Shown here in pieces: positions 1 to 64,000 of a stretch of DNA of 64,000 bases (the stretch's first letter is position 1; each line of letters starts with the position of its first letter). The stretch comes from Stratiolaelaps scimitus. Its lineage: Eukaryota; Arthropoda; Arachnida; Mesostigmata; Laelapidae. The DNA is taken from positions 3,340,501 through 3,404,500 of the forward strand of contig JABWDB010000018.1 of NCBI GenBank assembly GCA_019614645.1, in the 5' to 3' direction. The position numbers and the translations under genes were made by a program. The notes beneath the pieces were generated by a model. It searched no databases, was not told the DNA's origin, and saw only the letters and a program-made list of their open reading frames with translations.

Positions 1-333
1 CCTCTTGTTCACGTGTTTTGTTCATATTATAATGTTCTGGTGTGGCCTTCGAGTAATGGAGATATGCCTCCTCACGTTGCTTGTTTAAGCTATAGACGCA
101 GAGAGGAAACATAGATGACTCTTGGTGAGTTAAAGTGTTGTTCACCACGGATCGTCAACAGCCTCCCTGTTTCCGATCGCGGTTTAAAATTTCGTTGAAT
201 TTTGTATCTCAATTTAAATATGAGTGCAACGTGATATATATAAGATTTTTTCTTTGTTGTGACTTTAGCATTATTCCGGTTACACCTGTATTAAATTACG
301 GTCTCATTGCTAGCCTCTGATTGTGGTTACAGA
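1..333. other. No gene recognised; left edge of repeat island
   Basis: AT-rich sequence with no convincing reading frame. It leads into the promoter of the gene C copy that follows. It could be an element-internal leader cut by the window edge, but no LTR end or primer site is visible. Confidence 0.4.
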
Positions 334-341
334 TATATAAG
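334..341 (+). promoter_or_regulatory. TATA box of gene C copy 1
   Basis: TATATAAG lies 39 bp before the ATG at 380. The block from here to the ATG is nearly identical to the block before the second gene C copy (TATATAAG at 3927-3934), so the promoter travels with the gene. A start site about 30 bp downstream would give a very short 5' UTR. Confidence 0.6.
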
Positions 342-379
342 CTTGTGGTGAGCATTAGTAGAGAACATTTCTTACTCGT

Positions 380-1230
380 ATGTTTAGAGATTCAGATGTG
401 ACAATGCTTACTCCTCGCCGCTCTCGCCCGGGAGTGCACTATAGCACCTTTGATGATAGCGACGAGTCGGAGGTTGAACTCTTTTCGACTCCGATGAGTA
501 TATTAGACGTTGATCGAACTCCTCCGTCATTCTTTGAACTCCATCCAGCACAGAAGGACGTTTCAACTCAGACGATTATGGACAACAACGGGTACGAGTA
601 CGAGCTCCCTGTGCTCGGAACAGGCAGGGGGCTCGAGGCCCGCTCCACCGGTCGCAGCAAGAGGTCATGCTTGGTGGTAAGAGGTCATGCCTGTGCACGG
701 CCAGCACCATGGCCGCAATGTGCCTGGCGATCCTCGGCCTCACCGCACGGCTCCTCCAGCTGTCCCTTGCGCCGCCCATCACCGCCAACGTCACCACCTG
801 CGTCCCCGCGGCGCCCACGACCACCAGGGCGCCGGTGACAACTAGTCCGCCCGAGACCACCCGGGCCTGGCGCGAAGCGGAGGCACCCACCAGGCACTCC
901 ACTCGCCCGGCTCCCCGTCCCACCGAGCCCCGAGAGCGTACCCCCCCGGCCGATCGAGTCTTCACTCTGGACTCGAGGGACTTCCTCGGTCAGCCCACCA
1001 GGGTCGACCTGGAGGATATGGTTTGTCACCCCATCCAGCGGGTGACCATCTGCCAGGAGGTGGATGGCTCCCGCTGTATAGTGGCCGGGACTACCATCTT
1101 GCCATCGCGTCGAGTCACGACCGTGGAGGTGTCGGGCCGCTTCGTCCATGAGGCGCTGATACCCGATGAGTGGCGTGCCATCCATCGGGTGTGCTCTCAG
1201 AGGCGGTTGTACGTCGTTATTCCTCGGTGA
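380..1230 (+). pseudogene. Antisense-type membrane protein, family C, copy 1 (frameshifted)
   Basis: I do not recognise a named family. The N-terminal half runs 380 to about 660 and has an acidic Ser/Asp/Glu-rich cytoplasmic segment. The rest is read in another frame from about 667 to the TGA at 1230. Compared with copy 2, a duplicated AGGTCATGC plus a 1-bp loss near 660-680 breaks the frame. After the break comes a weak hydrophobic segment (MCLAILGL region), a Thr/Pro-rich stalk with TTTRAP and TTSPP, and a C-terminal head with Cys spacing C-x8-C-x7-C-IV and a final C-x5-Y-V-V. That head pattern is shared with families A, B and F. Inferred role: type II surface protein carried by a copia-type element. 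Confidence 0.7.
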
Positions 1231-1285
1231 TGGTCGGGAGTGACGTACGTGTATATAGTTTATTTTGAGTATATATATTTATGAT

Positions 1286-1656
1286 TGATAGAAGGAGGCA
1301 GATTCGTGTTGTTCACTAAGTGCGGCTCGGCTTGACCCGATGTTCGCTCATGTTTATTGAAGCCCTTATATATTACAGCTGAAGTGAAAACGCTCAGGGG
1401 GAGAACAGCAAGTGAGGGTCGAATAAGCGTAGCTTTTCTGGGTAGCTTCAACGCTTTGCTTTTGTGCTCATCTATTTGACGGTCACACGTGACTTAGTGC
1501 TTTCGTCCTTGTATATTTCGTTCTTTTCTTCTGTAGCATCATAGTAGCCGTTATTTAATCTCAGGGTCACACGAAGTGAATGCTTTTGTATTAGATGTGG
1601 TGTTGACGATGGCTCAAACGCCTAGCAGAAATATATCATGGAGTTATATTTCAACA
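1286..1656 (-). repeat. LTR, type B, copy 1
   Basis: It begins TGATAG and ends TTTCAACA on the plus strand, so in element orientation it is TGTTGAAA...CTATCA. It is over 90% alike by eye to the LTR at 10549-10920, which is followed by a polypurine tract. Here no polypurine tract follows. The sequence passes directly into the upstream region of a family B gene, so this is a solo or recombined LTR. Confidence 0.75.
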
Positions 1657-1704
1657 TATGCATGTCGTCTCCGCTGTTGATACTTATGACACGCACGTGT
1701 TGGG

Positions 1705-1712
1705 TATATAGG
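1705..1712 (+). promoter_or_regulatory. TATA box of gene B copy 1
   Basis: TATATAGG inside a block (about 1657-1817) that also precedes the B copies at 9074 and 13378. The 13378 copy lacks about 30 bp including this box. The ATG is at 1818. Confidence 0.5.
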
Positions 1713-1817
1713 CGGTTTATCCTCGGGACTCCATTGTCAGTTGTGCTCTGGTGCTTCTCGAGTTCGCGTCTGTCTGATAGCGTCCAGTGTCAGCAAGAGT
1801 CAGTTAGCTCCGCAACA

Positions 1818-2743
1818 ATGTCGTCAGGAACCCGCCGCACACGAGTGCCCTACGTGGAGGGTTTTAATCCGGCAGAGACCCTTAGGATCATGACCGCTCC
1901 TCAGCTGGTTCTACAGCGAGTGGACCTTTTTTTTTCTTTAGAGGAGGACATTTTCTTCAAACGCACGGTTACCAGAGACATTCCAATCTCCATGAAAGTG
2001 GGCCGATCCAGTGCAGGGTTGACGTGGATGACAAAACGCCTCTGCCTGCTAAAACCATCCTCTGCTGAGAGTGTATCTCTTCCACAGAGTCGGCACGCTT
2101 GGCATTACTACAGTGAGTGGACCTACCCCACGGGTACGTCCCGCTGGATGGTGGCGCAGCGGAGGAAGCGCACGATTTTCCTCTCGAGGAACTCGGGGGA
2201 AACGCTCCTCGGGAGCCGTCTCCGGCCCGTCAGCGCCGGCGGACCCGTGCGCGCCCAGCGCTGTGTGTCTGGGCCGCCTTGGCCCTGATTCTGCTGGCGG
2301 TGACTGCGGTCACCTACATGTTCCTGCCCGTGCCGACGGATACATTTTTAGTGGCGACGGAGATGCCCATCACGACGCCCGTGCCCCGTCCAAAGGCGGA
2401 CCCGGAAGACACGCCGACACCGACCACTTCAACCCGCCGGCCGTCCACATCGGCCAGCATCCCCCCCCGGCGACCCATCGGAACCACCGCCACCAGTAGG
2501 CCCCCGATCGGTGGGGAAGTGATTTTCTGGTCCTTTGGGTGCGTCCCGGTCAACGGTCGCAGTCTCTGTATATCACGGGATATGGAGATGTGCGTTATAC
2601 GTTGCCGGGGTGCTCCAGATCGCCCGCACATCCTGGTGGCTCCCGCCTCTCCCGCCAATCGGTCTTGGCTGATTCGAGCCATCAGCCCAACCACGCTCGA
2701 TCCGCTGTGCTCGGCGACGCGGCTGTGCGTATCTCCCGACTAG
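1818..2743 (+). pseudogene. Antisense-type membrane protein, family B, copy 1 (197-bp insert)
   Basis: Homologous end to end to the intact copy at 13378-14073. A 197-bp segment lies between near-identical GAGTGGACCT blocks (1918-1927 and 2115-2124). Because 197 is not a multiple of three it shifts the frame, and the plus-strand frame resumes at about 2117. The downstream part has a single hydrophobic helix (ALILLAVTAVTYMFL), a Pro/Thr-rich stalk, then PPIGGEV and the Cys head C-x8-C-x7-C-VI, ending C-x5-L-C-V before TAG. It is either a pseudogene or a gene with a retained intron; AG follows a long T tract inside the insert. The LTR at 2801 starts 57 bp after the stop. Confidence 0.7.
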
Positions 2744-2800
2744 TGGACCAGCCGTCCGCCGTGGGCTGCTCTCCTAAGGGCACTGTATTTATTTTATGTT

Positions 2801-3421
2801 TGTTGGAAATTTGTAAAGACTTGGTAGGTCTTCAGGTTACTAGTTCAGTGGTTGTAGAGCTGGTAGCACTCAGGCGTTGAGTCCGTTAGTTTCTTGAAGA
2901 CTTCACTTTTTCGCTTTGTTACTCGGAGTGAAAACACAGGTCTTAGCTTGTGTGGTTTAAACACTGAAGCTCGACTTAGCTCAGTTTGGCTCGACATTTA
3001 TTGGACAGTATGCTATGGTACTGAACAACGGTGAGGGTGAACACACGTGTTGCTCCTTGCTCATAATAGCTTGCTCAATCTTTTGCTATAACCACTGATG
3101 TAATAGCGTCGCTTCGGTTCCCCATTGAAGCGTCTTGGCCTTGTCCTGATTACTGTTATAGCGGTGTGTGTGATCTTAGATTTATTCTTTTCGTCTAGTG
3201 TCTTTAGTCTTAGTGTCTTAGTGTGTCGCTAGCTTGCAGACTTGGATGGCGTCTTGTGTCTTTTATTTAGACTGTGTTTCCGTGGTTTCGACACTTGATA
3301 GATGTGTTTATGATCCGAGCTATACTTTGTATCTATGTATGGGTTCTTATCCGCTTTTCGCTACGCGTCTATATATATATATGTATGTGACCATGACGAA
3401 ACACTGAGCTTTTGCTCAACA
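2801..3421 (-). repeat. LTR, type D, copy 1 (3' LTR of a minus-strand element)
   Basis: Begins TGTTGGAAA and ends TTGCTCAACA, with TG..CA ends in both readings. It is followed at 3422 by CTCCCCCTGTTTCGG, which in element orientation is a purine-rich tract ending GGGGGAG just before the LTR. That makes this the 3' LTR of an element read on the minus strand whose interior lies to the right. A 5'-truncated copy is at 28157-28342. Confidence 0.75.
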
Positions 3422-3599
3422 CTCCCCCTGTTTCGGAATCGTCATCATATATCAGTCGTTTGGAATCTGAGATTCTTGCGTCGTATATCTCTTCTTTTTT
3501 TGGGGCGAGGGAACAAAGAGTTTGTCTACTCGAATTTTAAGGTTTAAGTTTCTTCTTTTCCGATATATGGTTCACACTTGCTCTGACCTCTGATTCAAC

Positions 3600-3872
3600 A
3601 TGTCCTCGCAGTACTACGCTGTAGTTTATCAGGGCGAAGCCCTGACCGAGGTACAACATGCCTTAGGGCTGTTGTTTTTACCTGCGGCACCTGAAGTACG
3701 CGTTCAACGATTAGACCACTTTTTGAGCGCGTTCTCACACCTCCTCGCTAATCCGGTTTTCCAGCATGGACCGCTGGACGACAGTCAAGCTAGGACTGTT
3801 CTAGGAATGTTAGGAGTAGAGCCGGATCCGGGCTCTGAAGACACCGAGGAACTCCCTCCTGTTTGGGAGTAA
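3600..3872 (+). CDS. Gene D: small soluble protein on the antisense strand of a copia element
   Basis: 90 codons, ATG to TAA, with no relative I can name. The protein has no signal peptide or transmembrane helix. A hydrophobic core (LGLLFLPAAPEV) is followed by an amphipathic stretch and a strongly acidic tail (DPGSEDTEELPP). It starts about 180 bp after the LTR and polypurine tract, the position where other elements carry gene A or B. TATATGG at about 3563 may be its TATA box, and an AATAAA signal lies about 30 bp after the stop. A broken copy at 28977-29344 sits directly beside a copia RNase H end, which ties it to a copia element that shows no env there. The conserved frame supports it being real; function unknown. 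Confidence 0.6.
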   Translation: MSSQYYAVVYQGEALTEVQHALGLLFLPAAPEVRVQRLDHFLSAFSHLLANPVFQHGPLDDSQARTVLGMLGVEPDPGSEDTEELPPVWE

Positions 3873-3926
3873 CAGTTGTTCTGTAATCCTGGTAAAAATT
3901 AAATAAACCAGGAGAGGTATGACTGA

Positions 3927-3934
3927 TATATAAG
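3927..3934 (+). promoter_or_regulatory. TATA box of gene C copy 2
   Basis: TATATAAG, 46 bp before the ATG at 3973 and about 20 bp after the AATAAA of gene D. The gene D terminator region and gene C promoter are therefore packed into roughly 50 bp. Confidence 0.6.
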
Positions 3935-3972
3935 CTTGTGGTGAGCATTAGTTGAGAACATTTCTTACTCGT

Positions 3973-4791
3973 ATGTTTAGAGATTTAGAGGTGACAATGC
4001 TTACTCCTCGCCACTCTCGCCCGGGTGTGCACTATAGCACCTTTGATGATAGCGACGAGTCGGAGGTTGAACTCTTTTCGACTCCGATGAGTATATTAGA
4101 CGTTGATCGAACTCCTCCGTCATTCTTTGAACTCCATCCAGCGCAGAAGGACGTTTCAACGCAGACGATTATGGACAACAACGGTTTCGAGTTCGAGCTC
4201 CCTGAGCTCGGAACAGGCAGGGGGCTTGAGGCCCGCTCCACTGGTCGAAGCAAGTTCGGCGGCAGGAGGTCGTGCTTGTGCACGATGTGCCTGGTGATTC
4301 TTGGCCTCACCGCAAGGCTCCTCCAGCTGTCCCTTGCGCCGCCCACCATCGCCACCACCTGCGTCCCCGCGGCGCCCACGACCACCAGGGCGCCGTTGTC
4401 AACCAGTCCGCCCGCGACCACCCGGGGCTGGCGTGAAGCGGAGGCACCCACCAGGCCCTCCACTCGCCCGACTGCGCGTCCTACCTAGCCCCGTGAGCGC
4501 ACCCCCCCGGCCGATCGAGTCTTTACCCTGGACTCGAGGGACTTCCTCGGTCACCCCACCAGGGTCGACCTCGAGGACATGGTCCGTTACCCTATCCAGC
4601 GGGTGACCATCTGCCACGAGGTGGATGGCTCCCGCTGCATAGTGGCCGGGACGACCACCTTACCATCGCGTCGAGTCACGGCCGTGGAGGCGTCGGGCCG
4701 CTTCGTCCATGAGGCGCTGATACCCGATGAGTGGCGTGCCATCCATCGGGTGTGCTCTCAGAGGCGGTTGTACGTCGTCATTCCACGGTGA
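3973..4791 (+). pseudogene. Antisense-type membrane protein, family C, copy 2 (one in-frame TAG)
   Basis: Continuous with copy 1 in homology and without its frameshift. A single TAG at 4486-4488 replaces a Glu codon in the Thr/Pro-rich stalk, and the same frame continues open to the TGA at 4791. Order: acidic N-terminal region, Lys/Arg patch with RRSCLC, short hydrophobic helix, Thr/Pro stalk, Cys head C-x8-C-x7-C-IV, final C-x5-Y-V-V. It lies downstream of gene D on the same strand, so this element seems to carry two antisense genes. AATAAA is at about 4873. Either a one-hit pseudogene or a readthrough case. Confidence 0.65.
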
Positions 4792-4888
4792 TGGTCGGGA
4801 GTGACGTGTGTGTATATTTTTTTTTGTGTGTATATATTTGTGATCAGTGATTATGTATATATTTTGGTTGTATAATAAATTTTCATAT

Positions 4889-5243
4889 TGTTGTGAAGAG
4901 TCGTAGGTTCGGGTACTCACTAACAGTCAACTTAAACTAACCTTTGGGATCGATATTTTGGAAGAGGGGTTTCGAAGTAAAGACACACTGGGTGCTACTT
5001 GTGATGCGAAGGGACTGCCCACCTGGGAACTGTGGTGCCCAGGGATTGCTCTTCGGACAGTAGTGTTCGGGCTTTATTGTGCTCTTTATATACCGTTTGT
5101 CGGTATATAAAGTCAGTTTCGGTTGAGTGATTCTCTTTTCGTAGCGTCCATGATTCTGGTATAATTATCTTTCTATCTAGTCGTCGACGAATTCAACAAT
5201 GGCAGCAATGAGAGCTAGCTTCGCTTAATCTCATTTCACAACA
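4889..5243 (-). repeat. LTR, type C, copy 1 (3' LTR)
   Basis: Has matching ends TGTTGTGAA...TTCACAACA. A homologous, longer copy (463 bp) in the opposite orientation is at 41616-42078. It is followed by CGCTCCCTC, the reverse complement of a purine tract GAGGGAGCG, so it is the 3' LTR of the minus-strand element that contains the next gene, env and pol fragment. Confidence 0.75.
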
Positions 5244-5553
5244 CGCTCCCTCATTGGTGAACACGTCGGCACTGTGATATGTGATACATGTTTGTCGATA
5301 TGTGTAGAATATCTCTGTCTCTTTTTGTCGTTTCCGCTGTATTCGCGTCGCGCATAGTCTAGGTAAGAATTTGAGACTCAGGCGGGATAAATTCGAGAGT
5401 CAACAGTATCCGGTTCGGCCTTTGGAGATCTGATCTCCTGCAGACTTGATTTTCTTTTGCTTAGTGCTTTCTTGCTGAGCGATTTCATTGGCCAGATTCG
5501 GCTTAAAAAGGGGTAGAGGTGTATCGATCGTCACATCTCTGTGCTCCCTCGAG

Positions 5554-6285
5554 ATGAGCGGACGTCCGCGTAATCGTGCCGTACCGCTAAGGCCGCCGAG
5601 ACCGCCGCCCCGTGTCCGTCGCAGAGTGCTCGTAGCCCAGGAGGAAATCGTCGCTGGAAACGACGAGGCTCCCCGTGAGGCCGCAAGACCGGGAGGAAGA
5701 CCACTCGCAAGGCTTCCCATCTTCGGTGAAGTGCTGCTCCCTCTCGCTCGTCGGTGGTTCCGTGGACCCCACCGCCCCGCGATCGCCGGTATGGCCGATG
5801 TGGCAGCCCAGGAAGACGACGCAGGCTGGGAGCCCGCGGCCGAGGCCGTCTATGAGGCAATGACCATTGAAGAGGTGGTGGACGGGGCAGATCACCCCGT
5901 CCCCAACCGCTGTCGTCTCTGGTGGGTCTGGTGCTGTCTGATTCTTTTGGCTGTGATCACTCTGTGCTTAGTAGGATGGTATGCGGTCCCCTACCATCCA
6001 CCATCTCTTCCGGTGGAGATCCATACTCCAGGCCCGTCAGCTCCTGAGGAGCCAAGCCATATCGTCCTAGGATCTGACCTGTCGCTAGTCGTCGATCTGC
6101 GACAGTTCACCTGTTCGTCTGAAGTGTGCGTCTCCGCGCGTAGGCGGATGTGCGTGATCCTGCCGGCCGTGGGCCTGAGGCCCGGTGAGACACCTATCTT
6201 TCCGATAAGTGCAGTGCCGCTTCATAATTTCAAGTCCGTTCACCAGATGTGCGGCAGTTACCAATACTTCCGAGTGTTGGAGTAA
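5554..6285 (+). CDS. Antisense type II membrane protein, family A (subtype I), copy 1
   Basis: 243 codons from ATG 5554; an upstream TTG extension is not supported. The first 60 residues are Pro/Arg-rich (PPRPPPRVRRR), followed by an acidic stretch (EAMTIEEVVDG), one transmembrane helix (about residues 127-147, LILLAVITLCLVG), a short stalk and the head. The head reads VVDLRQF, then C-x4-C-x7-C-VI, and ends C-x5-F-R-V. Positive-inside charge predicts N-terminus in the cytoplasm and head outside. AATAAA is at 6370-6375. The gene is convergent with env: its stop is 142 bp from the env stop. It lies between env and the 3' LTR of its copia element, on the opposite strand. No database family recognised. 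Confidence 0.8.
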   Translation: MSGRPRNRAVPLRPPRPPPRVRRRVLVAQEEIVAGNDEAPREAARPGGRPLARLPIFGEVLLPLARRWFRGPHRPAIAGMADVAAQEDDAGWEPAAEAVYEAMTIEEVVDGADHPVPNRCRLWWVWCCLILLAVITLCLVGWYAVPYHPPSLPVEIHTPGPSAPEEPSHIVLGSDLSLVVDLRQFTCSSEVCVSARRRMCVILPAVGLRPGETPIFPISAVPLHNFKSVHQMCGSYQYFRVLE

Positions 6286-6426
6286 AAAAAACCAAATGTA
6301 TCAGGGATGGAGAGGCCACGCCGTGTGCCTCTCCCCCCCCCCCGTGTGGGGATACCAGTTCGCCGTCAAAATAAACCTAGTACGCTCGTACTGCGAATAC
6401 ATCCTATTTTCTTTTCCATTAGTTGT

Positions 6427-6912
6427 TTAAGCATCTCGTTCTGTTATAGTATCCCGGTAGGGGCTGTCGTCTGGGCGTGATGGTAGTTCAACATATCTCG
6501 TGTGTAGGCTGTATCTGTATAATTTTATTACTGTCTTTATGATTAAGCTTAAGACAAGTACGCCGGTTAGGCAGGTTGTTATGATCGACCAGGTGCGACA
6601 ATGTTCCCCTTCTTCTGGACCGGGTTTTGCAGTGGTAGTATGTGTATGTCTGTCATAATCGGTCCATATGCTTTCACCTCCTATGGGTGGCTCGTTTGTT
6701 CTTAGACATACGGTGTAAGTGGTTGCCTTCTGTTCGCAAAGCGATTTTGATTCAATGCAATATGTCGGGAAGTAATCTGGGGTCACTTCTGTGATTGTAC
6801 AGTTTAGATTCCTCGTGATACACATTGGGTCACAGTCTTCATATGTGAAGTACATATACGTATTCGGTATTAGTGTCATCATTGCAATCGGGATGAAGCA
6901 CTTATTTTTCAT
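6427..6912 (-). CDS. Env-like type I membrane protein of copia element, copy 1
   Basis: 161 codons, starting at an ATG that overlaps the pol stop by 11 nt. Predicted signal peptide (about residues 1-20), then an ectodomain with C-x3-C-x6-C-x13-C-x6-C-x9-C, a PPIGGE-x-IW motif, a His/Thr-rich stalk, a seventh Cys, one transmembrane helix (about 108-128) and a basic-start tail of about 30 residues. The tail holds YVEL (a Yxx-hydrophobic sorting motif) and DDSPY. The predicted protein matches the copy at 39947-40432 over its whole length. Placement after RNase H is as in retroviral env, but no fusion peptide or furin site is visible, so 'env-like' is positional and topological only. Confidence 0.8.
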   Translation of the reverse strand: MKNKCFIPIAMMTLIPNTYMYFTYEDCDPMCITRNLNCTITEVTPDYFPTYCIESKSLCEQKATTYTVCLRTNEPPIGGESIWTDYDRHTHTTTAKPGPEEGEHCRTWSIITTCLTGVLVLSLIIKTVIKLYRYSLHTRYVELPSRPDDSPYRDTITERDA

Positions 6913-7445
6913 CTTTGAGTTTGTGTAATCCAGCTAGCACTTTTAATCTGTCGAATGTATTTTTGTCAGGTGGTTTGGTCAACAGATCTGCCTGTTGGAA
7001 CTGTGTGGGTGTATAGACAATATTTATTTTTTGTTGTTCAACTAGTTCGCGTATGAAATGGTATTTCACATCGATGTGTTTTGAGCGCTTGTGGAATTGG
7101 GGATTTTGAATCAATTTAATGGCTGATTGGTTGTCAGTTTGGATTGTGGGAGTTCTAGTTTCTGATAGTTCAGTTAGCAGTAGCGTTATGTGGATAGCAG
7201 ATTTTGCGGTCTCTGTCACCGCTACGTATTCTGCCTCTGTGGAAGACAGTGCTATAGTGGGTTGCTTGCTGGAGCTCCACAGCAGGGTACCTCCATGAAT
7301 TTTGACTTCGTGCGTTCTTGATCATATATATAACATTTCGAACCAAAGGGGTGGAATTTTCCTAGATAGGGTTTTTTTGTTGTAAATTATCTCGTATGCT
7401 GATTGGTTTAGAGCCTCGTTTATGGTGGTAACATTTATTTTTAAC
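6902..7445 (-). pseudogene. Copia pol fragment: RNase H end joined to integrase piece
   Basis: 6902-7297 encodes the C-terminal RNase H region (TDNQSAIKLIQNPQF, QADLLTKP) ending LKDEK. At 7297/7298 the match jumps to an integrase C-terminal segment (7298-7445, NKKPYLGKF region in homologues), so RT and part of RNase H are deleted. Comparison with 37800-39957 fixes both sides of the joint. Confidence 0.75.
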
Positions 7446-7618
7446 ATAAGAAGAGAGGCCTAGTGCCTTCTTAGGAACGGGCTGTCCATCGTTCTGGATC
7501 TGAGGAAGTTTTTCTGTACGGAAAATATCTGTGTTTCGGTGAAGAAACGCTTTCGTGTGATACTCCCGAGCGCCAAGACAACGGATGATAAGATTCTCTC
7601 GTATCCGATCAGTGTTGT
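7446..7618 (+). pseudogene. Family A head fragment
   Basis: On the plus strand this encodes the end of the stalk and the Cys head of a family A protein (LDLRKFF, C-x4-C-x7, VILPS, YPIS). The third Cys is replaced by Arg. It is flanked by antisense pol on the left and antisense gag leader on the right, so it is a deletion-junction remnant. Confidence 0.7.
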
Positions 7619-7785
7619 ACCTAATTTTTCCATCATCAGCTAACATTGTTCTATTCCTTTTTTTTAAGGTTTAGCTTTAAACCGAGGAGTGTACGCTCTA
7701 TTTTTGTAGATGCGTGATTACTCAAGGCTTTTTACTGACCTTTTTTTTCGTTGAGTGTGTGCTTAGCTTCGTGCTGATAACGCTG
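7619..7785 (-). pseudogene. Copia gag start, leader and primer site remnant
   Basis: 7619-7650 matches the first conserved gag block (LADDGK). The leader with T-rich and CGTTGAG segments follows, then TTCGTGCTGATAACGC just before 7786, the same primer-binding site found in the other copia elements here. Confidence 0.65.
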
Positions 7786-8082
7786 ATAGTGGGAGTTGGT
7801 TCGATGTGCTCAAAGGGAAAATGCCCGGAACCCACCCGCTGCGGCTGGGCGGGAGTGTTCGCCCCAAAGGAGGAACTGAAGGATAGGACATGGTTGGAAT
7901 CAACTGCCGGCCCCTGCCAGGCACTGACTGAAGTAATACTTTGACACTCCCGGTCAGTGCCCCAAGTCGAAATTGATTCTGGGTTTAGTCAGTAAGAGTG
8001 TGACACTACCAGGCAAATACCTTAGTGTGAGGCCTAGTGTCCATGCAGGATTTACCTTTAACCTCTTTAAAAAAAAGGTTTC
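7786..8082. other. Unassigned segment after a copia primer site
   Basis: It starts TGATAG like a type A LTR but then diverges completely into GC-richer DNA (CCCGGAACCCACCCGC). I see no coding signal or known repeat. It could be an unrelated LTR family or foreign DNA captured at the LTR edge. Confidence 0.35.
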
Positions 8083-8300
8083 TGATAGAAGGCAGTAGGT
8101 TCGGACTGCTCTGGCTTTACCAAGGGGGCTTCTAACGGCTAAAGTGAACACGCGGTTCTTTTCCTTTTTTTTCTGTAGCAACACCAACTCACAACTGCGA
8201 TCAGCTCCGGTACTGTTGCTATCTTTATTGTGGCTTTATATATGCTTGTGGTCTTAAGCGTATGTGAGGGAAAACACTTCAGTGTTTTCTCGCGTCGCTC
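8083..8300 (-). repeat. LTR type A, partial
   Basis: Starts TGATAGAAGGCAGTAGG and shares the CAACACCAACTCACAACTGCGA block and a TATA-like TTTATATATGC with the full type A LTRs, then breaks off into family A coding sequence. Confidence 0.6.
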
Positions 8301-8319
8301 ATAGCCTAAGTAAGTTGCT

Positions 8320-8876
8320 GGTGACTCAGAGGTTCCCCGTGAAGGTGCAGACCCGGAAGAAGGACCAATTGTAAGGCGCCAGGGCCGTGGCAAAGCTCTA
8401 GTCCCGTTCGCGTTTACGTGGTTTCGCGGACTTCGTCGATTTGTAGTTGCGGACATGGCCAACCTTGTGATTCCGGAGGACGAAGGGGGCTGGGAGCCCC
8501 CGGCGGAGGCTGTGTTCGAGGCAATGGCGATTGAGGAGGTAGTGGATGAGGTGGGCCGACCCACCCCCAACCGCAGCTGCAACTGGTGGTTCTGGTGCGG
8601 TGCCGCCCTCCTGACCGCACTCGTCTTGTGCTCCGTGGGGTGGTATGTAGGCCCGTACCATCCTCCGTCCATGCCGGTGAAGATCCATACTCCGAATCCG
8701 GCCACAACCGAGGAGTCAACGGAAATCGTTCTTGGATCCGAACTATCGTTGGTCGTTGATTTACGGCAGTTCACGTGTTCCTCAAAGGTGTGTGTCTCTG
8801 CGCGCAGGAGGATGTGCGTAATCCTCCCTGCTGCGAGCGTGAAGGCCGGGGAGACGCCGAGCGTTCCGACTCGCAT
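8320..8876 (+). pseudogene. Family A (subtype I), copy 2, both ends lost
   Basis: Reads from the Pro/Arg-rich segment (no start codon in register before 8455), through the acidic MAIEEVVD segment, a transmembrane helix (LLTALVLCSVG) and the head C-x4-C-x7-C-VI. The sequence then breaks at about 8877 into the promoter region of a family B gene, so the last ~35 residues are missing. Confidence 0.7.
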
Positions 8877-9073
8877 TCGGATGACTCTACCTATATCTTC
8901 CACTTTTTCGTATATGCATGTCGTCTCCGCTGTTGATACTTATGACACGCACGTGTTGGGTATATAGGCGGTTGATCCTCGAGACTCCATTGTCAGTTGC
9001 GCTCTGGTGCTTCTCGAGTTCACGTCTGTCTGATAGCGTCCAGTGTCAGCAAGAGTCAGTTAGCTCCGCAACA

Positions 9074-9995
9074 ATGTCGTCAGGAACCCGCCGCACACGA
9101 GTGCCCTACGTGGAGGGACTTAATCCGGCAGAGACCCTTAGGATCATGACCGCTCCTCAGCTGGTTCTACAGCGAGTAGACCTTTTTTTTTCTTTAGAGG
9201 AGGAAATTTTCTTCAAACGCACGGTTACCACCAGAGACATTCCAATCTCCATGAAAGTGGGCCGATCCAGTGCAGGGTTGACGTGGATGACAAAACGCCT
9301 CTGCCTGCTAAAACCATCCTCTGCTGAGAGTGTATCTCTTCCACAGAGTCGGCACGCTTGGCATTACTACAGAGAGTGGACCTACCCCACGGGTACGTCC
9401 CGCTGGATGGTGGCGCAGCGGAGGAAGCGCACGATTTTCCTCTCGAGGAACTCGGGGGAAACGCTCCTCGGGAGCCGTCTCCTGCCCGTCAGCGCCGGCG
9501 GACCCGTGCGCGCCCAGCGCTGTGTGTCTGGGCCGCCTTGGCCCTGATTCTGCTGGCGGTGACTGCGATCACCTACATGTTCCTGCCCGTGCCGACGGAT
9601 ACATTTTTAGCGGCGACGGAGATGCCCATCACGACGCCCGTGCCCCGTCCAAAGGCGGACCCGGAAGACACGCCGACACCGACCACCTCAACCTGCCGAC
9701 CGTCCACATCGGCCACCATCCCTCCCGCCGACCCATCGGAACCACCACCACCAGTAGGCCCCCGATCGGTGGGGAAGTGATTTTCTGGTCCTTTGGGTGC
9801 GTCCCGGTCAACGGTCGCAGTCTCTGTATATCACGGGATATGGAGATGTGCGTTATACGTTGCCGGGGTGCTCCAGATCGCCCGCACATCCTGGTGGCTC
9901 CCGCCTCTCCCGCCAATCGGTCTTGGCTGATTCGAGCCATCAGCCCAGCCACGCTCGATCCGCTGTGCTCGGCGACGCGGCTGTACGTAGCCTGA
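9074..9995 (+). pseudogene. Family B, copy 2 (insert plus frameshift, 3' truncated)
   Basis: Same architecture as copy 1, including the ~197-bp insert flanked by GAGTAGACC/GAGTGGACC. A second frame change lies at about 9720, in the C-rich run before the PPIGGE block. The head (C-x8-C-x7-C-VI) is readable to LCSATRLYV and then breaks at about 9990 into a family A remnant. TATATAGG is at 8961-8968 upstream. Confidence 0.7.
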
Positions 9996-10455
9996 GGGCG
10001 AGATCATCGTAGAGACTGTAGAGTTAGAGACTCTACATCCAGAAGTGGACCAGGCGGATCCTCCATCACCTAAAACACCGATGTTGTGCTATATTCTGTG
10101 GTCTGTCGTTATCATCCTACTGGTGGCTTGCATTGTGTGGCTCGCGTTTGTTCCCCGAACCTTAGATCTTCGTCCAGTCGAGGTAGAGCCATCTCGTGAT
10201 CACTCTGAGGAAGAGGGGACCTCCAAGATTTCAATTAGGCCTGGGGTCTCGATTGTTATCGACCTTCGACAGTTCTCATGTACGCATGATGTGTGCGTAT
10301 CGGTCCACAAGCGAGTTTGCGTAATCCTGCCACATGCGGCAGTTAGCAAGGAGGAGACCATAGTCTATCCTATAGGTGCGGTGGCTATGGAAGGCTTCAG
10401 TTCTATCCGACAGCTGTGTGGAAATTATAAGCTTTTCCGTGTGTATGAAAAGTGA
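9990..10455 (+). pseudogene. Family A (subtype II), copy 3, 5' truncated
   Basis: Open from the joint to TGA 10455 without its own start. Acidic segment (VETVELETLHPEVD), transmembrane helix (VVIILLVACIVWLAF), stalk, then head with C-x4-C-x7-C-VI and C-x5-F-R-V-Y-E-K. AATAAA lies at about 10475. The absence of the Arg-rich N-terminus and the sharp joint with family B argue for a recombination product. A GTG at 10045 could in principle start a shorter protein, but this is unlikely. Confidence 0.65.
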
Positions 10456-10548
10456 TGCACCACCTACTCCCCAATAAATTTGTGCTTGGTATATCGGTCA
10501 CATTCATTTTCATTCATTGTTGACGCATAAGTGCTTATATATATATAT

Positions 10549-10920
10549 TGATAGAAGGAGGCAGATTCGTGTTGTTCACTAAGTGCGGCTCGGCTTGACC
10601 CGATATTCGTTCATGTTTATTGAAGCCCTTATATATTACAGCTGAAGTGAAAATGCTCAGGGGGAGAACAGCAAGTGAGGGTCGAATAAGCGTAGCCTTT
10701 CTGGGTAGCTTCGACGCTTTGCTTTTGTGTTCATCTATTTTGACGGTCACACGTGACTTAGTGCTTTCGTCCTTGTATATTTCGTTCTTTTCTTCTGTAG
10801 CATCATAGTAGCCGTTATTTAATCTCAGGGTCACACGAAGTGAATGCTTTTGTATTAGATGTGATGTTGACGAAGGCTCAAACGCTTAGCAGAAATATAT
10901 CATGGAGTTATATTTCAACA
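10549..10920 (-). repeat. LTR, type B, copy 2 (3' LTR of the older element)
   Basis: TGATAG...TTTCAACA, followed at 10921 by CTTCCCCTCTTTTGAGG (purine tract in element orientation). It is the left-hand 3' LTR of a minus-strand element that continues with the family A gene at 11279, env2 at 12032 and pol, and is interrupted by the near-intact element. Confidence 0.75.
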
Positions 10921-11229
10921 CTTCCCCTCTTTTGAGGCTCCGTCATGTTTAAGCAATGATACTTGATATATGCTTTGTTTCATGATCGCAGAATTGGTAG
11001 TGACATATGATAATCATATCTGGATCTTTATGTGATTTGTATGTGTGCGGCTACTGGTTGTTTTGTTCATCTTAACCAGTCTTTTAGGTGCTTGATATTA
11101 GAATATTTGTAGGTGCTGTGCTCAGTTCATATGAGTACATGTTCCGGTGTCGAATTCTCTCGTAGATATCCTCTTGAGCGTAGTGGACAAGTGGGTGGCG
11201 TCACCGTCGCTTCCATCCCACGTTTCCAC

Positions 11230-11238
11230 TATTTATAG
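11230..11238 (+). promoter_or_regulatory. TATA box of family A subtype II gene
   Basis: TATTTATAG, 41 bp before the ATG at 11279. The corresponding position in the 43109, 45477 and 47522 copies reads ATCGATATG or ATTGATATG, so those copies have a weakened box. Confidence 0.5.
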
Positions 11239-11278
11239 GTGCTTTCGATTGATCGTATTGTAGTTAGTTCGATCGGTC

Positions 11279-11922
11279 ATGGAACCAGTTATTCGGCAGC
11301 GTCGGGTTCAACGCGGTCTTGCTGGTGTACGAATCGCATTGAATCAAGCTCAAAGAGGTCTTGTGAGACCTATTAGAAGAATGTATGCTTTCCGAGGAGC
11401 CTTTCGACCTTGGATACCTCAGGCTGGACAGGCCGAAGCCGAGGTTCAAAAACCAGGACCAGGTGTTGAGTTGGTCGTGGAGACCGTGGAAGTTGAAGAT
11501 GCTCCACCGGACGTCGAAAACGCGGACCAGTCTGTATCGAAGAGGATGGTCTGTTGCGCCATTGTATCGGTTATAGCTATCTTTGTGATGGTCTTAGTCA
11601 TCTGGTTTGCTCTATCTTCCCCGGATATAGAGCTGCACTCGATCAATGTGGAAACCTCTCCTGATGACTCCAGAGATGAGGAGACCTCCAAGATCTCCCT
11701 AAGACCGGGGTTCTCGGTCGTTGTAGATCTCCGACAATTTTCGTGCTCACATGACGTGTGTGTGTGTCAGCATTAAAACGTATATGTGTAATTTTACCAC
11801 ATGCGCTAGTTGACAAGGGTGAGAAGATGATTTACCCTATTGGTGTAGTGCCAATATGTGGTTTTTCATCAATACGTCAACTCTGTGGGAATTACAAGTC
11901 TTTCAGAGTGTATGAGGAGTGA
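11279..11922 (+). pseudogene. Family A (subtype II), copy 4 (frameshift in GT repeat)
   Basis: Begins MEPVIRQRRV, Arg-rich (subtype II N-terminus), then an acidic stretch, a transmembrane helix (IVSVIAIFVMVLVIWFAL) and the head. Within the head a GTGTGTGTGT run is longer than in the intact 47522 copy, and the frame is lost at about 11765. In the shifted frame homology continues to C-x5-F-R-V-Y-E-E and TGA at 11922. AATAAA is at about 11985. Convergent with env2, stop-to-stop about 110 bp. Confidence 0.75.
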
Positions 11923-12031
11923 TGTAGGTTATAAGTACGTGTATATATATATATATATGTATCATGAACACTTTCAATGTGTATTCAATAAATTGTATCT
12001 CATGGATAGATGAGATTAATCCAATATACAT

Positions 12032-12517
12032 TTAATTATCTGTGTCTTCTACTTCACTAACAGTGCCTCTGTATGGGTTGTCGGGAGCGTTGGTTGTCAT
12101 TCTAACATAATCTTTTTTACATGCATATTTGCATACTTTGTATAGTATTGCAATTAATATCAGTTTGTTTATGAAAATGATCTGGCATATAGTTATTGTT
12201 TTCCATGTGGTACATCCTTCATTTGTGTGTGGTCTTGGTGTAGTCGTATTTGGATGTAAATGTTTTTTATAATCGGACCAGATGTTTTCTCCTCCGATTG
12301 GATCTTTGTCAGGTTGTAGACATACTCGATTCGGGTTTGCCTTTTGTTCACATAGGATTGACGATTCTATGCAGTAGCATGGAAATTCATTATTTGATGC
12401 TTCTATAATTAGACAGCTTATGTTTATTTGCTGGCATTGTGAATCACAGTCCTGATATTTAAAATAGCATTGCACTTGTCTAACCCACAACGTTATGAGT
12501 ATTGTGTTGAGTTTCAT
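12032..12517 (-). CDS. Env-like type I membrane protein, copy 2
   Basis: 161 codons, ATG to TAA, open throughout. Signal peptide, invariant ectodomain spacing C-x3-C-x6-C-x13-C-x6-C-x9-C, DPIGGE-x-IW, Thr/Pro stalk, juxtamembrane Cys, one helix, and a tail with YVRM and PDNPY. The start lies inside the end of pol, whose stop is at 12480-12482, so the two frames overlap by 38 nt. Diverged from the copies at 6427 and 14209, yet all motif positions are kept, which suggests selection on the protein. Confidence 0.75.
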   Translation of the reverse strand: MKLNTILITLWVRQVQCYFKYQDCDSQCQQINISCLIIEASNNEFPCYCIESSILCEQKANPNRVCLQPDKDPIGGENIWSDYKKHLHPNTTTPRPHTNEGCTTWKTITICQIIFINKLILIAILYKVCKYACKKDYVRMTTNAPDNPYRGTVSEVEDTDN

Positions 12518-12682
12518 CGTTGAGTTTGGTAAGTCCAGTTAAGGACCTAAGTTTTTGAAACTGTGCTTTCGGCAGTGGCTTTGTTAGTATGTCAGCTACT
12601 TGTGATTCTGTAGGGGTGTATTTTATGCCTATCGCTTTTCTCTCATACAGTTCTCGAACAAAATGAAACTTTACATCGATAT
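12480..12682 (-). pseudogene. Pol C-terminus of the older element (left part)
   Basis: RNase H tail of copia type with the motif VADILTKPL, ending at TAG 12480-12482. It is cut at 12682 by insertion of the near-intact element and resumes at 19355. Confidence 0.7.
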
Positions 12683-13108
12683 TGTTGGCCTTGACACTTT
12701 CTTGACACTAGCTCAGTACTTCTACTTGCTTAACTAGTACAGTGAATACACGACTTGATGTGCTGTTTGTTACTCGGAGCCGGCAGCGGGACTTCACCAG
12801 CTCACCTTGGACGCTAGGTTTGAAGTAACTCTATCAGGCTCGAGCTTGCTTTTATTAACCAGACCTGACCTAGGTGCGAGGGGTAGCCTAGGGCCCCCCG
12901 TCTCTCCCTGTACTATCGTCCGCTTCTCTCTCTATAATGCTGTAGGGTACCTGGTCTCTTTTCTGGTGTCGTTCTTAACTCTCCTTAAGACCTTAACATT
13001 GAGTTGGAATATTACTCAAACTTAGAATGTGTTCTACCTATGCGCGCATCTATCTAACACGGCTCTATGTCGCCAAGTGCGGGCCGAGACAACACTTGAT
13101 ATTCAACA
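12683..13108 (-). repeat. 3' LTR of the near-intact element (type E1)
   Basis: Starts TGTTGGCC and ends ATTCAACA on the plus strand. Followed at 13109 by CTCCCCCGTTTCTCGG, the complement of the polypurine tract that primes plus-strand synthesis. Confidence 0.9.
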
Positions 13109-13135
13109 CTCCCCCGTTTCTCGGTCGGCACTTGC
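13109..13135 (-). other. Polypurine tract of the near-intact element
   Basis: In element orientation CCGAGAAACGGGGGAG directly precedes the 3' LTR. The same purine block, with small changes, borders the type A, B, D and E LTRs and shows which side of each LTR is element interior. Confidence 0.7.
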
Positions 13136-13377
13136 TCGCCTGAACTTGATACACATTTGTCAGCTTTTTATATACAAGGTTTCTTCTAGCGTTCCGAATC
13201 GCATTCGGATAGCTCTACCTATATCTTCCACTTTTTCGTATGTGCATGTCGTCTCCACTGTTGACACTTATGACACGCGATCCCTGAGACTCCATTGTCA
13301 GTTGTGCTCAGCGCTTTTCGAGTTCACGTCGGTCTGACAACGTCCAGCGTACGCAAGAATCAGTTACCCCTGCAACC

Positions 13378-14073
13378 ATGCCGTCAAAAATGCGCCACAC
13401 ACGAGTGCCCCACGTGGAGGGCCTTAGCCGAGCGGAGGTCCTTAGGATCATGGACGCTCCCCAGTTGGTTCTGGAGCGAGTGGACGTACCCCACGGGTAC
13501 GTTCCGCTGGGTGCCGGCGCGGCGGAGGAAACCCATGACTTTCCTCTTGAGGAGCTCGGGGGGGACGCTCCTCGTCCCCGTCAGCGCCGGCGGACCCGCA
13601 CCCGCCCAGCGCTGTGTGCCTGGGCCGCCGTGGCCCTGACCCTACTGGTGGTGACTGCGGTCACCTACATCTTTTTGCCCGTGCCGACGGACACGTCCTC
13701 AGTGGCGACGGAGATCCCTATCTCGACGCCCGCGCCACGTCCAAAGGCGGATCCGGAAGGCACGACGCCACCGACCACCTCAACTACCATCCCTCCGCGC
13801 CGATCCATCGAAAGCACCACCACCACCAGGCCCCCGATCGGTCGGGAAGTGATCTTCCGGTCCTTTGGGTGTGTCCCAGTCAATGGTCGCAGTCTCTGCA
13901 CATCACGGGATATGGGGATGTGCGTCATACGCCGCCGGGGTGCTCCAGATCGCCCGCACATCCTAGTGGTCCGCGCCTCTCCCGCCGATCGGTCTTGGCT
14001 GACTCGAGCCATCAGTCCAGCCCCGCTCGATCCGCTGTGCTCAGCGACGCGGCTGTACGTGTCTGCCGACTAG
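13378..14073 (+). CDS. Antisense type II membrane protein, family B, intact copy
   Basis: 231 codons, ATG to TAG, uninterrupted. Residues 1-75 form a polar cytoplasmic part with an Arg-rich RQRRRTRTR patch. A helix (about 82-101, VALTLLVVTAVTYIFL) is followed by a Pro/Thr-rich mucin-like stalk (about 102-150), RPPIGREVI, then the head C-x8-C-x7-C-VI with a final C-x5-Y-V. It lies between env and the 3' LTR on the opposite strand, and its stop is 136 bp from the env stop. The upstream block that carries TATATAGG in the other B copies is deleted here, so promoter use is uncertain. It shares the PIGG-E-x-I motif with the env-like protein, possibly by chance. Function unknown; inferred cell- or particle-surface protein. 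Confidence 0.8.
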   Translation: MPSKMRHTRVPHVEGLSRAEVLRIMDAPQLVLERVDVPHGYVPLGAGAAEETHDFPLEELGGDAPRPRQRRRTRTRPALCAWAAVALTLLVVTAVTYIFLPVPTDTSSVATEIPISTPAPRPKADPEGTTPPTTSTTIPPRRSIESTTTTRPPIGREVIFRSFGCVPVNGRSLCTSRDMGMCVIRRRGAPDRPHILVVRASPADRSWLTRAISPAPLDPLCSATRLYVSAD

Positions 14074-14208
14074 TGGGCCAGCCGTGCGCCGTGGACTGCC
14101 CTCCTAAGGGCACTGTATTTATTTTATGTTTATATCTGTGTGTATATCCATATATTTGTTTCATATCGTTCACGTATTTATAATACATTTTTCACTGAAT
14201 ATACTCGA

Positions 14209-14691
14209 CTATTCTGCGTCTTCAATGGTATTCTGGTACGGGTTGTCATTGGTGTGTGTAGGTAATTCTTCGTAGTTGTTTCGTTTACATTTCTTGATCA
14301 TTATACGCGTCACGTTGTACATTACACATAGTGTGCCCATTGTGGACATTACAATGCTCACGACAGTCCAAGTCTTGTTAGTACACACCACTGTTGGTGC
14401 TTCTGTTGTTGTCGTTGTGTGGTGTCTGTTTCTATCGAAGTCTGGCCAGATGTCTTCACCTCCGATCGGTGGTCCCACCTTTCTAATGCACACCTCTTTC
14501 CGTGATGCATCCTGTACGCAGGCACTCTCTGATTCCATGCAGGTGTTACTAAACATCTCAGGGTTCATCTCTGCAATCAGGCAGCTAACAGACTTTTCCT
14601 TGCACTTCGCATCACAATCATCATACTCAAAGTATCCGTGCACTAGTCTCACCAGCAGACCCAGGATCAATGTGAGCGTCAGGCCTCTCAT
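14209..14691 (-). CDS. Env-like type I membrane protein of the near-intact element
   Basis: 160 codons. The start overlaps the pol stop as ATGA (14688-14691), an arrangement used elsewhere for termination-reinitiation. Clear signal peptide (LTLTLILGLLVRLVHG), six-Cys ectodomain with the same spacing as its relatives, PPIGGE-D-IW, Thr-rich stalk, a seventh Cys, a helix (about 107-127), then a tail with YEEL and NDNPY. The short ectodomain (about 85 residues) is far smaller than errantiviral or retroviral Env, and no fusion peptide is seen. It may be a receptor-binding, assembly or trafficking factor. Confidence 0.8.
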   Translation of the reverse strand: MRGLTLTLILGLLVRLVHGYFEYDDCDAKCKEKSVSCLIAEMNPEMFSNTCMESESACVQDASRKEVCIRKVGPPIGGEDIWPDFDRNRHHTTTTTEAPTVVCTNKTWTVVSIVMSTMGTLCVMYNVTRIMIKKCKRNNYEELPTHTNDNPYQNTIEDAE

Positions 14692-17021
14692 GCTGCCTTC
14701 TCAGTGATCCCGATTAGCTGTCTTAGCCGCTGGAATGTTGCCTTTGGGAGTGGCTTCGTCAGTACGTCAGCGAGTTGCAATTCCGTGGGCACGTAGTCCA
14801 CGGTTATAATCTTTCGTTCCACTAAATCTCTAATGAAGAAGTATTTAGTCTCGATATGTTTGGTGCGCCTGTAAAACTGCGGATTCTGAATTAGTTTAAT
14901 CGCTGATTGATTATCGACGTACAACTGAGTTATGCCAGAACAATTTAATTCATGCAACAAATTGTTCACCCAAATCATAGACTTGGCCGTCTCCGCAGCA
15001 GCAATAAATTCCGCCTCAGTGGTTGACGTTGCCACTGTTGATTGTCGCGTGGATGCCCAGATGATCGCACCACCCTGTCTCCTGATCACCGTCCCGCTCG
15101 TTGACTTGCGTGTGTTGGGATCTGCTGCAAAATCAGAATCAGAGAGAGCGGCGGAATCACATCCTGCTCTCCTGTTATATGTTATACCTAGTGAGGGGTT
15201 TGCCCTCAGGTAGCGTAAGACTTTCAGGGCAGCATGCCAATGCGCGCCGGTCGGTTTTTCCAGGAACCGTGACAGATATCCCACCGTAAACGCCATATCC
15301 AACCTGGTTCCCATTGCCAGGTACATTAACGATCCTATTAGCTCACGGTATGGATAACTGTGCTCTGTCTCCTCTGAATCAAGGGAGTACAATCCGCTGT
15401 CCGACGGGGTGGATGCTGGCCTGCAGTCTATCATATCGAACTTAGCCAATACCTCTCTGGCATAGTTCCCTTGGTGAATTCGAATGTCACCGTCTTTGGT
15501 TCGATCAATATTGATGCCCAGGAAATAAGACAGTGGACCGTGTGTGATTGTGAACTCCTTTGAAATATCAGCTAGGAAGTTCTTTATGACTCTCTCGGTC
15601 GTTCCACACACGATCGCATCATCTACGTAGATGCACATTATCAACCGCTCCTCTCCCTCGGTGTAGAATACACACGGGTCGGCTCGGCTACGGCTCATCC
15701 CCAAGCCGAGGAGCACGTCTCTTAGTTTGTTGTGAAAGCAACGCGGTGCCTGTTTCAGCCCATACATTGCTTTGTTTAATCGACATACACGCCCTGAGTT
15801 GTCGTTGAACCCTTCGGGCTGCGTCATGAATATTTCTTCCTCCAGTTCGGCATTTAGGAATGCCGTTTTCACATCGAACTGGTGTATACACATATTGAGT
15901 TCAGCTGCCACACTCAGTAGGGTTCTTATCGTTTCGAACCTCGCTACTGGGCTGAACAATTCTTTAAAGTCTACTCCAGCTCTCTGCGAATAGCCTTTTA
16001 CTACTAGTCGTGCCTTAAAGCGGTCTACCTCTCCGCTGGCATTTTTCTTAAGCTTGAAGATCCACCGACAGCCGATCGCCTTGCGATTCTTTGGCAAATC
16101 GGTCAGGGACCACACTCCAAAGTCATGCATAGACTTGAGTTCATCCTGCATTGCCTCGATCCAAGACTTCCTCTGTGCCGATCCTAAGGCCTCCTCCAGA
16201 GTGCTTGGCTCTACTATTTCACTTTTCTCTGTGGCGTTTGCTTCACAAGTGGTACCATCACCGTCGATGGGCTGGCTGCACACTTGATCGCTGTCGCTCT
16301 CTCCTTCTCTCGGCTCACTTGACTGTAGAAGATCGGGCTCATCTGCTCGCGCCTCTTCTTCATCTTCACTCAGTCGCTCCCCCGTAAGGTAGTCGACTCT
16401 TTCTCTTTCGTCTTCGTCTTCTGGTTCAGCCGGTCGTCGAGACGACCCGGGTTGTTCGGAGTCAGTGTCTTTCGGAGGGTGCAGCGGACTTGTTTTCGGG
16501 AAGGTTACATCTTTACTAGTAACTATAGTTCGTGTACCGGGGATCCAAAGTCTATACCCAGTTCCCAAATCAGTTATTCCAACCATTACCCCAGGTAGTC
16601 CCCGTTGTTCTAGTTTACCTCTATTAAGTTTCTGATTGAAATAATAACAGCGTGATCCAAAGGCATGGATTTTGCCCAGATATGGCTTGGTCCCATGTAT
16701 GACTTCGTATGACGTTTTGTCTTCCTCTGGTATTATTGTGATTGCGTTGAGGACTTGGACGCTAAAGTTTAAGGCTTCGGCCCACAACGTTTTTGGAAGA
16801 TTTGTACTAATGAGGAGTGTTCTAACCAAGTCTAATAATGTTCGGTTTGATCGCTCTGCTATTCCATTTTGTTGGGGTGTGTGGGGATTGGATAGTGTAT
16901 GTACCGCTCCAACCTGTTTGAGTACATTCGCTACTTTGCTATTGTTAAATTCGAGCCCTCCGTCAGAATGGAATTCGGTTATGTCTTTGCCGGTCGTGGT
17001 TCTGAACCATTTTACGTAATG
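14688..17021 (-). CDS. Copia pol, downstream part: integrase core, RT, RNase H
   Basis: About 777 codons in the same frame as the upstream gag section, separated from it by TAG 17022-17024. It begins HYVKWFRTTTG and carries the second Asp (FHSDGG) and the Glu (PQQNGIAERSNR) of the integrase DDE triad. Then come the variable acidic linker, RT with YVDD at about 15627, and RNase H with SDSDFAAD and the KPL end motif. No start codon lies close to the TAG, and the frame is fully open, so expression probably needs readthrough or another recoding event. The stop codon TGA overlaps the env start. Confidence 0.85.
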   Translation of the reverse strand, partial: HYVKWFRTTTGKDITEFHSDGGLEFNNSKVANVLKQVGAVHTLSNPHTPQQNGIAERSNRTLLDLVRTLLISTNLPKTLWAEALNFSVQVLNAITIIPEEDKTSYEVIHGTKPYLGKIHAFGSRCYYFNQKLNRGKLEQRGLPGVMVGITDLGTGYRLWIPGTRTIVTSKDVTFPKTSPLHPPKDTDSEQPGSSRRPAEPEDEDERERVDYLTGERLSEDEEEARADEPDLLQSSEPREGESDSDQVCSQPIDGDGTTCEANATEKSEIVEPSTLEEALGSAQRKSWIEAMQDELKSMHDFGVWSLTDLPKNRKAIGCRWIFKLKKNASGEVDRFKARLVVKGYSQRAGVDFKELFSPVARFETIRTLLSVAAELNMCIHQFDVKTAFLNAELEEEIFMTQPEGFNDNSGRVCRLNKAMYGLKQAPRCFHNKLRDVLLGLGMSRSRADPCVFYTEGEERLIMCIYVDDAIVCGTTERVIKNFLADISKEFTITHGPLSYFLGINIDRTKDGDIRIHQGNYAREVLAKFDMIDCRPASTPSDSGLYSLDSEETEHSYPYRELIGSLMYLAMGTRLDMAFTVGYLSRFLEKPTGAHWHAALKVLRYLRANPSLGITYNRRAGCDSAALSDSDFAADPNTRKSTSGTVIRRQGGAIIWASTRQSTVATSTTEAEFIAAAETAKSMIWVNNLLHELNCSGITQLYVDNQSAIKLIQNPQFYRRTKHIETKYFFIRDLVERKIITVDYVPTELQLADVLTKPLPKATFQRLRQLIGITEKAA

Positions 17022-17024
17022 CTA
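17022..17024 (-). promoter_or_regulatory. Candidate stop-readthrough site in integrase
   Basis: ATC TAG CAT TAC. TAG sits at exactly the same alignment position in the copia copies at 25060-25062 (ATA TAG CAA TTC) and 37550-37552 (CTA TAG CAA TTC). The frame is open immediately after in all three. The C-A after UAG resembles known leaky contexts. Confidence 0.6.
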
Positions 17025-18806
17025 GATGCTACTAGCCGCCTCATCCTTGCTCTTTAAAAAATATGCCGTTCTATATTTGCTATATTCGTCCGTTAGGCAC
17101 ATAAAATGTGTTGCCCCTCCCATGGACTTTACTGTTGGGGTGCACAGGTCAGCATGAATCCTACCAGGCGTTTTCGGCCTTACACTTGGTGGCCGTGGTT
17201 TGTACGAAGCCCTATGCATTTTTCCTTTCATGCATGCTTCGCAGTCTGGCATGTCATCATTGAAGGCAATGCCCTCTCTTTGGAGAATGGCCTTGACTTT
17301 CTCTTTACTTACATGGGCCAGGGCCTCATGCACGAGTCTCAGGCTAGTCCGTTTTACGCTTTCAGACTGCATCCCCTCGGCAGCTTGGTGTCTGATGTCG
17401 CACATCGACCCATATATCAGGAACAGTCCATTCTTTCTTTCCGCCGTCACTTTTTCATCTCCTTTGCGCAACGACAGTCCGGATCTATCGGCAACAAGTG
17501 TGTAGCCGTCATTGATCAGCATATCAGCTGAGATCAAGTTCCGTCGCATTTTGGGAACATAAAGAACTCCTTTGAGTTCCATAGTTTTAACGCTATCGCC
17601 CTCCACTATTTCCATCATTACAGTGCCTTCGCCGTGACACTTCAATGTGTGGGCGCTCCCCACTCGCACCTGTCCTACACCCGTTTGGGTGTGTAAATCG
17701 GTGAACCACCTTTTATTGTTTACTACGTGGTGACTCGACCCGCTGTCTACTACAAATTCTTCTGCGTTCCCGTCTAGACAGGATACGAGCGCTTCGGCTC
17801 GATTGTTTAGTTCGTTGGTGTTTGCTACCGGCAACTCGACTGCCTCCAGATGGTTGAACTCAGCTCTCCGACCCTCTCTTTGGTTCGGTCTGTAACCAGG
17901 CTGTTGTGCTCTGGCACAGTTACGAGCCAGGTGGCCTTTCTGACCGCAAACGTAGCACTGTCCGTCGAACTTTCTGCTCTGATTGTCCTTGGCGAATCTC
18001 GACTTTGGACTTGGCTGTTGTTGCTGTGGTTGCTGTCTCCAAGCGGGTTGTCTGGGAGGCCCCCCCCTTGGTGCCGGCCATGGATGACGACCGGTCGGCA
18101 GCCTGTGGTCGAAGGTCGCTCGCGCCATCAGAGCGGTTGCCGAGTCTACATCATTTCTTGATCTTCGAGCCGCTTCGGCGTTGATCATTTCCAATAGGTC
18201 CGGCAGGTTCTTGTCTGTCGACGACTTTGTGCTCCAAGCCATCTTGAACGGCTCCCAGTCTCGCGGCAACGCATCGATCAAACGAGCCGTTGCTATGTCT
18301 CTGTCTATGGTCGCTCCCACCTCATCCAGTGTATACATAAGTTGTTTGAACCGGTTGATGTTTTCGACAACAGACTTGGCCGAATTGTATCTGTAGCTCA
18401 TAAATCTGCTTATGGCCTGATCCTTAAGTACTCCGCTTTGCTTTCCGTATGTGGCTTTTACTTTTGCCCAAATGGTGGGGGCGTTCACTGTGGCGGTTTG
18501 GCCGTAGAACAAATTAATAACGATGTGAGGATGAAGAGCTTTAAATAATATCAGGCGGGCGCTTTTGTTTCCTGTATCGAATTTCGCCTGTTGCTTCTTC
18601 TGAGCGTCTGTCGGTACTTCTTTCTCTGGCACCACTGGGGGTGTTAGCTCACCACTCGTAACTTCCCAGGCATATTGCTCAGCCTGTAAGTATATCGGCA
18701 TGAGCGTGATCCACGCTAAGTAATTCTTACCACCGTCACCCAACACGATAGGACTGGTGGTGTTCTGCGCCTTACCGCTGCCGCTCGTGGCGTCATTGAA
18801 TGCCAT
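17022..18806 (-). CDS. Copia gag-protease-integrase N-terminal part
   Basis: 594 codons from ATG. UBN2-type Gag (about residues 25-230), Gln-rich linker, one CCHC knuckle C-x2-C-x4-H-x4-C (about 283-296), aspartic protease DSGSSHH (about 354), GAG-pre-integrase HEALAHV with C-x2-C-type zinc ligands (about 496-545), then the first catalytic Asp of integrase (HADLC, about 553). It ends at TAG 17022-17024, between the first and second catalytic Asp. A capsid precursor that ends inside integrase is unusual: classical Drosophila copia encodes one uninterrupted polyprotein. Confidence 0.85.
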   Translation of the reverse strand: MAFNDATSGSGKAQNTTSPIVLGDGGKNYLAWITLMPIYLQAEQYAWEVTSGELTPPVVPEKEVPTDAQKKQQAKFDTGNKSARLILFKALHPHIVINLFYGQTATVNAPTIWAKVKATYGKQSGVLKDQAISRFMSYRYNSAKSVVENINRFKQLMYTLDEVGATIDRDIATARLIDALPRDWEPFKMAWSTKSSTDKNLPDLLEMINAEAARRSRNDVDSATALMARATFDHRLPTGRHPWPAPRGGPPRQPAWRQQPQQQQPSPKSRFAKDNQSRKFDGQCYVCGQKGHLARNCARAQQPGYRPNQREGRRAEFNHLEAVELPVANTNELNNRAEALVSCLDGNAEEFVVDSGSSHHVVNNKRWFTDLHTQTGVGQVRVGSAHTLKCHGEGTVMMEIVEGDSVKTMELKGVLYVPKMRRNLISADMLINDGYTLVADRSGLSLRKGDEKVTAERKNGLFLIYGSMCDIRHQAAEGMQSESVKRTSLRLVHEALAHVSKEKVKAILQREGIAFNDDMPDCEACMKGKMHRASYKPRPPSVRPKTPGRIHADLCTPTVKSMGGATHFMCLTDEYSKYRTAYFLKSKDEAASSI

Positions 18807-18910
18807 GGTTCACTTTTGTATTTGGCTCTATTTAACTCAAGAAAAAAAAGACGATTCTACTTACACTTACTTCGTTGGTTCGTTGACCACCTTTTACGTG
18901 CACCGCAGGG

Positions 18911-18928
18911 CTTCGTGCTGATAACGCT
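18911..18928 (-). other. Primer-binding site, tRNA-Ile anticodon-arm type
   Basis: Plus strand CTTCGTGCTGATAACGCT abuts the 5' LTR. The strand shown corresponds to tRNA-Ile(IAU) around the anticodon, with G where the gene has A34. This implies priming by a cleaved 5' half-tRNA, as in Drosophila copia, which uses initiator tRNA-Met. Matching sites: near 7785, 27131-27147, 33463-33479 and 54629-54645. Confidence 0.7.
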
Positions 18929-19354
18929 TGTTGGCCTTGACACTTTCTTGACACTAGCTCAGTACTTCTACTTGCTTAACTAGTACAGTGAATACACGAC
19001 TTGATGTGCTGTTTGTTACTCGGAGCCGGCAGCGGGACTTCACCAGCTCACCTTGGACGCTAGGTTTGAAGTGACTCTATCAGGCCCGAGCTTGCTTTTA
19101 TTAACTAGACATGACCTAGGTGCGAGGGGTAGTCTAGGGCCCCCCGTCTCTCCCTGTACTATCGTCCGCTTCTCTCTCTATAATGCTGTAGGGTACCTGG
19201 TCTCTTTTCTGGTGTCGTTCTTAACTCTCCTTAAGACCTTAACATTGAGTTGGAATATTACTCAAACTTAGAATGTGTTCTACCTATGCGCGCATCTATC
19301 TAACACGGCTCTATGTCGCCAAGTGCGGGCCGAGACAACACTTGATATTCAACA
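18929..19354 (-). repeat. 5' LTR of the near-intact element
   Basis: 426 bp with TGTTGG...ATTCAACA on the plus strand. In element orientation it drives the full-length transcript. Followed by the GATAT target duplication at 19355-19359. Confidence 0.9.
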
Positions 19355-19487
19355 GATATGTTTAGTTCGCTTATGAAATTCTGGGTTTTGAATTAATCTA
19401 ATTGCTGATTGGTTGTCTATTTGGATGACTGGAGTTATATCGTGAGATAATTCATGGAGTAGGCTTTTTAACCATACAGATGCTTTT
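19355..19487 (-). pseudogene. Pol fragment of the older element (right part)
   Basis: Resumes RNase H coding directly after the target duplication (region around DNQSAIRLIQNP and the preceding LLHELS). It is cut at 19488 by a type A LTR, so the remaining pol and gag of this element are absent. Confidence 0.7.
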
Positions 19488-19981
19488 TGATAGAAGGCGG
19501 TAGATTCGATCTGCGTTAGAGTGACTGCAGATACTGCTCACGGCGAGAATGAACACACGTCTTTTCTTTTCTTCTGCAGCGACACCAGCTCACAACTGCG
19601 ACCAGCTCCGGTGTCTTCCTTTCGTTTATTGGCGCTTAAATACCCACTTACAGTGTTAAGTGTGGTGAGGGAACACTTCAGTGTTTCCGCTTTTCGGTCA
19701 GTTAGCGTGTCCCTGACCTACTACTGTGGTCAGTCTGCATTGGCCATGTAGCCGCTTTCGTAATTGCTTATCGCTGTGTTTTAGATGCTTTAAGTGGTGC
19801 GTCATTGCTTGCTTCTTTCTTAGTTTCGTCATATCGCTTTTCATAGATCTATCGTATTGGCTTTCTTATTTTGGTTGTGTTGTTACATCACTTAGACGTG
19901 GACTGAGATTAATAGATGCTTTCGATCTTATTGTTGGTGGGGTCGGAAAACACAGTATCAGTCGCAGGCTGATATTCAACA
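19488..19981 (-). repeat. LTR, type A, copy 1 (3' LTR position)
   Basis: TGATAGAAGGCGG...GATATTCAACA, 494 bp, followed by CTTCCCCTTTTTCCGAACA (purine tract complement). Interior lies to the right and begins with the family A gene at 20230. Confidence 0.8.
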
Positions 19982-20229
19982 CTTCCCCTTTTTCCGAACA
20001 CCACTAAAGTTAATATTTTATTTGTTTTATGTAAGCATGTCGGTGTGTCTCAAATTATTTTGAGATATGTATGTCGTGTAGGTATCGTATATTGCGGATG
20101 GATGTAGCATCCGAGATTCGGCTACTCCGAGTGAGCGGTGCTGCCATGTATATTCCCTTTCCATTCGAGAGACTCTTGCCTCTTTCTCGAACTTGTATCG
20201 ATTACTGGAGTTGGAACTAGGGGTACGAT

Positions 20230-20889
20230 ATGTCGTCTCTCGTACGTCGCAGAGGTGTTGATCAGCTTGAAGATCAGGATCCTTCACTTGTAGTTCAAGC
20301 CCGCACTCGACCTGTCGTTGTCCGACGTCCGTGGTACATTCGACGTTATCTTCGGGAAGTTCTGTTCCTCTCACCCGTGGCACGTCGTAGAGATATGTCT
20401 TTGGATCAGACCCGCGAACCCGCCAATACCTTGGAAAGGGAGACGATAGAGATGATATCATTTGAAGATGCTGTCGAGGAAGTTGCATCCCCGTCGACTC
20501 CTCGATCTCTGTGGATAGGTCGTGGGTTGATCTTGGGTATATTTCTGCTTTTGCTCTTCGTCACCCTGTTCTTCGTCATACGGTCTGTTGATCCCGAACC
20601 AATCAGGCCAGTCGAGGTAGAGACTCCAGAGGATTCGTCGTCCACTACGGAAACTACCCGAATCATTCTGAAGTCCGGGATTTCGATCGTCGTCGATTTA
20701 CGCCGCTTTTCATGCTCGGGGAACGTTTGCGTTTCCGCAAAACGACGGATGTGTGTCATTCTCCCAGATGCCACTGCTCAAGATGGTGACACCTCCTTGT
20801 ACCCAATTAGTGCGATTCCAGTGAATCGCCTGCAAGAAACGCACCGTTCTTGTGGCGGATACCCGTCGTATCGGGTCCTTGAGCTCTAG
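20230..20889 (+). CDS. Antisense type II membrane protein, family A (subtype III), intact copy
   Basis: 219 codons, ATG to TAG. Arg-rich N-terminus (VRRPWYIRRYLREV), acidic segment (MISFEDAVEEV), helix (about 97-117, LILGIFLLLLFVTLFFVI), stalk, then head with VVDLRRFSC, C-x4-C-x7-C-VI and a final C-x5-Y-R-V-LEL. Located 248 bp right of the polypurine tract. env and pol of this element are missing: another LTR follows 83 bp after the stop. The preserved frame in such a truncated context suggests a young rearrangement or selection for the gene. Confidence 0.8.
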   Translation: MSSLVRRRGVDQLEDQDPSLVVQARTRPVVVRRPWYIRRYLREVLFLSPVARRRDMSLDQTREPANTLERETIEMISFEDAVEEVASPSTPRSLWIGRGLILGIFLLLLFVTLFFVIRSVDPEPIRPVEVETPEDSSSTTETTRIILKSGISIVVDLRRFSCSGNVCVSAKRRMCVILPDATAQDGDTSLYPISAIPVNRLQETHRSCGGYPSYRVLEL

Positions 20890-20972
20890 GAGCGTCTTCA
20901 GGCTGCGCTAGTCGGGTTTCGCAGGAAACGTGCGTTTTTCGCGAGAGGAAAAATATTTGTGTGTTTTATATA

Positions 20973-21468
20973 TGTTAGAAGTCGGTAGATTCGATCTGCG
21001 TTAGAGTGACTGCAGATACTACTCACGGCGAGAATGAACACACAGCTTTTCTTTTCTTCTTTAGCGACACCAGCTCACAACTGCGACCAGCTCCGGTCTC
21101 TTCCTTTCGTTTATTGGCGCTTAAATACCCGCTTACAGTGTTAAGTGTGGTGAGGGAACACTTCAGTGTTTCCGCTTTTCGGTCAGTTAGCGTGTCCCTG
21201 ACCCACTACTGTGGTCAGTCTGCATTGGCCATGTAGCCGCTTTCGTAATTGCTTATCGCTGTTTTTTAGATGCTTTAAGTGGTGCGTCATTGCTTGCTTC
21301 TTTCTTAGTTTCGTTATATCGTTTCTTATGGATCTATCGTATTGGCTTTCTCATTTTTTGGTTGTGTTGTTACATCACTTAGACGTGGACTGAGATTAAT
21401 AGATGCTTTCTATCTTATTGTCGATGGGGTCGGAAAACACAGTATCAGTCGCAGGCTGATATTCAACA
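20973..21468 (-). repeat. LTR, type A, copy 2
   Basis: TGTTAGAAGTCGG...ATTCAACA, 496 bp, again followed by the CTTCCCCTTTTTCC purine-tract complement, with a family A gene to its right. About 95% alike to copy 1 by eye. Confidence 0.8.
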
Positions 21469-21775
21469 CTTCCCCTTTTTCCGAACACCATCGCAGTTAT
21501 CCGAAACTGTTTGGTTGGTGCGCTGTGTTCTGAATTATAATAATTTTTTTTTTTCGTTTCTTCTTAAGACTGTTGTATGCCTGTAATTTTATACGTTCAC
21601 ACTAAATGCATCCATAGGTCTCAAGTATCCAAGCCAAGATTTGATGATATACATATATGTATCTATAGTGGCGCTGCGGAGTTTACCCAGCTCTACTTCT
21701 TAAGGATCCCTTTCTTTCTTGGCTGTTCACTCTTTGAGCTTGCATCGGTTAGTCTAGTCGTTGTTCCTGTTTGAT

Positions 21776-22269
21776 ATGTTCCGCAATCTTCGTTTTCGTG
21801 GTGAAAACAACGCTCGTCAGGTGACCATCCGTCAACGACTCCCTCTTCAATCCCGGATTGACTCTGCGTGCAGGGCTCCGATTGTTCGTCGCCCGCTGTT
21901 TTACTTCCGAGCCTTTCGCGGAATATTCCGGATGCACGCGATGGATCGACGTGAAGAGCCGATAACCTTAGTGCCGCCTCAGGCTCCGGATCATGAAGTG
22001 TTTGTGGATGCGTATGAGCTCGGGGAGATAGATGAACGTCCACAAGAGCCAAGAGAACCACTCTGCCCGTTGTTGGCACCGGTGCCTCTACGTCGTGTAT
22101 TCATCATTTGCCCGGTACTGGTCATGTGCCTTCTACCAGTTGGCCTTTACTTTACGCTGTGGGGAGACAGCGGGATCAGTACGTATCCTGTGGAGGTAAC
22201 TACCTCCGTGGAGTCCATCGAGGAAGATGAGCGTCCTCGCATCGTCCTTGGTTCAGGACTGTCGATTAT
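21776..22269 (+). pseudogene. Family A (subtype IV), copy 6, cut by an LTR
   Basis: ATG at 21776 (MFRNLRFRGEN). Arg-rich N-terminus with a FYFRAFRGIFRM block, acidic segment, helix (VFIICPVLVMCLLPVGLYFTLW), stalk to LGSGLSIIV. It is interrupted at 22270 by the next type A LTR just before the Cys head, so no functional head remains. Confidence 0.75.
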
Positions 22270-22767
22270 TGTTAGAAGGCGGTCGATTCGATCTGCGTTA
22301 GAGTGACTGCAGATACTGCTCACGGCGGGAATGAACACACGGCTTTTCTTTTCTTCTGTAGCGACACTAGCTCACAACTGCGACCAGCTCCGGTGCTTTT
22401 CTTATGTTTATTGGGTCCTTATATATTCGCTTACAGTGTTAAGTGTGGTGAGGGAACACCTCAGTGTTTTCGTTACTTCAGTTGGCGCGACCTTGACCCA
22501 CTTCTGTAGTCAGTCTTCTAGCGCGTACAGCCGCTTTCGTAATTGCTTATCACTGTGTTGCTTTATATGCTTTAAGTGGTGTATTGCTTCTTGCTGCTTC
22601 CATAGTTTCGTCATGTCGTTTTACAGAGTGGTCGTTGTGGTCTTCTCATATTTATTGCGTTGTATATGTTACGTTGCTTAGTTGTGAGCCGATGTTAATA
22701 GAAGCATTCTATCTTATTGTCGACGGTGTCGGAAAACACAGTATCAGTCGCAGGCTGATATTCAATA
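22270..22767 (-). repeat. LTR, type A, copy 3 (3' LTR of the degenerate element)
   Basis: TGTTAGAAGGCGG...ATTCAATA, 498 bp, followed by CTCCCCCTTTTTCCGAACA. It is the left end of the element that runs to 27643. Confidence 0.8.
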
Positions 22768-22977
22768 CTCCCCCTTTTTCCGAACATCGTCGACAGCTTA
22801 GTCGCGTTGTCTTTGAGACATGCATGTTGTATAAGTATCGTATGTCGTAGATATGTCCTCTAGAACTTGGCACTACTGGTCGAGTGGCGCTGCTATGTCA
22901 TTTCTCTTTCCAATTTACGGGTTTGAGCTCTCTTTCAAACTTGAAGTGATCACTCGTCCTAGGGTTGTCAATTCGCC

Positions 22978-23640
22978 ATGTTGTCTCAATTGCGTTTGCG
23001 ACGTGGACAAGTTATACGACGAAATCCGTTGGAGCCCGAGCAGCCTCTTGTTCATCGTGGTGTACTGCCTCGTTCGCGGGTCATCACTCGGTTCTTGCGA
23101 CGAGTGATCTTTAACATGGCTATGGAGCAACCTGAAATCATTCCGATGGAAGATCGGGCTCTTGACCCCGCGAGGACAGTGTTTGTTGACGCTGTGGAGA
23201 TTCAGGAGGTGGAGCACATGCCTCCGGCTCCTGAGGTACCCCCGACTCCCAGGTCGGTGTGGGTGTGCCGCCTCTTGATCGTTGGCGGCCTTCTCATCTT
23301 TGCCCTATGTATCATTCTTTCTGCTGTATGGTCGGGTGGGCTGGACCCGATCGTACAGGTTGAAGTTGAGACCCCTGTGGGTCCTTCAGCCACCACGGAG
23401 ACCACCCGGATTGTTTTGAGGCCTGGGTTCTCCATCATTGTTGACCTTAATCATTTTTAGTGTAAGGGTCTGGTGTGTGTCTCCGCGAAGCGTCGAATGT
23501 GTGTAGTCTTGCCAGACTCTGGAGTTGAAGAGGATGACGGACCGTTACCATTCACGATCAGCGCAGTACCAGTTGATCGTCTTCAGAAGATGCATCGCCT
23601 CTGTGGCGGGTTTCCGGCATACCAGGTCGTCGGACTCTGA
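22978..23640 (+). pseudogene. Family A (subtype III), copy 7 (one in-frame TAG)
   Basis: ATG at 22978 (MLSQLRLRRG). Arg-rich N-terminus, acidic segment, helix (LLIVGGLLIFALCIILSAVW), stalk. TAG at 23458-23460 falls one codon before the first Cys of the head. The same frame is then open through C-x4-C-x7-C-VV to the TGA at 23640. A single nonsense change is the only lesion. AATAAA lies at about 23752. Confidence 0.75.
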
Positions 23641-23808
23641 GCGCTCCCTAAGCAGAACCGGCTGGACCACGCAGAAATTTTGTGTGCTCTGGCGCAACAA
23701 CCGTTTTGTTGGACAAGAGTCCAATATTTTAAGCATCAATTTTATAAACGAATAAATAGTCATTAATTAAATATTGATCATTGTGTGTTTTTTTCTTTTT
23801 GTTGTTAT

Positions 23809-26800
23809 GTTTATGTTGTTTCCTCTGTGGTTGCTTGGTAAGGATTGTCTGGGCTTTGTTTAGTTTACACACTCTATCGGTTCCATCTTCAAAACCATGT
23901 GGTTGAGTCATGTAGATTTCTTCGGCTAGATCGGCATATAGAAATGCGGTTTTTACGTCAAACTGATACAGAACTAGTTTTTCGGCTGCTGCTATGCTCA
24001 GGATTGTGCGAATCGTTTCAAACCTGGCTACTGGGCTGAATAATTGCTTGTAGTCGATTCCTGCCTTTTGAGAGTACCCTTTTAGGACTAATCTTGCTTT
24101 AAATCGATCAAGTTCTCCCTGTGCATTTCTTTTTACTTTGTATACCCATCTGCACCCTATCGCCCTCCGTTCAGGCGGTAATTCTGTAAGGGTCCACACA
24201 TTGTGTGCTTTCATTGACTGTAGTTCTTCTTCCATAGCTTTTAGCCATTCTTTATTCTGAGCTGATTCTAGCGCTCTGTTAGAGTGTTAGGCTCTCGGGT
24301 TTCGGTACTTGTCGTTACGCCAGTGTTTGTCATATTTGCTTCATATCGTTCTGGCTTTTTTAGTTTCGATCTATCTCGTAGTTGTCTTGTTGACGGCTCA
24401 CGTGTTGAGCTACTACTTTCGGTGCCTATCTGTTTTGTTTCGGCGGTGTCTTTTATATCAGATTCACTTTGTTCTTTCTGTGGTATGGTATCGAGTTCGA
24501 TACTTTGCTTGTCACTTGCTACAAAGGGACTTGTTTTCAGGAATACTACATCTTTAGTTCGTTTTAGGGTTCTTGTTTCAGAGTCCCAAATTCTGTATCC
24601 ACTTCCTTGCTCACATAGACCGACCATCATACCTGGGTGGCCGTTTGCATCGAATTTTCTTTTGTTTATTTCTTGGTTGTAGAAATAGCATTTAGTGCCA
24701 AAAGGGTGAAGTTTCCCTAAGTATGGTTTTTTATTGTGCATTAATTCGTAGGCCGATTTTTGAGTTTCTTCGTTAATGGTTATCGCATTCAGTACTTGGG
24801 CACTAAAATTGATAGCCTCAGCCCATAGATATTTAGGGAGCTGACTACTAATTAATTGTGTTCTTGCTAATTCGAGCAGGGTTCTATTTGATCTTTCAGA
24901 TATTCCATTTTGCTGGGGAGTTCTGGGATTTGAGAAAGTCTGGTCTGCCCCTATGTCGTTTAACATTTTTTGTACTGTTCTATTCTTAAATTCTGTCCCC
25001 TCATCAGAGTGAAATCGGTTAATGTTGTGACCGATTTTATTTCGATACCATATAGTGAATTGCTATATATATTCTGGAGCTTCATCTTTGGATTTCAGGA
25101 AATATACTTTCCTGTATTTACTGAATTCGTCTGTAAGACACATAAAGTGTCGAGCTCCTCCGACAGAATCCGTCGTTGATGAACACAGGTCGGCATGGAT
25201 AATACCTGTGGACCGGGCTCTTGACTCTTGTGGCTTTGATCTGTATGTCGCATTGTGTTGTTTTCCTTGAATGCATGCTTCGCATGATTCTAAATCATCA
25301 TTGAACGGTATGTCGTTACGAGTGAGAGTTAGTTTCACCTTGTCTTTGCCTACATGCGCCAACGCTTCATGAGCGAGCTTTAAGCTGACAGGGACTTTTT
25401 GTCTACCTGTAGTACCTCAATGGGTTTATCATGAGCGAGCTTTGACCTGTCAGGTACCTGTGTGTCTACCTGCAGTACCTCAATGGGTTTATCATTTACT
25501 TGCATGTTTCTGGTTCCTTTAACTCTCAATACGAATAGGCCATCTCGGCGCTTTGCACTCGAGTAACATGTGTCCTTGCACATTAACATTTCTTGTTTGT
25601 CTGCTGTGACAGTGTACCCATCGTCGGCCAATTTCCCAACGGAAATCAGGTTCCTTCTCATTTTTGGAACATATAGCGCTTTTCTTAACTCTACTGTCTT
25701 CATATTTTCGTCATCGCAAACCGTCAGCACGGCTGTACCCTCACCGATCGCTTTAATCGTGTGGGCACTTCCAACGCCGACGCCCCGGGTGTTCGCGTAA
25801 CGTTCGTATGAGACAAACCACCTTGTGTCGTTCACTATATGGTGGCTAGCGCCACTGTCTATAATAAACTCTCTATCGCTTGCCCCTGATGAATGGCTTT
25901 TCTCCCAAGGTATCTCTACCTCCTGAACCTCGACTGTGAATGCCTCTACGTTGTTGGATTCCACATTACTCCCCTGAGCAGTTTGACGCCTTTTGGGTTG
26001 TCTGCACTCACGTGCAATGTGGCCTCGTTTGTGACAGTTGAAGCAGGTAACCTCGGTTCGGCGAACTGAGTTGCTTTTCCAGTGACTCTGCACTGTCCTA
26101 CTTCCGTGCCGATTCTGAGGTCTGCCACGACCTCTACGGCTAATCGATACTTTAGAGAATAGTACCGTAGCACCTTCTACCTCGAAGTTGCCCTTGCGGG
26201 CTGCTTCGGCTGTGATCATTTCCGTAAGTGTGTCCAGATTTTTTTCTGAACTAGTTTTGGTGCCCCATGCGAGCTTGAAAGGCTCCCATTCTCGAGGGAG
26301 AGCGTCGTCTAGACGAGCGCATGCGATATCCCTATCGAGATTGGCATTGAGCTCATCGAGCGTGAACATGAGTCGATTAAAGTAACTCATATTTTCAATG
26401 ACTGTACGGGACGGGTTCCATTTGAACGCCATAAATTTTGTTATGGCTTGATCCTTGAGTATGCCACTTTGTTTTGAAAATTTTGTCTGGATTTGCGTCC
26501 ACATTGATGAGGCACTGACCATTTGCGATGTTCCATAGAATACGTTTACTATAATATACTATACTTTTATGATAATCAAAACATTGATGTAAATAATGCC
26601 GTTTCCAGAAATCGGTAGCATTTGAAATAATCCATGAGACGACACTTTTTCGCTATTATTTTTACGAGAACTTAAGCGTTGTGATAAGACTGCAGTTCCG
26701 TTAATAAACCAAACCTTGTATTGTATTGTATATAATGCGGCGGTGAAGTGAACTGAACAGAATCGTGCGAGCAGTTTTATTTCCTGCATTGTAGTGTTCT

Positions 26801-27006
26801 TGTTGCTTCTTCTGCTCGGGAGTGGGGGCAGTGTCTTTTGGAATTTTTGGTGGGACTAATTCACCTGAGGTGGTTTCCCAGGCATATGGTTCATTTTGTA
26901 GGATCACAGGAAGAAGTGTCTTCCATGCCAGGTAGTTTTTGCCATCATCAGCTAGTATTTCTGAGGCGCGATTACGACCGTTCTTTTCGTTCTCGTGGTG
27001 TGCCAT
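23809..27006 (-). pseudogene. Degenerate copia gag-pol with env tail scrap
   Basis: Starts at ATG 27006 (MAHHENEKNG). Gag UBN2 region with a ~185-bp insertion at about 26553-26738, CCHC knuckle (CFNCHKRGHIAREC), protease DSGASHH, a tandemly duplicated ~60-bp block at 25385-25490, a frameshift near 25370, GAG-pre-integrase, first integrase Asp, TAG 25060-25062, then integrase (PQQNGISERSNR) and the RT start. At about 23850 RT is fused to an env C-terminal scrap encoding SPDNPYQATTEE. Several lesions; clearly non-functional. Confidence 0.75.
26553..26738. repeat. Small insertion inside gag
   Basis: About 185 bp absent from the homologous gag at 33050, with TTATA-like repeats at both edges. It begins and ends AT-rich, with no coding signal and no clear inverted repeats. 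Could be a SINE or MITE fragment. Confidence 0.45.
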
Positions 27007-27130
27007 TATTTCTATTCTTTTCCTTTTAAGATTTAGCCCTTCTTACGCCGTGGAACTTACGCTCTAATTTTCTATATGCGTGTTTACGTTTAGTTTTACT
27101 GACCTTTTCTCTCGTTGAGCGTGTACTTAG

Positions 27131-27147
27131 CCTCGTGCTGATAACGC
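27131..27147 (-). other. Primer-binding site, tRNA-Ile anticodon-arm type
   Basis: CTCGTGCTGATAACGC adjoining the LTR start at 27148; same 15-base core as in the near-intact element. Confidence 0.7.
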
Positions 27148-27643
27148 TGATAGAAGGCGGTAGATTCGATCTGCGTTAGAGTGACTGCAGATACTGCTCA
27201 CGGCGAGAATGAACACACGGTTTTTCTTTTCTTCTGCAGCGACACCAGCTCACAACTGCGACCAGCTCCGGTGTCTTCCTTTCGTTTATTGGCGCTTAAA
27301 TACCCGCTTACTGTGTTAAGTGTGGTGAGGGAACACTTCAGTGTTTCCGCTTTTCGGTCAGTTAGCATGTCCCTGACCCACTACTGTGGTCAGTCTCCGT
27401 TGGCCATGTAGCCGCTTTCGTAATTGCTTATCGCTGTGTTTTAGATGCTTTAAGTGGTGCGTCATTGCTTGCTTCTTTCTTAGTTTCGTCATATCGCTTT
27501 TCATAGATCTATCGTATTGGCTTTCTCATTTTTTGGTTGTGTTGTTACATCACTTAGTCGTGGACTGAGATTAATAGATGCTTTCTATCTTATTGTTGGT
27601 GGGGTCGGAAAACACAGTATCAGTCGCAGGCTGATATTCAACA
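27148..27643 (-). repeat. LTR, type A, copy 4 (5' LTR of the degenerate element)
   Basis: TGATAGAAGGCGG...ATTCAACA, 496 bp; about 95% alike to the copies at 19488 and 20973. Confidence 0.8.
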
Positions 27644-27833
27644 TTCATCTATTTGACGGTCACACGTGTCTTAGTGCTTTCGTCCTTGTATATTTCGTTC
27701 TTTTCTTCTGTAGCATCATAGTAGCCGTTATTTAATCTCAGGGTCACACGAAGTGAATGCTTTTGTATTAGATGTGGTGTTGACGATGGCTCAAACGCTT
27801 AGCAGAAATATATCATGGAGTTATATTTCAACA
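27644..27833 (-). repeat. LTR, type B, 3'-side fragment
   Basis: Matches the right half of the type B LTRs (CATCTATTTGACGGTCACACG ... TTTCAACA). Its left half is replaced by the type A LTR end. Confidence 0.7.
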
Positions 27834-28044
27834 GGTTTGTCACCCCATCCAGCGGGTGACCATCTGCCAGGAGGTGGATGGTTCTCGCTGTATAGTGGCC
27901 GGGACGACCATCTTGCCATCGCGTCGAGTCACGGCCGTAGAGGTGTCGGGCCGCTTCGTCCATGAGGCGCTGATACCCGATGAGTGGCGTGCCATCCATC
28001 GGGTGTGCTCTCAGAGGCGGTTGTACGTCGTTATTCCTCGGTGA
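27834..28044 (+). pseudogene. Family C head fragment, copy 3
   Basis: Only the C-terminal head (C-x8-C-x7-C-IV, C-x5-Y-V-V) and 3' UTR with AATAAA at about 28134 remain. The coding part is 95% or more alike to copy 1. The start is lost at the joint with the type B LTR. Confidence 0.75.
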
Positions 28045-28156
28045 TGGTCGGGAGTGACGTACGTGTATATATTTTTTTGTGTATATACATGTATGATCAG
28101 TGATTGTGTATGTAGTGTATATATTTTGGTTGTATAATAAATTTTCATATTATACT

Positions 28157-28342
28157 TGTTGCAAATTTTGTGAAGACTGGGTAGGTCTTCAGGTCACTAG
28201 TTCAGTGGTTGTAGAGCGGGTAGCACTCAGGCGTTGAGTCCGTTAGTTTCTTGAAGACTTCACTTTTTTCGCTTTGATACTCGGAGTGAAAACACAGGTC
28301 TTAATTTGTGTGGTTGAAACACTGAAGCTCGACTTAGCTCAG
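28157..28342 (-). repeat. LTR, type D, fragment
   Basis: Matches the first ~190 bp of the LTR at 2801 and is interrupted by a gypsy-type LTR at 28343. Confidence 0.7.
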
Positions 28343-28580
28343 TGTAGTAGATAGACAAATCGAACGATGGGGTCGCTGTGATCGACCAAGAAAAGAGGAT
28401 GCCACTGAGTGGCGCTGATCGTTAGAGAATGGCGCTGCCGACGGAGAATGGCGCTGCGACACCTAGGTATAAAAGAGATAATCAATAAACAGACGGTCTC
28501 TTCCGCACCCGAATCTTCGAGTGTTTTGTGTGTTCCGTAAGTCAGGCGTAGCTCAGTACAGACAGTAGGGCGACACTACA
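28343..28580 (+). repeat. Gypsy-type 5' LTR (second gypsy family)
   Basis: TGTAGTAG...ACTACA, 238 bp, with TATAAAAG at about 28467 and AATAAA at about 28483. It is followed by TTTGGCGCAGTCGAC, a primer site of the TGGCGC type usual for Ty3/gypsy elements. Three copies of (G/A)(A/G)TGGCGCTG lie in its U3. Confidence 0.75.
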
Positions 28581-28617
28581 TTTGGCGCAGTCGACAACAG
28601 AATCAAACACGTGCAAG

Positions 28618-28900
28618 ATGACGAGTAACGGCATCCTACCCCCGGCCCCGTTCCTGCCCACGGCAGGCGACCCAGCAACACCTTGGGATGACTGGATACA
28701 AGCTTTCGAAACGTATCTGCTGGCCCTCGGAGGCGGCCAGAGTGACTCAGTGAAGTGTGCGCTCCTCCGGCACTGCCTCGGGATGGAAGGCCAAGTTCAA
28801 CTTCGGGCGTTCGAGCAGAGCACCGTGGCCGTCAGGGACGGGGCGGAGACGGACGGCGATGACGAAACGGAGGAGTCCGGGTACGATCCGGGTGCGATTG
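28618..28900 (+). pseudogene. Gypsy gag N-terminal fragment
   Basis: ATG at 28618. The protein start (LPPAPFLPTAGDPATPW, WIQAFETYLLA) is of a widespread metazoan Ty3/gypsy Gag type. It breaks off at about 28901 into the upstream region of gene D. Confidence 0.7.
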
Positions 28901-28976
28901 CCTACTCGAATTTTAAAGGTTTAAGTTTCTTCTTTTTCGATATACGGTTCATACTTGCTCCGACCTCTGATTCAAC

Positions 28977-29344
28977 ATGTCCTCGCAGTACTACGCTGTA
29001 GTTTATCAGGGCGATGCCCTAACATAGGTGCAACATGCTCTAGAGCTGTTGTTTTTGCCCGCGGCACCTGAAGTCCGAGTTCACCGCTTGGCCCAATTTT
29101 TGACGACATTTTCTCGACTTCTTGTAAATCCGGTGTTCCGGCATGGACCGCTGGACGACAGTCAGGCCCGGACTGTCCTAGGAAGGTAAAGGTAAAGGTT
29201 TTATTGGTTTATTAAAGGAGCTGCAATTTGATAATGCTTAAGCTCTCTTATATGTCACGCAGCGGTGCTCGAACCGGAATGTTAGGAGTAGAGCCGGATC
29301 CGGGCTCTGAAGACACCGAGGAACTCCCTCCTGTTTGGGAGTAA
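28977..29344 (+). pseudogene. Gene D, copy 2 (TAG plus SINE insertion)
   Basis: Same start as copy 1, about 80% alike. TAG at 29025-29027 replaces a Glu codon (GAG in copy 1), and a ~90-bp SINE-like insertion interrupts the frame at about 29188. Beyond it the acidic tail (EDTEELPPVWE) is intact. AATAAA is at about 29381. The stop lies about 100 bp from the end of an antisense RNase H frame, with no env between. Confidence 0.7.
29188..29277 (-). mobile_element. SINE-like insertion, 5' truncated
   Basis: Absent from gene D copy 1, with GGAA repeated at both edges. In the minus direction it has GGTTCGAGCAC, resembling a tRNA B box, and ends AATAAAACCTTTACCTTTACC. Similar tail to the one at 53643-53683. 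Confidence 0.55.
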
Positions 29345-29447
29345 CAGTTGTTATGTAATCCTGGTAAAAATCAAATAAACCAGGAGAGATTTGACCGATT
29401 TTCCACGTATTTTTTCTTTTTTTTGTAGTGTCATTGCTTATGTTTGG

Positions 29448-29595
29448 TTAAGAGTGTTGTATCAGTGCTCTGAGTTGGATAAGGTTGATTAATCTAGTGA
29501 AGGTGTGTTTACTGAGTGGTTTAGTCAGTATATCTGCTTGGTTGTTTTCAGATGAGATATATTCTACGTGTGTATCTTTCTTTTCTATATGGTCC
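29448..29595 (-). pseudogene. Copia RNase H C-terminal fragment
   Basis: Encodes NNQADILTKPLSKHTFTRL and ends at TAA 29448-29450. Cut at 29596 by an LTR. Convergent with gene D, showing that gene D belongs to a copia element. Confidence 0.7.
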
Positions 29596-30026
29596 TGTTA
29601 GTAAGGCGGTAGGTTCGATCTGCGTCAAAACTAACTGCAGACACTGCTCACGGCGAGAATGAACACACGACTTTTCTGTAGCAACACCAGCGGCAACTGC
29701 GACCAGCTCCGGTATCTTCCTTACGTTTATTAGGGCCTAATATATTAGCTTACAGTGTTAAGTGTGGTGAGGGAACACTTCAGTGTTCCCGCTTTTCATT
29801 CAGTTGGTGCGCCCTTGACCCACTGCCGTGGTCAATCTTCTTGGGCGCATGGCCGTTTTCGTAATTGCTCATCACTGTGCTGCTTTATATGCTTTAGGTG
29901 GTGCATCGTTACTCGCTACATTCTTAGTTTTCGTCATGTCGCTTTTCATAGAGCGATCATGGTAGCTTTCTCATATTGGTCGTGTTGTGAAGGTGAGCCA
30001 GCTTCGCTTATTCTCATTTCACAACA
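29596..30026 (-). repeat. Chimeric LTR: type A body with type C end
   Basis: The left 387 bp match type A LTRs (TGTTAGTAAGGCGG start). The last ~44 bp match the end of type C (GCTTCGCTTATTCTC, TTCACAACA), and the type C purine-tract complement CGCTCCCTC follows. The switch occurs at a shared GTGTTGT. Confidence 0.6.
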
Positions 30027-30336
30027 CGCTCCCTCATTGGTGAATCCGTCGGCACTGTGATATGTGATACATGTTTGTCGATATGTGTAGAATATCTCTG
30101 TCTCTTTCTGTCGTCTGCGCTGCATTCGCGTCGCGCATAGTCTAGGTAAGAATTTGAGACTCTGGCGGGATAAACTCGAGAGTCAACAGTATCCGGTTCG
30201 GCGTTTGGAGATTTGATCTCCGGCAGATTTGATTTTCTTTCGCTTAGTGCTTTCTCGCTGAGCGATTGCATTGGCCAGATTCGGCTTAAAAAGGGGTAGA
30301 GGTGTATCGATCGTCACATCTCTGTGCTCCCTCGAG

Positions 30337-31015
30337 ATGAGCGGACGTCCGCGTAATCGTGCCGTACCGCTAAGGCCGCCGAGACCTCCGCCCCGTGTTC
30401 GTCGCAGAGTGCTCGTAGCCCAGGAGGAAATCGTCGCTGGAAACGTCGAGGCTCCCCGTGAGGCCGCAAGACCGGGAGGAAGGCCACCCGCAAGGCTTCC
30501 TATCTTCGGCGAAGTGTTGCTCCCGCTCGCTCGTCGGTGGTTCCGAGGACCCCACCGCCCCGCAATCGCCGGTATGGCCGACGTCGCAGCTCAGGAGGAC
30601 GACGCAGACTGGGATCCGCCGGCAGAGGTTGCCTATGAGGCAATGACAATTAACGAGGTGGTGGACGGGGCAGATCGCCCCGTCCCCAATCGCCGCCGTC
30701 TCTGGTGGATCTGGTGCAGTCTGGCTCTTCTAGTTGTGTTCATTATGTGCTTTGTGGGATGGTACGCAGTCCCATATCATCCTCCATCCATTCCGGTGGA
30801 GGTCCACACCCCAGGCCCGTCCTCCCCCGAGGAGCCCAACCACATCGTCCTCGGACCCGACTTGTCGTTGGTCGTTGACCTGCGGCAATTTACATGTTCG
30901 TGGGAAGTATGCGTCTCCGCACGCAGGCGGATGTGTGTAATCCTTCCGGCCGTGGGCCTGAAGCCCGGCGAGACGCCCATTTTTCCGATTAATGCTGTGC
31001 CACTTCACAACTTTA
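30337..31015 (+). pseudogene. Family A (subtype I), copy 8, 3' end replaced by antisense RT
   Basis: ATG at 30337. N-terminal ~115 residues nearly identical to copy 1; helix (LALLVVFIMCFVG) and Cys head are complete as far as PLHNFN. The last ~16 residues, including the final Cys, are lost. The frame then runs into reverse-complement copia RT sequence to a stop at 31116. A protein of about 259 residues with a foreign tail could be made but would lack the fourth head Cys. Confidence 0.75.
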
Positions 31016-31303
31016 ATTCCTCCAGTGCGAGGGAGCTTTTGTCCATTGGGGTGGAGACAGGTTTGCTAGTGGTCATATTAAATTTTTCAAGTATGTCGTT
31101 GATGTATTTACTTTAGTGAATCGTTATATCGTGGCTTTCGGTTACTTTGATATGTATTCCTAGGAAGAAGTCTAGTAGTTTGTACGTGATGTCGAGGTGT
31201 TTCTTTAGGGTGGCTAGGAAGTTTATGATTGTTTGTTTGTTTCGGCCTGCAACAATAGCGTCGTCCACATAGATGCATAGGATTAGCTTTGGTTCTTCCT
31301 TTC
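31016..31303 (-). pseudogene. Copia RT fragment
   Basis: Reverse-strand RT with LCIYVDDAIVAG and FFLGIHI, homologous to 38980-39260. RNase H, env and the gene A terminator that should lie between it and the neighbouring gene are deleted. Confidence 0.75.
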
Positions 31304-31798
31304 TGTTAGAGGGTGGTAGGTTCGAACTGCTCTTGCTTCACCACGGGGTCTTCTAACGGCTAAAGTGAACGCGGTTCTTTTCTTCTGTAGCAACACCAAC
31401 TCACAACTGCGACCAGCTCCGGTACTTTGATTATGTTTATTGGGTCCTTATATATTCGCTTACAGTGTTAAGTGTGGTGAGGGAACACCTCAGTGTTTCC
31501 GTTATTTCAGTTGGCGCGCCCTTGACCCACTTCTGTGGTCAGTCTTCTTGCGCGTACAGCCGCTTTCGTAATTGCTTATCACTGTGTTGCTTTATATGCT
31601 TTAAGTGGTGTATTGCTTCTTGCTGCTTCCATAGTTTCGTGATGTCGTTTTACAGAGAGTGATCGTGGTGGTCTTCTCATATTTATTGCGTTGTGTATGT
31701 TACGTCGCTTAGTCGTGAGTCGATGTTAATGGATGCTTTCTATCTTATTGTCGGTGGGGTCGGAAAACACAGTATCAGTCGCAGGCTGATATTTAACA
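31304..31798 (-). repeat. LTR, type A, copy 5
   Basis: TGTTAGAGGGTGG...TATTTAACA, 495 bp, followed by CTCCCCCTTTTTCCGAACA and a family A gene. Confidence 0.75.
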
Positions 31799-32072
31799 CT
31801 CCCCCTTTTTCCGAACATCGTCGATAGCTTAGTCGCGTTGTCTTTGAGACATGCATGCTTCTCCTTTTTCTTATACAACAGTTATATGACCTGCAAATGC
31901 ACGAATGCGTCCATGAGTCTCATGCATTCAAGCCGTGGTCTAGTGTTGCACACGTATATATATATTGGCAATGTGGAGTTTATCTATTTGCCTTCTCGAG
32001 AGAGTCGTATCTGCTCTGGCTGTGCATTCTCCTTAAATAGTGCCAGTTTGTTTGATATTTTCCTTATTCGGG

Positions 32073-32664
32073 ATGCTGCAACAAGTGCGCCAACGTCGTG
32101 TTCATAGAGCAAATGTCTGCGAGCCTCTAGTTCAACCACAACGAGGCCGTGTGTTTGATGTGCCGCGTCTTCGTCGCCCACTGATGTACTTTAGGCGTCT
32201 GCGAGGTATTTTTCATGTACCTCAGATGTTCGAAAATGGTGCGGCGCCGCCCCCGGCAGGACCTCCGGTCGAGGTACAAGAGGCCTTTGTAGATGCCTTT
32301 GAGATTGGAGAGATCGAAGATCTTCCAGGAGAGCAGCAACGGACCCCCTGTCCGGCTAGATTAAATTTGCGATGCCGCGTCATCACTATAGGTGTGATGA
32401 TAACGCCGTGTCTCCTTCTAGTCGGCCTATATTTTGCCTTGTGGAGTAACGACGGGATTCGTGCCTATCCCGTGGAAGTGACGACTTCTGGCGAGACCCG
32501 TCGAGGAAGAGGAGAGGCCTCGTGTCGTTTTAGGACCGGGACTATCCACCGTTCTGGACCTGAGGAAGTTATCCTGTACCGAAAACATCTGCGTTTCGGC
32601 GAAGAAGCGTTTCTGCGTGATACTTCCAAGTGCCAATACTACGGACGACAAGGTCCTCACGTAT
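32073..32664 (+). pseudogene. Family A (subtype IV), copy 9 (frameshift, 3' truncated)
   Basis: ATG at 32073 (MLQQVRQRRV). Arg-rich N-terminus with a YFRRLRGIFHV block, acidic segment, helix (VITIGVMITPCLLLVGLYFAL). A 1-bp change at about 32500 shifts the frame. In the other frame LDLRKLSC, C-x4-C-x7-C-VI follow, until a joint with antisense gag at about 32664. Confidence 0.7.
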
Positions 32665-33340
32665 CAGTGCCGTGGCGTTCTCTACTTCGAACTTTCCCTT
32701 GCGAGCCGCTTCGGCTGTGATCATTTCTGTTAATGTGTCCAAATTCTTCTCTGAACCTGTCTTCGTGCCCCATGCGAGCTTGAAAGGCTCCCACTCTCGA
32801 GGGAGTGCGTCGACAAGACGAGCGCATGCGATATCCCTGTCGAGGTTAGCTTGGAGCTCATCGAGAGTGTACATGAGCCGATTGAAATAGCTCAAGTTCT
32901 CGACGATTGTGCGGGATGGATCCCATTTAAAAGCCATGAATTTTGTGATTGCTTGGTCTTTGAGTATGCCGTTTTGTCTAGAGAATTTTGTTTTGATCTG
33001 TGTCCATATTGATGAAGCAGAGACCATTTCAGATGTTCCGTTGAATATGTTTACTATGGTACGAGGGTAGAGAGAGCTAAACAGAATGGTACGGGCAGTC
33101 TTGTTTCCTATATCGTAGTGCTCTTGCTGTTTCTTTTGGTCACGAGTGGGTTCAGTGTCTTTTGGGATTTTTGGTGGGACTAAGGTACCTGAGGTCACTT
33201 CCCAGGCATATGGTTCATTTTGTAAGATCACAGGAAGAAGTGTTTTCCATGCCAAGTAGTTTGCAAGTAGTTTTGCCATCATCGGCCAATATTATTGAGG
33301 CGCGAGTACGACCGTTCTTATCATTCTCGTGGTGTGCCAT
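32665..33340 (-). pseudogene. Copia gag fragment
   Basis: Gag N-terminal ~220 residues from ATG 33340, with a small duplication (GCAAGTAGTTTTGCC) near 33265 that breaks the frame. Fused at 32664 to an opposite-strand family A remnant, so all of PR, IN, RT, RNase H and env is deleted: a short internal-deletion derivative with 3' LTR at 31304. Confidence 0.7.
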
Positions 33341-33462
33341 TATTCATATTCCTTCTCTTTAAGGTTTAGCCCTTCTTACGCCGTGGAACTTGCGCTCTAA
33401 TTTTCTAGATGCGTGATTACTTGAGTTTTACTGACCTTTTCTCTCGTTGAGTGCGTACTTAG

Positions 33463-33514
33463 CGTCGTGCTGATAACGCTGATAGAGGGTGACAGTTGAC
33501 GCTGATATTTAACA
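33463..33514 (-). other. Primer-binding site and 35-bp 5' LTR remnant
   Basis: CGTCGTGCTGATAACGC at 33463-33479, then 33480-33514 starts TGATAGAGGG and ends TATTTAACA: the two LTR ends with nearly everything between removed. Confidence 0.6.
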
Positions 33515-33516
33515 GT

Positions 33517-33898
33517 TCTTCATATTCAGGCACCTGTTCTTCTTGATTACAAGCCCTCGGAACGGAAGGAGGAGCTCGGTTCAGTGTTTACTCCACTTCA
33601 GTTGCCGGCTCCAGTCACATCTGACACAATCCCAACGCATCCTTCTGAGCATAAATCACAACCGGTGATTCCTGATGTAATTCGCTCGGCTTTCTCACAG
33701 GTCGTGAATCTATGAAGATTTTCCTGCGGTTCTGGTGTATGTGTTTGGAAGGAGAGACAGTTGTGTGTCATTAACGTTGCACCTCGTGTCTATCTTAGTC
33801 AAGTAGTCGTTGTACCAGTTGAGGGTGATTTGCTTCAAAGTATGTCCTTTTTCGTAAGGCGTTGCCTTGGACTTCGTCCCTTTGCCATTCTTAAGTAA
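33517..33898 (+). pseudogene. Family F antisense-type protein, C-terminal part (one TGA)
   Basis: In one frame: Pro/Thr-rich stalk (TPLQLPAPVT, IPTHPSEH), then SQVVNL, TGA at about 33712, RFSC with C-x4-C-x7-C-VI and final C-x5-F-A-I before TAA at 33898. The head pattern equals family A but the rest differs. The N-terminus and membrane helix are missing. Its likely AATAAA (about 42578) and partner env (42590) are now 8.6 kb away because the composite element inserted between them. Confidence 0.6.
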
Positions 33899-33958
33899 TG
33901 TATGTGGGACAGGTTCACTACCGTAATATTACATGTGCACACTCCTGAATATATATAT

Positions 33959-34278
33959 TGTTGGAGACGCTGACTATGACATATGTCAAACGTCACCATA
34001 AATAACCGATAGCCACCTGATATGTCAAACGTCACTTGAGATGTCAGATGTCACTTCACGTGGAGATAGAAAAGACCATAGAACAAGGACCCGTAGAGCG
34101 TCCACCATGATCACAGGTGTTAGGTAACCGGATGACACCCCTTTCCACGATATCTAGCCATCTTACAAGAATAAAAGCCAAGCAACCGGGCGACACACAA
34201 CAGTCCGCAAATGAACCGCACTTGAACATTGTTCTCATTTTTCTCGTTCTACACGACCATCAGTGAAAGAACACAACA
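33959..34278 (+). repeat. 5' LTR of the composite
   Basis: TGTTGGAGACG...ACACAACA. Followed by GTTGGCGACGAAGAC, a TGGCGAC-type primer site. Contains repeats of ATGTCAAACGTCAC. Confidence 0.85.
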
Positions 34279-34384
34279 GTTGGCGACGAAGACACTTCGA
34301 GCTCACACGACCATCAAACTACCGTCATAATTGTGAAACCCTTCTTGTGCTGTTTTCTACTAAAAGTTTACTACATCGTGAAAA

Positions 34385-36733
34385 ATGGCATCGTTCACAG
34401 CAGAAGATGTCCAACAAATCGTGGCGACCGCAGTAAAGGAAGCTCTTCAAGCTACATCCAGACAGAAGAACATCATATCCGGACACACCATCATGGAGCA
34501 TCTGAACACAAGGATCCCACGATTCACCTTCAAACCGGAGGATGGACACACCTTCGAGAAGTGGTACACAAGGTACTTACCAATACTCGAGTCAGAAGGT
34601 CAAGTACTATCACCGACCGACAAAGGAAGACTGATAGTCAGTAGATTAAACACAAACGAATATGACGCCTTCATCAACTACATCAGGCCAAAGAAGGTGT
34701 CTGAACTGAAACCAGACGAAACCATCGAACAACTCAGTAAGCTGTTCTCCGTCTCGGTAAGTCTATTCAAAAGACGCATAAAATCACTCAGTATCAGACG
34801 TTCAGGCCGACCACTCAAAGAACTAACAGGGCTCATCAACGAGGTCGCGGAAGATGCTGAATGGGGAGGCATCTCCCTAGATGAGATGAAACAGTACATA
34901 CTGATGCTTTCACTCATGGGCAGCGAAGACAACGACATCCGTGCGAGAGCAGCACGTCTCATGGAAACAGACAACAGATTCACTTTCCCTGAGATCTTGG
35001 ATGACCTGGAACACTTCGAACAGCTCAAAAAAGACATCACGACGACCCAAAGAAACAGAATGGAGATCAATCAAGTGCAGCACAAACCATCAACAAGCCC
35101 CAAAAGCGTCCCATGCTACCGGCGCACAAGAACAAATCACCGCCACAGTGAGTGTAGATTCAAAACTGCTACATGCACAAACTGCGCGAAAGCAGGACAC
35201 ATCGCAGTAGCATGTAAATCAAAACGACTGAACCAGAAACCAGAAATAAACAAACATGTTCAGCAAGTACAACTACATGAAGCTACCAACCGTATAATCA
35301 AGACAGTATTCATAAATGGCAAAAAGTTCAATCTGACATTAGACACCGGAGCAGAAGTGACCTTAATCTCCGAGAGAATCTGGTTACAACTAGGAAAACC
35401 AACTCTCACGTCAGCAACAGTGAAACTCACACTGGCTGACGGCAGCCCACTAAACGTGATAGGAACACTACGTTGTTCTGTAAATATCAATGGAATAAAA
35501 TTCCAGGAGGAATGTCACGTAACAAACAGGTGCGAACTCCTTGGGTTGGACTGGATCCAAAAGGACCCCAATCTAAAGAAGATTTTGCAAAACACACCTT
35601 CAAGAAAGATTCAAAGAATCAATAACTCTCTGGAAGAAACAAAAGAAGAGATAAAAGATAATCTCTCGAAAAAGTTTCCAGAAGTATTCACTGAAAGCTT
35701 GGGAAAACGCAAAACATTCCAAGCTAGCTTCAAAGCAAAAGAAAACTCCACACCGAGCTTCAGAAAAGCACGACCTGTAGCCTACTCACTTCTACCTAAA
35801 GTGGTAGATGAAATCGAGCGACTAGTCAAACAAGAAGTCCTTGAACCAATTACCCACTCAAGATACGCAGCACCCGTAGTCATAGTACAAAAGAAAAATG
35901 GAACCATACGTCTCTGTGCTGACTACTCAACAGGACTAAACAACTCCATTGAAGAGGACAAATACCCACTTCCATCTAGAGGGAGGACCAAAACTCCAAA
36001 GAAGGAGGAGGCCCACAAGGAAAACCAAACGACACAAACACCGAGAGTTGGAATCCCGTTTCTAACCAAAGTTGAGACCCTAGCGAAGAAACTTAGGTCC
36101 ATGGAGGGCCGTCAAGTCTCAGGTGACGAAAAAGACGAGCTAATGGAGACGATCAGCCAATTGGAACAGGAAATCGGAGATTCAGACCCGGAAATTCAGG
36201 CGCTTTTAAGTCAAACTCGCCAAAACTTCAAACAAACTGAAAAAGAAGCAGAAGAGGTCTCAATGCTCCTACAAAACCTTTCCATAGATCCCGCTCAACA
36301 ACAACCATCTCCCAAACAAATTGCTCAGAAACTAACAGAAATCGCCACGACATCCCTAGCCGATGAATTGGTAACAGCAGAGAAACAGAACGATTGGAGA
36401 ACTGAAACCACCATCATCAGGCAACAACAAGAACAACAACAAGCATTAATATCAGCCAGAAGACAACTTTTCATCCAAAACCATCCCAACGGACCACCCG
36501 AAGATGAAGAACCAAAACCGATCGAGCCCGTCGAAGAATTTGAATCACTGGAACAATCCATATTCGACAACGACGAGAGCGCTGATTTCGGAATAGGACG
36601 AACAAGCGAACAACAAAGCCAACCACAACAGGACCTACTTCCACGACGTTCCGAGAGAGTCCGAAAACACCCATCATTCCTGGAAGTTACGATGACATGC
36701 TCCCCAAGATACAAATCTTTAAAAAAGGACTAA
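34385..36733 (+). CDS. Gypsy-type Gag-protease-partial RT ORF with coiled-coil C-terminal part
   Basis: 782 codons, uninterrupted. Gag (about 1-220), two Cys/His knuckles (the second C-x2-C-x4-H-x4-C, CTNCAKAGHIAVAC), aspartic protease LDTGAEVTLIS (about 318), GLDWI, then the start of RT (VLEPITHSRYAAPVVIV, CADYS) broken off at YPLPS (about 537) before YVDD. RT core, RNase H and integrase are gone. In frame follow ~230 residues rich in Glu/Gln/Lys with likely coiled coils (LRSMEG, LEQEIGD, IIRQQQEQQQ), ending with a gypsy-like RRSERVRKHPSFLE tail. A non-autonomous element whose ORF has stayed open. Confidence 0.75.
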   Translation: MASFTAEDVQQIVATAVKEALQATSRQKNIISGHTIMEHLNTRIPRFTFKPEDGHTFEKWYTRYLPILESEGQVLSPTDKGRLIVSRLNTNEYDAFINYIRPKKVSELKPDETIEQLSKLFSVSVSLFKRRIKSLSIRRSGRPLKELTGLINEVAEDAEWGGISLDEMKQYILMLSLMGSEDNDIRARAARLMETDNRFTFPEILDDLEHFEQLKKDITTTQRNRMEINQVQHKPSTSPKSVPCYRRTRTNHRHSECRFKTATCTNCAKAGHIAVACKSKRLNQKPEINKHVQQVQLHEATNRIIKTVFINGKKFNLTLDTGAEVTLISERIWLQLGKPTLTSATVKLTLADGSPLNVIGTLRCSVNINGIKFQEECHVTNRCELLGLDWIQKDPNLKKILQNTPSRKIQRINNSLEETKEEIKDNLSKKFPEVFTESLGKRKTFQASFKAKENSTPSFRKARPVAYSLLPKVVDEIERLVKQEVLEPITHSRYAAPVVIVQKKNGTIRLCADYSTGLNNSIEEDKYPLPSRGRTKTPKKEEAHKENQTTQTPRVGIPFLTKVETLAKKLRSMEGRQVSGDEKDELMETISQLEQEIGDSDPEIQALLSQTRQNFKQTEKEAEEVSMLLQNLSIDPAQQQPSPKQIAQKLTEIATTSLADELVTAEKQNDWRTETTIIRQQQEQQQALISARRQLFIQNHPNGPPEDEEPKPIEPVEEFESLEQSIFDNDESADFGIGRTSEQQSQPQQDLLPRRSERVRKHPSFLEVTMTCSPRYKSLKKD

Positions 36734-36763
36734 TTTTTTTTTTTTTTTTTTACGTGGAGAAGG

Positions 36764-37083
36764 TGTTGGAGACGCTGACTATGACAAATGTCAAACGTCA
36801 CCATAAATAACCGATAGCCACCTGATATGTCAAACGTCACTTGAGATGTCAGATGTCACTTCAGGTGGAGATAGAAAAGACCATAGAACAAGGACCCGTA
36901 GAGCGTCCACTATGATCACAGGTGTTAGGTAACCGGATGACACCCCTTTCCACGATATCTAGCCATCTTACAAGAATGAAAGCCAAGCAACCGGGCGACA
37001 CAAAACAGTCCGCAAATGAACCGCACTTGAACATTGTTCTCATTTTTCTCGTTCTACACGACCATCAGTGAAAGAACACAACA
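36764..37083 (+). repeat. Internal LTR of the composite
   Basis: 320 bp, preceded by a T run and GGAGAAGG purine stretch. Differs from the outer LTRs at about five sites, e.g. GACAAATG for GACATATG. Immediately followed by mid-pol copia sequence with no primer site. Confidence 0.85.
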
Positions 37084-39957
37084 CGTAGTAACTATAAGTA
37101 CTACTGGAATGGGAATCACCAAAGAGTGTAAAACCATAATGGCTAACCGACAGGACGGATTATTCACGGTACAGGCAAAAGCCACGAGCAAATACGAAGA
37201 AGCCATACAGAGCTTCCACACAGAGTTGAGCCTTAAGGCCGCTCATGAAGCGCTAGCGCATGTCAGTAAAGGAACAATACGGAATTTACTTGTGCGATCA
37301 GGAATTACGTACAAAGATGACTTAGGGGAATGTGAGGCCTGCTTACTCGGCAAGCTGCACCGTGCATCGTATAAATCGAAGCCAATAGAGGCCCGTGCAC
37401 GAACTACCGGTATCATTCATACAGACTTATGCTCACCCTCCGTAAACTCAATGGGAGGAGCCGCGCACTTCATGTGCCTGACGGATGATCTAAGTAAATA
37501 CCGCAAGATCTATTTTATCAAAACTAAAGATCAGGTCAGCGAATGCCTATAGCAATTCACGAGGTGGTATCGCAATACAACGGGAAAAGACATAACCAGA
37601 CTGCACTCAGACGAAGGCAGAGAATTCAAAAACAGCATTGTAAAAAAGATATTGGATGAAATAGGAGCCGAACAAACCATCTCCAATCCGTACACACCCC
37701 AACAAAACGGGATAGCCGAACGGTCAAACCGAACATTACTAGACTTAGCCCGAACAGTGTTAATAAATTCAAAACTCTCCCAAACTCTCTGGGCAGAGCC
37801 AATCAATTACTCAGCTCACGTATTAAATGTTACCACCATAAACAAGGATCTAAACCAATCAGCATACGAAATAATCTACAACAAAAAACCCTACCTAGGA
37901 AAGTTCTATCCCTTCGGTTCAAAATGCTATATATATATGATCAAGAACGCACTAAGTCAAAATTCAGCCCAAAGAGCAGACCGGCAATTATGGTCGGCTT
38001 ATGTGATGGCGGATCAGGATACCGTGTCTGGCTACCCGGCACAAAGATTGTCAAACGATCTAAAGACGTTGTCTTCCCCAGTGCGAGCCCACTAACACGA
38101 ATACCTGATAACGTAGAATCGGCAGACAACAAAGATCAAAGCACTCATGAAGCATCAACAACAAGTGAGCAAACACCAGAAACACCAACACTCAGATCCC
38201 AAGGTGTTGGGTTCTCTTTGAATGGCACAAACGCCGACCCCATACACCAACAGCCGAAATTGACTCCCGGCGTAAGCGATGACGAAGGCGAAACTCTAGA
38301 CCGTGACGAAAGCCAAAACATCGCACCGGAGCAAAGAAAGCTAAGAGACCGATCTAGCTTAAAGCCACCAGACCGCTATGGTGCACACATAGCCACGACC
38401 AACACAAAAGATGAAACTACACGAGACGCACCCGAGAACTACGATGAAGCGATCCGCTCCAAACACAAGCAAGAGTGGCTAGTGGCTATGAGAGAAGAAT
38501 TAAACGCCATGAAACAATTTAACGTGTGGACGCTGACAGAACCACCACCAGAACGAAAGCCAACAGGCTGTCGGTGGATATTTAAGATAAAAACAGATCC
38601 TGAAGGAAAGATTGATAGATACAAAGCACGCTTAGTACTCAAAGGCTACTCACAAAAACCTGGGATAGATTACACGCAACTATTCAGCCCAGTGGCCGGA
38701 TTTGAAACCATACGCTCTGTATTAAGTATCGCAGCCAGTGAAAAATTGGATCTATACCAACTCGATGTAAAAACAGCCTTCTTGCATGCTGAACTCGAAG
38801 AGCAGATTTATATGAAACAACCAGAAGGATTCGAAGACGGATCCAACAGAGTCTGCAAGTTAAACAAGGCCATCTATGGTCTGAAACAAGCACCTAGAAG
38901 TTTCCATCTCAAGCTTAAAAGTGTCCTAAACGAACAACAACTCATTCAAAGCCAAGCAGATCCATGCGTGTTCTACAGAAAGGAAGAACCAACGCTAATA
39001 CTATGCATCTACGTGGACGACGCCATTGTTGCAGGCCGAAACAAACAAACAATTATGAATTTCTTAACCATCCTAAAGAAACGTCTCGACATCACGTATA
39101 AACCACTAGACTTCTTTCTAGGAATACATATCATAATAACCGAAAGTCACGATATAACCATTCACCAAAGTAAATAAATCAGCGACATACTTGAAAAATT
39201 CAATATGACCACTAGCAAACCTGCTTCCACCCCAATGGACAAAAGCTCTCTCACACTGGAGGAATCCGAATCCATATCTGAGACAACATACCGAGAACTA
39301 ATAGGTTCACTAATGTATCTGACGATTGCAACACGCTTTGATATAGCATTTGCGGTCGGGTATCTCTCACGATACCTGGATAAACCTACCAAGCAACTCT
39401 GGTCCGCAGGACTAAGAGTGCTGAGGTACCTGAACGGTACTCAAAACGAAGGCATCACATTCAAAAGCACTTCTCACGAGGAGCTTGAGGTCTTTTCAGA
39501 CGCTGACTTTGCAGGTGACCCAAGGACCAGACACTCGACAACCGGACAGCTGATCAAGAGAAATGGAGGTGCCCTGCTGTGGAGCTCCAGCAAACAACCC
39601 ACTATAGCTCTGTCTTCCACAGAGGCAGAATACGTAGCGGTGACAGAGACCGCAAAATCTGCTATCCACATAAAGCTATTGCTAACTGAACTATCAGAAA
39701 CCACAACTCCCACAATCCAAACTGACAACCAATCAGTCATTAAATTAATTCAAAATCCCCAATTTCACAAGCGCTCAAAGCACATCGATGTGAAATACCA
39801 CTTCATACGCGAACTAGTTGAACAACAAAAAATAAATATTGTCTATACACCCACACAGTTCCAACAGGCAGATCTGTTGACCAAACCACCTGACAAAAAT
39901 ACATTCGACAGATTAAAAGTGCTAGCTGGATTACACAAACTCAAAGATGAAAAATAA
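37084..39957 (+). pseudogene. Copia pol within the composite (5' truncated, two lesions)
   Basis: Begins between protease and GAG-pre-integrase (gag and 5' LTR missing). HEALAHV, first integrase Asp, TAG 37550-37552 at the conserved position, then HSDEG and PQQNGIAERSNR. A frameshift sits at a TATATATATATGA run near 37930, the RT has YVDD at about 39015, TAA at 39175-39177 replaces a sense codon, and RNase H ends LKDEK at 39957. Confidence 0.8.
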
Positions 39958-40432
39958 GTGCTTCATCCCGATTGCAATGATGACACTAATACCGAATACG
40001 TATATGTACTTCACATATGAAGACTGTGACCCAATGTGTATCACGAGGAATCTAAACTGTACAATCACAGAAGTGACCCCAGATTACTTCCCGACATATT
40101 GCATTGAATCAAAATCGCTTTGCGAACAGAAGGCAACCACTTACACCGTATGTCTAAGAACAAACGAGCCACCCATAGGAGGTGAAAGCATATGGACCGA
40201 TTATGACAGACATACACATACTACCACTGCAAAACCCGGTCCAGAAGAAGGGGAACATTGTCGCACCTGGTCGATCATAACAACCTGCCTAACCGGCGTA
40301 CTTGTCTTAAGCTTAATCATAAAGACAGTAATAAAATTATACAGATACAGCCTACACACGAGATATGTTGAACTACCATCACGCCCAGACGACAGCCCCT
40401 ACCGGGATACTATAACAGAACGAGATGCTTAA
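39947..40432 (+). CDS. Env-like type I membrane protein, copy in composite
   Basis: 161 codons; predicted protein the same as at 6427-6912. The start overlaps the pol stop by 11 nt. All seven conserved Cys, PPIGGE-S-IW, helix, YVEL and DDSPY are present. Intact although the adjoining pol is broken, consistent with recent gene conversion or recombination with the 6.4-kb copy. Confidence 0.8.
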   Translation: MKNKCFIPIAMMTLIPNTYMYFTYEDCDPMCITRNLNCTITEVTPDYFPTYCIESKSLCEQKATTYTVCLRTNEPPIGGESIWTDYDRHTHTTTAKPGPEEGEHCRTWSIITTCLTGVLVLSLIIKTVIKLYRYSLHTRYVELPSRPDDSPYRDTITERDA

Positions 40433-40573
40433 ACAACTAATGGAAAAGAAAATAGGATGTATTCGCAGTACGAGCGTACTAGGTTTATTTTGACAGCGAA
40501 CTGGTATCCCCACACGGGGGGGGGGGAGAGGCACACGGCGTGGCCTCTCCATCCCTGATACATTTGGTTTTTT

Positions 40574-41305
40574 TTACTCCAACACTCGGAAGTATTGGTA
40601 ACTGCCGCACATCTGGTGAACGGACTTGAAATTATGAAGCGGCACTGCACTTATCGGAAAGATAGGTGTCTCACCGGGCCTCAGGCCCACGGCCGGCAGG
40701 ATCACGCACATCCGCCTACGCGCGGAGACGCACACTTCAGACGAACAGGTGAACTGTCGCAGATCGACGACTAGCGACAGGTCAGATCCTAGGACGATAT
40801 GGCTTGGCTCCTCAGGAGCTGACGGGCCTGGAGTATGGATCTCCACCGGAAGAGATGGTGGATGGTAGGGGACCGCATACCATCCTACTAAGCACAGAGT
40901 GATCACAGCCAAAAGAATCAGACAGCACCAGACCCACCTGTGACGGGAGCGGTTGGGGACGGGGTGATCTACCCCGTCCACCACCTCTTCTATGGTCATT
41001 GCCTCATAGACGGCCTCTGCCGGCGGCTCCCAGCCTGCGCCGTCTTCCTGGGCTGCCACATCAGCCATGCCAGCGATCGCGGGGCGACGAGGTTCACGGA
41101 GCCACCGACGGGCGAAGGGGAGCAGCACCTCACCAAGGATGGGAAGTCTTGCGAGTGGTCCTCCTCTCGGTCTTACGGCCTCACGGGGAGCTCCGGCGCT
41201 TCCAGCGACGATTTCCTCCTGGGCTACAAGTACTCTACGACGGACACGCGGTGGCGGTCTCGGCGGCCTTAGTGGTGCAGCACGGTTACGCGAACGACCG
41301 CTCAT
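40574..41305 (-). CDS. Antisense type II membrane protein, family A (subtype I), copy 10
   Basis: 243 codons from the ATG at 41305. C-terminal half (helix, stalk, Cys head) matches copy 1 at 5554-6285 residue for residue, whereas the N-terminal ~120 residues differ at about 14 positions. Convergent with env, 142 bp stop to stop. AATAAA lies between. Same topology as copy 1. This shows that orientation relative to env is conserved whichever strand the element is on. Confidence 0.8.
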   Translation of the reverse strand: MSGRSRNRAAPLRPPRPPPRVRRRVLVAQEEIVAGSAGAPREAVRPRGGPLARLPILGEVLLPFARRWLREPRRPAIAGMADVAAQEDGAGWEPPAEAVYEAMTIEEVVDGVDHPVPNRSRHRWVWCCLILLAVITLCLVGWYAVPYHPPSLPVEIHTPGPSAPEEPSHIVLGSDLSLVVDLRQFTCSSEVCVSARRRMCVILPAVGLRPGETPIFPISAVPLHNFKSVHQMCGSYQYFRVLE

Positions 41306-41615
41306 CTCGAGGGAGCACAGAGATGTGACGATCAATACACTTCTACCCCTTTTTTAAGTCGAATCCGGCCAATGAAATTGCTCAGCGAGAAAGCGCTAAG
41401 CAACGAAAATCAAGTCTGCAGGAGATCAGATCTCCAAACGCCGAACCGGATACTGTTGACTCTCGAATTTATCCCGCCTGAGTCTAAAATTCTTACCTAG
41501 ACTTTACGCGACGCGAATACAACGGAGACGACAGAAAGAGACAGAGATATTCTACACATATCGACAAACATGTATCACATATCACAGTGCCGACGGATTC
41601 ACCAATGAGGGAGCA

Positions 41616-42078
41616 TGTTGTGAAATGAGAATAAGCGAAGCTGGCTCTCATTTCTGCCATTGTTGATTTCGTCGACGACTAGATAGAAAGATAATTGTAC
41701 CAGGATTATGGACGCTACGAAAAGAGAATCACTCAACCGAAACTAATGCTTAGGCCAGTGTGCTAAGTGAGCTTGGATAAAACACTGAGATAATGACCAC
41801 AGAATATGGCTTAAGATTACACTGAAGTGAAACACTGCATTAGAAATGTCCTTCTGACCCTCACCCGACCAACGATATATAAAGAGCACAATAAAGCCCG
41901 AATACCACTGTCCGAAGAACGATCCCGGGAACCACAGTTCCCAGGTGGGCAGTCGCTTCGCATCACAAGTAGCACCCAGTGTGTCTTTACTTCGAAACCC
42001 CACTTCCAAAATATCGATCCCAAAGGTTAGTTTAAATTGACTGTCAGTGAGTACCCGAACGTACGACTCTTCACAACA
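41616..42078 (+). repeat. LTR, type C, copy 2 (3' LTR of the copia segment)
   Basis: TGTTGTGAA...TTCACAACA, 463 bp, preceded by GAGGGAGCA. Joined at 42078 to the gypsy interior at a short shared AACACCC. Confidence 0.8.
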
Positions 42079-42487
42079 CCCATCATTCCTGGAAGTTACG
42101 ATGACATGCTCCCCAAGATACAAATCTTTAAAAAAGGACTAATTTCTTTTTTTTTACGTGGGGAAGGTGTTGGAGACGCTGACTATGACATATGTCAAAC
42201 GTCACCATAAATAACCGATAGCCACCTGATATGTCAAACGTCACTTGAGATGTCAGATGTCACTTCACGTGGAGATAGAAAAGACCATAGAACAAGGACC
42301 CGTAGAGCGTCCACCATGATCACAGGTGTTAGGTAACCGGATGACACCCCTTTCCACGATATCTAGCCATCTTACAAGAATAAAAGCCAAGCAACCGGGC
42401 GACACACAACAGTCCGCAAATGAACCGCACTTGAACATTGTTCTCATTTTTCTCGTTCTACACGACCATCAGTGAAAGAACACAACA
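42079..42487 (+). repeat. Gypsy 3' tail and outer 3' LTR of the composite
   Basis: 42079-42167 repeats the last ~90 bp of the gypsy ORF region (tail codons KHPSFLE onward, T run, GGGGAAGG). The LTR at 42168-42487 reads the same as the one at 33959. Confidence 0.85.
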
Positions 42488-42589
42488 TATATATATATAT
42501 ATATATTTTCGTACATTTAGCCTTCTGGTTCATTCGTTACACTGCATGTATTCATCAGGCACTGTCTATTCGAGCTCTGTAAATAAACG

Positions 42590-42970
42590 TCAGTTCTCAG
42601 CTTGTACATCTTGTTCTGTGTCAGTCACTCTTTCCTGATACGGATTGTCTGAGGTACGCGTGCTTATATTTCTGTATTCATGCTGTGTTTGTTTTCTTCT
42701 TTTATATATCCTGTATACGATATATATCAGTAACGATATAACACTCATGCTTGTTTGTATAGTACCTGCAATTTTCCGTATTTTGCATTCGGTGTCTGTT
42801 GTAGGTTTTGGAGTTGTACTCGTTGGATAATAGTGTTGTTGTTCATAGTCTGGCCATATGCCTTTGCCTCCAATTGGTTCTTCATTTGGCCTTAGGCAAA
42901 CTACATTTGGGTTCGCTCTTTGTTCGCACAGACCCCTTCTGAGTCCATACAATAACATGGGAATATTCAT
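42590..42970 (-). pseudogene. Env-like protein, N-terminally truncated (partner of gene F)
   Basis: Keeps the fifth and sixth ectodomain Cys, EPIGGK-G-IW, Thr/Pro stalk, one helix (TSMSVISLLIYIVYRI) and a tail with YRNI and SDNPY. Signal peptide and first Cys cluster are lost at a joint near 42970 with a family A upstream region. Confidence 0.7.
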
Positions 42971-43108
42971 GTTCCGGTATCGTGTTCTTTTGTAGATATC
43001 CTCTTGAGCACAGTGGATGAGTAGGTGGCGTTACCGTCGTTTCCATCCTATGTTTCTACCATCGATATGTGCTTCCGACTGATCGTATTGTAGCTAGCTC
43101 GATCAATT

Positions 43109-43744
43109 ATGGATCCAGTTGTTCGGCGGCGTCGAGTTCAGAGCGGTCTTGCCGGTATAGGATTCGCATTAAATCAAGCCCAAAGAGGCCTTGTGAGACC
43201 GATCAGAAGAATGTATGCTTTCCGGGGAAATTTTCGTCCCTGGATACCTCGGGCCGGACAGGCCGAGGTTCAAGAACAAGAACCAGGTGTTGAGTTAGTC
43301 GTGTGGGCTGTGGAGGTTGAAGATGCTCCTCCAGACGTCGAAGACGTGAACCAGTCCGTATGGAAGAAGATAGTCTGTTGCGTTATTGCATCGGCTATAG
43401 CTATCCTTGTGATGGCTTTGGTCATCTGGTTTGCCCTGTCTTCACCGGCTATAGAGCTGCATTCGATCGATGTGGAACCTTCCCCTGATGGCTCCGGAGA
43501 TGGGGAGACTTCCAAGATTTCCTTGAGAGTGGGACTCTCGGTCGTTGCTGATCTTCGACAGTTTTCGTGTTCACATGATGTGTGTGTGTCAGCACACAAT
43601 GATATATGTGTGATTTTACCACATGCGTTAGTCGACAAGGGAGAAAAGATGATTTATCCTATTGGTGTAGTACCAGTAGGTGATTTTTCGTCAATTCGTC
43701 AGTTCTGTGGAAATTATTAGTCCTTCAGAGTGTACGAGGATTGA
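43109..43744 (+). pseudogene. Family A (subtype II), copy 11 (late TAG)
   Basis: MDPVVRRRRV start, Arg-rich N-terminus (LVRPIRRMYAFRG), acidic segment, helix (IASAIAILVMALVIWFAL), head C-x4-C-x7-C-VI. TAG at 43718-43720 replaces the Lys codon three residues before F-R-V; the frame continues to the TGA at 43744. It lacks only the last ~8 residues if read to the TAG, so it might still fold. Over 95% alike to the 45477 and 47522 copies. Confidence 0.7.
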
Positions 43745-43861
43745 TGTAGATTATTAGTATATATATTTTAAATATATATCATGAACATTTCGTCACTTTC
43801 AATATGTATTTAATAAATTGTATCTCACAGACAGATGAGATGAATCCAGTATGTATTTAAT

Positions 43862-43928
43862 TATGTATGGATTATCCGGGGAGTTGATGATCACCCTATC
43901 ATAGCCTCTTTGACACGTATATTTATAT
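43862..43928 (-). pseudogene. Env-like tail scrap
   Basis: Encodes the cytoplasmic end with YDRV and SPDNPY, convergent with the gene A copy before it; cut by the LTR at 43929. Confidence 0.55.
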
Positions 43929-44425
43929 TGATAGAGGGTGGTAGGTTCGGACTGCTCTTACTTTACCACGGGGGGCTTCTAACGGCTAAAGTGAACATGC
44001 GGTTCTTTTCGTCTGTAGCAACACCAACTCACAACTGCGACCAGCTCCGGTACTTTGCTTATGTTTATTGGGTCCTTATATATTCGCTTACAGTGTTAAG
44101 TGTGGTGAGGGAACACCTCAGTGTTTCCGTTATTTCAGTCGGCGCGCCCTTGACCCACTTCTGTGGTCAGTCTTTTTGCGCGTACAGCCGCTTTCCTAAT
44201 TGCTCATCACTGTGTTGCTTTATATGCTTTAAGTGGTGTATTGCTTCTTGCTGCTTCCATAGTTTCGTCATGTCGTTTTACAGAGTGATCGTGGTGGCCT
44301 TCTCACATTTATTGCGTTGTGTTGTTACATCACTTAGTCGTGGGCTGAGATTAATAGATGCTTTCTATCTTATTGTCAGTGGGGTCGGAAAACACACAGT
44401 ATCAGTCGCAGGCTGATATTCAACA
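43929..44425 (-). repeat. LTR, type A, copy 6
   Basis: TGATAGAGGGTGG...ATTCAACA, 497 bp, with the CTTCCCCTTTTTCC purine-tract complement following. Confidence 0.8.
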
Positions 44426-44660
44426 CTTCCCCTTTTTCCGAACACCACTAAGAAAATATAACTTCCTATTCGTGTCGGTGTGTCTCAAATTATTTTGAGA
44501 TATGTATGTCGTGTAGGTATCGTATGTTGCGGATGTATCATCCGAGATTCGGCGACTCTGAGTGAGCGGCGCTGTCATGTATATTCTCTTTCCATTCGAG
44601 AGACTCTTCCCTCCCTTTCAAATTCGTATCGATCACTTGAGTTTGAATTGTGGATCCAGT

Positions 44661-45305
44661 ATGTTTCCTCTGGTGCGCTTTCGACGCGGAAGAGCTGGAG
44701 AGCAGGATCAACCACGTGTCGGGCAGCCACGAGTTCGTCGCGTCGTAGCTCGTTATCCACAACTCTGCCTTCGTTTTCTTCGTCAAATTGTGCTCGCTCC
44801 TCAGCGTCGTGAAGACATCCCCATGGAGATCCGGCCTCAAGAGCACGTGTTTGTGGATGCAGTGGAAATTGAAGAAGTGGAGGACATTGCTACACAGCCC
44901 GAGGTGCGTCAAACACCCGTATACATATGGGTTTGTCGCTTGCTGATTCTCGCAGGGCTGATTTCACTTGTGCTGCTCGTGATATGGTTTACTGTGAAAC
45001 CTGGAGTTCGTGAGCCGATAAAGCCAGTGGGTATCGAAATGACGGCCGATCCATCGAGCACAACGGAAGGCACTCGAATAGTGATGACTCCGGGGATCTC
45101 TCTTGTTATAGACCTCCGGCGTTTTTCTTGCCAGAACAGGGTTTGTGTTTCCTCCAGACGCAAGATCTGCGTGATCCTGCCAGATGCACGACTCGAAGAG
45201 GGGGATAGTCCTCCGTTCGCGATTAGTGCGGTTCCAGCGGAACGCTTAGAAGAGAAACCGCACATTTGCGGTACATTTCCGGCTTACCGAGTTCTTGAGA
45301 TGTAG
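44661..45305 (+). CDS. Antisense type II membrane protein, family A (subtype III), copy 12, intact
   Basis: 214 codons from ATG 44661; an upstream GTG start is not supported by homology. Arg-rich N-terminus, acidic EEVEDI segment, helix (LLILAGLISLVLLVIWFTV), stalk, head with C-x4-C-x7-C-VI and final C-x5-Y-R-V-LEM, stop TAG. Clearly related to 20230-20889 and 22978-23640. Preceded by an LTR and purine tract. No env follows; instead a fused upstream region of another A copy begins at about 45391. Confidence 0.8.
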   Translation: MFPLVRFRRGRAGEQDQPRVGQPRVRRVVARYPQLCLRFLRQIVLAPQRREDIPMEIRPQEHVFVDAVEIEEVEDIATQPEVRQTPVYIWVCRLLILAGLISLVLLVIWFTVKPGVREPIKPVGIEMTADPSSTTEGTRIVMTPGISLVIDLRRFSCQNRVCVSSRRKICVILPDARLEEGDSPPFAISAVPAERLEEKPHICGTFPAYRVLEM

Positions 45306-45476
45306 ATTGGTCTCGAGCAGGCCTTGAGTGCGCCGGTTTTGCGTGCCAAAAATTTATTCTCGTGTTTGTTCATTATTAAGTTAGTTAATTAGGTGGCGTT
45401 ACCGTCGTTTCCATCCTATGTTTCTACCATTGATATGTGCTTCCGATTGATCGTATTGTAGCTAGCTCGATCAATT

Positions 45477-46109
45477 ATGGATCCAGTTGTTCGGCGGCGT
45501 CGAGTTCAGAGCGGTCTTGCCGGTATAGGATTCGCATTAAATCAAGCCCAAAGAGGCCTTGTGAGACCGATCAGAAGAATGTATGCTTTCCGGGGAAATT
45601 TTCGTCCCTGGATACCTCGGGCCGGACAGGCCGAGGTTCAAGAACAAGAACCAGGTGTTGTGTTAGTCGTGTGGGCCGTGGAGGTTGAAGATGCTCCTCC
45701 AGACGTCGAAGACGTGAACCAGTCCGTATGGAAGAAGATAGTCTGTTGCGTTATTGCATCAGCTATAGCTATCCTTCTGATGGCTTTGGTCATCTGGTTT
45801 GCCCTGTCTTCACCGGCTATAGAGCTGCATTCGATCGATGTGGAACCTTCCCCTGATGAGTCCGGAGATAGGGAGACTTCCAAGATTTCCTTGAGAGTGG
45901 GACTCTCGGTCGTTGTTGATCTTCGACAGTTTTCATGTTTACATGATGTGTGTGTGTGTGTCAGCACACAAACGTATGTGTGTGATTTTACCACATGCAT
46001 TAGTCGACAAGGGAGAAAAGATAATTTATCCTATTGGTGTAGTACCAGTAGGTGATTTTTCGTCAGCTCTGTGGAAATTATAAGTCCTTCAGAGTGTACG
46101 AGGATTGAT
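45477..46109 (+). pseudogene. Family A (subtype II), copy 13 (frameshift in GT repeat)
   Basis: Near-identical to 47522-48157, but the GTGTGTGTGTGTGT run in the head has extra repeats and a nearby small change, so the frame is lost before the third Cys. About 6 bp around GTCAATTC are also missing later. Homology ends at TGA 46109. Confidence 0.75.
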
Positions 46110-46128
46110 ATAGATTATTAGTATTGCT

Positions 46129-46736
46129 GTCAAAACAACAATTTCGAAGGTTGGTGGTTCGGTCTCGTCCCTAGTCGGGTAACTCAGTCGGTTGGTCTTC
46201 AGTAAAGATCGGGTTCTGGTCTATTCTTGCACACACATTTGGATCTTAACTAAGTAAAGACACCGGTATTTTTGGTGCCCGGCTGAATGTCAACGTGGAG
46301 CGTTCAACGGTCTTGTACTGGCTCAGCGACGGTTCTGCTTTATTCAGGTCCTTATATATGCTCTGTTACTCTCCGGATATGTGGTGAGAGCTGGTTCAAC
46401 TACACGTGCGGTCAGTTAAATGAACTTTGTTCATTTACCCGTTCAGTCTTTTAATTCGGTAGCATCATTATCTATTCTGCAGTGTTTTTCTATGTTGTAT
46501 CTTTTTGTGTGATTTATTTACAGTATAAGAAAAGCTGATGCGTCCCCCGTCTTCTTTTTGTCTGTAATTATATGCGAACCATAGTCAGACTACATAGTTC
46601 ACTCATTCGTTCGTTCCGCTTCGCTTCACTCCGTGGTGTCAGTGTCTGCGCTGTTCACTTTTGTAGCTACTATTTTCTGGGTTACGTCATTGGTGGTGGC
46701 ATGAGAGCTCACAGGGAGTTCATATTTCGTTCAACA
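46129..46736 (-). repeat. LTR, type E (3' LTR)
   Basis: TGTCAAAACAAC...CGTTCAACA, 608 bp, followed by CTTCCGCCCTTTCGTGACTCC, the purine-tract complement. No second copy in the window. The interior to the right holds gene E. Confidence 0.6.
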
Positions 46737-46988
46737 CTTCCGCCCTTTCGTGACTCCACCGATTCTTTTTTTTTTCTTTATTTTTACTTTTGTCGGTATA
46801 TATGTTTGTGCATGTATGGATTTAATTGAGTTGTATCATCTCATGTATTCGATGATACTTTATGTAGACATAGATTAGGTTCCGTTATGTTGTAACTCGA
46901 ATCCATGACTCATATCCTATTAGTTTAATGCGTATGATACAGTCGTAGAAGTTTCTTTCTCATATTTGGAGTTTGTCTCCTGTTCATC

Positions 46989-47342
46989 ATGGATGGGCTC
47001 GATCAGTGTCTCCGACGACGTTCTGCCAGAGTGTGTTTCGCTTGTCAAGCATCCGGTGCTGCCTGTGGTCCATCGCATCGTGTACTAGTTCCTACTCCAC
47101 AAGTCTCCACGAAGAAGAGAACATCTTCGCGTCCAAGTAAATCTTGCAGTTCTTCAGTTTCTGAAACTAGTAATCTGCCATCAAGTCCACATTCGAGTCC
47201 GCTAATCAGTCCGCGGTCGAGTCAATCAGTGAGTCCGAAGTCGACTCCACTACCAGAGCCGTCCGCTCCAGCTGTATCCTCTCCAAATACTACCGTTGAT
47301 ACCTCATCGCCTCAGCGTCCGTTCTTGAGATGCAGTTCTTGA
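46989..47342 (+). CDS. Gene E: Ser/Pro-rich protein with Cys cluster
   Basis: 117 codons from ATG. N-terminus basic (LRRRSARV) with C-x2-C-x6-C (CFACQASGAAC), then over 60 residues dominated by Ser, Pro and Thr (SSPHSSPLISPRSSQS). No helix or signal peptide. It occupies the antisense, post-polypurine-tract slot of a type E element. The 3' end is at a recombination joint (shared GTTCTTGAGATG near 47326-47345), so the true C-terminus is probably lost. Function unknown. The DNA-binding look of the basic/Cys start is only a suggestion. Confidence 0.5.
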   Translation: MDGLDQCLRRRSARVCFACQASGAACGPSHRVLVPTPQVSTKKRTSSRPSKSCSSSVSETSNLPSSPHSSPLISPRSSQSVSPKSTPLPEPSAPAVSSPNTTVDTSSPQRPFLRCSS

Positions 47343-48185
47343 GATGCAGATCGGTCTCGAGCAGGCCATGAGCGCGCCAGTCTTGCGTGCCCAAAAAAAT
47401 ATTCTCGTGTTTGTTCATTATTAAGTTAGTTAATTAGGTGGCGTTACCGTCGTTTCCATCCTATGTTTCTACCATTGATATGTGCTTCCGACTGATCGTA
47501 TTGTAGCTAGCTCGATCAATTATGGATCCAGTTGTTCGGCGGCGTCGAGTTCAGAGCGGTCATGCCGGTATAGGATTCGCATTAAATCAAGCCCAAAGAG
47601 GCCTTGTGAGACCGATCAGAAGAATGTATGCTTTCCGGGGAAATTTTCGTCCCTGGATACCTCGGGCCGGACAGGCCGAGGTTCAAGAACAAGAACCAGG
47701 TGTTGTGTTAGTCGTGTGGGCTGTGGAGGTTGAAGATGCTCCTCCAGACGTCGAAGACGTGAACCAGTCCGTATGGAAGAAGATAGTCTGTTGCATTATT
47801 GCATCAGTTATAGCTATCCTTGTGATGGCTTTGGTCATCTGGTTTGCCCTGTCTTCACCGGCTATAGAGCTGCATTCGATCGATGTGGAACCTTCCCCTG
47901 ATGACTCCGGAGATAGGGAGACTTCCAAGATTTCCTTGAGAGTGGGACTCTCGGTCGTTGTTGATCTTCGACAGTTTTCATGTTCACATGATGTGTGTGT
48001 GTCAGCACACAATGATATGTGTGTGATTTTACCACATGCGTTAGTCGACAAGGGAGAAAAGATGATTTATCCTATTGGTGTAGTACCAGTAGGTGATTTT
48101 TCGTCAATTCGTCAGCTCTGTGGAAATTATAAGTCCTTCAGAGTGTACGAGGATTGATGTAGATTATTAGTATATATATTTTAAA
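47326..48185 (+). repeat. Segmental duplication of 45290-46125
   Basis: From GTTCTTGAGATG through the 3' flank of copy 12, the spacer with TTAGTTAATTAGGTGGCG and a whole subtype II gene A, this block repeats the one at 45290. The copies are at least 97% alike by eye. Confidence 0.7.
47522..48157 (+). CDS. Antisense type II membrane protein, family A (subtype II), copy 14, intact
   Basis: 211 codons, ATG to TGA. Arg-rich N-terminus (about 1-50), acidic VEVEDAPPDVEDV, helix (about 94-115, IASVIAILVMALVIWFAL), stalk with PSPDDSGD, head VVDLRQFSC, C-x4-C-x7-C-VI, final C-x5-F-R-V-YED. The only uninterrupted subtype II member here, so it is the reference for reading the broken ones. The TATA position is degenerate (ATTGATATG). 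Confidence 0.8.
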   Translation: MDPVVRRRRVQSGHAGIGFALNQAQRGLVRPIRRMYAFRGNFRPWIPRAGQAEVQEQEPGVVLVVWAVEVEDAPPDVEDVNQSVWKKIVCCIIASVIAILVMALVIWFALSSPAIELHSIDVEPSPDDSGDRETSKISLRVGLSVVVDLRQFSCSHDVCVSAHNDMCVILPHALVDKGEKMIYPIGVVPVGDFSSIRQLCGNYKSFRVYED

Positions 48186-48208
48186 TATATATTGTGTAAC
48201 TCAGGCGT

Positions 48209-48362
48209 GTGTACGCACCAAAGTGATAGCATGTGCATCCTCGCTTGTAGTCGAGTAAGAGGACACGTGGTCGTTGTACCGGCCGACGACGATTTGCTCA
48301 GAAATATGACAAGTCTACTACGACGTTGTCATGGGTTCCGTCCTTTCATTATTCTCAAGTAA
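48209..48362 (+). pseudogene. Family F C-terminal fragment, copy 2
   Basis: Encodes VVVVP, a DLL-x-x-M step, RRC and C-x5-F-I-I-L-K before TAA, matching the end of 33517-33898 at about half of positions. The upstream part is disrupted. Confidence 0.5.
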
Positions 48363-48429
48363 TTCATATTTTTTTTTATTATTATCTTTATGCATTATGT
48401 GTGTATGCACGGGTATAATTAATTTTTGT

Positions 48430-48614
48430 TGTCTCCTGCACTGAGAACGTTTGCATTTCTGTGAAGAAGCGTTTTTGTGTAATTTTACCAAGTGCTAGGA
48501 CCGCTGATGACAGGGTCCTTTCTTACCCGATTAGTGCCGTCCGTGTGGCACAGTTTAAGTCCATTCACTACTTATGTGGACAATACCAATCTTTTAGGGT
48601 TGTTGAGAACTAAT
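48430..48614 (+). pseudogene. Family A head fragment, copy 15
   Basis: Starts one residue before the first head Cys; C-x4-C-x7-C-VI and C-x5-F-R-V-VEN complete to TAA 48614, with AATAAA at about 48630. The rest of the gene is absent. Convergent with env at 48686. Confidence 0.7.
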
Positions 48615-48685
48615 CTGTGCCCAAAAAAAAATAAATTGATCAACACATATAGTTCATTCTAATTGTGTTTTGTTTGTTGTTTATT

Positions 48686-48990
48686 TTATGTTGTTTCCTC
48701 GGTTGTAGCTTGGTAAGGATTGTCTGGGCTGGGTACCCTTGTGTATGTTTCTCTAGTTTTTCTTTTGTATATGAGGTATGTTGTACATGATATTGATATC
48801 ACTATGCATATTACAATTGTTGTTCCACTAGTTACTTTCCATCCTAAGCACTTTGGTTCATTGTCTGGTCGGGGTGTTGTGGTACTGGGTTTGTTGTGTT
48901 CCTTGTAATCTTCCCATATGTTCTCTCCTCCTAGCGGTGGTTTGTTCATTCTTAGGCATACCCGGTTTCGTGATGCTCTTTCCAGCCATT
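48686..48990 (-). pseudogene. Env-like protein, C-terminal part
   Basis: Sixth Cys (RVCLR), PPLGGE-N-IW, stalk, helix (IVICIVISISCTTYLIY), tail with YTRV and PDNPY, ending TAA. Signal peptide and five Cys lost at about 48990. Stop-to-stop distance to the gene A fragment is 72 bp. Confidence 0.7.
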
Positions 48991-49219
48991 TTTCTTAGTC
49001 CATATTTAGTCCATATTGAGGCTCAACCGAACCATCACATTCATGTGCATCAGACCTACTTAATTATCGATATTGTTGAGTGGTTTAGCATGCCATTCCG
49101 AAAGATAACATACTCCCGGAAGCACAGAACTAACAAGATTTTTTTAGATTATTCAGATACATATTTATAATAGGAGAGATCCTGAGACGAGGAAGTCAAC
49201 GACGTGAATGCTGATCAGG

Positions 49220-49670
49220 GATGACGAAGCGGCCACCATGTGCTAGTAGTCAACACGTCGGAGTTCGGTCGCAAACTCAACTACAGCAAGTGAATTTCGT
49301 TGCTGGAGCCGCACCGGCAAAGTTAACTTTGTGTTACCACATCAATTGCAGGAGATCCAGAAAGAAGATTCCCCCATCTAGGAAGTTGACGGCCAGTCCG
49401 CAGTTAAGTTGGTTCAAAATCTGCAGTTCTATCAAAGAACCCAGCACATCGAAGTGATGAAGGACTAAATTAAAAATAAAAGATCTCTCACGAAAACAAA
49501 TTTCACACAATGAAATATTCTTTCGTGAGAGATCTGTTCCAACAAGAACGTATTTCTCTAGACCACATACCTACCGATACAGAACTGGCAAATGCAATAC
49601 TTGGAAAACCACTTACGAAAGTTGCGTTTGAACGACAGGGAGAGGAAGGAGGGCTGATAGAAATAGCCAA
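49220..49670 (+). pseudogene. Old copia RNase H relic
   Basis: Broken frames still show QSAVKLVQNLQFYQRTQHIEV and, after a ~60-bp inserted palindrome-like stretch (TCTCTCACGAAAACAAATTT), FVRDLFQQERISLDHIPTDTELAN and LGKPLTKVAF. Much more decayed than the others and on the plus strand. Confidence 0.65.
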
Positions 49671-49699
49671 ACATACATGAAAAAAAATTACACGTGTGA

Positions 49700-50529
49700 C
49701 TAGAGGGGTACTGATGTTGATGGCTGACCTAGGTAGAAATTATGCATAGTTCTCATACACAAAAACTGCAACCCCTCGTTTATTGATCGAAACATAGGTT
49801 GTGTATCATGTAAGAGATTGAAATATTTTGAAGCATCATGCGTGGGCTTAGAGACAGGGTGGCAGGTGAAAGCATCCTAAGGGAGAGCGTGTCTGATAAG
49901 GGACAAAGAAGCTGTACGAGGACAGCCGGTATGGAATGACCTTGACATATATGTACACAAAACTGTGGCAACTACACCTTTGCTGGACTACGAGCGTAAT
50001 CATGGAAGGCGATTGCACTAGGTATGATCACCTGCACGAGCATAATTGTATTATTGTATATCACACGGAACTTATATGTAGGATTTTAAACGTAAACACT
50101 ATGCACACACATTGAACAATAACCCATTGCAACCGGGCTACAATTCAGTAGATGAGAATGATCGTAGATTTACTCCGGAAACATTTAAAAGATGTATCTT
50201 TAGATACAATGTACCGATCGTGTCTATTCCAATGAAAAAATTGAACGCATTAATAAAACCAAAAGTGCATATACAACGTAAGTGGACGAGCGTGTATTCC
50301 ATCAGGAGTGGACTTCGGCTGAAGCTGGCCAGGCCTAGTCATTGGGCATCTGAAGATGGCAACCAGAACTCTAAGACGCCGCTTGGCACAGGGCGTACCT
50401 ATGACGCGTCTCGTAAAGTGTCACATAGCCCAAGTGATGAATAATCGCACCCAGGAGATGTCCACTAGTTCTACAGGAATGCACTCATTTCTCGCAGCAA
50501 GGAAGGATACCACACAAAGCTCCTCTATC
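49700..50529. other. No gene recognised
   Basis: AT-rich flank. A 110-codon open stretch at 50112-50444 has no recognisable motif and I do not call it. Confidence 0.4.
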
Positions 50530-51480
50530 TAAGTATCATGGACTCTCCGGCCCGGAGGGGGAACCATAGGCCTGCCTATTGGTAGAACCTGAAAGCGGAG
50601 GGAGCCAGGGCTAAGTGCACCCGCCGGCGCAGGGCGTACAACGACAGAAGAGCTGGCTAGCCAGACGAATCAGAAATGGCGAATAGCTGGACATCAATGA
50701 GCTGCCGAGGCGACAGTGGGAAACCTACAAGGCGGACAGCGAGGCGCTACAAAAGCTCATACGAACAAGTAAGAGAGCGGCTTGGAAGAACCTGATAGAG
50801 GACGTGGAGCAGGACGTATGGTCGCCCACGCGGATGACCTGGCGCTCATCCTAACGACACGAAATACAGAGGCACTAACGTATGCCGCCAATCAAGCCTT
50901 GGCGCAGGTGTCAACATGGATGGAAAACCATTCTCTCAGTCTGGCATCGCGCAAGACGGAGGCGCTGTACCTAACGGGCCGCAGGCAGACCAAAAAGATC
51001 CGAACTAGTCTCAACGGTCACCCAGCTGAGCTGGGGAAAAGGGCGAAGTACCTCGGGGTGGTTCTCGACAAGGACCTGACCGGCAGGATTCACATCGAGT
51101 ACGTGGCCAAGAAAGCGGCCAAAGTAGGGCCGAATCTCGCCCGCCGGCTGTCACGAATCGGAGCTTGCTCACAAGAGAAATGGCGGCTTCTGGCCAGCGT
51201 TGCGAAGTCCACAGCACTCTACGGGGCATCGGTGTGGGCGGATATGGGGCTCAAGACGAAAAATGGCGAGAGAGACACAGTGACAGGTGGCCATCGGGAT
51301 CTCCCGGGTCTACCGGACGGTGTCCACGGAAGCCCTGTTCGTTGTTACCGGCCGGCAGTCTATTGAGGAGATGGTGGCCCTGATGATGACCTCGGCGGAG
51401 GGATGGCGGGAGAAGAAGAACCTGCCTCGAGCCCTCCTCTACAAAAAAAGCATCATGGGCTCTCGAGAGGCTGGATGACC
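50530..51480 (+). pseudogene. R1-like LINE ORF2 fragment
   Basis: The endonuclease-RT linker (KRAAWKNLIEDVEQDVW) is fused to the RT catalytic box as VAHADDLALIL (YADD with Y to H), with the RT core between deleted. It is followed by KTEALYLTGRR, KYLGVVLD, ALYGASVWA and the post-RT region. The order and motifs fit the R1/jockey group of arthropod LINEs. Confidence 0.7.
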
Positions 51481-53197
51481 GACCGTTGATTACAAGCACC
51501 CTAGCCAGCCCAACCAATACCAGAAGACCTATGGTTAGCATGACCTTCCCGTACCGTCGTGCTCGCTCGAGTCTGCCTCACAACGGCGAGGTGCATCGAA
51601 GTCGTTGGGTTCTGGCGTCATCTCCCATTCTGCCTTGAAAGTCGAGTTCTTAGTCTGCGTCCTCCAGAGCTGCAAGCAGCCAGCTGGCTCAACTGACGAC
51701 TAGGCCATTCGTCTACTGTGCGCACCCTGAATCGCTGGTTGGGCAAAAGAAAAGCAGGTTTGTAAAAGCCCCTGGGGCCTGACCGGGCAAAAGTCATATT
51801 GACGGTGGTCACTGCAAACCGAATGAGGAAAACACACAGAAGGGAAATTAGAAATTGGTCGAGGAATCAATTGAGGTATCCAAAGAAAGAAGACCAAACC
51901 CATACTGATATGGGAATTTTGGCAAAACTTGAGATAGAGGAGATGTATCCAGGAGCAACACCGCACGTGGCATGTCACAGTCTAAGCAAGCAATAGAATC
52001 GAAGCGTTATAAGCCTGTAAATCTATGTATATATTATATAAATATAATATTCATGCTGGCACGTATACACACCCGTTCATGTTATAAGACACAGGAGTAG
52101 CTCGACTGATCTGCAATGCTGCTCACAGACACACACACAAGGTCAACTCTCGCAAAATTAATTGAACAACAGATTTTTTTACCTCTACATGTGAAATCAA
52201 ATGACACGAAACATAGGGGCAACTGGAAACTGACTGTTTATCGCTTGTATTCGATCATGTCAATTATGTTGGCCCAGGAGAGTACAAAATGTTATTCCAT
52301 GTGAATTTCGACCGGTAATATAAGTAGGGTCGTAGGATGATGTTGAAAGTTTTGCACGTGAAAGCTGTCCTATCTTTAGTATTATATCACGAGGGGATGG
52401 TGATGGTAACGTCACTGGGCGGAGCACAAACTTGTGCCCTCAGAGCCCAGCTCGCATTGAGATTTGAACCAAGTAACGCCATTGTTTGTTAACAATACTA
52501 ATCTACTATGGGGCACAATACGTAAATAAAGTGAAACAACTGAAAGTGAACATTTAACTAGAGTGTTTTCTCTGTAAACTAGTGTATGAAGCTAGAGTGT
52601 TATGTAGTGCAGATGAGTATGCAGTGCAAGTACGTGTAGGCAAGCTAGCCCATCTTCTTTCTCAACCGACTAATAGTTCGATCTTAAACATCTGATACAT
52701 GTTCACTCAATCACAATTGTAATAAAGTAAAATAGTTCTGGAACACAGTCTTCGTCTTGACCGAGATTGTCAACGTATTTTATTCTGTCAACTCAAGGTT
52801 TCTTAAATCTTCTTTTAGCGACATGTGCCAAGGTTTCCCGAGCCCACCGCGAGCTTAGGTAGTTTTTATTTATCTTTTACTGAGGTGCTGCTGCTACTGC
52901 TGCCTATTTGAGTGACTCTACTGTTTGTTCAATTTCGGATCTTTGTGTGCTTTGGTGTTTTGCATGGCTGTTCATGTTCTTTTTAGGATGATTTGTATCG
53001 ATCTGGTGACATAGCGCGGCTATTCTGGACTAAGTAATTTGCTCTGTTGGTACTCCTTTTGTTATTCTCTATGCTAATTACAATTTCGTATTGGTCGACC
53101 CATCCGCGTATCCATTATCGGCCTTCTTATATCACAAAAAAACCTTCTTATATCAGGCTCTTTCGCATGTTTGGCATATCTAAGGCCCTTTTTAATT
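51481..53197. other. No gene recognised
   Basis: Intergenic, AT-rich from about 52000 on. No LTR, coding signal or structural RNA found by eye. Confidence 0.4.
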
Positions 53198-54440
53198 CTA
53201 TTGTCGACATCTGGTCATCCGGTGAAGTCCCTCTTTGCTCGGAGGTACCCGTCCTTGAGCCCGTCGGCCAGCTCTCTGCCGTGTAGCCCGCTGTTTGCTA
53301 GCTTGCTCCGAACCCTCGAATGCGCCCTTCTCGCCAGTACACAGACTCTCCTTGCTCTGGCTATAGCCTCGTTCCACCAGTATGTTGGTGGGTGCTTCCT
53401 CACCCGTCCCCCCCCCGGCGCTAAGAATGACGGCCCACGGCAGGCTGTTGAATGCGTCCTTCCGATCCAGCAGCACTCTCAAGAACAGGGCCCTGATTTG
53501 CACAGGGGATTCCCTGATAGTCTCGGCCTTGGACACCACCCTGCGGATAGCCGATAGTACTGATCTCGAACCCGCACCCGGGAGCAAGCCGAACTTCTCG
53601 GCGTAGTCATCAAGCCGTGCCTCACTAATCGACTCGATACCTTACTAATACTCAATAAAGCCTTACCTTACCTTACCTTTGGCGCGGGTACCCAGCAAGC
53701 GGATCAGCCTTTAGGACCCGTTCCCCTTCGGTATCAAGACCACCTCCGCTTTTTCCACATCCTAGGAAAGTGTCCTTCCGAAAGAATGTTCGTTGCAACC
53801 TGGGCTACCACTCGAGGAAATTCCTTGAAAAGCAGTTTTGTCGCTGCGGGTGGTATGCCCTCTGGACCGGATGCCTTGCTTGACTTCAGTTCCTCCCCCG
53901 CTATCTCGACCTCCCCGATCGTGACTTCCGGGATGTCATCCTCATCTTCCGGCAGCGTTTCGTACGGTGTCCTATCCAACCCCGGGTGCATTGGGAAGAG
54001 CTCTCGCATGTTCTCCCTCTTTACGTCCTCCGCGAGCTGGATCTTAAGGCCCGTCTTCTTCAGCTTCTTCCAAACCATTTTGAAGGTCTCCCCCATGGGT
54101 CGTCGATTAGCTCCGCCAGGAACACCTTCCAACAGCGGGCTTTACTCTTTGCGATCTCTCTGGCTAGCTCGGCCCGGACGAGTCTGAGGGCCGCCACCGC
54201 GGCTTCCAGCATTTCCGCCGGAGCCCGTCCTGCCCTCAGCCAAGGCGAGCTGGGGTCCCCTTGCAGCACTGCCCAGCTTCTCCGTGACAGGACGCCATCT
54301 CTTTGTTACGCGAAATAGCTAGGGGGGCGAGTGCACCGATTTGCCTTCGTAACTCCCGCAAAGAGGCCTTCATCACTGCGAATTCGGCCTCACTGTGCCC
54401 CGCATCGGCCCCGTCTTCGCCAGACACAACCCCGCCCTCC
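53198..54440 (-). pseudogene. R1-like LINE ORF2 fragment, inverted
   Basis: Reading leftwards: linker (EIAKSKARCWKVFLAEL, DPWG), LKSSKASGPEGIPP, VVLIPKGNGS, RLDDYAEKFGLLPG, then DRKDAFNSLPWAVIL. Several stops and frame changes. Interrupted at 53643-53683 by a short repeat tail. Confidence 0.7.
53643..53683 (+). repeat. Short retroposon tail insertion
   Basis: CTTACTAATACTCAATAAAG followed by CCTTA repeats splits the LINE RT frame. The AATAAA plus CCTTA-type repeat tail matches the SINE-like insertion at 29188-29277, suggesting the same mobilising LINE. Confidence 0.5.
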
Positions 54441-54650
54441 CCGTCATGTAGTGGGATCTCTGTGTATCTGAGGTTACTTCTCAAGCGTATGCTTCGGACC
54501 GTAAGACCACTGGTGTGATGGCTTTGCATGCCAGAAATTTAATCCATCATTTTCTAGTATTGTTGTGTTTGTGAAGCTCGTTAGTTTTCCTTTTTTGTTT
54601 TTGTTACAAGACAAATAAGACTGTTCTTAGCTCGTGCTGATAACGGATAG
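54440..54650 (-). pseudogene. Copia gag start and primer-site relic
   Basis: Around 54475-54570 the minus strand still reads ILENDGLNF and, in a shifted frame, AITPVVLRSEAYA and EVTSDT, matching the first Gag block of the copia elements. CTCGTGCTGATAACG at 54631-54645 is the fifth primer site in the window. LTR sequence beyond is not recognisable. Confidence 0.55.
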
Positions 54651-57179
54651 CTTTTTCTGGTAAGAAGATAGAGAAAAGGCTGTCGGTGACGAGGAGTCAG
54701 AGTGACTAGAGGAGTCACTTTTAGACTTCTGGTAGAACCAGAACAAGAGGGAAGGTAAGGAATCAGTAGTCATTTCTCGCTTTGTTAGCCAGTAAGTCGA
54801 CGTGAAGTATATTGCTCTCTCGCTAGACATATGTACGCGTTCAAGTGGGATCAGTCTTTTATTAGTTGTTTTTTTGCAATTTTTTTCTTTGCTTTTCATA
54901 ATTGCTTGTAGTTATTGTCCGGATACCTTTATATGTTAGCGTAATCGTTCACTAGACTCACCTGTATAAACAGTCGCCCTTGAACAGCAAGAGTTGGTGC
55001 CTAAAATTGACGAACCCATAGAAAACGCCGATCTACAAAAACGTTGTATCCGTACTTGCTGAGTGGGTTTACTGACAATGGACCGATTTTGAACGTTCTT
55101 CTGAAGTATTCGGGGTATAACTGACAAATAAAGAAATTAAACTTACTATCTAAACTAGGAACTTCAGCTGAAGGGAGATTTGGCATGCAATCTCTTTGAA
55201 CGCGCAGGTTTTCACGACGGTGGAAGCATAGTGTTACACAACTATAACGAGATCCACACGTGATTTCAAGTTTAATAAGTGCTCAAAATAGAAATACATA
55301 AATAAACGCGGCAACAGAACCACAGCTACGGTCATAGAGCAACAAGTTCTTATGAATTGAATTACCTGATTTAAGCAAATAAAACAGTGATATCGACGTT
55401 GTATCGAGTTAGTCAAGTTTGATCCAATTTATGATTGTCCTTTCTATACGTCTTCAATCCTCTCCTCAATATGTGCCTCCTTTATATATGGCCGAGTCCT
55501 GCTCTAGAGATATCTCTTAAGAAAGTACAATTCTCGACTTCTTTCGACAATCAAAAGTGATAGTTGTTCATAAAGGCAAAGATAAAAGTAATATGAACAA
55601 CTACAGATCCGTGGTTCAGTGTTCTTTTGCCTGGGATGGGTCTGTTGGACAAGGACCAACGCTTTTGGTCGAGTCTACCAGAACGTACTGATCTCGGAAT
55701 TTCAGAATTTGTATATAAAATAAGAAAAAACATTAGCTGAACCGGAACTTATTTCACGAATATGTCCTGCTGTGTTATGCTTAATGTCCTTTTAATTCTT
55801 ATGAACCTTGTCCGTCGCGAGTTGCCCCAGGCTCCTGCATGAGCCCCTTGCTGCTCCGTAGTTTCGTGCTTGACCTCAAGAACGAACTTCCTAAAGGGGC
55901 CCCCCATAAATTCTATGCAGACAATTTGAACCTGTACTTTCCGATCCTCTCTCCAGATAATCGCTCCTTATTGAGGTTGTGCTGATTGCGTGCATCCGTC
56001 AAAACTACTTACTAATCTATATACCTAAATGCGCTGTCTTGTCTTCTAACTTATACACCAATAAATATTATTCCAAGGACGTAGTTATTAAGCTTCATGG
56101 ACGGACCTGGGTGTTCTCTTAATACCGTCCCTTAACTTTGATCTCTTTGCATGCCCCATCTTTCCCAGTTTGGGAGAGTGGCAGGTCTCAGCCCTTCCGG
56201 AGTGCAATGGAAAGGCCACCTCCTGGGGTCTCCGCCTTCCTGATCACGGAGGGCCCGGCACCAGGTAAGTCCTTCAGGACACATTCGACCTGGCGCCGAT
56301 CTGTTTACACAGCCGGAGCTCGGGTGGCACCAATGCGCGGTATGATTGATCCCAATCAACTGCCCGGCGGAGATGACCCTGCTGAAGTAGTGCGGTCATC
56401 CTCGCCGGTTCATTGTTAAGAAAATTTATTTTTATGTTACCCTCTATAAGAGTGTAGTTTTACCTACATATATTTCTGCACAGTCTGGAGACTTGCTAAT
56501 GTATATATAATGTCATATAATGTCGTCAACAATTGTACACCGTGAAGGTGTATTAATAATTCAGAAGGGTATCACATTCACCAAAATTGAATACCCCCCG
56601 AAAAGGACGCTCCACCGCCCCAGACTCTAAGCGTACTCAAAATGGCGATTGACTCATTGTATATTTGTTAAAAATCTTTGCATTCAAAGTTCTTCTTCAC
56701 GAATGTCTCCTGCAACAGAGGATAATCTCTCTCCCAATGAATGTCGAAAGTTCGAAGGCTGAATTCTGAACTTAATGCTAGATATCTAAAGTAATATTAT
56801 TCCATGAATGTAGCGTACTTTCCATTATTGGAGTGTTCTGCAGCGTTGGCCGCATTGGCGTGTTTTCTTGCTCCGTGACTGATATAAGGAGGTCTAAAGT
56901 GTCACTCACGGTGCAGACCAGGATTTTTTTCTGCTCGAAAGTTCTCGCAGTAGTTCTTCAACCGCAACAGAGACCGACTGCGAACAGCGATGTACGCCGG
57001 ACTCGCATAACGACGTAAACCGCTTGCGTAATGTACCTCAACGAAAATCCATGGCAATGGTTGGATTTGAGGTGGTTGGCGTCTTCTGCTGCCAAACACT
57101 AAATGTTCGCTCACTGAGATGTGCCCCACTTTCAATCCGTTAGTGTCTTATTATGTACTCGGTTTGTCTGTTGTTTGCG
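54651..57179. other. No gene recognised
   Basis: AT-rich with a GC-richer patch at 56170-56410 that has no supported reading frame. No repeat family seen. Confidence 0.4.
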
Positions 57180-57222
57180 GCTCTCTCTCTCTCTCTCTCA
57201 CGCGCGCGCTCGCTCGCTCTGT
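57180..57222. repeat. (CT)n with CG/CT-rich extension
   Basis: About ten CT units followed by ACGCGCGCGCTCGCTCGCTCT. Confidence 0.8.
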
Positions 57223-57789
57223 GGGTGAAGAAATAATGCACCGTATGTCTTTGGATCCGTTCTCATTTGCTATCGCGAGATTAATGGATTCGGTGGCTAG
57301 TTCCAGAACGTTACCTACTGCTCGAGACCCTGGGGACTGAAACTTGAAACGCGGAACAAACCACTCGAGCGGAAGACGTAGAGAGCGCATCGACGGTTGA
57401 ATGTATCGAAAAAGAGAACGAGCACCGAGACAAACAACGACAACATTGAAAAAATAGGTAAACAACACGGACTGAGGAAAGCAAATCCACTAGAGGAGGA
57501 ATTCGTCTTCACTGAGGCAAATAGAGAAATATCACCTGAAAGAAGGGAGGATTGTCAACAATAGACAGAGATATAAATAAACATGCGCAAAACTAACACG
57601 GCGAGACGCTGTTAGACCTTGCTAAATACTGCATGTTACTTTCTCATGGAATATCTACTCTTTTTTCGGTTTGAAAGTTGATCATACTTTAAGATCACAA
57701 GGCAAAACCCCCCTTTAAAAAAAAAGATCACAAGGCAGATATATTTTTCAGTGCGACCTTTCACTGTCCCCGTTGTGGGGACTTCGAAC

Positions 57790-57811
57790 ATATATATATA
57801 TATATATATAA
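57790..57811. repeat. (TA)n microsatellite
   Basis: About ten uninterrupted TA units. Confidence 0.8.
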
Positions 57812-58417
57812 AGAGGTCCTTGAAAATTTCAACCGTTTTCGAGATTAGAACCGACATAGGAAGTTATACGAACAGAAGGAATTGTCCGCATCGTAGACCA
57901 CCCGTGGGTTTTCGCCTCTATTTGCAGCACGCGTTTCACATTCGCCGTTCATCAGATTTAAGAGTTCCGTACTGTTATTTCTTTCCTGCCTATGTCAAGG
58001 CGACATAGGAGTGAAACAGTATTTTCGATCTATTGAGAAGTTTAGAAAAAGCCATTATACGTGCAATTTCTAACTGCCTCTAGCAGTTAATGCTGTGAGT
58101 GTTTAATATTCACCGATGTTAGAAGTTTTTCATGGCGTATAAATAAAGCTCAACTTAGTAAACCAGCTCTATAAGACCGCATCGCGTAACTAGTTGAAAA
58201 TATTATCAATATTATACAATACGTGTTGTTCACAATCGTTAGGCTCGAATGTGCTGCACTTGATAGAGGCTTGTCTTTGTGCTACCTTTGTTTGTACTCC
58301 TGAGGTGCACGCAGTGCTTCGGATGCGGGAAGATAAATGTTCTTGGGTTGGACAACAACGGTAATTGTTGAATTTCGACTCGGACTTGCCGTGCGATGGT
58401 TGCTAGTTTGACTATGC

Positions 58418-58422
<5 letters not shown>

Positions 58423-58448
<26 letters not shown>
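58423..58448. repeat. (AT)n microsatellite
   Basis: About thirteen AT units. Confidence 0.8.
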
Positions 58449-61400
58449 GGAATGTTCCGATGAGGCTAGCGGGTGGTTCCCAGAAGAAGAGGTCAGCACG
58501 CCCTGGCCGCCACCATCGAAGCCGCAGAGAATCGGAGACGTCATGAAAAGGATGAAGTAAACGAAACTCCGTTTCTGAAAGATGCACAGGAGTTTAAAAT
58601 GTTCCTTTTCCGCGAGGAACTAAGAGAGCGCTAGGAGGCGAACATGTATCTAGCGAAGACGAAATCCGGCTCTGGTACGGCTAGAGAAAGCAATAGCGGC
58701 AGGGGACAATTACCGATACTACTAGAATGTACATCTAGTTTAATTATTTTCCCGGAGAGACGACACCAGTCAGGAGAAATAGGACATCGACTATGGCAAA
58801 TGCAAGTTCTGTCTCGGGTCAGTGGTGGTCTCTTTTCTGTGTTCGTCTATTGCTGGTTTTATTAACCTCTGGGCTAATACTTGGTGAATCCAGTGTTAGT
58901 TTGTATTTGCCACTGAAGTTTGATGAGCGAACTAATAGGACTTTTCCATAGTTGGCACATATCTCAGCCTCATTTGATATACGACACTTGACATACTCAA
59001 CACGCGCTCAAGGGAAAATACAACTGAGGAAAGGAACTCTTCGGAATTATTCATCAACCTAATACTATAAAGTATACTTCATTGAACTCTTTGTTTAAGG
59101 TGGGAAACTATATTTTGATTTGGAGTACACATATTAGAATATTGCCTCGCTGAAAGGTTCGCAAAAGGCAACGGTACGCTTCGCTTCATGATAAACGTAA
59201 CTAAACCCTGTTGATGTGCCGAGCCAAAATGTAAATTTGATTTCTCGGGATAATTTGACACCTTGCAGCTAGTATTACATCAAAGATACTCTCGAACTAA
59301 GCAACTCCTGTCCGTTCTAGTTTGCATAAACCTGTCATCGCAGCAAGGCAAACGCATTAGTCGGTAAGCCCCCGGTAGTCTATGACTTGCGAATTCGATT
59401 CATGATCGTATCTATCCTCAACTGCTCCTAGACTTGACTATAAGGATTCTACAATAGAGCAGCCAGCTCGTGTCACATCATTTCCTTATCCGCCGCTTGT
59501 ATTCGGAGAGAATTCATCCAGACGAGCTGGCGAAGTTCAGATACTTACGCACAACACGCGGGGACGTATAAAATCTCTCTATCTTTCAATTGTCCCCTTA
59601 GTCGCCTTCAAGACACCAGAATTCTGAACAAGCAAGTTCGTCTTTACCAGCCTACTCAACTCGAGATTGCCAGCCTATGTCGTGCCATACGAGACCATCA
59701 AACCTAATTAGGCTTCTGGGATCTCTCCCTGGCGATCAGGAAGCTGCGATGCGGAAAAGGTGAGAAGGATAGACGAGCACTAGGTTAGACGATACTGCTA
59801 GCTGTTGGAAAAGTCCGAACATGGGGAGATGCCGAGGTGTCGAGGGGAAAAACTCTATTATCTCGCTCTATCTCGCCCTGACGATGCCTCTGTCTCGCTC
59901 TGCTGTTCATTCGTTCGTGACAGAGTCCTGTTGGCAAAGCCCAATATCCGACCCGTCCAAATTTCGACAGCAAGCTGGATTGCAAATGATGATGATGTGA
60001 AATGATCTATCTGCCGACGACAGGCCAAAATTAGACCCTCCACAACGAGATCGAAGGATGTGCTGCATTAGCTACACGGGACACGTTTAATCCCAGTGTT
60101 CATTTCGAACTGAGAGGTGGTGGCTGGAGTTTAAACAGATTAATTTCTTTGGTGTCAGATGCGCGCTTCGAGACGAAGATGACATCTAAGATCTCTGATG
60201 ATGCATGTGTGCTGCTGCATGATACTCATATGCCCGTCTGTCAGAATGACGACTGTTAATTTGTTCCGAGATTAATGCATTTTCTAATTCTACCAACTGC
60301 GCATATTTATCTTTCATCTAATTAGATTGACTCATAATCCCGAGGAAGAGTCCAGCGAACAACTCCTGAAAATCGGGAGCTCGTTTAGGACAACCGTACA
60401 GGAAGCTAACCTGTCCCGGTATGCTTAGAGTAGTGAATTGAGCTCCTAACAACCAAGAAGACGATAGTGCTATACAAAGCTATAGCACGCTAGTCCTTGC
60501 GACTCAACGAAGGCGCTCCTCCCAAGAATCGCATGTGTTGTGATAAACAGGTTTTTCCTGCCGGAATACATGCGATTCGTGTACGAACTCCAATATCGAA
60601 CTGGCGTTATTATACTCATGCAAATCAATATAAACATATTGTACTTTCTATGCTACTGCAGTCTAATTTTAGCCCACCTCTTGGAAGTTCGAGAGCTACT
60701 GCCGAACAAACAGACATGATTACATGCGGCAACTCGCTCAGTATAACCACTTTTGGAGGTCTCTGAAAAGATCAAGCTAGCCCATTAGTTTTTCTCATTA
60801 GTTTCCTTCAGCTCATTGCAGCGCTTGTTACAAAGTACACCTCTTTCATGCGCCCCCAGGCAAAACTAATACTTGGAGAGCGCAAAAGTTACATCAAAAG
60901 TGTCCCGCCAGGCTAACTATTATATTTTCAGCTCAACAACAGCTCGTCTACGAGACGCACCCATATGGAAAATTATCAAGACGCCAATCGATAGACGTGC
61001 CCCAGATAGTTTCGCCTCCTACGTTTCAAAACGTCGATAAAAATGTTCGGCAATCGCCATGCGAATAGTCCCATGCTGAGAGCAAGCAATTTAAGCTAGA
61101 ATATTTAACTCAGCTCGAGGCGTCCTCTCCGCTATAGTTGTCATAGGCAACAATGTACTATGTCACACGAATTACTGGGAGATGCTACGCCAATCTCGGC
61201 TAATGTATTATCTTATAGGGTGTATTATATATACGGGAGATAGGGCTGCTGCTGTATTTTAACTTATTCCATTGTTTTATCGTATGACCCTGATGCGATT
61301 GTTGATTTGTCGACATATGAGAGCAGCGTCTTCCTTCGAATTCTGGACCAAACAACGATATACGAAGGCGAACTTGGTGTAGTAGCAGCCTGGGTCGAGT

Positions 61401-63212
61401 TAGGTTGGTGGTATGTGACGAGAATTCTCAATTGAGGCTTAGATTCGATGAGGAAACTCATACACAGTGGGGCTGGTTACCATCGCCAACGGGAAACTAA
61501 CTCGATTTCGAGGCAAATGAACTTTCCCCCTTGAGCAGGACGCAGAGACGGGCGAATGATGTCGGGGTGTTGTTTTGATTACACGCATGACACAGCGATT
61601 CGCTGTCATTCAGCTGATAAACAGGCTCCCCACTAGCGTCAATTGTAAGATTTCAACACGCCACGTATCGTGTCAGTATATATATATTGGCACGGTGGCG
61701 AGCTCACCGATTATTTGTATGCTCTTGCCATAGAAGCTCTGAACGCCGGAGACGTTCGCCATAGTGAGCTTTCATGCTTCTCATCTATGTCTCATCGATA
61801 ATGTTCAGGAAGCCTCTGCGATTCAGCGAGATGCTAATTGTGTACACAACGGATGAAGCAATCCAGGGAGGATATTTGCGCTATGAGACAATCACTAATC
61901 GGCCAGATCAAATATTTGAGGAGAACTGTCGAACAGTTCAGTCAGTTATACAGAGATCTAGATAAGTAGTTAGGTTCCAATTAATGATGCACTGTTCGGT
62001 GTGCTTTGCTTGGAATCGACGACAAAGGTGAAGCAACACTATTGTGTTACGTATCCCGCGTCGTGATGTGAAATCGTATTATTACGCCAATCACAGAACG
62101 ACTGTGTTTCGTTGATCTTCTATTGAGTCGCATAGAAAAATGCAGACGGTTTTCAACACACGAAGAGCCCTCAGTCTCGTCTCTCCAACGTTGACTGTCC
62201 CAGGATCTTCACACTCGGTGGCTCTATGGGATTGGTCTAAGAATGTCTAATGCACTCACGGCATTTATGAGCCCGCGTCAATGCTTGCCACTCGTTTCGC
62301 TTTACGATCTGCCGACACTTCATTCACCAATTATTAACCCGGAAGATATAGATACTAATCTGTTAGCTCGGCCATGTCGACCAGATGTCTGGGGCGATAA
62401 CACGATTCGTCGGGTTCTCCTTGAAACGATCCTGTCTCCGAACGCACCATTACGCCTTATGGAAACTGTATCTTGACAACGAATTGTTGCTCTCAGGTCG
62501 CGTCGAAGGCAGGCCCGAAATACATGACAACGAGATCATATTATTTACAACGTAATGTAATTGTATTGTGTGTGCATTCTCAGGGAGCCATCGTATTAAG
62601 GCCGTTGACGGTAATCATTGGCCACGGTGACCTGAAAGTGATCGTAGCTAACAAATTCTCACTCTTAGTTACCTCTATAACAACTGATAAAATTTGAAAA
62701 TAACCACTTGTTGAATATATCTATATCTAATCCACGTAAATCGGCTGGATATTTGGCTCTGGAAATTATAATAACTCGCACTACTCACGAAATAATAGGC
62801 AAGCAAGCAATAATGTATTCATGCGCTGTTATATTTTTCTTGCTATATATTGGATCACAAGAGCGGGGCCCGGGATAATATTGACACGCAAGGCCGTATT
62901 CCATTTTCGCTGGCACTTTTTGTTAAGAAGTGGCCTATATTCGCATCAGCCATCATTGTCATATCGGCCACCACGATGTGTTGTACATGTTGACAATCTG
63001 CGCCAGTATAGCAGACCAAATGATACAGGTGGCGGGGACGCTCTTTTCGAGAAAAAAAGATAACAACAAGATACGCCAAAGGTCATGCTGAATTTGGCAT
63101 CACTGCATCTACCCGCGTATCTATGCCATTGGACAATCAGTTCATCTTAAGCTGAACACAGCGCAGTGATGAAATCCAACAACGGATGTATGCAGCCGAT
63201 TGAAGGTAAAAA
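58449..63212. other. No gene recognised
   Basis: Roughly 4.8 kb in which every open frame is short (under 90 codons) and lacks motifs. No LTR, tRNA-like or LINE signal found by eye. It may be intergenic or intronic host DNA. Confidence 0.4.
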
Positions 63213-63243
<31 letters not shown>

Positions 63244-63244
63244 G
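63213..63244. repeat. (TC)n microsatellite
   Basis: TC units interrupted by TGTC near the end. Confidence 0.8.
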
Positions 63245-63638
63245 TAAGATTGCCTTTTTTGAAGGGGAGTATGTCTGCTTGAGTTGTATGGCGCGACCAG
63301 TATATAGGCATATCGATGTATCCAAGAATAAATGTAGCGAGGCAACAAGCACCACACGTGTCGGCTGCCGGATGTCAAATGAGTGATTAGGCCTAATTTA
63401 CACCTGCATTTTACCTTAAATTCAGACAGTAACTACACAGGCATCGCGGAGATATGGAATGGCCAACGGCGAACATATGCCATTTTCTATTCTGGCTTTT
63501 CGCCACCATTAAGCCTATAGGTTGTGTACAGAGACATGAGAGAATCATTATTCTTCTGCCCTGAGAACATGTCCCTGTCTCATTCTTGTGTGCCAACATC
63601 GTTCTCCCTCTTCTAATCACGTATACACAATGAATTAA

Positions 63639-63661
63639 ATTATTATTATTATTATTATTAT
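63639..63661. repeat. (ATT)n microsatellite
   Basis: Seven to eight ATT units. Confidence 0.8.
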
Positions 63662-64000
63662 AGGAAGTTAAATAAATGTGAAAATGTGAAATAAACATCC
63701 AATATGTAGTACACATGTCGTAGCGCAGGCGGGTGTGATATCTTCTCGTAAGTTTTTATTCAATTGAGTATACGATATCGACAGAGTGATTTATATCTGT
63801 GATCATCCTCGGTGTTTCGACACCTACGGTAGCCACAGACGCTGACGTTAATGATAGGACTCTATTGTTTGCATCATGTTCACATTAACACACGATCAGG
63901 CTGGCTCGAGCGTAATCGAAAGCGGCCGCATGTTGGTGGAAAATGCGCACGAAAAGACACTAAATGTCGAGCAGAAAATGCCGACAGCACGAAGTGCGCT

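What the first reader, a model, noticed from the sequence alone, without database searches (positions are those of the whole stretch)
12683..19354. Copia elements carrying a convergent antisense membrane-protein gene between env and the 3' LTR
In the near-intact element, gene B lies on the strand opposite to gag-pol-env, between env and the polypurine tract. The same slot and orientation recur with different genes beside env: A at 5554/6427, 11279/12032, 40574/39947, 48430/48686; A with an env scrap at 22978/23809 and 43109/43862; F with env at 33517/42590 once the later insertion is removed. Stop-to-stop distances are about 70-142 bp where both are intact. Plant elements such as Grande and deltaretroviruses (HBZ) have antisense genes, but I know of no animal copia family with an antisense type II membrane protein.
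Basis: partly seen in the sequence, partly recalled or inferred. Interest (0 to 1): 0.92.

Follow-up and report, generated by a model that had tools for sequence, protein, structure and literature searches.

The report
Backward membrane-protein gene inside copia elements
A group of jumping genes related to retroviruses in this animal genome carries, besides a small envelope-like gene, a second membrane-protein gene written backwards on the opposite DNA strand, and its sequence shows that selection has kept it while the group split into several families.

Summary
The element at 12683-19354 has 98.8% identical LTRs, a GATAT target duplication, gag, copia-type pol and a 160-aa env-like gene. Gene B lies convergent and antisense between env and the polypurine tract. 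In the 426-Mb genome around the window, one env query gave 83 matches. An antisense relative lies just downstream of env at 29 of 43 env loci examined, including a young family with 100% identical LTRs.

Types A, B, C, G and J share one plan: head, one membrane span, ectodomain C-x(4-8)-C-x7-C-x(29-38)-C. Of 106 distinct ORFs, 16 match it, all members of these types. Selection is purifying in deeper pairs (dN/dS 0.13-0.34). Env and antisense distances are congruent (5 of 5040 permutations). Of 26 antisense sites elsewhere, 21 face an env and 5 show only an LTR-end-like stretch upstream. Two families with env fused to pol lack the gene.

Expression and function are untested. Best reading: a conserved antisense accessory gene for a type II membrane protein, probably a surface partner of the env-like protein.

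The parts
12678..12682 (.). target site duplication GATAT, left copy
   Evidence: read directly
12683..13108 (-). 3' LTR of the element (element on the minus strand)
   Evidence: 98.8% identical to 18929-19354
13109..13124 (-). polypurine tract next to the 3' LTR
   Evidence: read directly; the same kind of LTR-end|PPT block lies before other antisense genes
13125..13377 (+). leader/promoter region of gene B with a TATA-like stretch 209 bp before the ATG
   Evidence: no statistical test of promoter motifs
13378..14073 (+). gene B, antisense to gag-pol-env: 231-aa type II membrane protein with four-cysteine ectodomain
14209..14691 (-). env-like gene: 160-aa small type I membrane protein, overlapping the end of pol by 4 nt
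14688..16829 (-). pol downstream part: integrase remainder, SH3-like domain, copia-type reverse transcriptase, RNase H region
   Evidence: RVT_2 E 2.5e-74, SH3_retrovirus E 1.8e-18
17022..17024 (-). in-frame TAG inside integrase, at the same place in four families
17022..18806 (-). gag - protease - start of integrase
   Evidence: Retrotran_gag_2, zf-CCHC, Pol_BBD, gag_pre-integrs (the last below its cut-off)
18929..19354 (-). 5' LTR of the element
19355..19359 (.). target site duplication GATAT, right copy
5554..6285 (+). gene A, antisense, facing env 6427-6912
6427..6912 (-). env-like gene of the same element remnant
11279..11776 (+). gene A copy, broken in the ectodomain, facing env 12032-12517
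12032..12517 (-). env-like gene
39947..40432 (+). env-like gene
40574..41305 (-). gene A, antisense, facing env 39947-40432
20230..20889 (+). gene A copy behind an LTR end and PPT at 19978; no env found beside it
44577..45305 (+). gene A copy behind an LTR end and PPT at 44422; no env found beside it
667..1230 (+). C-type antisense gene copy; an intact relative faces an intact env in L048

Best explanation
A clade of animal Ty1/copia elements carries two membrane-protein genes between pol and the 3' LTR. One is a sense-strand small type I 'env-like' protein. The other, convergent to it, is an antisense gene for a type II protein: cytoplasmic head, one membrane span, and an ectodomain C-x(4-8)-C-x7-C-x(29-38)-C. 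SHOWN: the anatomy, presence inside LTRs with target duplications, recurrence across families, one shared protein plan, purifying selection, and co-divergence with env. INFERRED: topology (from hydropathy and charge), and that the gene is transcribed from its own promoter in the roughly 140-350 bp between PPT and ATG, so that the type II protein is made independently of the gag-pol-env RNA. INFERRED and less certain: it reaches the cell or particle surface and works with the env-like protein in attachment or in cell-to-cell (soma to germline) passage, a type I plus type II pair.
For: Young copies: G family, LTRs 100% identical over 462 bp in L039 and L040, TSDs ATTAT and AACAT; the 222-aa antisense ORF is open in 7 of 7 G copies fetched. 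Antisense homologue downstream of env in 23 of 30 loci and 6 of 10 further loci. 16 of 106 distinct ORFs of 150 aa or more match span plus four-Cys motif, all members of the antisense types; 1 of 2450 shuffles matches. A versus B/G profiles: hhalign E 3.8e-4, probability 36%, score 33.3 against a maximum of 19.5 in 60 column shuffles. dN/dS 0.13 (P 6.7e-17), 0.14, 0.24, 0.26, 0.34 in deeper pairs. Env-antisense distance congruence r 0.76, 5 of 5040 permutations. Env keeps D-N-P-Y-x-x-T in its tail in 8 of 11 rows and six cysteines in 10 of 11. Of 26 antisense sites elsewhere, 21 face an env.
Against: No expression data. No known domain in either protein. The antisense model is poor outside the membrane helix (mean pLDDT 49.9). 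Families H and I have env fused to pol with the LTR starting 124 and 24 bases after env, hence no antisense gene, so the env-like protein does not always need it; 14 of 43 env loci showed none, several of them decayed. Recent pairs A47522/A43109, A47522/A45477 and A20230/L021 show dN/dS above 1 and F32040/F_L012 0.90, on few changes, as expected of dead copies. Promoter motifs were not tested statistically. The A-to-B link by hhalign alone is modest (36%).
Confidence: 0.55

Rival explanations
1. Regulatory accessory gene: the antisense transcript or its protein restrains or times the element's own sense expression (like HBZ of HTLV-1 or micropia antisense RNA), and the membrane anchor is incidental or used for signalling.
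For: Convergent genes with a 19-141 bp gap invite transcript interference; antisense roles are proposed for plant elements and micropia in PMC7264820 (passages seen). The slot between pol and 3' LTR is the same as in plant Grande and Retand.
Against: What is conserved is a membrane-spanning protein with a cysteine ectodomain under purifying selection, not a bZIP protein; an RNA-only role would not keep codons.
Confidence: 0.22
2. Interference or immune-type accessory: the type II protein sits on the host cell and blocks re-entry by kin elements or dampens a host surface pathway, so it protects the element's host cell rather than aiding transmission.
For: A type II surface topology would allow it. 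Divergence gives no clear support: the antisense ectodomain is more divergent than env for N/G (0.71 against 0.57) but less so for A40/L018 (0.55 against 0.62) and A40/L021 (0.50 against 0.66).
Against: No direct evidence.
Confidence: 0.15
3. Captured or neighbouring host genes: a tandem host gene family of type II proteins into which copia elements inserted repeatedly.
For: Copies in the window lie on the plus strand in a cluster, like a gene array, except the one at 40574; some have no env beside them. Of 20 antisense genes or pieces in the window, 12 lack the LTR-end|PPT pattern within 600 bp upstream, four of these showing a variant of it by eye.
Against: Gene B lies between LTRs with a matching TSD; G copies lie on six contigs, in two of two elements read whole between identical LTRs; 8 of 9 LTR-end|PPT pattern sites in the window stand 140-562 bp before an antisense gene; 21 of 26 sites elsewhere face an env and the other 5 have an LTR-end-like stretch upstream.
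Confidence: 0.05
4. Chance or mirror open frames without function.
For: Other overlapping ORFs of 120-170 aa occur on both strands in this window.
Against: Codon-position bias, dN/dS, the four-Cys motif and congruence with env.
Confidence: 0.02

Closest known systems
Plant LTR elements with antisense aORF-3R (maize Grande gene23, Silene Retand, rice RIRE2, PvRetro13)
   Same: Extra gene between pol and the 3' LTR on the opposite strand, in most copies of some families; Grande gene23 has its own promoter (PMC7264820, passages seen).
   Different: Plants; no clear similarity to other proteins is reported there and the Grande product is nuclear. Here: animal copia, a type II membrane protein, with an env-like gene facing it in the same slot.
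Antisense genes of retroviruses: HTLV-1 HBZ (recalled) and HIV-1 ASP (search listing and abstract starts)
   Same: Antisense gene towards the 3' end; [quoted passage not shown]
   Different: ASP overlaps env; here the two genes do not overlap. HBZ is a nuclear bZIP regulator (recalled).
MDG1-group sORF2/FAST-like proteins in Drosophila (PMC11952523, abstract and passages)
   Same: Insect LTR elements with a small membrane protein implicated in cell-to-cell passage into the oocyte.
   Different: Gypsy-type (Metaviridae) elements; sORF2 is 63-107 aa, N-outside, sense orientation, usually upstream of gag.
Sirevirus/SIRE1-type copia elements with env-like ORF (recalled; Sirevirus papers seen as listings)
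   Same: Copia superfamily with an env-like ORF after pol.
   Different: Plants; no antisense membrane gene known to me; sequence relationship not tested.
Bdelloid rotifer LTR elements with diverse ORF3 (PMC5408684, passages)
   Same: Animal LTR elements with small transmembrane ORF3 proteins of unknown origin.
   Different: The passages seen describe ORF3 as downstream of pol and mention antisense only for small RNAs.

Membership tests
Ty1/copia superfamily | copia-type RT (RVT_2) and integrase before RT | tested here: met
   RVT_2 E 2.5e-74; gag_pre-integrs (E 6e-4, below cut-off) and Pol_BBD in the upstream ORF, SH3_retrovirus before RT
Ty1/copia superfamily | LTR TG..CA, 5-bp TSD, PPT beside the 3' LTR | tested here: met
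   (TSDs GATAT, ATTAT, AACAT)
Retroviral or errantiviral Env | homology to a known Env/fusion glycoprotein | tested here: not met
   no Pfam family for env N, no PDB sequence match for the 4-row alignment A2
Retroviral or errantiviral Env | drives membrane fusion or entry | not testable with these tools
   -
[quoted passage not shown]
   antisense homologue, intact or broken, in 29 of 40 loci with a separate env; open in 7 of 7 G copies
Plant aORF-3R class (position class) | transcribed from its own promoter | not tested
   no RNA data; TATA-like stretches seen only by pattern
FAST/sORF2-like fusogen | about 30-residue N-outside ectodomain, basic and amphipathic endodomain, 63-200 aa | tested here: not met
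   antisense proteins of the five intact kinds are 188-280 aa with the ectodomain at the C terminus by prediction; the env-like ectodomain is about 85 aa after a signal-like segment
HBZ-type antisense regulator | bZIP nuclear protein | tested here: not met
   no Pfam family in gene B; single hydrophobic span
Antisense four-Cys type II family (defined here) | membrane span, then C-x(4-8)-C-x7-C-x(26-42)-C | tested here: met
   A, B, C, G and J types; the motif range was set after seeing the members. F not met: no complete ectodomain seen

The most novel reading that the evidence does not exclude
An animal copia clade has evolved a retrovirus-like two-glycoprotein system in which the second, type II surface protein is encoded on the antisense strand under its own promoter. 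This gene was gained once, in a lineage that has env as a separate gene and an in-frame UAG readthrough site inside integrase, and has since co-diversified with env across at least five kinds of element (A, B, C, G, J).
Probability: 0.35. Interest if true: 0.9.

Novelty: new variant of a known kind. Interest (0 to 1): 0.8.

Why it matters
Antisense accessory genes of LTR elements are described in plants and in a few mammalian retroviruses and are mostly of unknown function. Here the gene is in an animal copia clade, encodes a recognisable membrane protein, is under measurable purifying selection, and sits in young elements with identical LTRs. That makes the open question of what antisense genes of LTR elements do testable in a living animal. 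If the pair acts in transmission, it would be a route by which copia elements, normally taken as confined to the cell, move between cells. Five searches of the held PMC library showed no title or abstract start reporting an animal copia element with an antisense gene; they listed 15 of 30, 15 of 38, 15 of 21, 15 of 195 and 8 of 399 papers, and subscription papers are not held.

Tried and rejected
Protein database: gene A and env 39947 found nothing; the 11-sequence env alignment found one relative, P0001, 161 aa on a 2255-base JGI metagenome contig, E 3e-33; its neighbourhood could not be read because metagenome scans are capped at 0. Viral and prokaryote collections gave no relative. PDB profile matches of A1 are opsin stretches with E of 0.01 or worse and were rejected as membrane-helix noise. 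The AlphaFold model of A44562 (7-row alignment) is confident only for the membrane helix, so no fold search was made. Pfam hits of env 12032 to Pox_L3_FP4 (E 0.005) and of A11279 to Orf78 (E 0.26) are below cut-off and rejected. The 111-aa antisense ORF in L044, L050 and L053 lacks the motif and was not counted. The L024 reading runs into another frame at its end and inflates dN. In L043 a gene A copy with a large internal deletion lies about 400 bases behind env, but beyond the LTR, which ends 370 bases behind env, so it was not counted as being in the slot.
Full report
WHAT IS THERE. The element at 12683-19354 lies on the minus strand. LTRs 12683-13108 and 18929-19354 are 98.8% identical, the target duplication is GATAT on both sides, and on the plus strand the LTR reads TGTTGGCC...TTCAACA. 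It sits inside the pol of an older copia element whose env is at 12032-12517 (pol pieces at 12525-12692 and 19355-19528). Its genes are gag-protease-start of integrase (17022-18806), integrase remainder-RT-RNase H (14688-16829) and a 160-aa env-like gene (14209-14691) overlapping pol by 4 nt. Pfam shows Retrotran_gag_2, zf-CCHC, Pol_BBD, gag_pre-integrs (E 6e-4), SH3_retrovirus and RVT_2, so integrase precedes RT as in Ty1/copia. Gene B (13378-14073) is on the plus strand between env and the polypurine tract.

THE WINDOW IS ONE CASE OF MANY. The window is C18:3340501-3404500 of a 426-Mb, 145-contig genome. A search with env 39947 gave 83 matches there. Of the 30 best (L009-L038, some in the window, many near-identical), 23 have a tblastn-detectable antisense gene or piece of the A, B, C, F or G type within 1.5 kb downstream of env; L013, L020, L031, L033, L035, L036 and L038 do not. 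Of ten further env loci, L047, L048 and L049 have the C type, L045 (intact), L046 and L052 (broken) a further type, J, that my first queries missed or hardly matched; L044, L050, L051 and L053 have none. L041-L043, with env fused to pol in one frame, have none in the slot: 0 of 3. In L041 a 341-base stretch that recurs 100% identical 5' of gag-pol (L085) starts 124 bases after env, and in L043 a 348-base stretch that recurs at 98.9% in L013 starts 24 bases after env, as LTRs should. Altogether 29 of 43. These are the best-scoring env copies, not a random sample.

YOUNG COPIES. In L039 the element spans 807-7325, with 462-bp LTRs 100% identical and TSD ATTAT; in L040 the LTRs are also 100% identical, with TSD AACAT. 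In L039 the ORFs are gag 582 aa, pol 742 aa, env 157 aa and the antisense ORF (222 aa from its ATG). In L040 the gag frame listed is shorter, 445 aa. Seven G copies on six contigs keep the 222-aa antisense ORF open. In L048 an intact env faces an intact 280-aa C-type antisense gene.

ONE PROTEIN FAMILY. The intact antisense proteins have an N-terminal head, one hydrophobic span with more K/R in the 20 residues before it than after it in 8 of 9 measured (A44562 is the exception), and a C-terminal ectodomain of 98-152 aa in those nine. Cysteines are C-x4-C-x7-C-x32-C in A; C-x8-C-x7-C-x38-C in B, C and G; C-x4-C-x7-C-x29-C in J. Over 106 distinct ORFs of 150 aa or more from the window and loci, 16 match span plus motif and all 16 belong to the antisense types; of 2450 shuffled ectodomains 1 matches. 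The motif range was set after seeing the members, so this is a specificity check, not a blind test. Profile comparison of A with B/G gives E 3.8e-4, probability 36% and score 33.3; 60 column shuffles reach at most 19.5.

SELECTION. Nei-Gojobori dN/dS: A5554/A30337 0.13 (P 6.7e-17 for synonymous excess), A40577/A30337 0.14 (5e-19), A47522/A11279 0.24 (1e-7), A43109/A11279 0.26, A5554/A40577 0.26 (3e-5), B_N/B2117 0.34 (2e-5), B_N/L024 0.50 (5e-3). Shallow pairs are near or above 1 or not significant: A47522/A43109 1.42, A47522/A45477 1.96, A20230/L021 1.34, F32040/F_L012 0.90, G25/G32 0.55, L015/L018 0.45. This is the usual pattern of selection on the mobile lineage and neutral decay after insertion. 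No multiple-test correction was applied. Pairs between A, B and G are saturated at synonymous sites.

CO-INHERITANCE WITH ENV. For seven elements, one per clade, pairwise env and antisense-ectodomain distances correlate at r 0.76; 5 of 5040 permutations reach this, and 1 of 720 without the partial e12. The antisense gene has therefore mostly travelled with its env. Some exchange of 3' ends may occur: between the 5.1-7.3 kb and 39.6-41.7 kb copies env is identical (0 of 486) while gene A differs at 43 of 732 sites.

NOT HOST GENES. The gene B search gave 24 matches and the gene A5488 search 31. Outside the C18:3.33-3.40 Mb cluster they make 26 sites by my count (12 and 14); matches inside the cluster but left of the window were not checked for env. 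Comparing coordinates, and reading L079 and L084, 21 of 26 face an env on the other strand within about 1 kb (12 of 12 and 9 of 14). The other five (L078, L080-L083) have a stretch similar to an LTR end just upstream of the gene; it is 49-65 bases long in all but L080, and in L078 it occurs in both orientations; L081 also has a gag remnant on the gene's own strand, which must be another insertion. In the window, 8 of 9 LTR-end|PPT pattern sites on the plus strand stand 140-562 bp before an antisense gene and the minus strand has none; of 20 antisense genes or pieces tested 12 have no such site within 600 bp, four of them (A5554, A30310, A41335, C380) showing a variant by eye. The pattern was set after seeing examples. 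The C- and J-type searches did not complete.

THE ENV-LIKE PROTEIN. 156-169 aa in the 11 aligned: signal-like N-terminus, six cysteines (10 of 11), Thr/Pro-rich stalk, span, and a tail with D-N-P-Y-x-x-T in 8 of 11, which resembles NPxY endocytosis signals (recalled). No Pfam or PDB match for env N and alignment A2, so 'env' is a name by position and topology. One relative outside this genome's searches exists in a metagenome protein; its host is unknown.

HOW IT MOST LIKELY WORKS. The roughly 140-350 bp between PPT and antisense ATG hold TATA-like stretches in some families (209 bp before the ATG in N, 193 in L018); A22978, L018, L021 and A44562 share a block with CGTATGT, which A5554, A41305, A47522, A11279 and A30337 lack. 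I take this as the promoter region, untested. Sense RNA would give Gag, a readthrough polyprotein and the env-like protein; antisense RNA the type II protein. A conserved ectodomain and co-divergence with env favour a surface partner of the env-like protein over an RNA regulator. Families H and I show that the env-like protein can do without it.

LITERATURE. [quoted passage not shown] HIV-1 ASP was seen in a search listing with abstract starts. sORF2 of Drosophila MDG1 elements: PMC11952523, abstract and passages. PMC8220671, PMC3587641 and PMC8556966 were searched for env and antisense terms; the passages found report no antisense gene in animal copia. In the listings (15 of 30, 15 of 38, 15 of 21, 15 of 195, 8 of 399 papers shown) no title or abstract start reports one.

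Noticed in passing
window 17022-17024 (-), 37550-37552 (+), about 25065 (-); L039 3137-3139; L040 (-): A single in-frame TAG followed by CAA or CAT lies at the same place inside integrase, between the HADLC and HSD motifs, in four element families (5 of 5 sites found by the FMCL motif in held sequence, two of them near-identical young G copies). It looks like a programmed UAG readthrough site (UAG-CAA-type context, recalled) inside integrase rather than decay.
   Followed up: partly
L041, L042, L043: Two families encode the env-like domain fused to pol in one frame (open frames of about 1572-1591 aa in most rows; H has at least 7 such rows, I one); they lack the antisense gene in the slot.
   Followed up: partly
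window 5000-33500; C18:3.3-3.4 Mb, C18:0-157 kb, C68:484-568 kb: Dense nests of env-bearing copia elements, mostly in one orientation, reminiscent of a unistrand piRNA cluster; not tested for small RNAs.
   Followed up: no
L044 540-872, L050, L053 (opposite strand to env): Three copies of another env family share a 111-aa antisense ORF without the four-Cys motif.
   Followed up: no
window 33959-34278, 36764-37083, 42168-42487: Three near-identical 320-bp repeats around a gag-protease ORF of another LTR-type element (34385-36733) and a copia element (37034-41744); a later composite insertion.
   Followed up: no
just inside the 5' LTRs at window 18929 and 27148 and in L039/L040: Shared primer-site-like stretch around CGTTATCAGCACG, resembling the anticodon arm of a tRNA-Ile (recalled, not tested), which would fit copia-style half-tRNA priming.
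   Followed up: no
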